Below, one piece after another: positions 1 through 64,000 of a DNA stretch of 64,000 bases. Location of the stretch: contig OX442318.1 in NCBI GenBank assembly GCA_949358305.1, positions 13,312,517 to 13,376,516 on the forward strand, in the 5' to 3' direction. Made by a program: the position numbers and the translations under genes. Positions within the stretch are counted from its first letter, which is position 1, and each line of letters opens with the position of its first letter. The stretch is from Strigamia acuminata. Taxonomy: Eukaryota; Arthropoda; Chilopoda; Geophilomorpha; Linotaeniidae. The notes beneath the pieces were generated by a model. It was not told the origin of the DNA. It was given only the letters and a program-made list of their open reading frames with translations, and ran no database searches.

Positions 1-599
1 GTATGTCGGGGGAAATCCAATTATGACATCCAATTTAACTTCTAAGGTCATCTTCAAGGTCATCCATATTGTAAATCGAGAACCGTGACAGATAGAGAGA
101 AAAAGTGAATTAGAAAGTTGTAGAGGACCATCTAATTAGTCTAGAACTGTTCTTAAAAAAATTATTTCTTACCGAAAAGTTTTGAGAAAAAAAGGTTTGA
201 AATGTTAGTCTACTCAGCTTTGTAACCTAAAACAATCATGTTGGAATGTATTTCCAAAATAAATTATTTCTTTTCTTTTGTGTTTCCTCTCTTTCACTTA
301 CAAGTATGACCAAATAAAGTGTCCTAATTGAGGATTAGCTAGGTTGCCTCAATAGTTTTAGGTTACAAAGCTGAGTTACAATGCTGAGTAAACTAATGTT
401 TCAGACCTTTTTTCTCAAAACTTTTCGGTAAAAAATAATTTTTTTAAGAACGATTCTAGACTAATTGGATGATGCTCTACAACTTTCTAATTCACTTTTT
501 CTCTTTTTCTGTCACGGTTCTTGAGTTACAATATGGATGACCTTGAAAATGACCTCTGAGGTCAAGTTGGATGTCATAATTGGATTTCCCTCGACATAC
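1..599. mobile_element. Fold-back / long-TIR element, non-autonomous
   Basis: The first and last roughly 230 bases are imperfect inverted copies of each other: the left end GTATGTCGGGGGAAATCC is mirrored by GGATTTCCCTCGACATAC at the right, and the similarity continues inward through a shared AAAACTTTTCGGTAA-type block and the GTAACCTAAAAC block near 230 and 360. The centre (about 235-355) is AT-rich and holds no coding frame. This is the structure of a non-autonomous terminal-inverted-repeat or fold-back element. The window starts exactly at the left tip, so the target-site duplication cannot be checked and the superfamily is unknown. Confidence 0.75.
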
Positions 600-907
600 T
601 ACCCTTACAATAATTTTGCTGAATCAACATCTAGAACAGTTTGGGAATTATTTACATAGAACCAGACTTTCTGACCACCCTGTATACATGCACGGAATAT
701 TTTGAGTGAGATGAAATATTCCTTGTACTCAACTGTCATGTAAACAGGGATATCAAGGATTATTCGAGTAGTGAATAATCTCTCCCGCCACTTGTGACTC
801 CATCCCTGAATGAACTGCTCCTTATGAGACCATGAAATTTAATTGCTCTCTCGGACATATGCCTGCCATTGACACCGCCGATATAGAGACACATACAACC
901 CATGGCC
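600..907. other. Non-coding flank, no gene seen
   Basis: AT-rich sequence between the fold-back element and the BEL element. A short minus-strand open frame at 760-945 runs into the LTR and resembles nothing known. The last five bases, TGGCC (903-907), are the left target-site duplication of the BEL element. Confidence 0.5.
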
Positions 908-1402
908 TGTGAAAATCGGGTGATTTGACATGTCATGTAAACCATTATTCAAATTGTTGTTTGTATTCCGAGATTGCTACATTGATTTGCTGATTTCATT
1001 GTTTCTCATTTTTAAGACTCACTATTATGTTTTGATGATGTAAACACTTTATTATTAATTACCATTTATCATTTCAAGTGTATTGACCTGTTCTAGTTTT
1101 GTATAAGGTTTTTACCCCCACGTTAATCTTTTAATTGGTGGGGTTTTCCCAATCTTGTGAGCACCGTTTCCATTGGTGCACTGAACGTGTCATCCACATT
1201 CTTTGCCTTTTCTTTTTATGTAAATAATAGAATAAAATCCAGTGTACCTTTTACCTCTAAAACGTGTGGTTGTGCTTTTACTTTGCTCCAACGCCATCTT
1301 TGAATTTCACCACCATCTCAACTTTATTCATCCACTTGTATCCAGGACTTTGGAAATTTGTTTGGTAGATTTGTATTGATTTAAACTTATGCAAATTTAA
1401 CA
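908..1402 (+). repeat. BEL/Pao 5' LTR
   Basis: Starts TGTGAAAATC and ends AATTTAACA. It matches the 3' LTR almost base for base through about 1270 (AACGTGTGGT) and then diverges strongly up to the last 12 bases. An AATAAA polyadenylation-type hexamer lies near 1231, just before the divergence point, which suggests the R region is near here. Confidence 0.92.
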
Positions 1403-1403
1403 T

Positions 1404-1421
1404 TGGTGCCGAAACCCGGGA
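1404..1421 (+). other. Primer-binding site, tRNA-Phe type
   Basis: TGGTGCCGAAACCCGGGA begins one base after the 5' LTR. It is complementary to the 3' end of animal tRNA-Phe (acceptor stem GCCGAAA plus CCA, as recalled for Drosophila). This is where minus-strand DNA synthesis would be primed. Confidence 0.8.
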
Positions 1422-1456
1422 GTATTTAATTTCCCATTTAATCCAATTTAAACAAA

Positions 1457-4400
1457 ATGGTGAGAAGCTTCGAGTTGAAGAACAGAGCCTTCCAGGCGGC
1501 CATGTTGGTCACCGACACACTGATGACCACGGTCACCACCGCGCTGAACGGGCGAGCTGCGATTCCGCAAGCCACAATCGAATTATGGCTGCAACAGCTC
1601 GACCAAAAGCAGAAACGAGCGCAACTGTCATTCGACGCCACCCTGGACTTAGCAAAAAGCGACCAGGAAATCGACGACACCGTGCAGGCACTCGACGCAC
1701 TGGAGGACCGTTTGGCAGCATCAAGAGCAAGTTTGAACAGGTACACTCATATAAATTATCCACCTGTTCCGCCCCAGAATCTGCGACCAGACGCGGACGC
1801 GCAACCGGCGGCAAACATCGACGCACTGGCGGCGGCCATTACCGCAGCAGTGACGGCGGCGACGCCACGTGCGACCCCGACCAACAGCCAAACGTTCATC
1901 AAACGTAAACCGCTGGAAATACCCAAATTCGACGGGCGTAAACCGGAGGAGTGGGGAGGATTCTGGAAAACATTTTCCATCCAAGTTGGCGACGACGAAC
2001 AACTGGATGCAACACATAAACTGTTACATTTACGAACATATTTGGTTGGAGAGGCGTTGGATGACATCAAGGCGCTGGAGATTACAGCTGGCAATTATAT
2101 TATCGCGATTACGCGCCTACAGAAAAAATATGGCGACAAGATCGTTCTTGAGAATAAATATTTGTCAAATTTAATCAATCTACCTTTAGTCAACAGCGAC
2201 CGAGATAGGATTGGACTCCAGAAGCTGCACAGGCACGTGGAGATCAACATCGAAAATTTGGCGAACATCGAGGTGCCCCTAGCAGAAATTCAGCGTACCA
2301 TTTTCCCCGTGCTGTCGTCCGCTATACCACGCAACGTGATTATGGAGTACGACAAGGACTGTGATGGAGAGAGGTCGATAACGAGATTGATGGATTGGCT
2401 GGGCAACTACATCGCCAAACACGCCAAATACGACATGTTGAAAACACAAACAAGGCCTGACGCGACAATAAACAAATCGTCTTCCACGGATAGCGCCCAC
2501 AACAATAAAGGGAAATTCAAACGAAAAGAAAAGGAGCCTCGATCTGGATCAGCGTCACAATTGTCAGTAATGATAATAAAATGCCAATTTTGTGATTCCA
2601 CAGAACACAACCGAAAAAGATGTCCACTCTCGATGGAAGAGAGACGCAAAAAGCTGCAAAAAAAGGGAATTTGCCTGCGATGCTTGGGAAAAGTGCCCCA
2701 CAAGACTGAGGAGTGCAGGACCCGAATGAAATGTTACAGTTGTGAAGGGACACATCACACCCACATATGCGACACTCCAAAACCTACGGAAGTCACCGAG
2801 GAGATCGTCCATTCCAACTCAGTGGTCACCACCTGCCCAGTCAAGTCCGAATTTTTGATGGTGCAGATGGTAAAAATGGCTGGACCAAAACTGTCAACGT
2901 TGGGAGTGTGTTACATCGACGGAGGAGCTCAGCGCACCTTCATACGGTCCGAATTAGTAAAAAAACTGAACTTAAAAATTCTAGGAACAGAAACCATCAA
3001 TTTGGCCGTGTTTGGACAAGAGCCGAGGTCGGAAATACGCAACAGAGTCGAGTTGATTCTCAGCCCCGCCAATTCGAAGTCACCAGCTGTCACGATCGAG
3101 GCCATTGAGACTGCCCACGTCACATCCACGCCCGGAGAGCAACCAAATGGACAACTTAGGGCAGAGTTACAACGAAGGAAAATCGAGGTGGCCTGCAAAC
3201 AAGTCGCGTTGCATTCAAAAGAAGTGGATTTGCTGATTGGAGTGGATCATTACTGGCGTGTAATGACAGGTCAAACTGAATATTTAGAAGAAAATCTAAT
3301 TGCAGTGAAAACGAAATTTGGCTGGACTTTACATGGACAGACCACAAATGGAACAAGAGTTATTGCTGCACCGGTAAGAATAAACAAAATTACACTTACC
3401 CCATCGACAGATGACCTTTTGCGCCGGATGTGGGAACTGGAACCGATTGGAGTACGCCACGAGTCGGTCGAAACCAACGACGACGCAGAAACGTTACAAA
3501 AATTTGAGAAAACCATCAAATGGACGGGTTCGAAATATTCCGTGGAACTGCCGTGGATAGTGGACACCAACCAGTTGGATGACAACTACAGAGGAGCTGA
3601 ACAACGCATCATGTCGCTAATTCGTCGTTTTCGAAAGCAGCCAAACCTCTACTTGGAATACAAGAAAGTCATTGATGAGCAGTTGAAAATGGGCATTGTT
3701 GAGGAAATACCGAACCAAACTTCAACAGGACCAGTCTACTACATGCCTCACAGTCCAGTGATCAAAGAGGAACGCGTCACCACAAAATTACGAGTCGTAT
3801 TTGATGCATCATCACATCGAAAGGGCTATCTTTCCTTGAACGATTGCCTATCAAAAGGTATAAACTTTCTACCTTCACTGATATTTATATTGCTAGGATT
3901 TCGTCTCGGGAGAGTGGCAATGATAGGTGACATCAAAAAGGCGTTTCACATGATTGAAATCGCTTTAAAGGACCGCGACGCAACAAGATTTTTCTGGATC
4001 GATGAGTGCTGGGACGGCATAGGAAAGGCATTGTTGAAAGTACTGCGCCAGACTCGAGTGTTATTTGGCGCTACACCAAGCCCATTCTTGCTGAGCGCAA
4101 CAATCCGACATCATCTGCGCAAATACGAGAAGAAATATCCCGAGACTGTAAAGTTGTTGTTAAAGTGCCTGTACGTAGACGACTTCATCTCATCACTCAA
4201 AGCCGTCGCTCAAGCACTGGTAACATTTCGCCAGTCTAACCTGATTTTTGCAGCGGCCGGCATGGAACTCGCCAAGTGGCAAACCAACTCACCGGAACTA
4301 AGAGCCAAATTTCGCGAGGAATGCCCCTCTGACACGCTGCTGACGTCAGATGAAGACACCAAAGTGCTGGGAATCAAATGGAACCCAAACTCGGACGAAT

Positions 4401-6745
4401 TGGGACTGGCAGTGGAAGAAACTTGCTCACCTTGCCAGAAAATAACGAAAAGGGAAGTAATAAAAATAACAGCTCAAATTTTTGACCCCTTAGGATTTGC
4501 TACACCATTCACCGTGACAGCACGCATGTTTTTCCAGTCCCTATGGCTGAGGAATTTGCCATGGGATGACGAATTAGACAACGAGTTGCGCGCTGATTGG
4601 AAGAAGTGGACCGACCAAATTCCCACTCTAAGAAAAATTCAAATCCCACGATGGTTGGGACAGGACGAATTTGACCAATGTGAAGTACACATATTCTGCG
4701 ACGCGAGTCCGAAGGCATATGGGGCGGTGGCATACATCCAGAACTCTAATGGTGATTTGATTGAGACTAATTTCATTTTGTCAAAGTGTCGTGTAGCTCC
4801 TGTTAAACCACTTACACTGCCAAGACTCGAGCTCATGGGAGCACTGGTTGCTGTACGTCTCTCCGACCAAATCAAGGAGTTGATGACGCCAGGTGAAATA
4901 TTTTTTTGGACGGACTCTCAGATATGTCTCCATTGGATCAAGAACACATCCAAACGACCACCAACCTTCGTCCACAATCGAGTTTTGGAGATAAGGGAGA
5001 AGTCAAAAATTGAAGAGTGGAGACACGTGCCAGGCGTGGAAAATCCTGCTGACCGCCTGACAAGAGGAATGGACGCAGAAGCATTGATAACCGAGCAACT
5101 TTGGTGGCAGGGACCGGACTGGCTACGTGAAAGTCGTCGAGATTGGCCAAACCTGCCAACAGAGCCGGTCGAAGAGGATGACGAAACGACTGAAACGCAC
5201 GTCGAAGCCGTGCAAACAGCAGTAACTAATATTTTCCCGTTTGCCAGGTTTGGATCGTTTTCAAAAGCAATCCGAACACTGGCATGGGTTTACAGATTTG
5301 CTGACAATGCTGGAAAGCGACAGACAGATGCCAGCCAACGCGGTCGAGGTCCATTAACTGCAGCTGAGATAAAACGGGCGAAATTCAGCTGGATTCGAAT
5401 CGCGCAGTCGGACGCTTATGGCCAGGAAATAAATCAATTGAGAGATGGCAGACAAATTCAGAGGGATTTAAAATTGCGAGACCTGAATCCACAGCTGAAC
5501 GAGATGGGGTTGATCGAACTGCAAACTCGACTGCAAAAATCGCGAGATTTGTACACCGCTGTGCAACCTTTGATTTTACCTCCAAACCATAAACTCACGA
5601 AATTAATTTTGCAACACTCTCATTTACAGGTCCTTCATTGCGGATTGACAGCCACACTGTCTAAATTTCGAGAATTATACTGGACACCATCCGCAAGGAG
5701 GACCTTAAAATCGATTTTGGACAAATGCGTCGTCTGCAAAAAGATTCAAGGACGGTTGATGCGAGAAGTGCCAGGCCCCCTCCCAGCAGACAGGACGACT
5801 AAGTGCCAACCATTCGCGGTTACTGGAGTCGATTTTGCTGGACCGATAATAATAAAGGGACGAACGACCAAGGCTTATATAGCCCTTTTCACGTGCGCAA
5901 CCATTCGAGCGGTGCATTTGGAACTGGTTCCCTCATTGTCAACAACAGACTTTTTGGGGGCGTTTGAACGATTCATCAGTCGTAGAGGCCTCCCAAAGAC
6001 GATATACAGCGACAACGGGTCCACCTTTCACCGTGCTAATTTGGAACTTTCATCTCTTTTCCGCTCCACCAAAGACGAGGCGTTCCAAAATTATCTGGCT
6101 CAAAAGGGAATAGAGTGGAAGTTCATTGTAGAAAATGCACCGTGGTGGGGAGGGTTCTGGGAGAGGATGGTGCAGACAGTTAAACGTTGCTTGAAAAAAG
6201 TAATCGGATCTGCACACCTCAACTTTTATCAATTTGGAACTTTCTTGGCACAGACGGAAGCGGTCATCAACCGTAGGCCCATCACATACGTGTACGAGAA
6301 GCCAAGCGAAGCCGAACCACTTACTCCAGCACATTTCTTGACGGGAACCATGCAAACACACTTGCCGGATTCAGGGTCAACTGAAATACTCGAACCGACT
6401 CAAAAGGAATTCGTTCGACAGTGGCAATATCAACAACGCATGTTGTTAACATTTTGGTCACGCTGGTCCCGTGAATATTTAAAGGACCTGAAGGTGCAAA
6501 CGGGAAAATCAGACAAACGTGAGCTGCAAATTGACGACGTTGTGATAATTGAGGAGCAATTTAAACCCCGTTTGAAATGGAAGATGGGGAGAGTGGTCGA
6601 AGTCAGACGAGGTCGCGATGACAAAGTTAGGTCATGTGAACTCATGCTCGCGGATGGGGGAAAATTACGTCGACCAGTTCAACGCCTCGTACGGTTGGAG
6701 GTGAGATTGGGTGATCCTCCGGCCGGCAGTGTGAAAATCGGGTGA
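1457..6745 (+). CDS. BEL/Pao Gag-Pol polyprotein
   Basis: One uninterrupted 1,762-codon frame that opens with the ATG shortly after the primer-binding site. Domains in order: Gag with CCHC-like zinc-finger clusters (about residues 375-437), aspartic protease around residue 485 with the active site written D-G-G (CYIDGGAQ) rather than the usual DSG/DTG, reverse transcriptase with catalytic YVDD (about 905), RNase H beginning FCDAS (about 1080) with [10 protein letters not shown] and WTDSQ, and integrase with an N-terminal zinc-binding region (about 1390-1430) and a D,D-x-E triad in VDFAG (about 1458), SDNGS (about 1518) and GFWERM (about 1567). The C-terminal tail carries the short barrel-like segment typical of BEL integrases. 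The stop codon lies 16 bp inside the 3' LTR. It replicates the element; no envelope gene is present. Confidence 0.95.
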
Positions 6746-7224
6746 TTTGACATGTCATGTAAACCATTATTCAAATTGTTGTTTGTATTCCGAGATTGCT
6801 ACATTGATTTGCTGATTTCATTGTTTCTCATTTTTAAGACTCACTATTATGTTTTGATGATGTAAACACTTTATTATTAATTACCATTTATCATTTCAAG
6901 TGTATTGACCTGTTCTAGTTTTGTATAAGGTTTTTACCCCCACGTTAATCTTTTAATTGGTGGGGTTTTCCCAATCTTGTGAGCACCGTTTCCATTGGTG
7001 CACTGAACGTGTCATCCACATTCTTTGCCTTTTCTTTTTATGTAAATAATAGAATAAAATCCAGTGTACTTTTTACCTCTAAAACGTGTGGTCGTGTCTC
7101 TTCTTCACTCCGACGCCATTTGCAATTTTCATCAAAACCCTCAAGTAACTACATCCATTTGTATCCAGGACTTTGGAAATTTATTGCTAAGTTTGTACTA
7201 CATTTATCTTGTGCAAATTTAACA
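6730..7224 (+). repeat. BEL/Pao 3' LTR
   Basis: 495 bp, the same length as the 5' LTR. Bases 6730-7092 are near identical to 908-1270; bases from about 7093 to 7212 match poorly while the final GCAAATTTAACA agrees again. No strong polypurine tract sits directly before it; a purine-rich run lies at about 6653-6665. Confidence 0.92.
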
Positions 7225-7905
7225 TGGCCAAAAGTATTAGACCACACCAGCAAATCAACACAAAATTTTATTCTTCACCCAATAACTTTGGAGTGGTAAA
7301 TGATAGATACAAAAATAAAAATGCACTGGAAAGACCTGTTTTCCCTCTACAAAACAAACTAAATAAACTTATAAAAATAGCAAATAAAACCCCAAAAAAG
7401 TTGATTTGAAAAAATCTCACTCTGGTCAAAATTATTAGACCACCTTGTTCGCTAGACAAAAATATTAGACCAGACCACTTTTGTCACAGAATGAGACGTA
7501 ACAATGCAATTTTTATACAAATTTCATTGTTTATCTGAATGATGTCAACAATATTCATAACTGACCATCATTTGATGACTTCATTTCGCTGCCATCATGG
7601 CCAAAACCAAGGAACTCTCAGATGACCTGAAATACCGAATTATCTTGCTGCACAAGAACAAATTATCCCAGAAAACCGTTTCAAAGCAACTTAGAATAAG
7701 TAAAACACCCATTCAATACGTAATAAAGAAATTTGGATGCACAGGAACAGTTAAAAATGTGAATCAGTCTGGTCGCCCAAAATCTAATTGACGACGTCAA
7801 GATGGTTACCTTAGAAAAATCTGTAAATATATGAGATTTGCCTTGCCAAATGAAATGGAAAGAAAGTTAAAGAAGGCTAGAATTAATATTGGTACTCATA
7901 GTGTA
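7225..7905 (+). pseudogene. Tc1-like transposon 5' half with transposase fragment
   Basis: The open frame 7597-7791 starts MAKTKELSDDLKYRIILLHK and continues as a helix-turn-helix DNA-binding head of the Tc1 family (QLRISKTPIQYVIKKF). A stop after about 64 residues and a frame change follow; decayed transposase-like sequence runs on to about 7905 and the catalytic DDE part is absent. Upstream, ATTAGACCA recurs at 7234, 7430 and 7467, as expected for subterminal binding repeats. This is a truncated, inactive relic interrupted on its left side by the BEL insertion. Confidence 0.75.
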
Positions 7906-7997
7906 TGACGGTCGCTTAAATTTCTTGGGTTATAGCTCTTCCAGGGCAAAAGCCAAACAGCATTGACTTGTTGATTTATCATACGAATAAAGCAAAG

Positions 7998-8222
7998 TAT
8001 TTCACCTCTTTGGATCTAACCAAGGGGTACCACCAAATGGAGATGGAGTAGGGAGACAAACACAAAACAACAGTTTACATTCCTAAGGGCAATTATCAAT
8101 TCAAAAGAATGCCCTTTGGATTGTGTAATGTTCCCTGCTCAATACAAACACGCACTAGTATATCTTAACGATGTGATAATTTTCTCAAACAGTTGAGAAG
8201 AGCATCTGAAACATGTACAGTC
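7998..8222 (+). pseudogene. Ty3/gypsy reverse transcriptase remnant
   Basis: Translation gives FTSLDLTKGYHQM, a stop, then YQFKRMPFGLCN, and after a deletion ALVYLNDVIIFS. These are the conserved RT blocks of Ty3/gypsy elements, with the catalytic YLDD changed to YLND and several stops. It is a short dead fragment, unrelated in sequence to the intact element at 18880-30641. Confidence 0.8.
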
Positions 8223-8375
8223 GTGGACAAAAAAATCTTCTCTGCTTTTTAGCTGATCTAGTATAAAAATCCATCCAATGACATCATTGTTTTGCCGGCC
8301 TATCTTTTAATACTGTTGTTAGGACAAGACACTGGTAATAAAAACTAATAACTAATAACGGAAAGTAAAATAAAA
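8217..8375 (+). mobile_element. Fragment of a CAGTCGTGGAC-type MITE
   Basis: CAGTCGTGGACAAAA followed by a Tc1/mariner MITE body similar to the complete copy at 51064-51274 (shared GTCGTGGACAAAA, TTTAGCTG, TAATACTGTTG). The right inverted repeat is missing. Confidence 0.6.
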
Positions 8376-8696
8376 CGTTTAATTATAAAAGAAACTTACA
8401 AAATGAAGGATTGTCTGCATGAAAGGTCAAGAGAAACAAGATGGCCATGTTGGCCTGCAGGCTGCCATATTGTTCGGGTTCGAGGTTAAAATTGCCAGAG
8501 TCCGATGACAATATTCACAACTACGATGACCATGATGACCAAGGAAATGTTTTAAGAAGAGAATTTCAACTCAGTTGAAGACAATTCATTTTAAATCATT
8601 TTATATTGTTACTACTTGTACAGTATAAGGATAAAATAAGTAAGATTTAAGAAGAATATTTTAATCACTATTAAATTGTTAATAAACCGAATAAAA
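8376..8696. other. Non-coding, left edge of duplicated unit A
   Basis: No gene seen. From about 8590 the sequence resembles the 3' flank of the DEG/ENaC terminal exons (compare 9140-9216 and 18560-18647). Confidence 0.4.
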
Positions 8697-8852
8697 TTAA
8701 TAGTTTTTGGTATTTTTAAATTTTTTTGTTACTAGCAAAAGTGCAGAGTGGAAAAAGAAATGTGTTGCACATAAGACAGAAAGGCCAATGGTCAGAATAC
8801 AAATATTACCCACATTGGAAACTAATGCAACAAATGGATATTTCATTTCCAT
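8697..8852 (-). pseudogene. Orphan DEG/ENaC TM2 exon (unit A)
   Basis: A 51-codon open stretch, MEMKYPFVALVSNVGN..., is clearly homologous to the last exon of the nearby channel gene (EFKYSFVALVSDVGN...). It keeps the second membrane segment with the G-x-S filter motif (TIGLS) and the ending KFKNTKN. No upstream exons belong to it; the part corresponding to the extracellular portion of the last exon is missing or unrecognisable. It could be a relic of an older tandem copy or an alternative last exon. Confidence 0.6.
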
Positions 8853-9216
8853 ACTTAAAATGTGTACACTATTTGTGTACAGTAAAACACAGCATTTTCT
8901 GTTTTATAAGAAGTTACAATATACTTGAGTGTATCATTGTAATCACCACTTTGTGATTAAAGACATTTTATGGACCTTCATTTCTACTCCAATTCATGTC
9001 ACTGGGTTGAGGACTGTTAAAATCCTGACTTTTTCAAGTGTTTCCAAAGACCCAACATAATTAATTAAGTGTGCTTATCAATTTACGCTTTACATATCAG
9101 TAGACATAAAATACATTTTTCATTTGTTAAACCTTTTCATTGTTACTATAAAATAAGCAGGATTTGAGAAGAATATATTTATCAAATTTAAAATCTTAAT
9201 GAATCCAATACAAGTA

Positions 9217-12200
9217 CTAGTTTTTTGTATTGTTTAATCTTCTTACTAGCAACATTGCGGGATGGAATAAAAAATTTATTGCAGCTAACACAGAAAGGCC
9301 AAGGGTCAGACTAAAAATATTGCCCACATCTGAAACTAATGCAACAAAAGAATATTTAAATTCTTCAGTGATTGTTTCTACTTTATTGGTATTTAAAGCA
9401 ATTGTTATGACTGTTGTGCCAGCTATAAAAGAAGCATAATTAAAGTCGTTTATTTTGTAGAATGGTTGTTTACAAGGTGGTGAGCACAAGCATTGCCTTT
9501 CAACATCAATTTTTGAGTGTGTTTCATAGTACAATGCTCGCACTGCTTTGGATGATGCTGAAGAGTTGCAGAAGGCAACGTCTTTTTTAATAGCAAACGG
9601 CATACTACAAGTAGAAAATAAATAGAAAAAATAAGGTTTCACCATCCTCAACATCTTTTAGTATTACCTGCACAATTGTTTGCTTTTTATCTCATTGTCG
9701 ATGCACTGATGTCTGCAGGTGTAATATTGAGTTAAATTTGCATTGCATGGATTACGTTTAGTGTTTAGACGATGGTTCTGAAATGGTTTTCAGCGTAATG
9801 AATTCCAAACAAAAGCTTTGCACTAACTATGAAGGAAATGTGATACATACATTTAGTCTTCGAATTGCAATAGTTGTAGTCAATGATGATAAACAAGCAA
9901 CATTGAAATCAAATGAAAAATTGGGATCTTCAATTGGAGTGATGTAAATCTGAAATTAATGTGATTAGATTTATACTTTGTACACTTACCAATATTTACG
10001 TTAGTGTAATCCGGTTTGCACATACGATTGACTTCTACAATACAGTCAGTAAACAGGGTGTATAGTTGATATCTTATTGAACCTAATTTAAATTCTATCT
10101 GTTTTATTCTGGCTCGAAAAAGGAATTAATTACCAAAGGAATGTTTAACGCAAGTTCCAAGTGGGCTTGGGAATTCAGAAATTGTTTGAAAATCCAAAAG
10201 TTGATTGTCAAATGGATTCTAAAAAAATAAACATTTAGTTTTAACTATTACAAATGCCTAGCTGTTTCTATTAATAAAAATAAAAACACGCTAATATCGT
10301 ATGACTTTATAGGCCACTGTTCCGTACTGATTCAGCCCCCAGATAAGGTTGCTGTAAAATTGGCCACCTCACTTCCAAAATGATAATTAAAGATATGCAC
10401 CAATTAATTCAGTGACCTTTATTAGCATTGAGGTAACGATTTTCTTTGGCATGCCGTTTAATAATTATAATATGAGGCAACACAGGGCTCTGTAACTTTT
10501 GAGAGATCCCAAAAGTTCTGTGGATACTTTAGTGAGTATTTGACAGTTATTTTGAAATTAAATTCTTCCTTAATGATTGAGATTGATGACATGATCAATT
10601 TACATGTAAACTTGAGCTTGTGGTATGCCCAACCAATGAGAGTTTGCCATGTTTTTTGAAACAGTTTAATCGTGGAAGCTGTAACTGATGTACTTAGTAC
10701 AAGGGGAAAGCACTAATAAGCTATTTTAAAATTTTAAAATTAATTATGTGAGATAACAATTACAAGTAGTTCTATAACCATTTCAAAGCATTTTGCTCCA
10801 TAAGCTAGAGTTAAGTAACAATGACAATGTCAATGTAGAACTTTGTTGGCTGAGGGAGTTCATTTTTCATGCAAATAGGCTGAATAAAAAGGTCAAGTGT
10901 AGCACTACACTTGGTGATTAGCCTATACAAACCTTACTCTGGAACCCAAGTAATTTGATGTCACATGACATATGACATCACAACTTTGTTCACCAAAATG
11001 ACTGCCTGCATAAAGGCAACAATAGTGTGTTGTGGTGGCCCAGTGGTTAAAGCAATGAACCAGGAATCTTTCCACACAGGTTCAAATCATGTTGTCCGTG
11101 AAAATTTTTACTTTTATTTTTTATTTATTTTTAGCAGTAAAGTTAATAGAAAGTTTGCAGGAGGCATTTTTCCCTTATTTTGTGCCACGTTACACTATTT
11201 TAGTGCCATATCGTAAAAGAAAAATCTTTAGTGTATCGTTTTCAATGCTAAATTAAAATATAGCGCAGCCAATCACAATTGAGAACACTATATTGTTAGC
11301 TCCGCCCATTGCAAATGGCGATTATTTTGTTGTCCTGATCAAAAAATTACCGATAGTGGAAAAACCAGTCAGTGTAAGATTTAGTTTTTTTTAGTGGAAA
11401 TCCAAGCCACTTTAGTAGGATTTTAATTTATACCCATTTACTTACGATGTTTTGACAGTTATTTTAAAATTGAATTCTTCATTAATGATTGAGATGGATA
11501 ACATAATCCATTTACATGTAAACTTGAGCTTGTGATATGCCCAACCAATGGGAGTTTGCACCAAAAAGCCTCTGGCCCTTTAATACCTCTTGTAGGATGA
11601 ACCTCGGAATCTGAATTCTGCCTAAAATTCATCTGCTGTGTGACCTCAGTCAAGATTTACTTACAATCAATCGCACAAAATCCGGTTTGCATGGTTGCGT
11701 GTAAGCCAGCTTCCACAGTTTGTCAGCTGAAAACTGATTGTAATCAAAGTCGATTAGATCCAATAAATCTACATTGCATTTTGAGTTGTTCAGTTTGTTT
11801 TGTTTTAAATATTTTTCTTTAGTATTTATTATTTTTCCCATATGTTCTCCTGCACAAATAATAATATTTGGATATGTCACATTAGCTGGATCTTCTACGG
11901 CCACTGTTCTTTGAATTGGTTTACTCAAATACAATTGAATTCTTTGTTGAACTATAAATCCACTGAATCCAAACAAGCAAAGATAAATAACACAAAAAAG
12001 CATTTTCGGTTTTTGAGGGTTCGGAGTTGGTTGGTTGGCTCTAACGTAAGCTTCAATCTGTCTTGTTGCTCGACCTTTGTGATAAATAAGCTTTGTAACA
12101 CAACGTTTTCCAACAACCAAAGTCAAGTTGAGTAAGGAGAGCGATGAGAGTCCTAACCAAAGACCGAGATTTCCACCAAAATCACAGACGAGATCGTCTA

Positions 12201-14928
12201 ATTTATAAATCAAACGCTCTTTCATTACAACCACATGATCGTCGAGTAAATGCCAGGAACCCAAAGACGTGCCATCGCTGTTATGTTCTAATCGAAATAA
12301 AACATCAACTTCTTTGGTCTCACAATTCTTAGGACAGCCACAGTCAACTCGAGGATTTGGTGCGATCATATCGTTTTTATTTTTCTTGTACATTTCCAAT
12401 GTCAGTATAGAGTTATTGCAAAGTGGCAGCAGATGTCCTTTGGAATATCTTGGTCTATAAGGTAACCTGTTTATTCAAAATAAAAGAATATTGAATGTGT
12501 GAGTATTGCAATTAAGCATTGATTCCAACTAACCAGCAGTGGTTTTCGTCTAAAATTGTTTCCACACACTTTTTTCCACATTCCACGTACTCCTTATATT
12601 GTACACAAAGGTCATTTTTTGTGTTAATGAATTGATGCTAAAAAAATTATTTTAATTAATGTGAATTTACTTTAATACTTTACTAGTAATTCTACTAAAG
12701 CAAAGTTTATTCAGATGCCTTCCACAGTATCTACTGATGGCATTGATAAGGCAAGCCCAACCATTCAAATGGTTTTAAAATGTACATTATTACATTATTG
12801 CAGTAGATATTGTACATTATCTTTTATGATAATTGTGACTCGGCATGGTCTTACCCACGGCAGTCTGGGAGGGACGCATACTCACAAAAATGATTGAGAC
12901 AGGTATTCCAAATTGTTGGATTTTGGCCTTTAATCGTTGTCTAGGGGTCAGACACTCCCATCTACCAATGTGGGGCAGTACTGTTAGGCACTTTACACCG
13001 GCAACTCACCCGTCACACACAGGGGCTGAACTCCATGGGTGACGTGGCCGATCACTATTGGACATTCTGTCGTACCTACCCCGTACGACCCATGTAGCGG
13101 CTAATGGAAGCTGCAACAGGCACATCGCCATGTTACTGAGCGTCACAGTGGTGAATGGTGAAAGGAGCAGAGTCCGCACCTTCGCAAAACCTCTCTCTCG
13201 GGTCTCTCAACTCGACTCTACGTCTGTCCTCTCCGCTCCCTCGGCTTCGTCAATGTCTCACCACATCACTCGGCTCCCGCCTTCCCTTGCTGGATCAGTC
13301 CATCCTGCAAAGGGGGTTAACCTTAGGAGCACTGGGCGGTGTGTGCAGTGATGCAGATCACTGTGGGTGGCCAAGCGGTCACATTATGTAGACATGAATG
13401 GTTGATTTGATTTGAGAACAGTGGTACATGGTGCTTGAGGGGTATGGGTACTGTCAGATGCAGATTTACCAGTCTAAAACGTAATCCCAGTTTGGCATAA
13501 GTGGCTGCAGTTTGCACGAAACCCATTTGAAAATCTAGTGGTAGGGACATTGATATCTGAAATATACCTCTGTGTTAATATTTGTTCACACCTGGTAAGA
13601 CATTTATTTACTAGGGTAAATGATGTTCCTGGTTTCAATTCATTGGCCGTTATGTCGTATCCTATTCTTGTGAAAATTTTAGAACCCTTCACAGTTCCAT
13701 TTACTGCAATTGAAATACTTTTAACTTTCTCAAGGAATTAATTTTCTTTAAACTCACCTTTAAACTTAGTACAAGTACCCCATGGCTGTAGTTCTTCAGT
13801 CATGGTAATATTTAGTGGAACTTGCACCTATACTCACAATGAAATGCAATGAATATTCAATTTTCAGAAAAATTAATTTTAGTTTTGCTAACATGAGGCA
13901 AAATGTTGAATATACTAAGTCAATAAATGTTGTTAATTTAAAGCTAAATCTAGTTTATCCTTTACCTTGGTCTGGTCTGGATCCAAGGTATTACTTTGAT
14001 CTCTCTGGACCAGTCCAAGGTGGATGATATTCCGTTTCCACCCCCTGTCCTTCTGATATTTGCTTTACCTATGCTTTGTGAGTCATCTGCTTAATATTCA
14101 CAGTGTTTCCCATTGAATGCCTGGTTTGGATGTGCCAAATTATGATTGGTCCTTTCTGTTCAGGCCAGTCCAAGTTACTGGAACTCGCTTAAGGGCTTGG
14201 GAGCTGTTTTAGTTAACAAGCATGGAATCTGTATTTTATGCAATATCTCTACTTTCCGTCATGTTTTACGGCTCTAGGAGACCAGTCGGCCATGTTATTT
14301 CGTGTAAGTGCTCGACTAACTAGGGATTGTCTGCCACCAAAACCAGGCAGATTTTCCGCCCTTCCCGGCGTCTTTCGATCGCATTTCAACATCACCGAAA
14401 ACTGGTTCCTGTCACTGTGTACTTTGATTTGTTTAAAATATTTAAACGTACTTTGTTTTGGCGACGTTCATCAATCACGAATAAATTATGAATGGCTTCG
14501 TAACTGTAGTTCAAATTCCATAATTTAGTAAGATCAACACCATCAAGGGGTATAAGTTTGTCGATTGGGCTTAGAGAATCTTTTTCCGTCCGATCTAAGC
14601 CGGATGAGTCATAGTAAGCTGCTATGTACTTATTTATTGGTACACACACGTGCGAATCAGGGAACTGAAATTCTTCCATCTTTTCTTCGTAGACATCAAC
14701 TGCTTTTGGGCTTTGCATATAATAAGAAATGCGGTCAAAAATTTGAAAACAATAGATGAGAATACAGACTACAACAAGAAAAGACCAAAAAATACGAAAC
14801 GTGAGACTATGTGGTCTATCATTAATTAGTTGAAACAACTGCAGGAGATCTCTCTCTTCTTTCAGTGAATTCAGTACGTCTTTGACTTTTAGTTTAAGTC
14901 TTTTGATGATTCGTCGTCGTAACTTCAT
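9217..14928 (-). CDS. Tandem two-domain DEG/ENaC channel (copy A, intact)
   Basis: Eleven exons with GT-AG borders: 14928-14452, 13827-13758, 13703-13612, 13556-13470, 12637-12534, 12466-11665, 10218-10134, 10094-10000, 9949-9851, 9777-9668, 9604-9217. Joined they give 2,409 nt and 802 residues without a stop. Domain 1: TM1 at residues 44-66, extracellular cysteine-rich part, TM2 at about 374-396 with G-x-S (WLGLS). A cytosolic linker of about 35 residues follows. Domain 2: TM1 at about 430-452, a YPNIIIC version of the family's FPxxxxC signature, cysteine-rich thumb (CLCSPPC), TM2 near 767-790 with TLGLS. DEG/ENaC proteins are trimeric, amiloride-type sodium channels of the plasma membrane and normally carry one domain of this kind. 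The N-terminal HG gating motif is degenerate in domain 1 (PHS) and not seen in domain 2. Exon borders were set by phase and by comparison with copy B; the weakest is the 39-nt intron 10095-10133. Confidence 0.88.
10219..11664 (-). other. Intron 6 of DEG/ENaC copy A
   Basis: A 1.45-kb phase-0 intron between the fused exon and the first extracellular exon of domain 2. It occupies the same position as intron 1 of domain 1. It contains a tRNA-like stretch at 11030-11106 and a short internal repeat (10540-10650 resembles 11450-11550). Part of it is shared with unit B (37160-37850). Confidence 0.7.
11030..11106 (+). repeat. tRNA-derived SINE head or tRNA relic
   Basis: TGGCCCAGTGG (11036-11046) fits a pol III A box and GGTTCAAATC (11079-11088) fits a B box with one change, about 33 bases apart, followed by a T-rich stretch. 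No proper tRNA cloverleaf was worked out. It looks like the head of a tRNA-derived SINE inserted in the intron. Confidence 0.45.
12843..13392 (+). repeat. Dispersed repeat, family R1 (copy in intron 4)
   Basis: About 550 bp running from GGCATGGTCTTACCC to GTGGCCAAGCGGTCA. It shares order and wording with 39640-41345: GACGCATACTCAC, GGCCTTTAAT-GTTGTCTAGGGG, CACCGGCAAC-CACCCGTCACACACAGGG, CATGGGTGACGTGG, ACTGAGCGTCAC-GTGGTGAATGG. Since the other copy sits in a different intron of gene B, the two are independent insertions. Class unknown; no open frame of significance. Confidence 0.65.
13828..14451 (-). other. Intron 1 of DEG/ENaC copy A
   Basis: A 624-bp phase-0 intron (donor GTACGT, acceptor ...GTATAG). 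Blocks of it recur in unit B at about 42350-42600 and 42960-43200. No coding sequence seen. Confidence 0.7.
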
Positions 14929-15785
14929 TTTCTATTTTTTAAAAGAAAAAAGTGTGTTGTAGAAACTGAGATGCTTACAGATGGATTAGAATGTTGATTT
15001 TCAACAGAGAATGGTTTGAACGTTCTACATCAATGGGGGGTATATTGTGGATTGTTGTCACCGTATTTACTCTACAATAGCACGTTTGATAGAATAAAAG
15101 ATTTTTCAGCATGAATTATGATGCTGGAACTAAATAGAAAATAGGCAATTCAAATTGGTTGAGACAAATATGCTTAAATATTAAAAATTGGTAACCTAGT
15201 TTTCACTTTAGGATGTGATGTTGTTTACGTCATATTATAATAAGTTAGTCCTATTATTTGGCTTCACTTTGAACAAGAGGTTGTATCATTTACTTTCTCA
15301 CTTGCAATGATCTACCGGTTGGCTAAAATAAAACCGGCCGAACAATGCAGGTGGTTTCAAAAAATGTATACGCCATTTAATTAAATTTACATTATTCATT
15401 AGTTATAAATATACATTATTCATTAGTAATGAATATACGTTATTCATTAGTAATGAATATACATTATTCACTAGTAATGAATATACATTATTCATTTGTA
15501 ATGAATAATGAATGACTAATGAATAATGTAAATGTAGTGTTGTTTGATAAAAGTTTCCGGTGCACCTTTTTCCGCTCTTTCGTTTGGTGTTTGGTCATGG
15601 ATCCTTACGTGCCAGGGCCCCTATGCACCGGGCCCCAGGGTAGATACCTTGACAGACCCACCCCCCTTGCAGGGGCCATGTAAATGGGCCACCAAAAGTA
15701 TTGTATCTGGCTTGGTCGGCCACTAAAAGTGATATTTGTGCCTTTGTGAGAATGACCAAACGATGTGATTGGCTAGACGTTAGAC
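14929..15785. other. Upstream flank of copy A with short tandem repeats
   Basis: Putative promoter side of the channel gene. At 15396-15530 a unit close to ATACATTATTCATTAGTAATGA is repeated about five times. Downstream, 15600-15720 is a GC-rich patch (CAGGGCCCC, GGGCCCCAGGG) that looks like another short repeat. No gene seen. Confidence 0.5.
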
Positions 15786-16076
15786 CAGGGGTTCCCAAAC
15801 CTTTTAGCATCGCGCCCCACTTCATCTACCGGTGCGCATTAAATTTTTCAAAAATGAACTATAAATGTCCATGATAGAATTGATTCTAAGCACACAAAGT
15901 GAAATGATTTGAATTTGGCAGTTGTGTATTGTCTAGATAAAATAGACTCTTCTAGGCGACAAGACAAGTGCACTATTTTAGAGGGGGCGTCATGTCTACA
16001 AGTTAGTTTGATTGCTACAATTGTGCCGTTGCGCCCACCAAAAATCAGCTCGCGCCTCACAGTTTGGGAAACGCTG
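15786..16076. mobile_element. hAT-type MITE
   Basis: Ends CAGGGGTTCCCAAAC and GTTTGGGAAACGCTG are imperfect inverted repeats, and the element is flanked by a perfect 8-bp target duplication CGTTAGAC (15778-15785 and 16077-16084). 8-bp duplications with CAG-starting tips are the mark of hAT transposons. The corresponding place in unit B (45750-45855) keeps only part of the interior. Confidence 0.85.
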
Positions 16077-18364
16077 CGTTAGACCATAGAATGAAAGTAG
16101 AATAATTTTAAAAATTACTGTCACTCATTTAAATTTAAATAAACACAATTTGATGAATTGATTCGATTAGGATCAAAGGTGGATGCTTAAATATTATAAT
16201 TTGATGGTTAGGGATTATTAAACTTACAGCTTTGGAAAGTAATGAGACGTAGAAATGTGCACTCTTGCCTATTCCACTGCAATGCAGCTGGACTTGTTAT
16301 TTCTGTTTGAAATTTCAAGCAATCGTTAATTCAAATATATTTTCCCAAACTAGTAATTACTGTTTTCAGCAAGTTATTAACTCAAATGCAGATGTGCTAT
16401 TGCTTCTGTGTTGTTGTTTTTACAATTTTTATGTTTACACTTTCAGACCACAAATTATAAATTCAATTTTGAAGGAACCTGTCATTAAAAATAATTATTG
16501 GAATATGACATGCGCATTAATGAATGATCTGGAGAAACTATAATTTAAAACAAAAATATAGGTGTGAACAGGACCGACTGGAACATCAACGATTTTTTGA
16601 ACGGAAAATGTCAATATTTAGTGATTTCACATAATTTTTGGTCGTAACATGTCGATATTTTGTCTTTTCAGTATTTCACATGATTTGGATTAAAATAATT
16701 CATTTCTAAATGATTTAAAAAGAAGGTACTCTCATCTCTAGAATATCTTGCTTGAGATGAACTGTCAGTAGTGGTGAGGATGACGTACCCTGATTATGTT
16801 TGTTTTTAGGTAAATTACCTTGCGGCGCATTGTTAAATGTCAGCGGGTCAGGTTGGGTATTTCCTCCTTGTCCTTGTGCTGGAGGGAGCATCGGGAATGG
16901 TAAGATTGGGTTAGGCCCCAAGCCATTTTACTATTGGGATGGTTTTTCCGTATGGGTATCAGTCTAAAACATTAAATTAAGGGTATCATGGACCAATTTA
17001 CTTATAAAAAAGTATTGGAGGATTGTTATGCTTCCATTTGCAGATGATGAACTGCCTTCGACATGGATATCTCAGCAGAAAAATGATTCTAAACATAAAG
17101 TCAAGTCAATTGTTCATTGTTCCATTCCATACCGATCACATTTAGGTTTTGACTTGGCCTGCCCAATCACATACAAAATTTTGGTTATCCAACAAAGTAT
17201 TGAAATTTAGTGTTCCAATAAACAATGATTTTCTGAAGAAACCGTTTTTTTGTGATTTTTTTTAATGTGGTGCTAAGCTTTTTCTGCCGGCCCAACTCAC
17301 TTAAGGCAATTAGCGTGGTGGCCAAATACACTTTTGCCAATTAGCGCAAATTCAAATGGACATAACTTTTGGCCCATTTAAGTTAAAATTTCATTTTTTT
17401 AAAAAAATAATTTTCAATGTTTGTTCTTTAAGTGACATTAATTTGTTTTAATTAGAAAAACTTTGTAGAGTTTGAATTTCATCATTTTATTTTTTTTAAC
17501 TTTAAAAAATGCATGCGGCCCAATACACGGGTTTGGGTAGTAGCACGCGGCTCCACACAGCAGTTCAACCACGTGGCAAACAGACTGGTTTAGCACAATT
17601 ACCGCAGAAAATCAGCTGGCCAAGCACTTGGTGCTACTAGCGGTAACTACATGCTCTTTACCAATCATAAAGACTGTTTTGCCACCATCAGGTAAAGGAA
17701 CCAATTCCATACGATAACCGTGCTACTAACAGTGACTGAATGTTTTGGTACCACACATGGCCACACAACCCTGCCAGGAGAATACCGAATGCACACAGGT
17801 GGGCCATTCTTGGCGAAGCCGTCGGCTGAAACATTAATATCCAGACCTACTCCTTCAATTGGCCAAATGCATTGTTCAGCAGAACAATGCACGGTTTCAA
17901 GAGACAAAAGTCAACATGCAACCAAATAACCAAAAGCAAGACTGTTAATTTCCTGGTGTCAAGAAATATATAACTTACATAGTCTCAATGGGATTAAATC
18001 CCACCACTCCCGTGTTACAGGAAGTGGATACGGAGGAAAATAATAAAGATTATGCTAATCCTTGTCACAAACCGGAACTGGATAAGTCATGTGCTCAGTC
18101 ATGATTGGAGGAATTTATCAATCAGCCACTTATTGATAAGTCATGATTGGAGTGACTTATCAATAGGCCACTTATTACAATTGAATTATCATTTCAGTGA
18201 TGTAAATTACATCATTTCCTATGGCTGGTAAGATATTTCAGCCACATCAGCCAAATAATTATTCACTTCATATGGAGTTTAGCCAAATGACTTGACTTAC
18301 ACGAATTACTGATAATTCAGATTATGATAAGTTAAATTTTGATTTTAACTCTGAATTCACCTAA
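16077..18364. other. Non-coding, end of unit A and spacer
   Basis: 16090-16640 is shared with unit B (45860-46440). 16640-18364 is outside the duplication. It includes a partial direct repeat at 18080-18180 (AAGTCATGATTGGAG motif twice). Open frames here, for example minus 17665-17907, resemble no family I recognise. Confidence 0.45.
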
Positions 18365-18647
18365 TGTTTTCACCACTTAGTGATTAAAGACATTTTATGG
18401 ACCTTGATTTCTACACCAATTCGTTGCACTGGGTTGAGGACTGTTGAAATCCCTTCATTTTTAAGTTTTTCCAAAGAACCAACATAAATAATTAAGTATG
18501 CTTATCAATTTATGCGTTACAATCATATCAATAGACATAAAATACATTTTTCATTTCTTAAACCTTTTCATTGTTACTATAAAATAAGCAGGATTTGAGA
18601 AGAATATTTTTATCAACTTTAAATTCTTAATGAATCCAATAAAATTA
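18365..18647. repeat. Third copy of the channel gene's 3' flank
   Basis: Runs parallel to 8950-9216 and to 30655-30936 (GATTAAAGACATTTTATGGACC, TGGGTTGAGGACTGTT, ACCTTTTCATTGTTACTATAAAATAAGCAGGATTTGAG in the same order). It lies downstream of the orphan TM2 exon just as the other copies lie downstream of the true last exons, so exon and flank were duplicated together. Confidence 0.7.
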
Positions 18648-18800
18648 CTATTTTTTGGTATTTTTAAATTTTTTTGTTATTAGCAAAAGTGCAGAGTGGA
18701 AAAAGAAATGTATTGTACATAAGACAGAAAGGCCAATGGTCAAAATACAAATATTATCCACATTGAAAACTAATGCAACAAATGGATATTTCATTTCCAT
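18648..18800 (-). pseudogene. Orphan DEG/ENaC TM2 exon (unit B)
   Basis: Fifty codons plus stop, near identical to 8697-8852, again keeping TIGLS and the KFKNTK tail. Originally about 2 kb closer to its gene; now cut off by the 11.8-kb Ty3/gypsy insertion immediately to the right. Both copies stay open, which argues mildly against pure decay. Confidence 0.6.
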
Positions 18801-18879
18801 ACTTAAAATGTGTACACTATTTGTGTACAGTAAAACACAGCATTTTCTGTTTTATAAGAAGTTACAATATACTTGAGTG

Positions 18880-19510
18880 TGTCGTGATTCGACTTTGTGG
18901 TTAAAGATAATAAATAATACACTCGGGAATACAATATATTTCAAATACTGCTTTATTAAAACACGCTTACTAATACAAATATAAGTCAAGATGTTTCCTG
19001 TGTTGGTCCTCGGATTCGGCTGCGAATACGAGTTGCCGCTAAACAATGGCGGATCCAATTGTTTAGTCCTACGCGTGGTCTATGTTTGTTGTCTAGGGTA
19101 TTTCCACGTGTTATTATGAACACGCGAGAATTCGCTTTCTCGTGCGAATTAAACGAATATCGTTCGAATATTTATTCTAGCGTAGATTGGCTACGCTAAA
19201 TAAATGTGGCTGTTGTACAGTTGAAATGGTCAGCGGGCACCGGTCCTCGATCAATCCGTGAAACGGCCTGAAAGGTGAGGTAAATGGTGCTCTTGCTGAA
19301 ATGTGGTAACTGTAGTGTCGTTTCCGGTCAAGCATTGGCTATATATATTAACCGGAAATGACGTCATATGCAAATCCTTCTGATTATGCAGGTTCGCAGA
19401 AACACGAGACTAGTCAGTCTAGTCGGTATTTCTAGCGCGCTCTAGTGGCGAGTATTAGTAACACAATAATCACCGCTAATTACTTCTTCAGGTGATGCTG
19501 AATCACCACA
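18880..19510 (-). repeat. Ty3/gypsy 3' LTR
   Basis: 631 bp. On the plus strand it starts TGTCGTGATTCGAC and ends GCTGAATCACCACA. It is the downstream (3') LTR for the minus-strand element. Confidence 0.95.
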
Positions 19511-19521
19511 CGTCCCTCCCC
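19511..19521 (-). other. Polypurine tract
   Basis: On the minus strand GGGGAGGGACG lies directly before the 3' LTR, the expected place for plus-strand priming. Confidence 0.65.
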
Positions 19522-19704
19522 GAGAATAAATCATCGGGGCCCCCCCTTTAAATAAAGGTGGAGCAGTATCTTTAATCATAAATAATATTTTTATTAAATA
19601 ATGATGAATGATGAACAAAATATTTTACATTCTTGAAATTGATACATAAATAATTTCAGGGTTTTTTAGAGAAGACAGTCTTCTCGTTATGAATATGTAA
19701 TTAA

Positions 19705-22700
19705 TTATTTCTTCAAGTTATCGGCGTAACTTGGCTTATCTTCCGAACTTGGTTCGTCCAGGTTGGGAGATGTGGTCAATTTTGAAGAGTAGTCCGAGGG
19801 GTCTTCGCTCTCGTTCAAGTAGAAACGTAAGTGACCTGGCGCTTCCAGCGGATTCCCCGTTCGTTCGTGGGCCCAAATTGGCGGCAAAAAGGGCGACATT
19901 CCCTGATTGGTGTGATGGATTCTTTGGGCCTCGGCAATGCTGGTTGGCGCGCGATGGGCTCGGAGTAGTCGTTGATGCTGGATGAAGCGATCGCCTCCGG
20001 CTCCAGCTTCGATAGCGTTCTTCATCCAGACATAAAGAGAATAGCCGCGGTCTGGGGTTTGGAGTAATTTTGTTTCAGTATCCTTCGTCAAGGACAACCC
20101 CGGGAAGTACATCCGGAGTCTGGCGGCGATCTGAGGTTCTGCCGTCTTTGAAACTTTCATGCTCAATTTTGGGCGGAGCAATTTTCCTTTTGTTTCCTTC
20201 TTTTTGAGCGAGACTGGTTCGGCCAGTGGTTCGGAAGGTCTATTTTCCTTCGGCGGAGGCGGAGGAGGAGGCGTCGGATCCCTGGGAGCCGGAGTTTCCA
20301 CGACGGGTGTGGTCACTGAAGACGACGGGCGTGGGTGTTGGATGATCGCTCGAACGTTCTGATAGGAGGTCTCTGGATCCGGGTCCTGGGCCACCATTTG
20401 GGCTCGAATTACTGCCGCAGAGGGCACTAGGCGGGTCCAGCTGTCTACGAGAGCCGGCGGGACTTGGAAACCCTCGTGGGCCACCACGATCCAGGCTGCC
20501 ACAGCAACACGTGCGTTTCGGAAGGTGGCGGCGGCCAGCAAAATCGACATCAAGTCGGTAATGGCAACCACGATCCTCGTATTCCAATTTGGATGATCCC
20601 GATTTTTGTTCTGCGTATATTCAATCGAGATCCGCTGAAGGTTCGTGATGACGTTTTGGATCACGTTTTGTTGGTAGGAGTCCATCTCGCACAAAAGCGC
20701 TCTAGCTTGCTCCACGGTCGTTACCTCCAGAAACTGTTGCAACGTTACCTCCGAAGGGTTGATTGGAGTCGAGGCTTGGATGACTGCTGGGGCTGGCAAC
20801 ATCGGATTGGGTCCCGTGGATGTCGTTGGCTGAGGCACAGATCTGACCAGACGTCTTGATTTTTCCGGTTCGGGCTTGTCCCAAACGATTGGAGTTCTCG
20901 TTGAAGTTGAGGCTTCGGGGATAGTTGGGAGAGGTTCGACTTTGGCTGGTCCAAAGCGAGCTTCTCGATGTCTGAGTTGTTCTTCAGAACTCAGTGTCGG
21001 TGCGCCGATTATCACTTTCTTGCGAAAGGCGCTTGGGAGGCTGACGCTGGATGTTACGCTTCTCGTCTGCGAGAGTTCCGGCTTGATGAAAGCACTTGGC
21101 GCCGTCTCTAGACTCGAGGCGGTCGAGGGAGTCGGGTGGTAGACTGGTTTCGGCTGCATTTGTTGGTATTGCATAACTACCGCGAGGAGGTCCGCCTGAG
21201 TATACATCTTCTTTTGCTCGGGGACCTCGTCGATAATTACCTCATCGTCGATCTTCATTGGTTCGGGACTGTCCCGAATTGATCGTGTATCTTCGCAGCG
21301 CCTCCTATCTCGCTGTCGGATTTCTTCTTCACGATACGCTTTCCATGAACGTGCGCGACTCTCCGATCCTCTCCTTCTTCGTTCGTCTTGTAGACGGAGG
21401 TTCTCTCGTTCACGTCGGGCTCTTTCATCACGTTCGCGCAGGAACTCCTCTCGGTGTCTATTCCAGGATTCCTTGTTTTCTTCCCGCCGTCGGAAGTAAT
21501 TTCTACGATAATCGTCCCAATTTTCTTGGTTCCTATCGCGTCGGCGTTGATCTTCTCGGCGGTCGGGGCGCTCGCGTACATTTTCTCTTCTTCGGCTGGT
21601 TGACGGGGCATCCCTGGATTGAAATCGCGATGTTTGTGGGATCTCCGTCTTTCCCAGGCGAGAGAGAGCGCTTGGTTTGGCCAGGCGTTTCTCTGTCGCG
21701 GGTTTCTTATTCTGCGCGCTGCTGGAAGTGCTTGGCTTGTCCAGGCATTGTTTCTTCGCTGAGCAGCCTGCTTCGTCGTGCTCGTTGGAGAGACGTTTCT
21801 CGGCCTTCTGGCGTTTGCGACCAAAGAAGCCCAAAAAATGCAATTGATGCATTGCTCGTTGCGAGGTGATGAAACCGTGTCTCGGTCTCCAATCTGGGCG
21901 GTCGGGCCGGTCTTCGCGGATCTGAAGGAGCCAAAACCTGATTTCCTCGGTCGAGTAACCGTCCGGCTGTAGATAATTGAAAACCTCGTCATGTGCGGTC
22001 CGCCTTACTTCTTCGTAATATGCCATATGAATCTGGTGTTTTTCTTCATCTGTTTCGGCGTCGCGCCATTGTTCGTAAACGTCCCATCCTCGCTGGTCGT
22101 CAGGAAAGGCGGCTCGGATTAGTGGATTCGGGATTGGCGCTGGCGGGTCCATATTTCTCGAGATAACTGCCCGTAAAGCTGCTTGATATTGGCGCGGCAT
22201 GTAGTGGATCAACGTTTGCTGGCTGGACCAGTAGCGGCTGATTGCACGGGACAATAAAAGGCGAATTTTCCATGGTTCAAAGTCGACCGCTTCTTCGAGC
22301 GCTTGTCGGAACAGTATGGGGATTACTTCGCGCCATAAGCTGCCTGCGGAAACTCTTTTCGGGTCGATTTGCCCCCACGTAGTGCGATATCCGTCCTAAA
22401 TATTAGAATATTAATAAATATATTAGGATCGTTGATTAATTTGTCATATTTTTGTAGAGATTCTTTCGTCTAACACAAGATGGCGTCATGGTCGGCCATG
22501 TGCTTTTCGACCACGTGTCTTGAAGTTAATTTTTCTTTCGGTATTTGATTAATTTTGATAATTTGTCACTTAAAGTTAAATTATTTCTTCGTTTGTGGTC
22601 AGTCCACGAACTTATTTCGTATTTTTGATTATCGATAATTGAATTTTTTCTATTTTTTACTTACGTCGGGTTGGACATCGGGTTCATTGGGTTCGTCCCA

Positions 22701-22814
22701 ATTTCCCTCTTCGTTGTTTACAATGATTTGTAACAAATCCACTTGATCTTCATCGTCATCCTCGGAAGCGTTGTTTACGGCCCGTTCAATTTCTTTCTTC
22801 CAATCATTTCTCAT
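19705..22814 (-). CDS. Third ORF of the Ty3/gypsy element, spliced, function unknown
   Basis: Two exons: 22814-22665 (50 codons, starting MRNDWKKEIERAV) and 22395-19705, separated by a 269-nt GT-AG intron (donor GACGTAAGT, acceptor TTTAG) with phase 0. The exon-2 frame is open from the splice site, adding 47 residues before the first internal ATG at 22254; the total is 946 residues. The protein has an acidic N-terminus, a long arginine/glutamate/aspartate-rich middle (many RR, RE and RD pairs), proline-rich linkers including PPPPPPP, and a moderately hydrophobic block (LMSILLAAATF...). There is no signal peptide, furin-like site or C-terminal membrane anchor, so it does not look like an envelope although it occupies the env position. 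I do not recognise the family. Confidence 0.75.
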
Positions 22815-22992
22815 TTTTCGGAAACTAATTTGATTTCACGGCTGTCTCGAGGTGATCGTCGCTTAGTCGGAGATGACAGTGATAAGTGTGGGTCGGGTTA
22901 GAGGTTAACTATTAGTCTCATGTCATCTTTGATTGGTTTGGCCAATTAAGACGCATTGTGGGACGTAACAGGTGTCCCCCCTGTGGTTGTTT

Positions 22993-25900
22993 TTATCGAT
23001 TGTTTGAGACAATGGCCGGAGTCGCTTTTTGTTTTCCGACGAGTTTCCCGTCTTTTATGAACGGGTTTGGCTTGTGTCGGCGCATACCGTATATTTTATC
23101 AGGTTTGGGGATTCCTGTAGTCTTCTTTTTGTTTGATTGCTTTCCTTTTTTAGGAGATTCTGCGACTATTTCCTCCCTCCCCGAAATCTCATCCGGGGCG
23201 TCGGCCACTTCGAGTAACTCATCTTGAACTAAATTGGTTGGGCCAGTTTGTTCATCTAAAAACATGTCGCGAATAATTGGATTTTTCGCTGGTTTCGTCT
23301 GATATTCCGTCCAAGCCTCTTGAGGAAACTCAGGTAAGTATGGAGTTAATTCTCGGGCGTGGATCGATCTAAAATTAACGTTGTCTGCCAATCTTTTTAG
23401 CTTGAAAGCGTTTCCGCCGTGGGCTTCGAGTATGACGTACGGGCCGTCGCGTTTGTCTGCTAAGCCTGCGTGGATCCCCTTATCGGCGCTGGACTGAATA
23501 TGTGTGTCTTTCCAGACGAGGTCATTGACTTTAAAATTGCAGAAGGGCCGATCCTTTCCAGCAATGCTAATACGATCTCTCATGTCGAATATGTGTGACA
23601 TCATGTGCTGATAAGTGGCCGAAATTATTTGCTCCAGTCTGTCGACATAAATATGAGGCTTCTCAGGATCAATTTCCAGTATTTCCTCCGGTATTCGTGG
23701 GTCCCAGGGTACTCTGAGTTCCCGAGCGAAGTTTAGAAACGCGGGAGAAAATTTGCGGTTCCTTGAGATCGTTGTGCGGATGCTGAAGGCAATTTCACGA
23801 AGATATTCGTCCCAGCTGGAGTGAACATCGGTGAAAATTGCTAGTGCATATTTTATATCGCGATTTAACCTTTCGACGGGATTGGCCCGTGGATTATAGG
23901 TTGATGTATATGATGTCTCGATGTCGAATTTTTTACAGAAGTCTTTATACAAATTTGACGCGAATTGTGGTCCATTATCGGAGATTAATTTTCGAGGGAA
24001 TCCAAAATGAAGCGCCACTTCGTACAAACATCGAATGATTTTTTGCTTAGTTGGTCTCTCCATTGGAAAGAGTTCGGGCCATCCAGTCGCGACATCCATG
24101 ATTACTAATATATATTTGTTTTTATTGGATGACGTGGGTTTTGGGCCCATTAAATCCACGCTCCAGCAATCGAAGGGTGCGAAAGGGCCAAGTGAGATTC
24201 TCTCGTAGTTCTTGGGCGTCCTCGGCTTGCACGCTTGGCATCTGGGGCAGTGATGAATAAAACGAACAATATCTCGGGTCATTTTTGGCCAGAAATAAAG
24301 TTGATTTGCTCGGTAGATCGTTCTGGCCACTCCAGAATGTCCGGCGAGCGGGTGTCCGTGGACCATCCACAGAAACCTTGTCAGCAGACTCCTGGGTATA
24401 ACGACTTTCATCGAAGTTCCTGTCTCCGTCAGATCATCGCGGAAATTCGGGTGGTGTTTTAGTAGAAGTCCATCCTCGATTAAGTACGTGGAGGCTTCTC
24501 TTTCGAATTCTTCACGTTGGATTTCGTCGAAATTCTCGTCGGGAAATATTTTATCTGTGATGAAGTCTCGATAAGTTTTACAGAAGTCGTCTGCCATCTG
24601 GGCGGCTATTAATTCGTCCCTGGTGGGCGGTTTGCTATTCGTCCCCTTGCTTACGTGGGCGACGAATGCTCGAACGTACTTGTCGGAGATTCGAGGTTCT
24701 ATTGTTAGCTCATAATTTGGGTGAGCGTCCTTGACCGACTGGTACGCTCGGAGCCAATAACTGTAATAATTCTGGTCTCCTGACTCGAGTTTCTCCTTGG
24801 GTAATTCGTTTAGCTTTTTAAATTCCCATTTTCGGACGGGGTTCGGACAGTAGAAGAGGCGTGAGTCGTCCTCTCCGCAGTCGGTCTCGTCTTCGGGGTC
24901 TGAAGCTGGGGCTCGTGAGAGGGCGTCTGCCACGACGTTGAATTTTCCGGGTCGGTATTCAATGATTAAGTCACAAGCCATTAATTCTAGCTGCCAGCGA
25001 GCCATTCTTCCGGACGGTTCCTTCAACGCCATTAACCACTTTAGTGCTTCGTGGTCAGTTTGTACGTTGAACTTGGTAAATTCCAGGTATGGTCTGAATT
25101 TTCGGATTGCCCAGACGACGGCTAGACATTCTAACTCTGTCGCATTATAATTCTTTTCGGCTGCTTGTAATTTCCGGCTGATGAACATCGTCGGGACCTC
25201 TAACACTACTCCGTCGATGTCATGCTTTTGAAGCAACGCAGCACCTAGGCCAATTCGACTGGCGTCGGTGTGAAGAGTGAATTCTCGATTAAGATCTGGT
25301 AGGGGAATTCGTTTTACATCGATCAGCATTTGTTTTATTTTGTTAAACGATGTTTCGCAGTGGTCAGTCCACTCGAAATCTTTATCGTTGCGTAACAGAT
25401 CTGTGATGGGCGCCGCGACGTCTGCCAAATTTGGGAGCAATCGATTGAAGAAATTCACCATGCCCATGAAACGTTGGACTCCTTTTACATCTTCCGGGGC
25501 GGGGAACTGGCTAATCGCCTGGGTCTTTTTCGGGTCGATGGATAGGCCACCTGTTCCGACTGTGTAACCCAGGAATGCCAATTCTTTGCGGCAAAATTTA
25601 CTTTTCCCTGGATGAATGTTTAGACCGGCTTTTGTGAGTCGCTCCATGACGTCATTCACGTGCATCAGGTGATCTTCAAAAGTTTGGGAGACTATGACTA
25701 TATCATCGAGGTAAGCCCATGCGTATTTGTGTAAGGCATCGCCGAGAACTTTTTCTATTAGTTTTTGAAAGGTGGCGGGTGCGTTTACTAACCCGAAGGG
25801 CATTACATTAAACATCAGTCGACCCTGTGGTGCCCAAAAAGCTGTTTTCTCTTTATCCTCTTCCCGCAATTCAACCTGCCAGTAACCCTTGGACAAGTCC

Positions 25901-27098
25901 ATGGTCGTGACCCAGTTAAATGGGGCGAGCTCCCGTAGAATCGCTTCTATTGACGGCATTTGGATGGGGTCGATGACGGTTATGGCGTTTAAAGGTCTAT
26001 AATCGATGCAGAGGCGCGGTTCGGAGCCTGGTCGCATGACGAGGACAATCCTCATTCCATATTCTCCGATGGCGTGCGACACGATCCCTTTTTCGAGCAA
26101 CTCGTTGCACATCGTTCTTACGATATGTCTCTTTTGGGGATTCATAGTTTTAAAAGGTACTCGCACCGGTTTTCCCGTAACCAATTCGATCTCGTGCATT
26201 ACGTAACTAGTCTTTCCTGGATCTTTATTTAAGTTCTTCGAGTGCTTCTTGAGCATTTCCTCGAGGAGTTTCGTTTGTTCTTCTCCAAGATTGGCGTCCA
26301 TGGCCAGATTATGTATTAAATTCTCCTCTTGGAGGATAGTATTAAACGACTTAAAATTATAGTCTTGGATGAACTTCTTAATTTCGCCTCCTCCCCATTC
26401 CTCGTCGTCCTTAGCTTTGTCTAGGAGTTCCGGAGGTATTATGGGTAGTCGTGGGTCCTCGTGGTTGTCGATGTAATTCCACGAACGTGTGACTGGGTTG
26501 GGCTGGATGTTCATCCGTTCCATCAAATCCATTCCTATCAGCAGGATTGTGTCTCGGGTTGGTAACACGATGAAGAAATGCTTAATCGTGCCTCCTTCCC
26601 ATACAAAATCGGTTGATAACGTCCCCACTGCTCTAACTTCTCCCGCTGCCGTAAGAACTCGAATATTCTCGTTCATTCCCCGTAATTTTTTCTGTATTTT
26701 TTCTTCGAGTGATTCGAATAAGTCGGTGGAGATAAACGACTGATCCGCTCCCGAGTCGAGTAGTCCCATTAACACCTTTTTGCCGAAAGAGACTGGTATT
26801 TTAGCCAGTACGCTCTTCGCTTCTGTTGATAGGTTGCAACGAAGTATTCGCTTTTTAAGAGGATTGGCCCCTTGGTCAAGCGGCAAAGTCATGAAAGCGT
26901 TGGCTATACCGTCTTCGTCTCTAATTTCGAATTTCCGTTTTTTGGTTGGAGTTGTGACTTCCTCGTTGGCAGCTTCCTCGAAAAATTCCAACAATTTTTT
27001 CATTTCTTTAATTTGTTTTTCCACCAGTGTAAGGTCCATCGTTTTCGAAGTTATCGCGAGCGGATGTGGAATCACTTTTGTTCCGCCCGCGAGTTCCA
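22993..27098 (-). CDS. Ty3/gypsy Pol polyprotein (frameshift product)
   Basis: About 1,360 codons after the frameshift; the pol frame is open from the slippery site at 27099-27105, and the first ATG inside it is at 27039. Counting from 27075, landmarks are protease DSGA (about 107), RT YLDD (about 457), RNase H HTDAS (about 600), integrase HHCC zinc finger ending CPRCQAC (about 942), D,D,E residues in VDLMGP (about 975), SDNGPQF (about 1031) and NPVERLN (about 1065), then a GPY/F module (DGPYVI). No chromodomain is evident. It matures by protease cleavage and carries out reverse transcription and integration. The frame is intact. Confidence 0.94.
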
Positions 27099-27105
27099 GT
27101 TTTTT
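27054..27105 (-). promoter_or_regulatory. -1 ribosomal frameshift signal: slippery site plus hairpin
   Basis: On the minus strand A AAA AAC (27105-27099) is aligned with the gag reading frame (codons ACA AAA AAC). Slipping back one base enters exactly the pol frame. Six bases further an 11-bp stem can form between TCGCGGGCGGA (27092-27082) and TCCGCTCGCGA (27064-27054), with one G-U pair and a 17-base loop. Heptamer, spacer and stem together match the known architecture of -1 frameshift signals. The gag stop codon (27074-27072) lies in the loop. Confidence 0.88.
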
Positions 27106-29918
27106 GTCATACTGTCGAATTTGGCGGTGAGTTCCTTCAAGATTTTTTCTTGTTCCTTCGCGAGCAATTTCACTAGCTCCTCACGCTCTGCGGCCTTGTC
27201 GTCGGCTTTTTTCTTTGCCAGTTTTGGGCAGGCCTGACGCCAGTGGCCGTCTTCGTTACAGAAATTACAAGGGCTTTTCTTCTTTCCCTCCCGCTCAAAA
27301 GGTTTTTTGGGGTAGTCCTTCTTCTCGGAAGTCGCCTCTGTTTTCGGGTTGTGGTGTTCCGATTTTCTGGACTTCATCTGAGGTCGGTAGCTGGGCGCCA
27401 GTTCCTTCCCCATGTTTGCGTGTACCACATCGTTGATACCTTCGTCAGCCTCATCGCTTTCCGAGAATTGCTCAGAGTCTTCGCTTACTTCGTCTTCCGA
27501 CTTTTCCTCGGCGGCGTTAGTTTGCGTGCGATAGGCCTTATTCGGAGGTGGTAAAGGGTTAGAAGCTTGTTGGTTTTTCTTTGAGGGGAGTGGCTCTATA
27601 CTTCCGTTTAGATAATTTCGCGATTGGAGCAGCTTAGTGGAGTCTATGCTGCGCTCCTGTATTCGTTGCTGTCGGGCCACTCCTAGAGCTCGCTCTTCTT
27701 TTGTCAGATTTTCGTTATACCGAGCATTTACTTCGGTGTGTTTCTTCTCGACGAAAGCTAGGATGGCTTTGAAATTATCCCCTTTAGGAGCGTTCATTTC
27801 TCGTAGGACTTTGGTTGCGGTTTCGTTTAGTCCTTGTTCGAAGAGAGCTTTCTGAGCGTGTTGGTCAAATGGTTTGTCCATTTCACGGAACAGGCTGTCG
27901 GCTCGTTGTACGTATTCCCTCAGAGTTTCCCCGGGAGCTTGCTTCATAGAGCTTACTCTTTTCTGGATTTCTTGGCTCGTCTCGCCATATTGATTGTGGA
28001 ACTTTATGACGAAATCTTCCCAGTTTCGGGGTTGGACATCAGCGTACCAGTTTCGGGCCCGGTTGATCAGCATTTCTGGTATTCCGCGTGCAACCATTTC
28101 GTCGGGTTCCGCTCCTAAGCGATTAATCGTCAGGGCGACTTCGTCCAAAAACAAGTTGCCGGCGTTCCAGGATCCGTCGAACTTAATTAGTCTCAGGGTC
28201 GTCCACTTGATGTTGTTATCCTTGCGAGAATACAGCCATCGGTCTGCGGAGTAACGTTTCAACAATCCTTCGCTTCGATCGTCCTCCTCGGTCTCTTGGC
28301 CACGGCTTTGTTGAAGTTTTTGGTCCATGGCCTGAAGGAGTTCGTCTTTCATCGTCCGTAGTTGGTTGCTTAGCGAGTCAGTCTCACTAAGCAGCGGTGA
28401 TGATCGTGGATTGTCGGAAGGGAGGCTTGGGTAATGCGTACCGTTGCCCGTCAGTCCGAACTGATTGTGTTGGAACGACGTTTGCCCTGATGATCCCGCG
28501 GTGTTCGGGTTATTCGTGAGGTCTTGCGCTATGGTTGAGTTATCTGGGTTCGCTTTCTCTGGAGCGGAGGTTTGGCTCAACTTTGTTCCGGGCGGTATCA
28601 GATCGTCCAGTCGGGTCCCCGTGAGGCCTTCGTTCGTTTTTTTGATAAAAACGTAGGAATCTCTCCCAGCATACGCTTCGGCGGCGTGCTTCTTTTCGAG
28701 GTGATTTTTAACTGCGTTAATCTCCTCGAGCGTCGGCATGGCCAGTTTATTTTGACCTACTTCGTTGCGTATTTGATTCTTCTGATTTATACATCTGATT
28801 AGTTCTGCGTTAGGGTCGCCTGGGTTGTTATTACTGGTTTGGCCAGTTTTCATTGCGAATGAGTTTTTTATTGCCCATGATTGTGCGCCCTGATTATTCC
28901 TCCTATCCTGTATAAACGCCTCGTACAGTTCTCCTTTGACTTCGTCCGATTCGTTCAAGATGCTATCTAGTCCGTTGACTCGGATACTGCCGTGAGATGC
29001 TTGAGAGTCGATACTTTCGCTGTCTGACGTTGCTTCGCCGCCGGTCTCGGACTGCTGTCGATCCGCTCCGACCCGACGTCGTTTCTCCCCGCGTCTGGCC
29101 GTGTTTTCTGCCGATCGTTTTTCAGTCCTCTGATTTACTAGGTCGATTACTCGGCTTAGCTCTGCGTAGGGATCCTTGCCCTGGTCGATCTCGATGCCGT
29201 GTGCGCAAGCTACTCGTGTTACTTCTATTGCTTTGGCCACCAGCTCCTTAGCTGTGTGAGACCGTTCTGGGGAGCTCTGTACGGAGTTTGGCTCCGAATG
29301 CTGGCTTAACCCGTTGCTTGGTGGCCGGATCTGGCAGTCCCTTGCCATTTCTCGTTCGATTATTTTCTGCTTCGCGAGCAATTCTCGAGCCAGCTCGCGC
29401 TCCAGTGCCATTTGTTTAGCTTGGTGTTCTTGTGCCAAGCTCTGTTCCATGGCAGCTAATTTCTCGCGATGCTCTCTGGCTAAATCTTCCATCAATTCGT
29501 TTTTCTTCTTCTCTAACGCGACTGTTCTTGCTTGGTCTGCGCGGGCAGCCTCGTTGATAATTGCGGCACTTGTGTTTGCCGCTTTATTTAGAAGAGTCAT
29601 TAGATCCATTTCACTGGGATCCTTTTCGACTGGTCTTGGGCTTTTCAATCCGAATCGAGGGTTTTCGAACGATTTATTTAGTCCGTTTTCTTCGTGAGAG
29701 CTTCCTGATCCTTCGAATTCGCCTCCCGTAAACGGAAGTTGTCTTGCAAGGGGAAGGCTTTCACTTGATGATTCCGTTGAAACTTTAGTCGAGTTAGTCT
29801 CGACTTCTGGTTCCACGTGGTTCGCTTCTTCCGCTTTTTGGCGTTCGATTTCTTCGGCTTCTTTTCTATCCTTTTCGTCGTTACGCCTTTTTCTATCTTC
29901 TGCGGTAGTTTTTGTCAT
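27072..29918 (-). CDS. Ty3/gypsy Gag
   Basis: 948 residues. Long charged N-terminal region with repeated AREH/ALER/QEHQ-type helices (about residues 115-190, likely coiled coil), then a retrotransposon Gag core (from ADRWLYSRKDN through WYADVQPRNWEDF and YGETSQEIQKR), and a C-terminal zinc knuckle CNFCNEDGHWRQAC of the CX2CX4HX4C type. It would form the particle and bind the RNA. At 948 residues it is longer than usual for this family because of the N-terminal extension. It overlaps pol and feeds it by frameshifting. Confidence 0.92.
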   Translation of the reverse strand: MTKTTAEDRKRRNDEKDRKEAEEIERQKAEEANHVEPEVETNSTKVSTESSSESLPLARQLPFTGGEFEGSGSSHEENGLNKSFENPRFGLKSPRPVEKDPSEMDLMTLLNKAANTSAAIINEAARADQARTVALEKKKNELMEDLAREHREKLAAMEQSLAQEHQAKQMALERELARELLAKQKIIEREMARDCQIRPPSNGLSQHSEPNSVQSSPERSHTAKELVAKAIEVTRVACAHGIEIDQGKDPYAELSRVIDLVNQRTEKRSAENTARRGEKRRRVGADRQQSETGGEATSDSESIDSQASHGSIRVNGLDSILNESDEVKGELYEAFIQDRRNNQGAQSWAIKNSFAMKTGQTSNNNPGDPNAELIRCINQKNQIRNEVGQNKLAMPTLEEINAVKNHLEKKHAAEAYAGRDSYVFIKKTNEGLTGTRLDDLIPPGTKLSQTSAPEKANPDNSTIAQDLTNNPNTAGSSGQTSFQHNQFGLTGNGTHYPSLPSDNPRSSPLLSETDSLSNQLRTMKDELLQAMDQKLQQSRGQETEEDDRSEGLLKRYSADRWLYSRKDNNIKWTTLRLIKFDGSWNAGNLFLDEVALTINRLGAEPDEMVARGIPEMLINRARNWYADVQPRNWEDFVIKFHNQYGETSQEIQKRVSSMKQAPGETLREYVQRADSLFREMDKPFDQHAQKALFEQGLNETATKVLREMNAPKGDNFKAILAFVEKKHTEVNARYNENLTKEERALGVARQQRIQERSIDSTKLLQSRNYLNGSIEPLPSKKNQQASNPLPPPNKAYRTQTNAAEEKSEDEVSEDSEQFSESDEADEGINDVVHANMGKELAPSYRPQMKSRKSEHHNPKTEATSEKKDYPKKPFEREGKKKSPCNFCNEDGHWRQACPKLAKKKADDKAAEREELVKLLAKEQEKILKELTAKFDSMTKNWNSRAEQK

Positions 29919-29990
29919 TTCTTACGATATAATGATCGATCGAAAGATCCCGGTTATTATTTAAAGTATTGTCTTAAGGTTAGCAAATCT

Positions 29991-30008
29991 ATCCCGGACA
30001 GACCCCCA
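29991..30008 (-). other. Primer-binding site, tRNA-Pro-like
   Basis: Two bases inside the 5' LTR, the minus strand reads TGGGGGTCTGTCCGGGAT. This equals the well-known tRNA-Pro-type site except at three central positions, so tRNA-Pro is the best guess. Confidence 0.65.
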
Positions 30009-30010
30009 CG

Positions 30011-30641
30011 TGTCGTGATTCGACTTTGTGGTTAAAGATAATAAATAATACACTCGGGAATACAATATATTTCAAATACTGCTTTATTAAAACACGCTTA
30101 CTAATACAAATATAAGTCAAGATGTTTCCTGTGTTGGTCCTCGGATTCGGCTGCGAATACGAGTTGCCGCTAAACAATGGCGGATCCAATTGTTTAGTCC
30201 TACGCGTGGTCTATGTTTGTTGTCTAGGGTATTTCCACGTGTTATTATGAACACGCGAGAATTCGCTTTCTCGTGCGAATTAAACGAATATCGTTCGAAT
30301 ATTTATTCTAGCGTAGATTGGCTACGCTAAATAAATGTGGCTGTTGTACAGTTGAAATGGTCAGCGGGCACCGGTCCTCGATCAATCCGTGAAACGGCCT
30401 GAAAGGTGAGGTAAATGGTGCTCTTGCTGAAATGTGGTAACTGTAGTGTCGTTTCCGGTCAAGCATTGGCTATATATATTAACCGGAAATGACGTCATAT
30501 GCAAATCCTTCTGATTATGCAGGTTCGCAGAAACACGAGACTAGTCAGTCTAGTCGGTATTTCTAGCGCGCTCTAGTGGCGAGTATTAGTAACACAATAA
30601 TCACCGCTAATTACTTCTTCAGGTGATGCTGAATCACCACA
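30011..30641 (-). repeat. Ty3/gypsy 5' LTR with promoter signals
   Basis: 631 bp, the upstream LTR of the minus-strand element. A TATA-like TTAATATATATAGC on the minus strand lies near 30470-30485, and AATAAA (minus strand) near 30085, consistent with U3 promoter and polyadenylation roles. Confidence 0.93.
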
Positions 30642-31243
30642 AGTGTATCATTGTAATCACCAATTTGTGTTGAAAGACATTTTATGGACCTTGATTTCTA
30701 CACCAATTCATGGAACTGGGTTGAGGACTGTTAAAATCCTGACTTTTTCAAGTGTTTCCAAAGACCCAACACAAATAATTAAGTGTGCTTATCAATTTAT
30801 GCTTTACATATCAGTAGACATAAAATACCGGTACATTTTTCATTTGTTAAACCTTTTCATTGTTACTATAAAATAAGCAGGATTTGAGAAGAATATATTT
30901 ATCAAATTTAAAATCTTAATGAATCCAATACAAGTACTAGTTTTTTGTATTGTTTAATCTTCTTACTAGCAACATTGCGGGATGGAATAAAAAATTTATT
31001 GCAGCTAACACAGAAAGGCCAAGGGTTAGACTAAAAATATTACCCACATCTGAAACTAATGCAACAAATGAATATTTAAATTCTTCAGTGATTGTTTCTA
31101 CTTTATTGGTATTTAAAGTAACTATTATTCCTGTTGTGCCAGCTATAAAAGAAGCATAATTAAAGTCGTTTATTTTGTAGAATGGTTGTTTGCAAGGTGG
31201 TGAGCAGAAGCATTGTTTTTCAACATCAATTATATTACAGCTT

Positions 31244-31377
31244 AGGCAATAAATGTTGTTTAACTATAGGCTTGTCCAATTAATTTAATATTTACTAGTA
31301 CTTAAAAGAAAAACCAGGTGGAGGGCTTGACCTCTACTTATGGTCTAGCCCGAGACCTGACCCCCAGTCCAATTTTA
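31244..31377 (+). repeat. DIRS left inverted terminal repeat
   Basis: 134 bp from AGGCAATAAATG to CCAATTTTA, identical by eye to the reverse complement of 36254-36387. The outermost 13 bases (31231-31243) are unique to this end. Confidence 0.93.
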
Positions 31378-31474
31378 CTAGCCAAGTTCTCCACACGTGA
31401 TTTTTCGCGTTCAAGAAAATTTTGGCTATTTTTTAGTTTTATATCGCTTTTTTGCACTTTGACTACCTTTTACG

Positions 31475-33062
31475 ATGAGCCCTACTAAAGTTAGAGGTAA
31501 GAAGACAGCAGATGACTCTTTAAGCTCCAAAAAAGCACGACCACCGCGTGGTCGCACCAACACCACTAAGCCTATCACCACCACCACGCGTGTTGAAACT
31601 CACCACGAGCCCATCGCGCCGCCTTCCTCGTCCCAATCGAGGATCCTATTAGATGGTTCCATCGTTCCCACACCATCAGATGAAACGATAGAACGCCTTG
31701 ACGAATCTTTTGGAAACGATGATGTACGGGATCCGAGAGGGCCCGACTTTACCGCCTCGCAAGTCGCGAATAGTCAGGCGCCCGACTTGGGACTTTCTTC
31801 CCAGGCCATCGAGAAGCTCATCTTTATGGCTTTCTCGCAGAATCAGACAGGTGGGGCCCCTCTTCAGCGGGAGGGGTCTACCGAATTGCCAAAAATGTCT
31901 CGATCTCGTAGAGACGAGTGGGGCACATTTCAGTCTGAAAATCAAGTAAGTAATTCTCATGCGGAATTGTAGATAAAATTCTCACTCTTGTTACTGACTG
32001 GTTGTAGTCAGATGTTTCAGAGTATGATTCCGACCGTTCGTCACGCTCTAGCTCGTCAGACGATGAGCGAGAATTTTCCGCAAGACTGTCTCGTAAGGAC
32101 CGTGAAATTATACGTCTCCGACGAGAACTCGAGAAAAGGGACAAACCGCACGCCAAATCGCGAAAATCGCCGTCTCGAAAGGACGAGGAATCCGACCGAT
32201 CGTCGGACGACTCCGATGATCTCGAAGAAGATGCGCCTTTTCTCCACGAATCGTCCGCCAAGGAAATAGTTCGAATTTTGAGCAAACCAGTTTCGACGGC
32301 CAAAAATAACAGTTTTAAGGCCGATTTTCCGTGCCCGACTCGACAGGTTCCCTTTTTGAAAAAGAAGAAAATGGACGAAGATGTGGAGGCCTATGTGGGG
32401 GCACGAAACACGTCCTTTTCCATTCCGCGAGAACGTTTTTTGCGTCGCTTAAACGGCATGATGGCGCGCGTTGGGTCGATTACGGCAAGAATCTACGATC
32501 GTTCGTCAACAAACGACCCCATGAACAAAGACGAATTGCTTTACGCCAACAAAGCCATTTTTCAACAAGTTCGAAATGCTATGAACGCAATTAGCGACGA
32601 ACGACGTTTCAATGTCGTTCAAGGTTTGGGTACGAAGAAGTCCGACATGGTGAAGCATTTTCGAAATTCGGAGGGAGACACTCTTTTTCAAGGGCAATTT
32701 TTTGAGAGATTCAGTAACCCATATTTTCGATACAAAAAATTTAAGAGCCTTACAACTTATTGTTTTTCCTTGCAGAAAAGCAAGCCGACCAATTCGCATC
32801 AGTGGACAGAGCGAGAAGTAAAAATCCCGCGAAGGGTCCTCGTCGCGATAATCGATTCCGCCGTGGTTTTAGTCGCCCCGTCGAGAGTTTTCAGCGCAGA
32901 GATTATTCCCACACACGACCGGACGACAGAGATCAGAGTAGAAGCTTTCGTAACCCGGATTACAACAAAGGGCAGCAACAGCCCTTTCGTAAAAACCCCT
33001 TCCCCAGCAACCGGGGAAGGGGTCGTGGCGGCTTCACTAGAAACGGTAACGGCTTGGTGTAG
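31475..33062 (+). CDS. DIRS Gag, spliced
   Basis: Three exons: 31475-31945, 32008-32713, 32776-33062. The introns (31946-32007 and 32714-32775) are both 62 nt, GT-AG, phases 0 and 1. The joined frame has 487 residues: a basic Ser/Lys-rich start, an acidic Ser/Asp/Arg-rich middle (DSDRSSRSSSSDD), a globular part (YVGARNTSF...), and an Arg/Gly-rich end (NRGRGRGG). Without splicing the first exon stops at 31972. A Gag of this make-up with an RG-rich tail is usual for DIRS elements; the introns are my inference from frame, borders and length. Confidence 0.72.
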
Positions 33063-35170
33063 CCACTTTTCCTTTCCTGACGCCTGTCTTTCATCTGGAC
33101 GTTTACCCCTTTGTCACGACACTTGGTCCTTTATCACCTCAGATTCTTGGGTTCTTGATACGGTCAGAGGGATAAAATTGGAATTTTTAAGTCCACCTAT
33201 TCAATCAGAATTTCGTACACCAGTTTTCGATCAGATTAAACATGAACTAATCAGGGAGGAGGTTAAGGCCATGATCCTTAAAGGGGCCGCTTATTCGGTT
33301 CTTCCTTGCCAAGATCAAATAATTAGTTTTCTTTTTCTAGTTTCTAAAAAAGATGGCGGTTTTCGGCCTATTATTAATCTTAAACCCCTCAATTCCTTTT
33401 TGGTTTTCAACCATTTCAAAATGGAGAATATTCACACCGCCTTGTCTCTGGTGGAGAAAGACGCTTTTATGTTTAAACTGGATCTATCTGATGCCTATTT
33501 TTCGGTGGCCATACACCCAGAATCTCGAAAATTTTTGAGATTTTTCTGGGAAGGTGTTCTGTATGAACTAGGAGTGCTTCCCTTTGGTTTAGGTCCCGCT
33601 CCCTTTTACTTTACAAAATTGTGTAGAGCTGTAGCAACTTTCCTTCGATCTCTTTACGTTCGGTTAGCAGTCTATTTAGACGATTGGTTTTTTATAAATA
33701 AATCTCACGAACTTCTTACACGACAGAGGGATTTTGTTTGCCTTCTTTTTCGCGCTCTGGGTTTTATCATTAATTTGAAAAAATCGATCCTTGAGCCCAC
33801 TACTTCGATTACCTTTTTAGGCTTTCTAATTGATTCAGTTTCTATGAGCGTCTCCTTGCCACCAGACAGAGTTCAGAATATTCTTTCCTCCCTCGAAGAC
33901 TTGCTTCAATCAGAAACCTGTTCTATACGAGAACTGTCTTCTATTATCGGCAAACTTAACGCCACAACAATTGCCATTTCCTCTGCGCCCCTACATTACC
34001 GGGGACTGCAACATTTAAAAGCCCGTAATTTCACCGGAAATTATGAATCCACATGTTTTATAACAGAAGAAGCTAGGTCAGAGCTTTTATGGTGGAAACA
34101 AAATTTGAGATTTTGCAAGGGCAGATCTCTTCTTCCTAAACCTTGTCTCTTATGCTTTGATTCCGATGCCTCCCTAACAGGATGGGGGGCAACTTCTTCA
34201 GGCGTTAGTATAGGAGGCTCCTGGCCCTCTCCCCTTGTTAAGAAACATATCAATGTTCTTGAACTTTTAGCTGCATTTTGGGGTCTCAAGTCTTTTGCTA
34301 AGGATTTATCCGATAGTATAGTTAAGATTAGAATGGACAATACCGCAGCGATTGCCTCCATTAATCATCTGGGCAGCCCCAGATCCCGAGACCTTACTGC
34401 CGTAGCACAAGACCTTTGGTCTTGGGCTATGGAAAGGAATATCTCTGTTCAAGCGGAGCACATCCCGGGTCGCCTCAATATAGAAGCGGACGCGGCCTCT
34501 AGGGGTAAGATCGTAGACTCAGGTGACTGGATGTTGAATCATAAGGTCTTTCACTCCATTGATCAAATTTGGGGTCCCTTTTATTTAGACCTTTTCGCGG
34601 CAATGCATAATGCGCAATTAGAAAACTTCTTTAGCTGGAAGCCCGACCCTGCTGCTCAGGCCTTTGATGCCTTAGTTCAGGACTGGGGATCAGGAATTTC
34701 TTACGCTTTTCCTCCTTTTTGCCTCGTTCCAAAATGCCTTCAAAAAATCCGCAATGCTTCGACACCTACTCGAATAGTTCTGATCACCCCGATTTGGCCT
34801 AGCCAAGCTTGGTTTCCGGTAATTCCACATTCAGGAAATTTGTTCTTTTCTTTCTACTAAATCGAGATTTATTTTTCAGCTTCTCTGGTCCCTATCGACG
34901 GAATCCCCGATACGGTTGCCCCAACTCCCGAATCTTTTGACGAATGCGCTGAAACAACCCCATCCGCTTCTCCTAGCGCGATCCCTGCAGCTGGCCGCAT
35001 GGAAACTGTCATCGGTTCCCTCGGAAACGGAGGTCTTTCAACGAACGCTTCCAAATTGGTGGGGTGTTCCTGGCAGTCCTCATCAAATAAGATCTACGAC
35101 GGACACTGGAAGTCTTGGCTCCACTGGTCTACACGAAACAATGTTGACCCTGTTCGCCCATCTGCCATAA
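32776..35170 (+). CDS. DIRS Pol: RT, RNase H, methylase-like domain
   Basis: The frame is continuous with Gag exon 2 through retained intron 2 (open from 32008 to 34860) and encodes RT with FRPIINLKPLN and YLDDWF (about 33670), RNase H with FDSDAS, IRMDNTAA and HIPGRLNIEADAAS, then a domain LDLFAAMHN...AFPPFCL that I equate with the DIRS Dam-methylase-like module (PPF). A third intron, 34819-34879 (61 nt), removes the stop at 34860 and continues into LLWSLSTESPI...HPLLLARSLQLAAWKLS, which matches the usual C-terminal end of DIRS Pol; stop at 35170. No ATG lies between the RG-tail overlap and RT, so Pol is probably made as a Gag-Pol fusion. Confidence 0.85.
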
Positions 35171-35970
35171 AGTTGGCAAATTACCTTTCTTCTCTTTTTA
35201 CTGATAATTTTGCGCTTAGCACAATAAATGCCCATCGTTCGGCTATTTCTCAGACCATCAGTTTAGTTTCTTCAATTGATCTAGGTTCTCACCCACTTAT
35301 CAGGCGCGTCATGAAAGGCATCGCAAATTCGCGTCCACAAATTCCGAAATATTCCTCCATTTGGCATGTAGGCCCGGTTCTTCTCTTCCTTAAGTCACGG
35401 TTTCTTTTACTTCCTACCTTCTCCAAGTTAGAGATTAATCGTCATATCGCCACACTCTTGGCCCTTTCCTTAGCAGGAAGGGCTTCAGATCTCAAACTCT
35501 TATCATCCAAAGTAGTTTTTTCAGCTAACTCTTGTGTTTTTCCTCTCCTAGGAAAGAGAAAATCCTCCTCTACAGTCCCTTTCGTTCTACCCCGTTTCGA
35601 GGACGAGGAATTATGTCCGGTCGAGGCCATTAAATTTTATTTAAAACACTCAGCCGCTTTTCGCGGATCCTCTCTTCAATTCTTTTTGGCGTCCTCACGT
35701 CCTTTTGGACCGGTCACTTCTTCCACTATTGCCAGGTGGATCAAGGAAACCTTGTCCATGGCAGGAGTAAACACTGCTATTTTTTCGGCCCATTCTACCC
35801 GTGCAGCCGCCACTTCCTTTGCTTGGTCAAAAGGAGTTAATTTATCTCACATCCTTCGAGCGGCAGATTGGTCCTCTGCCTCGATATTTTTCAAATTTTA
35901 TAATCATCCAGTCGAGAGAATTTCGACTGATTTTACTTCTACTGTTTTAGAGGCTACGAAGAGCCTATAG
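34999..35970 (+). CDS. DIRS tyrosine recombinase
   Basis: 323 residues from the ATG at 34999; it overlaps the Pol C-terminus in another frame, as in other DIRS elements. Catalytic residues visible: R in AGRASDL (about 35479), H-x-x-R in AHSTRAAA (about 35791-35802), and the nucleophile Y in FKFYNHP (about 35900). The enzyme would insert the circular DNA intermediate by strand exchange rather than cut-and-join. The stop codon lies inside the internal complementary region. Confidence 0.93.
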   Translation: METVIGSLGNGGLSTNASKLVGCSWQSSSNKIYDGHWKSWLHWSTRNNVDPVRPSAIKLANYLSSLFTDNFALSTINAHRSAISQTISLVSSIDLGSHPLIRRVMKGIANSRPQIPKYSSIWHVGPVLLFLKSRFLLLPTFSKLEINRHIATLLALSLAGRASDLKLLSSKVVFSANSCVFPLLGKRKSSSTVPFVLPRFEDEELCPVEAIKFYLKHSAAFRGSSLQFFLASSRPFGPVTSSTIARWIKETLSMAGVNTAIFSAHSTRAAATSFAWSKGVNLSHILRAADWSSASIFFKFYNHPVERISTDFTSTVLEATKSL

Positions 35971-36066
35971 TTAAACAACATTTATTGCCTAAGCTGTAAT
36001 ATAATTGAATATTTTGCTAAGTTATGACGCAAAATATGAATTATATAAAGAGGCAATAAATGTTGT
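35963..36066 (+). repeat. DIRS internal complementary region
   Basis: The left half is the reverse complement of the element's left tip and the right half that of its right tip; they meet at GTAATATAATTGAATATT (about 35996-36013). In DIRS replication this region templates the joining of the two ends into a circle. Its presence confirms both element borders independently of the flanks. Confidence 0.92.
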
Positions 36067-36253
36067 TATTTCCCACCCTCATTTGGATTTTATGTTTTTG
36101 GTTGATAGATATCTTGACCACCCTAACAACATTTGTTTATGGTTTTTTATTGTATTTTCAGATCACCAATAAAGTCGATCCGTCACCTCTCCTTGATGTT
36201 TTCAGTAAATAAAGTTTTATTTCTGAAACTACTTGTTTTATTCCTCAGTTCCT

Positions 36254-36387
36254 TAAAATTGGACTGGGGGTCAGGTCTCGGGCTAGACCATAAGTAGAGG
36301 TCAAGCCCTCCACCTGGTTTTTCTTTTAAGTACTAGTAAATATTAAATTAATTGGACAAGCCTATAGTTAAACAACATTTATTGCCT
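36254..36387 (-). repeat. DIRS right inverted terminal repeat
   Basis: Reverse complement of 31244-31377. A further 47 unique bases (36388-36434) complete the right tip. Confidence 0.93.
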
Positions 36388-37201
36388 CTTTATATAATTC
36401 ATATTTTGCGTCATAACTTAGCAAAATATTCAATTTTTGAGTGTGTTTCATAGTACAATGCTCGCACTGCTTTGGCTGATGCTGAAGAGTTGCAGAAGGC
36501 AAGGTGTTTTTTAATAGCAAACGGCATGCTAAAATAGAAACAAAAAAATTAATCCTTTTGGCACAGCTGAAACCTTGCACATATTTCTTTTACTCTTACC
36601 TGCACGATTGTTTGTTCTCTATCTCAGTGACTATGCATTGGCGTTTACACATGTAATACTGAGTTAAATTTGCATTGCATGGATTACGTTTAGTGTTTAG
36701 ACGATGGTTCTGAAATGGTTTTCAGTGTAATGAATTCCAAACAAATGCTTTGCACAAACTATGAATGAAAAGTGTTACGTACATTTAGTCTTCTAATCAA
36801 AATACTTGTACTCAATGATGATAAACAAGCGACATTGAAATCAAATGAAAAATTGGGATCTTCAATTGGAGTGAAGTAAATCTGAAATTAATGTGATTAG
36901 ATATTTATACTTTGTACACTTAACAATATTTACTTGTGTGTAGTCCGGTTTGCACATACGATTGACTTCTACGATACAGTCAGTAAACATAGTGTATAGT
37001 TGATATTTTATTGAACCTAATTCAAATTCTATCTGTTTTATTTTGTCTAATGAAAAGCAATTAATTACCAAAGGAATGTTTAATGCAAGTTCCAAGTGGG
37101 TTTGGGAATTTAGAAAATGTTCGAAAATTCAAAAGTTTATCGTCAAACGGATTCTAAAAAATAAAAATTTAGTTTAAACTATTGCGAATGCCTAGCTGTT
37201 T

Positions 37202-37205
<4 letters not shown>

Positions 37206-37238
<33 letters not shown>

Positions 37239-37258
37239 CGGTAATAATAATAAAAATA
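37206..37258. repeat. AAT microsatellite
   Basis: About 16 units of AAT/ATA with one ACCGGT interruption, in intron 6 of copy B. Confidence 0.9.
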
Positions 37259-39837
37259 ATAATAATAGGCCACCGTACCATACTGATCCAGCCGCCAAAT
37301 AAGGTTGTTGTAAAATTGGCCACCTCACTTCCAAAATGATGATTAAAGAAATGCACCAATTAAGTCAGTCACCTTTATTTTGAGGTAAGATTTTCTTTAA
37401 GCATGCCGTTTAATAATTATAATATGAAGCACCCAGAGCTCTGTACCCTTTGAGAGATCCCAAAAGTTTCCAATGTATTATATGGATATTTTAGTGAGTA
37501 TTTGACATTTATTTTGAAATTGAATTCTTCTTTAATGGGTGAGATGGATGACATGATCAATTTACTTGAGGTTGTGATATGCCCATATGCCATATGTTTT
37601 TTTAAACAGTTTAATCATGACGCCCGTAACTGATGTACTTAGTCACTGGACATTGGGAAGGTTATCAGAGGACTAGGGCAGCAAACTATAAAGTAGTTGT
37701 CTTAGTGCAAGTTAAATATCACAGTACCAACTGAATAGTCATCTCCTACACAAAAAGCCTCTGGCCCCTCTAATACCTTCCGCAGAATGAACCTCGGAAT
37801 CTAAATTCTGCCTAAAATACATCTGCTGTGTGAACTTAGTCAAGATTTACTTACGGACAATCGCGCAAAATCTCGTGGGCATGGTTGCGTGTAAGCCAGC
37901 TTCCACAGTTTTTCAGCCGAAAACTGATTGTAATCAAAGTCAATTAGATCCAATAAATCTACATTGCATTTTGAGTTGTTCAGTTTTTGCTGCTTTAAAT
38001 ATTTTTCTTTAGTATTTATTATTTTTCCCTTATGTTCTCCTGCACAAATGATAATATTTGGAAATGTCACATTAGCTGGATCTTCTATAGCCACTGTTCT
38101 TTGAATTGGTTTACTCAAATACAATTGAATTCTTTGTTGAACTATAAATCCACTGAATCCAAACAAGCAAAGATAAATGACAGAAAATAGCTTTTTTGGT
38201 TTTTGGCAGTTCGTAGTTGGTTGGTTGGCTCTAATGTAAGCTTCAATTTGTCTTGTTGCAACATCTTTGTGGTTAATGAGCTTTATAACACAACGTTTTC
38301 CAACAACCAAAATCAAGTTGAGTAAGGAAAGTGAAGATAGTCCTAACCAAAGACCAAGATTTCCACCAAAATCACACACGAGATCGTCTAATTTATAAAT
38401 CAAACGCTCTTTCATTACAACCACATGATCGTCGAGTAAGTGCCAGGAACCCAAAGACGTGCCATCACTGTTATGTTCCAATCGAAATAAAACATCAACT
38501 TCTTTGGTTTCACAATTCTTAGGACAGCCACAGGTAACTCGAGGATTTGGTCCTACCATATCTTTCTTATTTTTCTTGTACATTTCTAACGTCTCTTCAG
38601 AGTTATTGCAAAGCGGAAGGGGATATCCTTTGGAATATCTTGGTCTATAAGGCAACCTATTAATTCAAAATAAAGTTTATTAAATACGTATGTATTTCAG
38701 TTAAACGTTGATTTGCACGAACCAGCAGTGGTTTTCGTCTAAAGTTGTTTCCACACATTTTTTTCCACATTCCATGTACTCCTTATATTGTACACAAAGG
38801 TCATTTTTTGTGCTAATGAATTGATGCTAAAAAATTTATTTTAATTAATGGGAATTTACTTTACTAATATACGTAACCACTAGTAATTCTATTAAAGCAA
38901 AGTTTATTCGGATGCCTTCCACATTTACCGATGGCATTGATACGGCAAGCTCAACCATTCAAATGTACGGTACTGTATACTCCATATTACATTATTACAT
39001 ACATTATCTTTTATGATTATGTAAGCGTGAATGGTTGATTTGATTTGATTTGAGAACAGTGGTACTACATTATGGTGCTTGAGGGGTGTGGGTACTGTCA
39101 GATGCAGATTTACCAGTCTAAAACGTAATCCCAGTTTAGCATAAGTGGCTGCAGTTTGCACGAAACCCAATTGAAAATCTAGTGGTAGGGACATTGATAT
39201 CTAAAAGATACCTCTGTGTTAATATTTGTGCACACCTGGTAAGACATTTATTTACTAGCGTAAATGATGTTCCTGGTTTCAATTCATTGGCTGTTATGTC
39301 GTATCCGATTCTTGTAAAAATTCTAGAACCCCTCACAGTTTCTCTTACTGTAATTGGAATAATTTTTAACTTTCCAAAGCAATTAAAGTTTGGTTTTACA
39401 GTAACTCACCCGTAAATTTGGTACAAGTACCCCATGGCTGTAGTTCTTCAGTCATGGTAATATTTAGTGGAACCTGTACCTATACTCACAATGAAATGAA
39501 ATAAAATGAATATTCAATTTTCAGAAAAATTAATTTTAGTTTTGCTAACACGAGGCTAAGTTTTGATTATACTAAGTCAATAAATGTTGTTAACTTGTGA
39601 CTGATATGGTCTTCGCCAGGTTAACTAGGGGACTAGTAGTCCTGGTGTGAGACGCATACTCACGAATAAATGACAAAACTTCCCTATTATTGGTTGTTGG
39701 CCTTTAATATGTTGTCTAGGGGTATGAGAAATCCCGTCACCCCGTTGCAGGGGTGCCACGAGGGCACACCGCACCGGCAACCGACCCGTCACACACAGGG
39801 CGTGAGCCCCATGGGTGACGTGGTAGGTTCAACATTA

Positions 39838-40592
39838 CATTCGGGGTGCCGTTCCAACGGCAAATTGCCCAACGGCGAATCTGGCCATTTGAACGAATGG
39901 CAAATTTCTACTTTATTCTATCCAAAAGCAGTCCCAACGGCAAATTTCTCGCAATTCGCCATTGGGAACGTATTTGGACCTTTCTAATGGCGAATGGGTA
40001 AACATTAAACCAATTCGCCATTAGGAAGGTCTAATTACACTTCCAATGGCGAAATGGAAAAAATTAGCCACAGGGACGCACATCTAGCGCGACATTATTT
40101 ACCGCGACATGAATCTACCGAGACAAGCCATCCCAAAAAATGGTTTTGCATTAAAAAACCAGTAATAAATAAATAAATAAATAATAAATAAATAATAAAT
40201 AAATAATAAATAAATAATAAATAATAAATAAATAAATAAATAAATAAAAAAGGTTAGGCTCCTGGAGGGTCAAGGGGGTCGCAGCCCCCCTTGTTAGCCA
40301 TTGTTAGGAATTGGAAGAAGAACTACCCAAAATACAAGTTTCAAAGTCGCGGTAGATCCATGTCGTGGTAGATTGAGTCGCGCTAGATGACACGCCCACA
40401 GATTCGCGAATTTCAATGTATCCAGATTCGCCATTGGATACGCAAATAACGTTTCCAATGGCGAATTTCAATATCACGTTTCCAATGGCGAATTTTCCTA
40501 GAGTCGCCATTGGAAACGTCAAAATAGCTTTCCAATGGCGAATTTTGGAAATTCGCCCTTGGACGATTCGCCATTAGAACGGGTACCCTTAC
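39838..40592. mobile_element. Fold-back element with AATGGCGAAT subterminal repeats
   Basis: The ends ACATTCGGGGTGCCGTTC and GAACGGGTACCCTTACATTC are loosely inverted. Inside, TTCGCCATTGGAAACG-like words occur many times in both directions. A second inverted pair lies within it: CATCTAGCGCGAC near 40080 and GTCGCGCTAGATG near 40378, enclosing a (TAAA)n tract (40166-40247). So one small element is nested in another. Confidence 0.65.
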
Positions 40593-40858
40593 ATTCATGT
40601 CGTACTCACCTACGACCCGCAGCAGCCACTCATGAAGGATGCACTATGGAGACCGCCATAGCACTGAGCGTCACTGTAGTGAATGGCGAGGTGTGCAGAA
40701 TCCACTTTAGCCGGGACACGTTCTGTCCCTTTGATGGTAACAGCTCCTCTTGCTCTCACGGTCAGAGAGAGACCTTCGTCTCTCTACGCCCGGTGAAAGG
40801 ACTTTACACACTCTGCAGCTCCTCTCCACACAACTTAGCTCCCTCCTCCCCCAGGCTA

Positions 40859-41251
40859 CCGTCTTAACCCGAATAGTACTGGATCGTGTTGTATTCGAGT
40901 TTCTCAAAAATCGCTGATTTGCAAACATGGTCAAAAAATTCGAATACAACACGATAGTGCTATATTCGAATTGAGATTCGAATCAGATTTTGTCCTAAAT
41001 ACTTAAAAATTAAAGCAACAACAAAATATTAATGGGAGAAAAGTCTTTATTTTTGGTTTGTGTACAAAATCAATGGTTTGAGATACATGTATACAACCAT
41101 AAAACGTTACGTTTCCACAACATTAAATCGAAAAACATTGACACTCCAACGTTTTTCGAAAAAAAATTAAGTTGTTCTTATTGGTTCAAATATAACACCA
41201 TGGTGTTGTATTCGAATACAACACGATCCAGTACTATTCGGGTTAAGACGG
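40859..41251. mobile_element. MITE with TA target site
   Basis: 393 bp. The tips CCGTCTTAACCCGAATAGTA and TACTATTCGGGTTAAGACGG are perfect inverted repeats extending to nearly 40 bp, flanked by TA on both sides. TA duplications suggest the Tc1/mariner group. Confidence 0.85.
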
Positions 41252-41345
41252 TAGGTCACTTCACCCAAAAGGGGGTGGTGACCTTGGGGCCGTAAGGCTG
41301 TGTGTGGCAGTGACATAGGTCACCCTGAGTGGCCAGACGGTCAAA

Positions 41346-43262
41346 AACTTAAAGCTAAATATAGTCTCTGCTAAATAATGGTACTTCGAAAAAAAATCAA
41401 AAATCAAAAGGTCACACACCAGGTGTCACATAATCCTAAGTCAAGCCAATACACAGACCCAATCTTCAGTCTAATAAGTAGCAACAAAAGAAAATTGCTT
41501 TAATTACCAAAAATACAAACGTGGTTCCACGGTGTCAATTTTCTAATAGGGATGGAAAATAAATGATCAATAAAAAAACACAAAAAAGCAGTGGTATTGT
41601 TAGCAACATTTATTGGACTGTAGTACTAGTATAATAAATCTGCAGTATTATGAAAACAGACTAAAATTAAATAATATATTTGAAAATACCGTTAGTGATG
41701 TCGTGACTGCTTAAAGTGAAAGTCTCAGAGCACGTTTTACTCTATGGGTGGCTTTATTAGGACTGGGGGTTAAATCTGTACAATACAATCATTGGTGCCA
41801 CTCGTGTGGCACCACACTACAGATTACCACATTTCCATACTGAAATGTATACACAACATTCCAACAAATACAGTGTGAAATAATTTTATTGCATATCATG
41901 GTTATGTTAGAGAATAATTATACAGTCGAATCTCGTTACAATTAACCGCAAAATAACGAAATTTTTGTTGTAACGAATACTTAAAAATAGCTTGGTTGGT
42001 TCGTTGGTTGGCCATAGAACACCACATTAAAAAAAATTGGTATAACAAAATATAACAAAACGATTTTTTGGGTCCCTTGCGATTCGTTGTAACGAGGCTT
42101 GACTGTACTGATCTTGAATGTTAAAGTTAAAGTGTTGTCACACTGGCATTTGGTATGAGTTTTTATACTGTACCGTTTTGGTAAACCCAATTGAACTTTT
42201 TAGTGATTCTCAGAGATGAATTTGGTGATTCCCTAGCTGTGATTTGATTTACCTTTTGTTCTTTCCTGTTCCTTGATTTCCTAACATCCTAAGCTTAAGT
42301 TCTGAATTCAAAAGTGTTTGAATAAATTAACAACTTTATCCAAATGCCACCTAGTTTATCATTTCCTTTATCTGGTCTGGATCCAAGGTATTACTTTGAT
42401 CTCTCTGGACCAGTCCACCCCCTGGCCTTCTGATATTTGCTTTACCTATGCTTTGTGAGTCATCTGCTTAATATTCACAGCGTTTCCCATTGGATGCCTG
42501 GTTTGGATGTGGCAGCTTGTGATTGGTCCTTTCTGTTCAGACCGGTCCAAGTTACTGGAACTTGCTTAAGGGCTTGGGAGCTTTGAATCTGGGCAGATTG
42601 AGGGTGACACTGAGTGTGTTAAGAGCTCCTTTAGTCTGCGGACACAAGAATTAAGCCAACATTCAAACGATGTCACTCATGAATGTCCCTTGGCCATCAT
42701 CTTAAATATATTCCATAAGGACAAGAGTGGTTGACCATTGTAAATCACATTGCATAGGCCTAAGACAACCTTGGCAGTCATATTAATTCATATATTTTCC
42801 TTTAGCCAAGGATTCTTATTCTGAACGCATAATTAAGTCCCATTTACCTTTTTTATATGCGGGTGGCACGCTTTCTGGAGACATGGAATGACATTACTAG
42901 TATAGCGCTTTTTGACTGTCCGTTTCTTTAACCGCTTCACCATCGGCGGCCCCATTTAGGCAACTGTTTTAATTAACAAGCGTGGAATCTGTATTCTATG
43001 CAATATCTTTACTTACTGTCATGTTTTTACGGCTCTAGGAGACCAGTCGGCCATGTTAATTCGTGTAAATGCTTGACTAACTAAAGATTTTCTGCCTCCT
43101 AAACCAGGCAGACTTTCTATAAACGGGCCAGTAGTCAGGACCACGCCCTTCCAGTGCTCATAACCAGGCGCCTTTCAATCACATTTCAACGAGACCAAAA
43201 ACTGGTTCGTGACACTATGTACTTTGATTGGCTACATACATGTTTAAAATATTTATACGTAC
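41346..43262 (-). other. Remainder of intron 1, DEG/ENaC copy B
   Basis: Apart from the pogo-type MITE, 42350-42600 and 42960-43200 match intron 1 of copy A; 42600-42955 is extra. No coding sequence recognised. Confidence 0.5.
41923..42105. mobile_element. Pogo/Tc1-type MITE
   Basis: 183 bp flanked by TA. Tips CAGTCGAATCTCGTTACAA and TTGTAACGAGGCTTGACTG are inverted with few changes. The wording resembles pogo/Tigger-derived MITEs. Lies in intron 1 of gene B. Confidence 0.8.
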
Positions 43263-43739
43263 TTTGTTTTGGCGACGTTCATCAATCGCGAATAAATTAT
43301 GAATGGCTTCATAACTGTAGTTTAAATTCCATAATTTAGTAAGATCAACATCGTCACGGGGTATAAGTTTGTCGATTGGGCTTAGAGAATCTTTTTCCGT
43401 CCGATCTAAGCCGGATGAGTCATAGTAATCTGTTATGTACTTATTTATTGGTACACACACGTGCGAATCAGGAAACTGAAATTCTTCCATCTTTTCTTCG
43501 TAGACATCAACTGCTTTTGGGCTTTGCATGTAGTAAGAAATGCGGTCAAAAATTTGAAAACAATAGATAAGAATACAGACTACAACAAGAAAAGACCAAA
43601 AAATACGAAACGTGAGACTATGTGGTCTATCATTAATTAGTTGAAACAACTGCAGGAGATCTTTCTCTTCTTTCAGTGAATTCAGTACGTCTTTGACTTT
43701 TAGTTTAAGTCTTTTGATCATTCGTCGTCGAAACTTCAA

Positions 43740-44665
43740 TTTCTATTTTTTAAAAGAAAAAAGTGTGTTATAGAAACTGAGATGGTTTAGAGATGGATTA
43801 GAATGTTGTTTTTTTCAACAGAGAATATTTTGTGTCTTCAATGGAGTAGACACAAAGAACATTGAATTTGGATTCGAACCGTCATGTTTATACCGAAAAG
43901 AAGAGACAACCTCGTTCTCTCAGCTCAGAACGTCGTCTGCTTTATTTACATTTTGTAACAACGGATCAAAGTCAAGAATACAACATCTGCCTGATTATTA
44001 ATTATTATTAACAATGTGAGATATATATATAGGGTGTCCCAAAAATAACGCAAGATTTGAATTAGCCGCCATTTGTGCAGTATGGGGGTAATATTGTGGA
44101 TTGTTGTCACCGTAGTTACTCAACAATAGCATATTTGATAGAATAAAAAGTTTTTCAGCATGAATTATGATGCTGGAACTAAATAGGAAATAGGCAATTC
44201 ACATTGGTTGAGACAAATCTGCTTAAATATTAAAAATTGAAACTGTGGTAATGAATCATTACCGTAGTTGTGTGCAGTGTTGTTTGATTAACGTTTCTGG
44301 TGCACCTTTTTCCGCTCTTTCGTTTGGTGTTTAGTTTTTGACGATCCGAGCTTTCGTTCTCGAGTTATTTGCGTTTTTAATCAATTTTTGTCCCAATTCC
44401 TCAATTTCAGATTTTGTGCTACTTTTGTGGATTTCTTCAGCGGTACCAGTACATGTATATATATATAGTACTTTTCAAAAAGTACCGCATCTCATGGTAG
44501 TGGTACTGCACCTGGACCACTCTTCATGGTACCATGAATTGTGAAATGCATTGAGTTTGCTAATGCACTTGAAAACAGCCACCCCCTCGTATGTTTTTTT
44601 GGATATGCATCTGATCCTAATTGGATTCTATTTAAATTATTAATTTTACAGTTTTATTTACCGTA
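43740..44665. other. Upstream flank of copy B
   Basis: 43745-43815 and 44085-44340 match the flank of copy A (14935-15060 and 15050-15590). An insertion of roughly 240 bp (43830-44080), with GGGTGTCCCAAAAATAACGC near its right end, is absent from copy A and is likely another mobile fragment. Confidence 0.5.
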
Positions 44666-45438
44666 TTACCTCACATTAAGCTGCATGCCGGTGTAGTTCG
44701 GGCTTTACCGGCATGCTGATAAACCTCGTTTATAACAGCATGCCGTTGTAAGCAAGTACAAATTTTTCTAAATGAAAATTCAGCCAAAACAAGCGTAAAA
44801 GCCTTTTTAGATCTCCAAAATGTAAGAAATTGGCTTAAATTTCTATAAATTTACCCAGATTTTAGTAGCAATCCGCAGAAAATTAGGAAAACTCAAATTT
44901 TAGGCCCAAAAACCAACATAATTATTCATCCGGGCTCTTTAAAGCAAAACAAAAAACAAAAAACCAGCTTTTTCACATATGCAAGGTTCACACTAAAACC
45001 ACTTTTCTAGAACTTATGATTTTCTAAAAGTCTAAATCTGAAATCAGTTCTTCACACTTAAGGATAGTTTTGTACAATTGTCATGACGTTTTAACCTGCT
45101 ACTGGCAGCCATTTTTTGTGAACGTTAGCCCAAAACTAGTCACATGACACAATGAGGGTGTGTTTTGTAGTTGTGACGTCAAGTTTAAGAAAACTTTTCT
45201 TCTACTTGAGTTGTAGAAAAGTCTGCCATCTAGTTTTGAGTTCTAGAAAACCTGTGATAGTGTGAACACAGGTTTTCTACAAAATTGGCGGGTTTTCTAC
45301 AAAAGTGGTTTAGGTGTGAACTGGGCATTTATACCGGCATGTTTCGCTTTATACTTTATACCGGCATAAACCTTTTGTATGAAGTTTCAAAAACCTGCTA
45401 AACCCATGCCCAACAGCATGCCACTTAATGTGAGGTAA
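44666..45438. mobile_element. MITE with TA target site, containing a second MITE
   Basis: The outer tips TTACCTCACATTAAG and CTTAATGTGAGGTAA are perfect inverted repeats flanked by TA. Inside, 44986-45321 begins GTTCACACTAAAACCACTTTT and ends AAAAGTGGTTTAGGTGTGAAC, a near-perfect inverted pair, so a second element is nested in the first. The repeated word GCATGCCG marks the outer element's subterminal parts. Confidence 0.8.
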
Positions 45439-46446
45439 TATAGGATTAAATTAGAAATTAGAAATTTAAAACCCCACTAATTTTCCTGAGAATCCCACTA
45501 AATAATGGGAAAATTAATGAATTTGGGTTTAGTTAAATTAGTGGGACAATAAAATTAATTTAGTGGGAAATTCAGGAAGTGGGAAATTTTATATTTTTTT
45601 AGTGGGATTCTCAGAAAAATTAGTGGGCCAACAAATGGGACCCAGAAATTACATAGCCTATTCTGACAAATTTTGCAATACTTTTAAGGAAAGTAAGATC
45701 TTATGGGTCTCAAAATTTGAAAACATGCCTACCATGGACCATGGACCCTTAGACAGTTATGTATTGTCTAGATAGAATACTCTTCTGGGCGACAAGACAT
45801 GTGCACTATTCTAGAGGGGGCGTCATGTCTACAAGTTAGTTTGATCGCTACAATTGTGCCGATAGAATGACCATAGAATGAAAGTGTAATAGTTTTAAAA
45901 ATGACTGTCACTCATTTAATTTTAAATAGACACAATTTGATGAATTGATTCGATTAGGATCAAATGTGGATGCTTAAATATTATAATTTGATGATTAGGA
46001 ATTATTAAACTTACAGCTTTGAAAATTAATCAGATGTGGAAATGTGCACTCTTGCCTATTCCACTGCAACGCAGCTGTACTTGTTACTTCTGTTTGAAGT
46101 TTCAAGTAATCGTTAATTCAAATATATTTTCCCGAACTAGTAATTACTGTTTTCAGCAAGTTATTAACTCAAATACAGATGTGCTATTGCTTCTGTGTAG
46201 TTGTTTTTACAATTTTTATGTTTACACTTTCAGACCACAAATTATAAATTCAATTTGGAAGAAACCTGTCATTAAAAATTATCATTGGAACATGACATGC
46301 GCATTAATGAATGATCTGGAGAAACTATAATTTAAAACAAAAAATATAGGCGTGAACAGGACCGACTGGAACATCAACGATTTTTTGAACGGAAAATGTC
46401 AATATTTAGTGATTTCACATAATTTTAATATAATTTTAAAATAATT

Positions 46447-46852
46447 CACCAGTTTGTAAAATTTTCGCCATAATTTAGTATTTTCTCCCTTTTAACTACT
46501 TTTAAATATCAATTTTATCGTTAGAATTGTAAAGTAGACCAAAAACTGCACCAGAAAAGTCTACTTTCCAATCTTACGATTAATTTTTTAATTTGTTTTT
46601 TTTTGACATTACACAAACCGGAAGTTGAAACAAACAAAAGGCTTTTATTTAACTTGACATGAATGTTTCTGTTTCAACTTCCGGTTTGTGTAATTTCCAA
46701 AAAAATGAATTAAAAAATTAATCATAAGATTGGAAAATAGACTTTTCCGGTGCAGTTTTTGGTCTACTTTCCAATGAACACAATAAAATTAAGATTAAAT
46801 GTAATTAAAAAGGAGAAAATACTGATTTACGGCAAAATGTAAGCAAACTGGC
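46447..46852. mobile_element. Long-hairpin inverted-repeat element
   Basis: Two arms of nearly 190 bases mirror each other around 46650 (AACTTCCGGTTTGTGTAA at right versus TTACACAAACCGGAAGTT at left; TTTAGTATTTTCTCC versus GGAGAAAATACTGA). An RNA copy would fold into one long hairpin. It lies between unit B and TSR2. Confidence 0.8.
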
Positions 46853-47330
46853 AAAACCCGTGTCCTTTAATGGATATCAAAATGTTCGTCCGGATAGCAC
46901 GATTATTTCTCCATTTCAAAATACGAAATTTAAGAGTTTACAGTAGTACCCTTTACTAACATGGAATATGAAAATAAATAAAGAAATATTTGTTGTCTGG
47001 CATACTTACGTTTATTCGTGCTTGAGGATACGAAATGCGTGTCAACATTTTGGTGTTTGATCTCGCTCTGCCGCAACTTAATGAATTTGGATCACATGAC
47101 CAGATTAAATTTCAACAAATCAATCTTTGCATGAATTATCCTCCACTTCATAGCTACCGCTAACAATTTTGAATTTTTACAATTTTTTCTTAAACAAAAC
47201 ACGACTTTGTTTACTTAAAATCAAATTTCGTGACTAGAATTTTTATTTAATTCCGATTACTTCTCGCGGTTACTCCAGCGTTAAAATAATAAACTTGTCA
47301 AGTAAAATAAATTTCTAAAACACATTTATT

Positions 47331-48108
47331 TCATCTTTTCTTGCTATTTTTCACAACTTTCCAACCACCGTCATCATCTTCTCCCAATTCCATCCCAATG
47401 TTTTCCACTTCCGGTATTAATTGCGATGTTTGTCGACCCTAAATAAATCAAACACACGTTTTACCACCATTTAATTACCAAATCCAAGTTAATAAATTCC
47501 AAATCTTACATCATCACCAATCTCGTCTTGTGAATTCCATTTCCAATCAGTCAGGCTCGAAATGGGCAAAGTCGCCAATAAACTTTCGAATTCCTCAGTC
47601 TGTTTGTCCGAATACAATTTAAATAACCTGCACAATGTTTGTGAAACCTAAAAAATTAAATTAGATTACATTTTACAGCTTCTATCATAATAAAAGAGCA
47701 ATAATGTCACATACTTGCAAAACACTGCCATCTTCTACTATGGTATCGAATTCGTTATTCAGAATATCGGCGATAAAATCCTCAGTTTCCTCTGGGAAAA
47801 GGTCTTCTACGATTAAACAAACACGTTGGATTAAATTGTCGACATAATTTAATTTTAATTTACCATTTCGATTGAAAAATTCGTCTACAACTTGGGTTAG
47901 CCATTTCACCTTTTCCTGCGCGTGCGGGTGTCCCATGCCATTTTCCACAGCTACCTTGCAATAAATTGAATAAAATTTCATTCTAAAACGTTTTTCGTCT
48001 TTTAACATGTTGGATATTTACCTTAAGCGCATTCCAGTTGGTGATCACTCGTTCGACGGCTGCGAAAAACGTGCAGCTCGGTGCGGATTGCAGGCTCGAT
48101 TCCGCCAT
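47331..48108 (-). CDS. TSR2: TSR2 homologue, pre-rRNA-processing / eS26 escortin
   Basis: Five exons: 48108-48022, 47954-47864, 47806-47715, 47647-47510, 47438-47331; phases 0, 1, 0, 0; introns of 57-84 nt, all GT-AG. They give 171 residues starting MAESSLQSAPS. The conserved core AVENGMGHPHAQEKVKWL, the block ILNNEFDTIVEDGSV and the end DGGWKVVKNSKKR match human TSR2 as I recall it (191 residues). TSR2 binds the small-subunit protein eS26, shields it and hands it to pre-ribosomes, acting in nucleus and cytoplasm. An AATAAA overlaps the three bases after the stop codon (minus strand), so the 3' UTR may be very short. Confidence 0.95.
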
Positions 48109-49126
48109 GTTTTCAAACAACACAGGAGTCGTGTTTTGCTTAGTGTGATTGTACCGTGGAAGTCGTTTAGGGTTTAGTGTGGAACCCGGAACTTAATCCT
48201 TGATCGATGATTACGTCATCAATCACGTGACAAAAACCGTAATGGCGGCCTTCGTTTGGGACATTGATAATCGCCAAGTTTGTGTTGAATAATGTCGAAT
48301 AAACTGGTTAAAATGTGTTAATTTATTTTATTTTCTGCTTTTTTTAAAGATACCGAAAGGTAAACCGACGCTTGGAAACGCTTTGGAAACGAGAGTCATG
48401 GCGAAGCTGAATTTATCAATTTCGATGCGGGTGCGACTTGAGTAAAGAAAACGAACAAATCATTTAGGAGGAAATAATAATGCACAGGTTGTAATTACGG
48501 CTTGATAGCAGTCAGGACTACAAAATGTATTTATTTTGTTGTCTGAATATGCAGCATGTGTATTTTTTTGTCTAAATATGCAATTTTTTGGCTTAGTTTG
48601 GTCTAAATATGCAATTTTTTGGCCTAGTTTGGTCGAAATATGCAATGGTCGAAATATGCAATTTTTGAACTCTTTTTAGGCTGTTTTTGTTGTAAAATGT
48701 TTATTTTTGCATATAAAAATGGATTTTCCACTCAGAAATGGATTTTTAAGCTTAAAAATTGCATTTGATGAGGTTTAAAATGGATATTCGTGTTTAAAAT
48801 CCCATTTTTTGTTGAGAAACGTTCATTTCTGCACCTACAAACCAACGAAAACAATTATTATTTTCGATTCTTTATTTCATGCATAAATAGTGCCAAAATG
48901 TGCTTTTTCACGGCTAAAAATTACATTTGCTGTTCGCTCAAGCCTCGAGTATGGTATAAAACTGCAAGAGATATTAAATTCTTATTTGAATTTAGGTGAC
49001 GGTTGTTCATATAAGCACTACGGGTAAAATGTAGCAGACAGGTTTGCTGATATCCATGGTTCGCGATCGACCTTTTTAATTTCGGACGATGTGCATTTTT
49101 AACCAGCGTTAGCGCCATTTTGGAAA
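48109..49126. other. TSR2 upstream region and spacer
   Basis: 48109-48420 is the moderately CpG-containing promoter side of TSR2. From 48520 to 48800 the word AATATGCAATTTTTTGG-like recurs loosely four to five times, similar in style to the minisatellite at 57640. No convincing gene. Confidence 0.45.
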
Positions 49127-49705
49127 ATGGCTGCGACGATAAATGTGAATAAACCGTTGTATTTTTTATTTCTAAGAAATAGATTGATTTTGGATTTGTT
49201 TATTCAGGCAAACTTTCGACAAAATCAAAATCGTGAATTATTCGTGTCGACGAGTGATCACAATTGGAAAATCCGATGCAATAATTCGATTTCCAACACT
49301 CGATGCAGCACACAGGTATAAATTAAAAATGTCGACCAATTCCAGTACAGTTGTGAATTTAAAACTAAACTAGAAAATTTGATTTTTTTTAAAGTTTTAC
49401 CCAAATTTAATCAAATCAGATGAACAAAAAATATTTTTTTTTACGTACTTCTCCTCGATTTTCGCTAGGATTTGTTCATTAATCAACGAATTGTCGATTT
49501 CTATGTTAAAAATACAAATTTTTGCCTAAATAGAAAACAAGGAATAAAAGATCCTCATTCTAGTGTAGTTGTGAATTTCGTGGTATACCGATTAAAGCTA
49601 GATTTATTGACAACTAGACTGGAATTAGTACATGGTAACTTGGACGATTTTTACACATTTCTAACGATAATTCCGATTCTGTTTTCATTATTATCAATAA
49701 ATTAA
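49127..49705 (+). CDS. Possible two-exon hypothetical gene
   Basis: Exon 49127-49315 (63 codons from MAATINVNK) and exon 49469-49705 join in phase 0 across a 153-nt GT-AG intron, giving 141 residues with a hydrophobic C-terminus (FLTIIPILFSLLSIN). The ATG lies in a GCCATTTTGG-AAAATGGC context typical of invertebrate 5' ends. I do not recognise the product, and two short frames joining by chance cannot be excluded. Confidence 0.3.
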
Positions 49706-50790
49706 CTCATTTTTATTCATTTTATGTTAGAAGTCGTCGTCGATCATCGAACCAAGACGATTTCGAATTTGAATTTTCCCGAGTCACCAATTTCTGAAAT
49801 AAAAAATGTAAAATAATTTGTTTCATGTGTAATATTTTTCATGTATGTGGTTGGTGCGGGTAGTGCGATCAGTGGCCATTAGATGGCGCGTCCGATTCAA
49901 ATCACGCATTTTCGGTGCGATTTATTTCACACGGGTTTATTAGGGCTAATTTGGACGCTATTTTCAGTTTAATTGAATTGCATTTGTCAGATAGTTGTGT
50001 TTCTTTTGACTTAATTAGAAACAAGCAAGTCGAGCAATTCAACCAATAAGATGAGAGATGTTCCCGGATGTTTGTGCATCGTCTCAGGATGTTGGGCACC
50101 TGTGATAGAATTGCACGCACGCATGCGCAATATTTTTAATAATATCTCCATTTTAATTTTAAATTATAGAATTTTCTAAAACTTCTGAATCAATTTGCGT
50201 TTCTCTTTATTTCCGAATAATTAAAACGGTTATTTCACGGAATATATTCATTCTAAACATGCATGATACAGGATATTTCGATTTCATAACTCGTTATGTC
50301 TCATACTTCCAACTCTCGCCTCTCATTGGCCATTTCGACAATCGTTAGCCAATCATAAAATAATATTTCAAATTGTATCCACTCCATTCTACTATCGTAT
50401 TTACAGTTACCATTTTGAACTCTGGTTCAAATTTAACCGTTTCATCGTCTCGTAAAAAGAAAAAACGCTCGAAATCGCCGTCCTTGATGCTCGTAAAATG
50501 ACAGTGAGGAGGGACGAAGTAACTCTCAAATAACCGCATCAAAAGCAATATAATAGACTGTAGCAGGATCCATTAGTGAGTCGATTGAGTTGTCTTTCAT
50601 TTAATAAACCCCGCCTTCCCCTTTCATCGACCGGATCTAAATATGCACACAAAACGCCTATTTATTCCCTCTTCGAACACAGCAATCAATTTTTTTCCTT
50701 CTCTCGATTAATATCCACAAAAAGCAAAAATTTAAAATTAACCTCGTGACGCCATACACTAAACTAAATTTTTTTAAATTTTCTTTTCAG
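49706..50790. other. Spacer without a firm gene
   Basis: A minus-strand stretch at 50540-50425 (SYFVPPHCHFTSIKDGDF...) is bounded by plausible splice sites and could be a real exon, but no partner exons were found. Nothing else coding is evident. Confidence 0.35.
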
Positions 50791-50866
50791 ACATGACACC
50801 TAAATCGTCCAGATGTACAAATTGCATGAAATGTCCCGTTTGTTCTATTAAAATTAATCAGAACCG
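50791..50866 (+). pseudogene. Orphan C4 exon resembling dynactin p62 (DCTN4)
   Basis: A 76-nt stretch with a strong acceptor (TTTTCTTTTCAG) and donor (CCGGTAAGT) encodes MTPKSSRCTNCMKCPVCSIK. The spacing C-x2-C-x2-C-x2-C and the flanking PS..RC.NC..CP.C pattern recall the zinc-binding region of dynactin subunit 4. No other exon of that gene was found on this strand and Bsx/bsh follows 3 kb later, so it is a lone exon, a relic, or part of a different gene. Confidence 0.35.
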
Positions 50867-50948
50867 GTAAGTGGAAACAATAACGATATAGTAAAGCTGC
50901 GAATAAAGTCCAGGTGGCAATTTGGAGCTTTATGGTTCGATAATTGAG

Positions 50949-51054
50949 CAGGGCTGGACTGGGAACAAATTTAGTACCGGGAAATCTGGATAGATCAAGC
51001 CGCAACAAAAGGGCCACCGGGAAATTCCCAGTATCTCGCCGGGCCAGTCCAGCA
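50949..51054. mobile_element. Short inverted-repeat element
   Basis: GGGCTGGACTGG at left and GCCAGTCCAGC at right, with AAATCTGG/CCGGGAAATT-type partial symmetry between. A small MITE, class uncertain. Confidence 0.4.
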
Positions 51055-51063
51055 ATGTACGTA

Positions 51064-51274
51064 CAGTCGTGGACAAAAGAAACTTTCCTTCAGTTTAGCT
51101 GTTTTAAGTTTATCTCTCATTATTTGTCCGGTCTATCTTCTAATACTGTTGCTAGGGCAAGACGAGAGACCGGGTCGAGATTGATGTCATTGAATCGCAA
51201 TGGATTTTTATACCATCTGGTAGATAAAATTAAAACAGCTAAACTGAAGGGAAGTTTTTTTTTGTCCACGACTG
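51064..51274. mobile_element. Tc1/mariner-type MITE
   Basis: Tips CAGTCGTGGACAAAA and TTTTGTCCACGACTG are inverted; the similarity continues through TTCAGTTTAGCTGTTTTAA and its mirror TTAAAACAGCTAAACTGAA. TA precedes the left tip. The 8217-8375 fragment belongs to the same family. Confidence 0.85.
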
Positions 51275-51293
51275 AACATGAGGCTTCTAGGTA

Positions 51294-51367
51294 CACCCAT
51301 GGACAAAAAAATTTGCCGTATATATTGTAAAATCACTGTACACAGGGAATTTTTTTGTCCATGGGTG
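51294..51367. mobile_element. 74-bp hairpin MITE
   Basis: Perfect 20-bp inverted tips CACCCATGGACAAAAAAATT and AATTTTTTTGTCCATGGGTG enclose only 34 bases. It lies 19 bp from the previous MITE and shares the GGACAAAA word with it. Confidence 0.85.
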
Positions 51368-52309
51368 TGTCATGTACTAAGCATCGATTTTTACCTTTTA
51401 TAATGAGTAGTAATGAACATTGCAGCTAGGCAAAAATCTATGGATATTATAAAAAGAATTAAGTTTGGTTAAACATCCATTTATAATGCTTAAACTGCTT
51501 AAAATATACATTTACTTATAATAGAAATATAATTTTTAATAAGCTACTTTTTTTTTCTTTCTTTATTTTTCTATATTATCTATCCGCAGTTGAATTTGCT
51601 TGTTACGACATGTCACCTCTGCGGTCTCGCGAGAGGGCGCCGCTGCGCTTCCCCTAATGAGATGCATCAGCGCCTCGACCGCCTAAGCTGCTTGCCTATT
51701 TTCTTCGGTAATTGGCTAATCTCAGAACGCCGTCGATAAGCCAAATAACACAAAGTTGGAAAAGCGAAAAGCTTTGAAAGGGGGTGAGCGAGTGCGAGAA
51801 TATTGAAACCATCTGTCGGCGATGAAGAGAGAGAGAGAAGGAAAAAAAAGAAAAAGAAGAAAGAAAAAAGGGAAAAAGAAGACGTAAAATGAGGATGACA
51901 CGCGAAAAGCGCGTTCCCCATTAAGCCATCGCTCGACGAGTGCAGGCTGTGGCTAACTCGGTTAGAGGGCGCTTGAATGAGGGGACAAATTGGGCAATTG
52001 AGTGGCCGTCCAAATGTCAGCACGACCTCCCGAGCGCGTTGCCCTGGACGACCAGATTGAATCACGACGCGGGTAAAAGACGTGCAAACGAAGCTTAACG
52101 GTGGCGGAAGCGCAGCACGAATGCTCGTCGGTGTAATGGAAACCAAACCCCGCTCCCGCTCCGGTGCTGTCACCACGCACTAATTGTCTCTCTCTTAGAC
52201 TAATTGGCCGGCTGAAAATGCCACCTAAATGCCACTTCGCAGCAAGCAAATCGCTGAAATCTGACGCTCCGCTCTGCGCTCTCTGCCCATGACCGCACAC
52301 AAAAGCCGA
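51368..52309. other. Non-coding region upstream of Bsx/bsh, GC-rich part
   Basis: 51600-52300 rises in GC and contains homeodomain-type words (CTAATGAGATGCATCAG near 51655, TAATTGGCTAAT near 51710, ACTAATTG near 52180 and 52200). This is compatible with a cis-regulatory module for the homeobox gene downstream, but composition is the only evidence. Confidence 0.3.
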
Positions 52310-52508
52310 TCTCGCTTTTTATCATCGATTAAAATGATTGCAAATTTGCTCAACGAGAATATTACGTGCAATATTACAATTTCGGTTTTCCGTTTGTTAC
52401 ATTTGTTTAATGTAGGAAACAATATTGCACTTTTGCAAAAATACTGTATTTTTGGTGTCTCAGCTGCGGCTACTATTCGAGGGCGACTCTTAATTTGTAA
52501 AATATGGT
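52310..52508. repeat. Dispersed repeat, family R2
   Basis: Contains TTACAATTTCGGTTTTCCGTTTGTTA and ACTTTTGCAAAAATAC-GTATT-TTGGTGT, shared with 56430-56655 and with the interrupted copy at 62400-63350. The ends are weakly inverted (TTTTATCATCGATTAAAA against TTAATTTGTAAAATATGG). Probably a non-autonomous DNA element. Confidence 0.6.
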
Positions 52509-52830
52509 AAAGCAAAAAATATCTTTTGGACCATTTGGAACGACCTCGGGCTTTGCATCCGATACACTATCTTTTTGTGCTCTGCCAATAAGTAGAGATT
52601 CCATTGCCAAGAAAATATATTCCCACATCATTGGAGATCAACTTGTATGGTGATTGCCCTGTTCTACGGTATAATTACGTCCAAATAAATAAATCTTGAA
52701 ATGATGAATTGACTTATTTGTCTGAAATGACTTGTCCAAACAGGATGTGACGTTTTTTACAGCGTACACTACATCTGAAAAGTCAACTTGAAAGAATTCA
52801 AATAAAGCATTAAAATTAAATCGCTTGTAA

Positions 52831-53609
52831 CAGTAGGTGCGTTCAATATAAAATGGATTTTGCTGATTTCGGGAGCCCGGAAATGATGGTTTTTCCGTCA
52901 TAAAAATCCAATTTCGGGAAAGCTACGTATATAGGGTCGCTTTCCTTGATTTCGTTGATTTCCAAGTTGATTTTCAGCCATCTTGAATTGCACATAGAGC
53001 GATCGGAGCACTTATTTTTGTTTGCAATTTAATAATTGCAATTGGGAAAATCATGATATTTCGGCCGCGTTTGAGCTCTCAAACGCGGCCGACTTTGTTT
53101 AAATGTCCCGCATTGCAAACAGGAAGTTAATCCCATGGTTCACATGTGCATGTGCAGCAGTTAGACTTTGGGAAATTTTAAGGTTGTTCAAAGTTGAAAT
53201 CCGATTTTTTTGATTTCTAAAAATCAAGAAAATCACGATTTCGGAAACCCTTTTAAGAATTGAATGCACTTAGTGATTTATCTCCTAGGCAGCTCCTATT
53301 GGCTATCGTTAATGCAACCGTCTTTTTAGTCCAGTTCAGATGTTTAATATTGTTGTTTACTCAACAAAATTAACTATTGCTGCAAAATTGTACTTAGACC
53401 GCCGATCGTCGCAATCGATCTAACGAAAATCCAAGATGGCGGCCAAACTGTGCGTTTCTAACGAGAAAACACGTTACACGGAGATTTAAACAACCTATTT
53501 AGCTCGTTTATTTTCAGCCCGTTTAAACCCATTTAAACGAGAATCTCGTTTAGAAGTTTGTTTAAACGGGTTTAAACAACCGTTTATGAGTTATTGAACG
53601 CACCCACTG
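52831..53609. mobile_element. Inverted-repeat element with CAGTNGGTGCGTTCAATA tips
   Basis: The tips CAGTAGGTGCGTTCAATA and TATTGAACGCACCCACTG match in 17 of 18 positions. The interior has no significant ORF but carries GTTTAAACGGGTTTAAAC-type palindromes near 53520-53580. CAG tips are hAT-like, but I could not see an 8-bp duplication. Confidence 0.7.
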
Positions 53610-53749
53610 CGATTTACGAAGAAGACAGTTGGCCTTTCGGAAGACTTACTCAATTTTGTTTTTACAGGGGCTGCTATTAATTATTATAATAAAAAAAAAC
53701 TCATTTATTTACTTTTGCCTTCAATTATGCTGATTAGAACAATCCAAAT

Positions 53750-54114
53750 GCTACTCAACACATTAAAAAGCCTCGCGCCCTGCTCGTTCGCTCCTTCGGA
53801 ACCCGTAAAACGAGTTAGGCTCTCAACACATCCAAACCGAGCGCCCAAACCAAGCACGACGAGGCGGGGACTGCTCAATGACACTAATTGGAGCGAAATT
53901 GAGCAACACCGCCAGTGCCGCTATCCATCCAGCGCGCAGCCAACCAATCGCAACCCCGCGCTCCGCACGTGCACCCCGGTTGCCAGGCAGCGCCCCCCAT
54001 TGGTGGGAAGGTGGCACGCGACTTAATGACTCGTTGAAGCGCTCATTCGACTCGAAAACTGCGCCTCACACGCACAAACACAAATGAGATGAGATCGCCA
54101 TCGCGCAGCCCGAG
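53750..54114 (+). promoter_or_regulatory. Putative Bsx/bsh promoter and 5' UTR
   Basis: A GC-rich, CpG-containing stretch that ends at the start codon. It holds inverted and direct CCAAT boxes (AACCAATCGC near 53941, CCCATTGGTGG near 53996) and a TAAT-containing word (ACACTAATTGG near 53880). No TATA box was seen at a suitable place. Confidence 0.4.
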
Positions 54115-55864
54115 ATGATCAACTGCTTCAACGTGTACGGCGCCAGCAACAGCGCCGCGACGCGTCCGTGCACGTCCTTCCTCATCGACGACATCCTGCA
54201 CCCGTCGCGTCCGAAAATACACAAACCCGAAAGCGCCGGCGTCCGCTCGCTCCACCACCACCACCTGCACCATCAACAACAACAACAACAACAACATCAT
54301 CACATTTTCACGGATGTGGCGTACCCGTGCACGGCGCTGTCGGCCGCAGCGTACCTGCAGCAGCATCCGTTCGCACCCAAAGCGTCTCATCTGGATCAGC
54401 AGACCCTGTTTTTGCCGGCGGCCGGTAAGCGTTCGCAAATGGTGTAGTGAGTAATTGGAGGCAACGAGCCGCCAACGACCAACGCCCACGATTTAATCCG
54501 GTCCTCCTGAAATGCTCGTCATCCCGATCCGTCTTTGCAGGGGTCCATTAAAAGGAGAGGGGGAAGAGATAGAGAGGTAGAAAAAATGGCGGGGGGTGTG
54601 GGGGGGTCGTTAAGAGTGATTTTTAGTCGGCACGATAAAGGTTCCACGGGGATGTGATGGGAGTAAGTCTTTAATTAGGAGGTGGGTGGTGGGGTGGGGA
54701 ATGAGTGCAAGCGGTTAATTGCACTTGTAGTTGGCTAGTTATCGTGTTGCATGAGGACGGATAAGTTAAGTTGGGGGTTATGTTTTTTTTTGGAATTTTT
54801 TTTTGTGGGGGTGTTGGGGGTGTGGAAGTTATGATGATTTTTTTAAGTTTTTGTGGAATTGTTGGTTTTTTTTGTATTTTTTGTTTTTTGTGTTGGTTTT
54901 TTAGTTTTGTAAGGTTATGTATGGGGCATTGAAAGAAATGGTTTAAGGTGTAAAAAAAATGAGATTTTGGTTTTGGGGGGTTAAAACGTGCAATTTTATG
55001 TGCGTTAATGCATTTTCACGGACCAAAAACTGCAGTTTTATGTGCACAAACGCATTTTGTAGACAAAACTGCTGTTTTAAGTTGGAAATGTTGTAATTTC
55101 ACAGTTTTTAGATGCAAAAAGTGGAATTGGAAGCACAAAAAAAGCAATTATTGATATTAAACTGCAAGTTTAGGTCGATAACGATCGTTCAAGACCAAAA
55201 AAATGCATTTTTGACAAACCTGCATAGGTAAAGAAATAAAGTAAAGCAATACGTTTGACACTATACAAAAAGGTGCAATTTTTTGTTGCGAAACTGATGG
55301 TTTTATCCGAAAAATTGCCTTTATTTTCTAGCATAAATGTAATCCGCGCGGCGTCTCTACTCTACTCTATTCCTGTCGCTATCTATCTATCCGTTTAATT
55401 AAAACGGGTATTTCAATTTGATCATTTCGAAGCCTAATTGGAAAACGGTGAGTCAGGAAAGACAATTTATATTGCACATCTAATGAAAAGATTGTTCAGT
55501 CTATTCCACGTCACTTTTCGTTTACCATCATCATTCCGCGCTCTTCATGCCACTTAGCAACGGCATTTTCCCAGTGACCCCGACGCCAGTTAAACAACAT
55601 CGAGCGTTGTTATTAGAAACGAAACGACGCACATTAGAACCTCGTCTCGCAGAACAACAAACTTTCCCCACTTCCCAAATGATTTCTTTCAAAATTTTAC
55701 AACTTTTAAATTTGCCTTTGAAATTGTGTTTTAGTTGACGGTTAATGCATTTATTTTCAAAATGCATTTTTCTATAAAGTGTTGCATTATACGCGAGTAC
55801 CGGTATATAAAGTATATAAATTTTGGAATAAGTTAAGTGTAAAACAATATATTGTAAAATATAT

Positions 55865-55899
<35 letters not shown>

Positions 55900-57334
55900 C
55901 GGAAACACACTCCAATGGAGTAATGGCTAAGAATGAAGCATTATGGGTATAACTTAACATGCAGATTATCTTGATTTTGCGAAGTGAAGTTTAAGTGGGA
56001 ACAAAATGGCTGCCTTCGGGACACCGTCAAAGTGCGTTTTAATGCCGTAAACACAAACATTCGAGGAAGTGACATCACAAAACATTAGACGCGTTTAAAG
56101 TTTGTATTTATGGCGCATAAAAATGCATCTTTTTCCATTCAATCGACCAATTGTGGTTGTGGTCCATTTATTTGAACACAATTTAGCATTTACCCACTTT
56201 TTGGGAGGTGAATGCTTGAAATTCTGATCCCTCGATCTAACATTCGAGGCGGCCATTTTGAATTTGGTTGTAAAAACCAAAAGCCAGCGTTAAACCATTT
56301 GAAAAACAACTCTAGCGTTGTTTTGTTTTTGCAGTTTATATATAGAAACTGCATAAACAGTAAAAACAAGAACTTTGAACGCATCTTCACCAAAAAAACC
56401 GTTTTTCAACGAAAGCAGCAAGACGAAAACGACTACCGTATTTTATCGATTAAAAGCCGCGGCTCTTATTCAAAACCACCATTTTTGTCAGCAATTACAA
56501 TTTCGGTTTTCCGTTTGTTATATTTGTTTAAAGTAAAAAAAAACTAACTCAGAAAGTCACGAACGAAGCATACGTTCGTCATTCGTGAGGTTAAATACGG
56601 AAACAATACCGTACTTTTGCAAAAATACGGTATTCTTGGTGTTTGTTTTTTTTTCTGGACCTCGATAAAAATTTTCAATAGTATCCGGACCCCACTTAAA
56701 ATTAATTGCCGACCCCTGATTCATAGTTTTTCGCTTTAACGGGTAAAACGTTGGTTAAAATTCTTCTCCGGCTTTTCCTCAACGTTTTTCTTTTCTGCTT
56801 TTTGCAGCCGCGGCAGCAGCAGCGGCAGCCGCCGTCCACGGCCTCCCGTTCCCACTGTTTTCTCCAGGAGAATCGCCGGCTAAGCACTGTCGACGGCGGA
56901 AGGCGCGGACAGTGTTTAGCGACCATCAGCTGAATGGTTTGGAGAAAAGGTTCGAAGCGCAACGATATTTGTCCACGCCGGAGAGAGTGGAGCTAGCCAC
57001 TGCATTGAGCCTCTCGGAAACACAGGTTAGGCCTAAAATTTTGATTTAAATTTAAATTTAGATATAGATGGGTGTTTTTTTTTTTTTGGTTGTTGGGGGG
57101 TGTGTGTAGGTGAAAACGTGGTTCCAGAACAGACGAATGAAGCACAAGAAACAGATGCGGAAGTTGAGCGAGGAAGCGTCGGCGTCGAGCGCCATCACGT
57201 CGTTGGCCACACCCATCGCGCTGAGTGTGCACAAGGAGGACTCGGGCGAGGCGGCGTCTATCTCCGACGCTGAGAGCGATGCGGCGGACATTATCGATAT
57301 TTTGGGCGGCGAGCAGGAGACAAGTATCAAGTGA
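54115..57334 (+). CDS. bsx: Brain-specific homeobox protein (Bsx/bsh)
   Basis: Three exons: 54115-54424, 56808-57025, 57110-57334; intron phases 1 and 0; 250 residues. The N-terminal TSFLIDDIL matches the short conserved motif of Bsx proteins. It is followed by His- and Gln-rich runs and, across the first splice site, a run of nine alanines. The homeodomain RRKARTVFS...WFQNRRMKHKKQ is nearly identical to Bsx/bsh homeodomains as recalled from vertebrates and Drosophila, with Q50 and N51. The second intron falls between homeodomain residues 44 and 45, a classic site. The acidic C-terminus ends DIIDILGGEQE. The protein is a nuclear DNA-binding factor of the developing brain and neurons. The 2.4-kb intron 1 holds repeat copies. 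Confidence 0.96.
54425..56807 (+). other. Bsx/bsh intron 1
   Basis: Phase-1 intron of 2,383 bp. It contains a (TTTA)n microsatellite at 55860-55905, a loose AAACTGCA/TGCATTTT-rich stretch (54980-55330), and an R2 repeat copy at about 56430-56655. The acceptor TTTCTGCTTTTTGCAG is strong. Confidence 0.75.
56430..56655 (+). repeat. Dispersed repeat, family R2 (intronic copy)
   Basis: From ACCGTATTTTATCGATTAAAAGCC to ACGGTATTCTTGGTG; shares its body with 52310-52508 and 62400-63350, including the palindrome ACGAACGAAGCATACGTTCGT. Confidence 0.65.
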
Positions 57335-57639
57335 CTTTTATCGCCCAGATTGTGCTGGTTAAAAGAGAGATAGAGTGGATTGATTGTGTATGCTCATTGA
57401 ATGCGTCGGGGTATTCGCCAACTGTTTTCTTCGTTTGTTGTAATGGTTTGGATTTTGTTTGTTTTTTGGTTTATTTGGGTGAATTTGGGATGCATTTTGG
57501 GTAATTTGTTGTGCATTTTGGGTTTACATTATTGGAGTTTTGGAGAATGCATTTTTAATTTAAATTATGCATTTTTTAGATGAAATTTGCAATTTTGTGT
57601 ATAAAAACAGCATTGTCGTGACGAAGTGTGCATTTTTTA
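57335..57639. other. Bsx/bsh 3' flank
   Basis: T- and G-rich sequence after the stop codon, presumably 3' UTR. No clear AATAAA in the first 250 bases. Confidence 0.4.
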
Positions 57640-58235
57640 ATCTAAATTTTACATTTTTGCATCTAAAATGTGCAATTTTGCATTGAAATGTGCATTTTTG
57701 CATCTGAAATGTGCATTTTTGCATCTGAAATGTGCAATTTTGCATTGAAATGTGCATTTTTGCATCTGAAATGTGCAATTTTGCATTGAAATGTGCATTT
57801 TTGCATCTGAAATGTGCAATTTTGCATGAAATGTGCATTTTTGCATCTGAAATGTGCATTTTTGCATCTGAAATGTGCAATTTTGCATTGAAATGTGCAT
57901 TTTTGTATCTGAAATGTGCAATTTTGCATGAAATGTGCATTTTTGCGTCTGAAATGTGCAATTTTGCATTGAAATGTGCATTTTTGCATCTAAAATGTGC
58001 AATTTTTCATCCAAAATCTGCAATTTTTCATTCAAAATGTGCATTTTTGTCTTGAAAACCACATTTCTTCATCAACACATTGCATTTTTGACTTGAAAAC
58101 CACATTTCTTCATCAACATATTGCATGTTTGACTTGAAAACCCCATTCTGCATCAACATATTGCATTATTCTGCATTGAAATGTGCATTTTTACATCTAA
58201 GATGTAATTTCGATCTAAAATAAGCCATTTTACAT
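57640..58235. repeat. Minisatellite, unit about 20 bp
   Basis: Alternating units close to GAAATGTGCATTTTTGCATCT and GAAATGTGCAATTTTGCATT, roughly 25-30 copies, degenerating to the right. The unit is not a multiple of three, yet all three minus-strand frames stay open for over 100 codons (M/I/H/F/Q/C/K-rich strings); these are repeat artefacts, not genes. Confidence 0.92.
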
Positions 58236-58949
58236 CCAAAATGAAAATATGCATTTTTCTATTGAAATCCACAATTCAGCATCTATAATATACATTTAAA
58301 AAATGCATTAATTTAATTAAAATAAAATAAAACCTGTGAACTACAAGTATAAAACAGATTGCGAATACCCCAAACAACAATAAATAAATTAAAAAAAGAA
58401 AAAAGTTTCCAATTTCTCCATCGCGCCGAATTTACCATTCTTACAAAATCAAACTCCAAACAGACGCACGTCCACTCGACCTCTCCTCGGAACGGGGTCA
58501 ACACACCGTTAGTGGTCGCGTGCGCCCATTCCCCGTCCCAATCCCGGCGCGTGTCGCACAACAGCCACGTGGCGGCGCGCGAAAAACGCAGCGTTTGTTT
58601 GTCGTCTTTAGGGTCGGTGATGACCCTTTGAAAATTCGTTTAGGGTGGCAATAAACAGCAAATCCAGCACTTCATTTCGCTCAATTAACGCTCCCTCCTT
58701 CCCCACTGCGCTCCCGCGTTCAATCAACCGTCCCCGTCCCCCCCACCACTCCTCCCTCGCCCCGCGCTGCTCTGCAGCAAAATCCAACTCGGGCGGGGCT
58801 TTTGTGGATGCAGGCCCCTCATTAGTTTGACTTTCTCTCGTGTCTGTTTGAGAGGAAATCAGTTTTTCCCAAATTTCATGTTTTTCCGTTCGATTCAAAT
58901 TGGAATGGAAAATTAAGCGGCGGCGGGGGGGTTGGGGGAGGGGGGGGTC

Positions 58950-58984
<35 letters not shown>

Positions 58985-59776
58985 AGATCGAAGGATGTTG
59001 AGTGCAGCATCTTTCATCAAGGAGATGGGACCTCGCGAGCTTAATCCCCTCGGCGAGAGCGTATTGCTTCGAGACGATCGGCAATCACGTGCAGGGGGCG
59101 CGGCGACGGGGGTTTTTAGTCATTTTGTGTTGTGCGCGAATTGAATGAATTTTTGTCATTTTTGTTGGTGTTGGGTTTAAGGTTTGTGCGTTGGTGGGAA
59201 TAATAAGGGGGTGAAATTTGAGGTGGGTTAATTGGTGGGGATTTTGTTGGGATTTATCAATTACCATGTTCGGATGTTTATCCGGATGACGCGGGGTTAG
59301 TTTTCTGGTAAATATGACGTCATGTGTGAATTACCCATAATGCATTTTGATTATCTGGAACAACGAGGTGGTAGACGATGTATTTCAGCATGTAAATACA
59401 TCAAATTCCGACCCGGAAATCGTGTTTTAGCTCAGTTCACAGCGTTTTCGGTACTAAGTGTCGTTGGTGTGTCGATTTAATACGACGATCCGACGATATT
59501 TCGATCGAAGTGTTTAATTTTTGCATGTACGGGTCTGGCTGGTGTTTACATGCAGTTTTCAATGCGTGAAACGCTCAAAATCTTAGATCGTACAAACTGG
59601 AATTTAGTTTTACGAATAAGTGTGTTTTTCTGGGAAACTGGTTCGTTTTATGTAATTAGTTGCATCTTCATTAATAGTATCTGGAAAACTAAGTACATGT
59701 AAACGTGGTAAATGTTGATAATTTTGAGGAAATTCGACAAAGTTTTATCGAAATTTATCAAGATTTAGTGGAATTT
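58236..59776. other. Non-coding, GC-rich patches
   Basis: 58490-58830 and 58900-59110 are GC-rich with a poly-T run (about 58954-58980). The stretch 58990-59100 contains GGGATTAAGCTC on the minus strand and CACGTG (59086-59091), possible Otx- and E-box-type sites. No supported gene. Confidence 0.35.
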
Positions 59777-60048
59777 ATCAAGATTTAGTGAAATTTGTCA
59801 AAAATTAGTGAAATTTGTCAAAAATTAGTGAAATTTGTCAAAAATTAGTGAAATTTGTCAAAAATTAGTGAAATTTGTCAAAAATTAGTGAAATTTGTCA
59901 AAAATTAGTGAAATTTGTCAAAAATTAGTGAAATTTGTCAAAAATTAGTGAAATTTGTCAAAAATTAGTGAAATTTGTCAAAAATTAGTGAAATTTGTCA
60001 AAAATTAGTGAAATTTGTCAAAAATTAGTGAAATTTGTCAAATTTTGA
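59777..60048. repeat. Minisatellite, 20-bp unit, nearly perfect
   Basis: About 13 tandem copies of AAAAATTAGTGAAATTTGTC without visible changes in the core, with degenerate units at both edges. Such uniformity implies recent expansion. Confidence 0.95.
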
Positions 60049-61593
60049 GGAAATGTATCAAATTTTCTCAGAACTCTATCACCAATTGTTAAAATCCATA
60101 AAAAAAATTCTCCATCTTTAAAAAAAATTCTCAAAATATAAACCAAAATCAATTTAATCAAAGAATCTACAAATCTTAAATTTCAAAATCCCAAAATTTC
60201 AAAATTCCAAATGAAAAAAAAAATATGAAAACTAAACAAATCGACACCAAAATCAAAACACCATAAAGTGAAATTGGAACGTCCGCTGTCCAACCTGATA
60301 ACCCGAAAAAATGCACGTACAGAGAACACAGAAGACAGCCAAGCCGGGGTTAGTGAAACTCATTGAGTGCAATTTGTCGCCAGGCGTTGTCTAATCAAAT
60401 TTGTGCTTTTAATAATGCTGTTAAGGGATTCGCTCGCTCGTGGCGTCCCGGACTCATTTCCCTCCATTATTGTGACATTAAGGGACCAGCGGCGACACTG
60501 CCAACCGACGACGACCGACTCATTACACGAGGATCCACGCATGCGCTTCCATTAGCAGCTGCTCGCCGCCACCTAATTGACTGTTAATGCAGCACGAGCT
60601 AGACGGGAAATCCCTCCCCTTTTCGCGTTGCCAGGCGACCGGCACCATGCAGCGTTCCGGGGAAGCGGCGCAGGGGCGGAGGCGGAGGCGGCGGGGGGAT
60701 GAACGGACGCGCGCGTCCATGAGGCCCGTGTGTCGTGTCGGTGGTGATGTTGGCTCGTAAGCCCCGAGTAAAGCGGCTTTCGGCGCAGTTGTTTGAGCAG
60801 TAATTGGAAAAACGCCGCAGACTTCTCATTACAGGACGCGCGCGTCCCGAGGTAAGCCGCTTGTGATGACGATTAATTAACTAAGTGCGCCGATTGGCCC
60901 TTGGGATTCTCAAGCGACACGAAGACGAAGACGAAGAGCCGTTCGAGGGTCTTCGGGGTTTGTCCGGCCGGCGATAAAGAGGAAATCTCTTTGTTAAACC
61001 AATGGCCAATGGATGGAATTATGAGCTCTTGACTCAAGATATATATCGTGTCATCCTTCTGCACCAAGAAGAAAAATTAAATTAAAACCGGTCAAGATCA
61101 GTTCGAAAAATAGTCACTATGTTGTCGCGCGGTCATTCAAACATATAAAACATAAGTTACGTGAAAGATTAACATCCCCACATCTACGTCACAATATACA
61201 GTAAGTCGCTGTAGCCAATGGAAGTTTGTCGTAAGTTTTCTGAAACGGAGTGGATAGTTCTGGCAGAAACCACGCAAAACTATACAGTACTTGCAGATCT
61301 CGCTAGTCTGGTGATCTAGGTCTCGGAGATCTCGGTCTCGGCAAAACGAGATTTCATTATTACGAGATACAATAAAAAACTTTACGAGTTGTAACGTGAT
61401 TTGTACGTTTTTTATTGTTTTTTTTTTAAATTGTTTTTTTATTGGTTTTTTGCTGTCGTTATTATTGAGAATAAATCTCTTTTTTTCTCTCGGTCTCGGA
61501 CGAGATCTCATCTCGGGACCTTCCGATCTCGTCTTGGAAAACCGAGACTTAAAAACGGCCGAGATGCTGGAAGTATAATGCAAAACCTACAGC
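60049..61593. other. Non-coding, contains GC-rich island
   Basis: 60340-60860 is GC-rich and holds several homeodomain-type words (TCTAATCAAATT, TTTAATAATG, CACCTAATTGACTGTTAATG, CAGTAATTGG). It may be a regulatory module of Bsx/bsh. At 61270-61560 the words GAGATCTCGGTCTCG recur in both directions. No gene found. Confidence 0.35.
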
Positions 61594-62072
61594 TATACTC
61601 TGAACCGATACAATGTTGTCCTAACTCAAGCCGTCTCACTGGTGTAGTGGCACAAAAAAGTAACCCCTAACACCAGAATTGTAATAAAAAAAAAAAAACA
61701 GAAGGTTTAGCAAATTAAATAAATATTTTATTACCAAATAAATAAAATCTATCTTTCTAATCACTTTTTACACTAAAATTAATTGGAAGTAAAGAGAAGT
61801 ACTTTTCTGCGTAGTAGAGCACACTCCGCAGTTAAACTCTATTCCAAAAAGTAATTGAAATACTCCCATTGGTTGGTTGGTGCTCTAGTTCAGTTGTGTA
61901 TTGAATATGATGCTGTTTTCAGATTCCAGTAGACTTGTGCGAAGATTTTCAATGCATTTATACTGGTGTTATGAATCTCCCAACCAATGGGAGTATTTCA
62001 ATTACTTTTTGGAATAGAGTTTAGGCGTAAAACGGCTTGAATTAGGACAACGTTGTATCGGTTCAGAGTATA
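61594..62072. mobile_element. Fold-back element
   Basis: The outer arms TATACTCTGAACCGATACAA... and ...TTGTATCGGTTCAGAGTATA are inverted over about 40 bp. An inner pair, AACTCTATTCCAAAAAGTAA near 61836 and TTACTTTTTGGAATAGAGTT near 62003, is inverted over about 45 bp. Confidence 0.85.
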
Positions 62073-62399
62073 GATGCGATGCAATCTTGTGGTAGAAATA
62101 GTATACGTTCAGTTGGACAATTGGGATTGATGGTCCTGATCAGGCTCAATGCTGCTTAGCACATCTATTCAAACGGGACCGATCACATACTGTCACATAC
62201 CTATTACTGTCGAGTATACAGTAAATAGGATCAGGCATCGCCAAGTGACATAGGGAAATGGATTTAACTTATTCAGTATTTGGATGCAATCCCGGCCGAA
62301 TCTCCACCTTTGTCCTAACGACAAGAACAGCTGCCACCCACTTCGACTGCGTTTTCCGTGACAACTGCATAAAATGAATACGAACCTGATATTTGACCG

Positions 62400-63350
62400 A
62401 ATACATACCGCATTTTATCGATTAAGAGCCGCGGCGCTTATTCAAATCTGCCTTTTTTGTCAGCAATTACAATTTTGGTTTTTTTTTTGGTACATTTAAC
62501 CACAGACCTAAATACACTAGACTGCAAACTGAGGAATTGTGGGTAAGAAGCGTATGATTTCAGTAAGTGCCATCACTAGGGTATCTTTCACTTCCTGTCA
62601 ATGTTATGGCTGCCTGAAATCAGCATAGAAGCAAAATTTCCAAACGAAAATAACTCGCATTTTTATGAAAATGACTAGAATTTAAAAATGACTTGAATTT
62701 TGATAAAAATGAACACAAAATTAAGCGAAATTTATGAATTTCATTTGTAAACGACTCTATATTATATTACATTTACAAATTTAAGTTGTAAATTGTCGTT
62801 TATTGAATGTTATATTCCTTACCACCAGGTGTTCCCCCACCTGTGTACCTGTTTTGGCACCGACCAATCAGTGCTCTGTAATATATTTTGTGCTCTACAC
62901 ACCTTTTTACATGTGTTAGTAATTAAAATGGCTCACTGTTCTTGTTCAATGTTCACCCAACAACCACGCGTCTTCACTTGTGTCTCCCAACATATTTGAA
63001 CTCTAAAACTACATAAATGACTCTAAAATATTTTTCATTTACAAATTTAACCCAAAAACGACTCGAGATCTTATTAAATTCACAAATTTAAGACGAAAAT
63101 GACTCAGAACAGGAAGTTGGAGCGCATCAGTGACGTCACTACCAGTCAACAATGCCTTTCTCCGCTCACAAGCTGGGCCCAATGCAGAGTTCGCAGTCTA
63201 GTGTATTTAGGTCTGTGGTTTAATGTAACAAACAAGGTCAGAAAGTCACGAACGAAGCATACGTTCATCGTTCATGAGGTTAAATACGGAAACAATACCG
63301 TACTTTTGCAAAATTACCGTATTCTTGGTGTCTCGGCCTCATAATCGTTG
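62400..63350 (+). repeat. Dispersed repeat R2 interrupted by a MITE
   Basis: Left part 62400-62499 (ACCGCATTTTATCGATTAAGAGCC, GTCAGCAATTACAATTTTGG) and right part 63219-63350 (GTCAGAAAGTCACGAACGAAGCATACG, ACTTTTGCAAAATTACCGTATTCTTGG) match the continuous copy at 56430-56655. Confidence 0.75.
62500..63218. mobile_element. MITE with TTTAA target duplication
   Basis: Tips CCACAGACCTAAATACACTA and TAGTGTATTTAGGTCTGTGG are perfect inverted repeats of about 25 bp, flanked by TTTAA on both sides (62495-62499 and 63219-63223). It sits inside an R2 copy whose uninterrupted form is at 56430-56655, which proves insertion. A partial tip recurs at 63503-63535. The flank includes TTAA, as with piggyBac, but the superfamily is not settled. 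Confidence 0.85.
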
Positions 63351-64000
63351 CAAGCAACCCAAATGGTAATCTATGGCCAGCCAACCCCTGGTGATCTACA
63401 ATACCATTTTCCTTCCACGGCCCCCTATACCTAGCAGAAGAACTGAAAATGGCGGCCATGCTAAATGAAGAGTAAACGAACAGTTAATTTACACACAATT
63501 TCTGAGTTCGCAGTCTAGTATATTTAAGTATTTACGTCTGTGTTATGACATGGAAACGAAAAGCTTCGATGAATATGCAAGTGCACTCGGTAAATACCGA
63601 AATTCCGTGTAACATGCAGCGTAGAAATGGGAATGAAAAATGGAAATCGAGTTAATTCGGCTCAATTCGAAGGAGCTGAAAAAATAAACAGAGGCAGGCA
63701 GCCGAGGGCCTGCGCGACTCGCTTGATTGAATCACTTAGATCGAATTAAGGGACACGTTGGCGCATCGGACGATGCACAATGCCCGCAAATCTCGCCAAT
63801 TTTCTCGCGCGCGACACGCCGTTCCCCCGCTCAGAAGTGCTGACGTGGATGCTTGTGAAGTAGGACCGTTGTCACGCCACTGAAATCGAATCAATTTTCA
63901 ACGTAAGCGATTTCATTGTGGCCGTTAGTGGAAGGGGAATATGAGATAAAACGTACGACTCCCGCTGCGACGAATCGGCGCCCGGCCGCGTTTAGTTTAG
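63351..64000. other. Non-coding right edge of window
   Basis: No gene seen. 63680-63830 is GC-richer and contains ATTGAATCACTTAGATCGAATTAAG-type homeodomain words; a further regulatory element is possible. Confidence 0.3.

Follow-up and report, generated by a model that had tools for sequence, protein, structure and literature searches.

The window, i.e., the whole 64,000-nucleotide stretch of Strigamia acuminata DNA analysed here, is placed at C6:13312517-13376516 in a genome of 237.5 Mb. Between positions 14928 and 9217 its minus strand carries copy A, a spliced gene model of 11 exons that all have GT-AG boundaries and join without a stop, with a predicted product of 798 residues. The exons are listed below, and the two DEG/ENaC domains of the product are termed D1 and D2.

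14452..14928, minus strand: copy A exon 1, N-terminus and TM1 of D1; open frame with donor GTACGT; 45 further such first exons in the clade
13758..13827, minus strand: copy A exon 2 of the gene model; conserved in copy B
13612..13703, minus strand: copy A exon 3 of the gene model; conserved in copy B
13470..13556, minus strand: copy A exon 4 of the gene model; conserved in copy B and aligns to P0001
12534..12637, minus strand: copy A exon 5 of the gene model
11665..12466, minus strand: copy A exon 6, the fused exon; end of ectodomain 1, TM2 of D1, linker and TM1 of D2 in one open frame
10134..10218, minus strand: copy A exon 7 of the gene model (D2)
10000..10082, minus strand: copy A exon 8 of the gene model (D2); aligns to P0001
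9851..9949, minus strand: copy A exon 9 of the gene model (D2)
9668..9777, minus strand: copy A exon 10 of the gene model (D2)
9217..9604, minus strand: copy A exon 11, end of ectodomain 2, TM2 of D2 and stop; 46 further such last exons in the clade

The coordinates, the strand and the joining of 11 exons without a stop, as given in an earlier note on this DNA, are all found in the sequence, although the 802 residues claimed there are 798 in our model. Exon 12466-11665 lies within a single 274-codon open frame and thus reads by itself from TM2 of D1 through a linker into TM1 of D2, as the note had also stated; the linker is present but has about 38 instead of about 35 residues. Outside the fused exon, the splicing of copy A is a prediction. 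A previous model with 10 exons and 753 residues, which was without exon 4 and the start of exon 8, was replaced after comparison with P0001, a protein of Strigamia maritima described below.

A second two-domain gene, copy B, is also found in the window, with the following features in and around it.

30937..43739, minus strand: copy B, second two-domain gene; exon stretches with 88-97% DNA identity to copy A; limit at 30937 approximate
37858..38656, minus strand: fused exon of copy B, open frame 37843-38664
31231..36430 (limits approximate), plus strand: DIRS-like retroelement in exon 11 of copy B, with a reverse transcriptase and Dam methylase ORF and a tyrosine recombinase ORF
8703..8888, minus strand: relic of a duplicated last exon, downstream of copy A
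18678..18836, minus strand: similar last-exon relic, beyond the LTR element adjoining copy B

All 11 exons of copy A are recognisable in copy B, and much of the introns also matches. The initiator ATG is changed to TTG in copy B, with an alternative ATG six codons further, and exon 11 is interrupted by the DIRS-like element, which has inverted ends of about 155 bp and a Dam match that is to an adenine methylase. Over 786 codons, comparison of the two copies gave a dS of 0.15 and a dN/dS of 0.22 in D1 and 0.38 in D2. An LTR retrotransposon at 18879-30644, with gag, RT, RNase H and integrase matches, separates copy B from the last-exon relic, and it was inserted recently, since its 635-bp ends are 99.8% identical. 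A BEL/Pao-like element with a single 1767-codon open frame and ends of about 497 bp that are 92.6% identical occupies 908-7225, and a long, imperfect tandem repeat array is found at 57548-58297. Rfam and tRNA scans of the window returned no matches, while weak Sol i 2 matches below the cut-off were set aside as chance.

Two DEG/ENaC domains in one predicted chain

Each half of the predicted copy A protein matches the Pfam ASC family (PF00858), with 60.0 bits for D1 and 63.1 bits for D2 compared with a curated cut-off of 23.6. Hydropathy analysis predicts four membrane helices for the window protein and also for P0001, and cysteines are found between both TM1/TM2 pairs, such that the order of TM1, Cys-rich ectodomain and TM2 occurs twice in the window protein. 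Together with the homologues and the at least 402 fused-exon loci described below, one Pfam match per half and the four predicted helices bear out the claim of the earlier note that one chain holds two complete DEG/ENaC domains, and the G-x-S motif that it had noticed in each TM2 is also seen in the sequence. D1 and D2 of the window protein are 18% identical in an alignment (BLASTP E-value of 3e-7 with the previous 10-exon model). Each domain is interrupted by five introns with phases 0, 1, 0, 0 and 2 in identical order, whose paired D1/D2 positions are at alignment columns 195/179, 230/231, 276/273, 307/307 and 348/348. Four of the pairs agree within three columns, and the first pair is 16 columns apart in a gapped stretch. 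Given the matching phases and order of the introns, the fused exon occupies the place where one gene would end with its last exon and the next would begin with its first.

DEG/ENaC/ASIC channels are trimers of single-domain subunits, and an N-terminal His-Gly motif before TM1 is a feature of the family. Instead of one unit per subunit, each chain is predicted here to have two TM1-ectodomain-TM2 units, which leaves the homology unaffected. In the window protein, from which this was read, HG is absent before both TM1s.

When the previous 10-exon model was searched against about 5.8 billion proteins, T1ITL7 of Strigamia maritima (P0001) was the sole match at an E-value below 1e-3. This 805-residue protein matched with an E-value of 4.3e-124 and 33% identity over 97% of the 10-exon model, and is 36-37% identical to the final 798-residue model. 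With P0001 as the query, the matches up to an E-value of 10 were P0001 itself, T1IS61 (P0002) and T1IPM9 (P0003), the last of which is a 907-residue protein of Strigamia maritima with 22% identity to P0001 and, by its sequence, a second, divergent two-domain protein. Two-domain sequences elsewhere, for which the earlier note had suggested a protein search, are represented by P0001 and the divergent P0003. Like the window gene, both have two DEG/ENaC domains per chain and a short linker, and their database names do not mention two domains; these uncharacterised proteins are probably automated models. The window protein and P0001 share 34% identity between their D1 domains and 41% between their D2 domains, compared with 18-19% for the D1-D2 cross pairs, while the domains of P0003 are 17-23% identical to the others. 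In the genome of the window, the best-scoring match to P0001 is 59% identical, and exons similar to P0003 are present at C1:19.22-19.31 Mb. P0002, a 514-residue protein of Strigamia maritima, has the first part of D1 joined to D2 without the middle and the fused exon, and could reflect a faulty gene model or alternative splicing. No sequence was retrieved when the protein database was searched with a profile of both proteins, and because even P0001 was missed this result says little on other species. The AlphaFold model of P0001, built from a 7-row alignment, has a pLDDT of 32.6.

Both domains find their best match among solved structures in BRTNaC1 (E-values of 2e-21 for D1 and 6e-10 for D2), a thermal (heat) receptor of Scolopendra (PMC12714832). 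Unlike the window protein, BRTNaC1 has one domain per chain of 431 residues, and its chains are arranged in threes (PDB 8ymr, 8ymw and 8ymx). PDPNaC1 (PDB 9jf7), to which D1 matches with an E-value of 1.5e-13, is likewise a DEG/ENaC protein, but it is a 421-residue, single-domain homotrimer that is reported to be a proton-gated channel in sensory neurons of the centipede antenna (PMC12714832). With 798 residues and two predicted domains, the window protein lies outside this format of about 420-430 residues and one domain.

The fused-exon family and its origin

The earlier note saw a single gene, whereas its actual context is a very large family within the genome. At least 402 distinct stop-free fused-exon loci are found on 13 contigs of the 237.5-Mb genome, including at least 166 on C1 and at least 124 on C6, where each locus is a six-frame match to one exon and not a full gene model. 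The loci were compiled by hand from the match tables of six queries, i.e., the fused exon of the window and five others, and places within 1.5 kb were merged. With the fused exon of the window, 129 of the best 144 matches span TM2, linker and TM1 without a stop and were kept, and 15 were dropped (11 with stops and four partial). The five further queries contributed new loci in 18 of 55, 31 of 146, 138 of 150, 19 of 150 and 68 of 150 rows; the rows left out were repeats of earlier places, single exons, partial matches or matches with stops. The true number of loci is probably higher, because for five of the six queries the best 144-150 of 956-1590 candidates were scored.

Twenty diverse fused exons could be aligned, and the 19 others are 24-74% identical to that of the window. 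A Pfam scan of ten fused frames found a match to the C-terminal part of ASC in all ten and two matched stretches in five. Three equal-scoring fused-exon matches about 13.4 kb apart (C4:3023087, 3036452 and 3049801) resemble a recent tandem duplication, and six near copies in and around the window at C6:13226851-13356255, three on each strand, suggest an inverted cluster.

The clade of the window comprises 46 first, 45 fused and 47 last exons, with a clear drop in score after each set; two fused exons and one first exon contain a stop. The order first-fused-last along the contigs is found for 43 of these 45 fused exons, compared with a mean of 5.3 and a maximum of 14 triplets in 2000 trials with shuffled labels. 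The genes of this clade have two domains each with no sign of three: a three-domain gene was looked for, and no directly consecutive fused exons were found. A similar alternation of exons is seen by eye in the P0003-like cluster at C1:19.22-19.31 Mb. For the clades beyond that of the window, the exons covered are the fused one and part of the first and last ones.

The TM2 exon region was used to build a tree from 19 of the 45 distinct fused ORFs, 15 of the 25 last exons, 10 exons with a stop after TM2, D2 of the window, and both domains of P0001 and P0003. In this tree, whose region is short and whose support is modest, all 21 D1 sequences are grouped together (UFBoot 76), as are 17 of the 18 D2 sequences (95). 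D2 of P0003 is placed among the sequences labelled as single-domain, and the single-domain gene L004 adjoins the D1 group; of the ten sequences so labelled, five have a TM1 frame that is not fused, and for the remaining five the label is based solely on a stop that follows TM2. The separate D1 and D2 groups are consistent with, though short of proof for, one old fusion.

In the stretches of genome that were fetched, the single-domain genes L003, L004/L051, L008 and two in L055 have separate TM1 and TM2 exons, and no fused exon was found to lie between these. At L055 (C11:5265000-5274900), single-domain DEG/ENaC genes are arranged head-to-tail, such that TM1 exons take turns with TM2 exons and no fused exon was found among them; these genes are possible partners of two-domain chains and a possible picture of the state before fusion. 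We propose that two neighbouring head-to-tail single-domain paralogues may have been fused once, through loss of the DNA that separated the last exon of the upstream gene from the first exon of the downstream one, and that the fused gene would then have multiplied in clusters.

Pore motif, linker and selection

The G-x-S motif was found in D1 of all 45 distinct fused exons (from 52 frames, mostly close to that of the window) and in D2 of all 25 last exons, which are mostly from the clade of the window and neighbouring clades. At position 18', numbered after PMC5449180, D1 has Asp in 23, Asn in 18 and Glu in four of the fused exons, while D2 is without an acid in all 25 last exons (20 His, three Arg, one Tyr and one Gln). 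The D2 motif also reads GN, AN or GS where the D1 sequences shown are mostly GG. In ASIC1a, Na+ selectivity is carried by E18' and D21' (PMC5449180). The difference between D1 and D2 in the pore motif is recurrent in the last exons examined and is not universal: both domains of the window protein (copy A) have Asn at 18', P0001 has Asp in D1 and Leu in D2, and P0003 of Strigamia maritima has Asp in both domains, with GFT at the G-x-S position of its D2. The linkers of the 45 fused exons are 31-67 residues long (median 34) and have a net charge of +2 to +12.

Selection was examined with 75 pairs from the 45 fused exons that are 70-97% identical and that share history, so that they are not independent. 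Omega was below 1 for 66 of 75 pairs in the D1 part (median 0.52), 66 of 72 in the linker (0.45) and all 75 in the D2 part (0.36). These values point to purifying selection in both domain parts for most pairs, and noise or positive selection may account for the nine D1 values that are not below 1.

These observations bear on whether the two-domain form is real and functional. It is very improbable that the array consists mostly of dead copies and that the two-domain form has no function. Copy B has lost its ATG and gained a DIRS insertion, last-exon relics lie nearby, and 11 of the 15 rows dropped for the window exon hold stops in the matched stretch, all of which would speak for this reading; yet 129 of the best 144 matches are stop-free through TM2, linker and TM1, most pairs have an omega below 1 in the D1 as well as the D2 part, and a two-domain protein is recorded in another centipede, Strigamia maritima. 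Even harder to credit is that two genes were wrongly joined, the fused exon being a last and a first exon that share a frame by chance. Copy A has an in-frame ATG ahead of TM1 of D2, and the gene is known from genome sequence alone. However, copy B has a Lys codon in place of this ATG and hence does not keep a separate start of D2 there; such an open frame occurs at at least 402 loci, and two database proteins of Strigamia maritima cover both domains.

Filling of the pore and possible roles

Because a normal channel has three single-domain subunits and two domains per chain are predicted here, a paired-domain assembly would be needed. We propose that in the 11-exon two-domain gene, one of at least 402 fused-exon loci, as in its relatives, each chain likely fills two neighbouring places of a three-place pore. 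The linker would be cytoplasmic, such that D1 and D2 share the same orientation; its net positive charge suits the cytoplasmic side and hence the normal DEG/ENaC orientation of both domains. D1 and D2 would be unequal neighbours within the same pore, with Asp, Glu or Asn at 18' of D1 and mostly His in D2, and the third place would go to a single-domain DEG/ENaC subunit or to one domain from a second chain. Single-domain DEG/ENaC genes of the same genome could provide partners for the two-domain chains. In engineered ASIC concatemers, as in the window gene, DEG/ENaC subunits are linked C-terminus to N-terminus, but these concatemers are man-made and have three subunits, whereas the window gene is natural and has two domains (PMC10329638). 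With added linkers of 19 residues, such trimeric concatemers are reported to conduct (PMC10329638), and this, together with the length and charge of the linker here, favours one chain in two neighbouring places with a single-domain subunit in the third.

Two other arrangements can be considered. Three chains could form two linked homotrimeric pores, (D1)3 and (D2)3, in a double-barrelled channel. The separate grouping of D1 and D2 and their differing TM2 motifs would be expected if each domain packs only against itself, and a linker of 31-67 residues could reach between the pores, but a D2 trimer would, for most of the last exons examined, place three His and no acid at 18', where the selectivity of ASIC1a needs acids (PMC5449180), and we consider this arrangement unlikely. 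A shade less plausible still is an assembly without a single-domain partner, in which two chains bring four domains, either to a three-place pore with one domain to spare or to a four-place pore. It would fit the many chains for which no partner is proven, and a homotetramer has been claimed for ASIC1a (PMC4529235); against it, PDPNaC1, a centipede relative with a solved structure, forms a homotrimer (PMC12714832), and single-domain genes are present in the genome.

Returning to one chain in two neighbouring places, it is conceivable, although we hold it to be rather doubtful, that these genes are a centipede superfamily of sensory receptors from one fusion, in which hundreds of natural dimers would place two non-equivalent domains in each threefold pore and the third would come from a shared single-domain co-receptor or from a spliced form of the same gene. 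Since the matching introns share phases, exon skips stay in frame and could yield single-domain subunits from a two-domain gene. That the two-domain chains may be sensory receptors is a guess by analogy, made because of their number, clustering and divergence, the roles of BRTNaC1 (heat) and PDPNaC1 (protons), and a remark in the Strigamia genome paper. According to that paper, genes duplicated in the Strigamia lineage are enriched for sodium transport and taste, among others, and Strigamia is without the insect olfactory receptors (PMC4244043); the terms "sodium channel," "amiloride," "pickpocket" and "degenerin" are absent from its main text (PMC4244043). A review of the DEG/ENaC family describes subunits with two transmembrane helices that assemble in trimers, and neither "tandem" nor "concatemer" is present in its main text (PMC10148893). 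Among the matches listed from the open-access literature, there was no paper on a two-domain DEG/ENaC protein.

With a joining exon kept at more than 400 loci, a naturally occurring two-domain chain allows a direct test of the DEG/ENaC rule of three. Key questions are which arrangement evolution has chosen and why, in the clade examined, the genes show two domains each and give no hint of a third. The two-domain family may be a large and so far unnoticed receptor repertoire of centipedes. Insect pickpocket (PPK) proteins are single-domain and, like the centipede genes, belong to an arthropod DEG/ENaC radiation with proposed sensory roles. The Drosophila family is given as 31 members (PMC12304301), compared with at least 402 fused-exon loci in the genome of the window.
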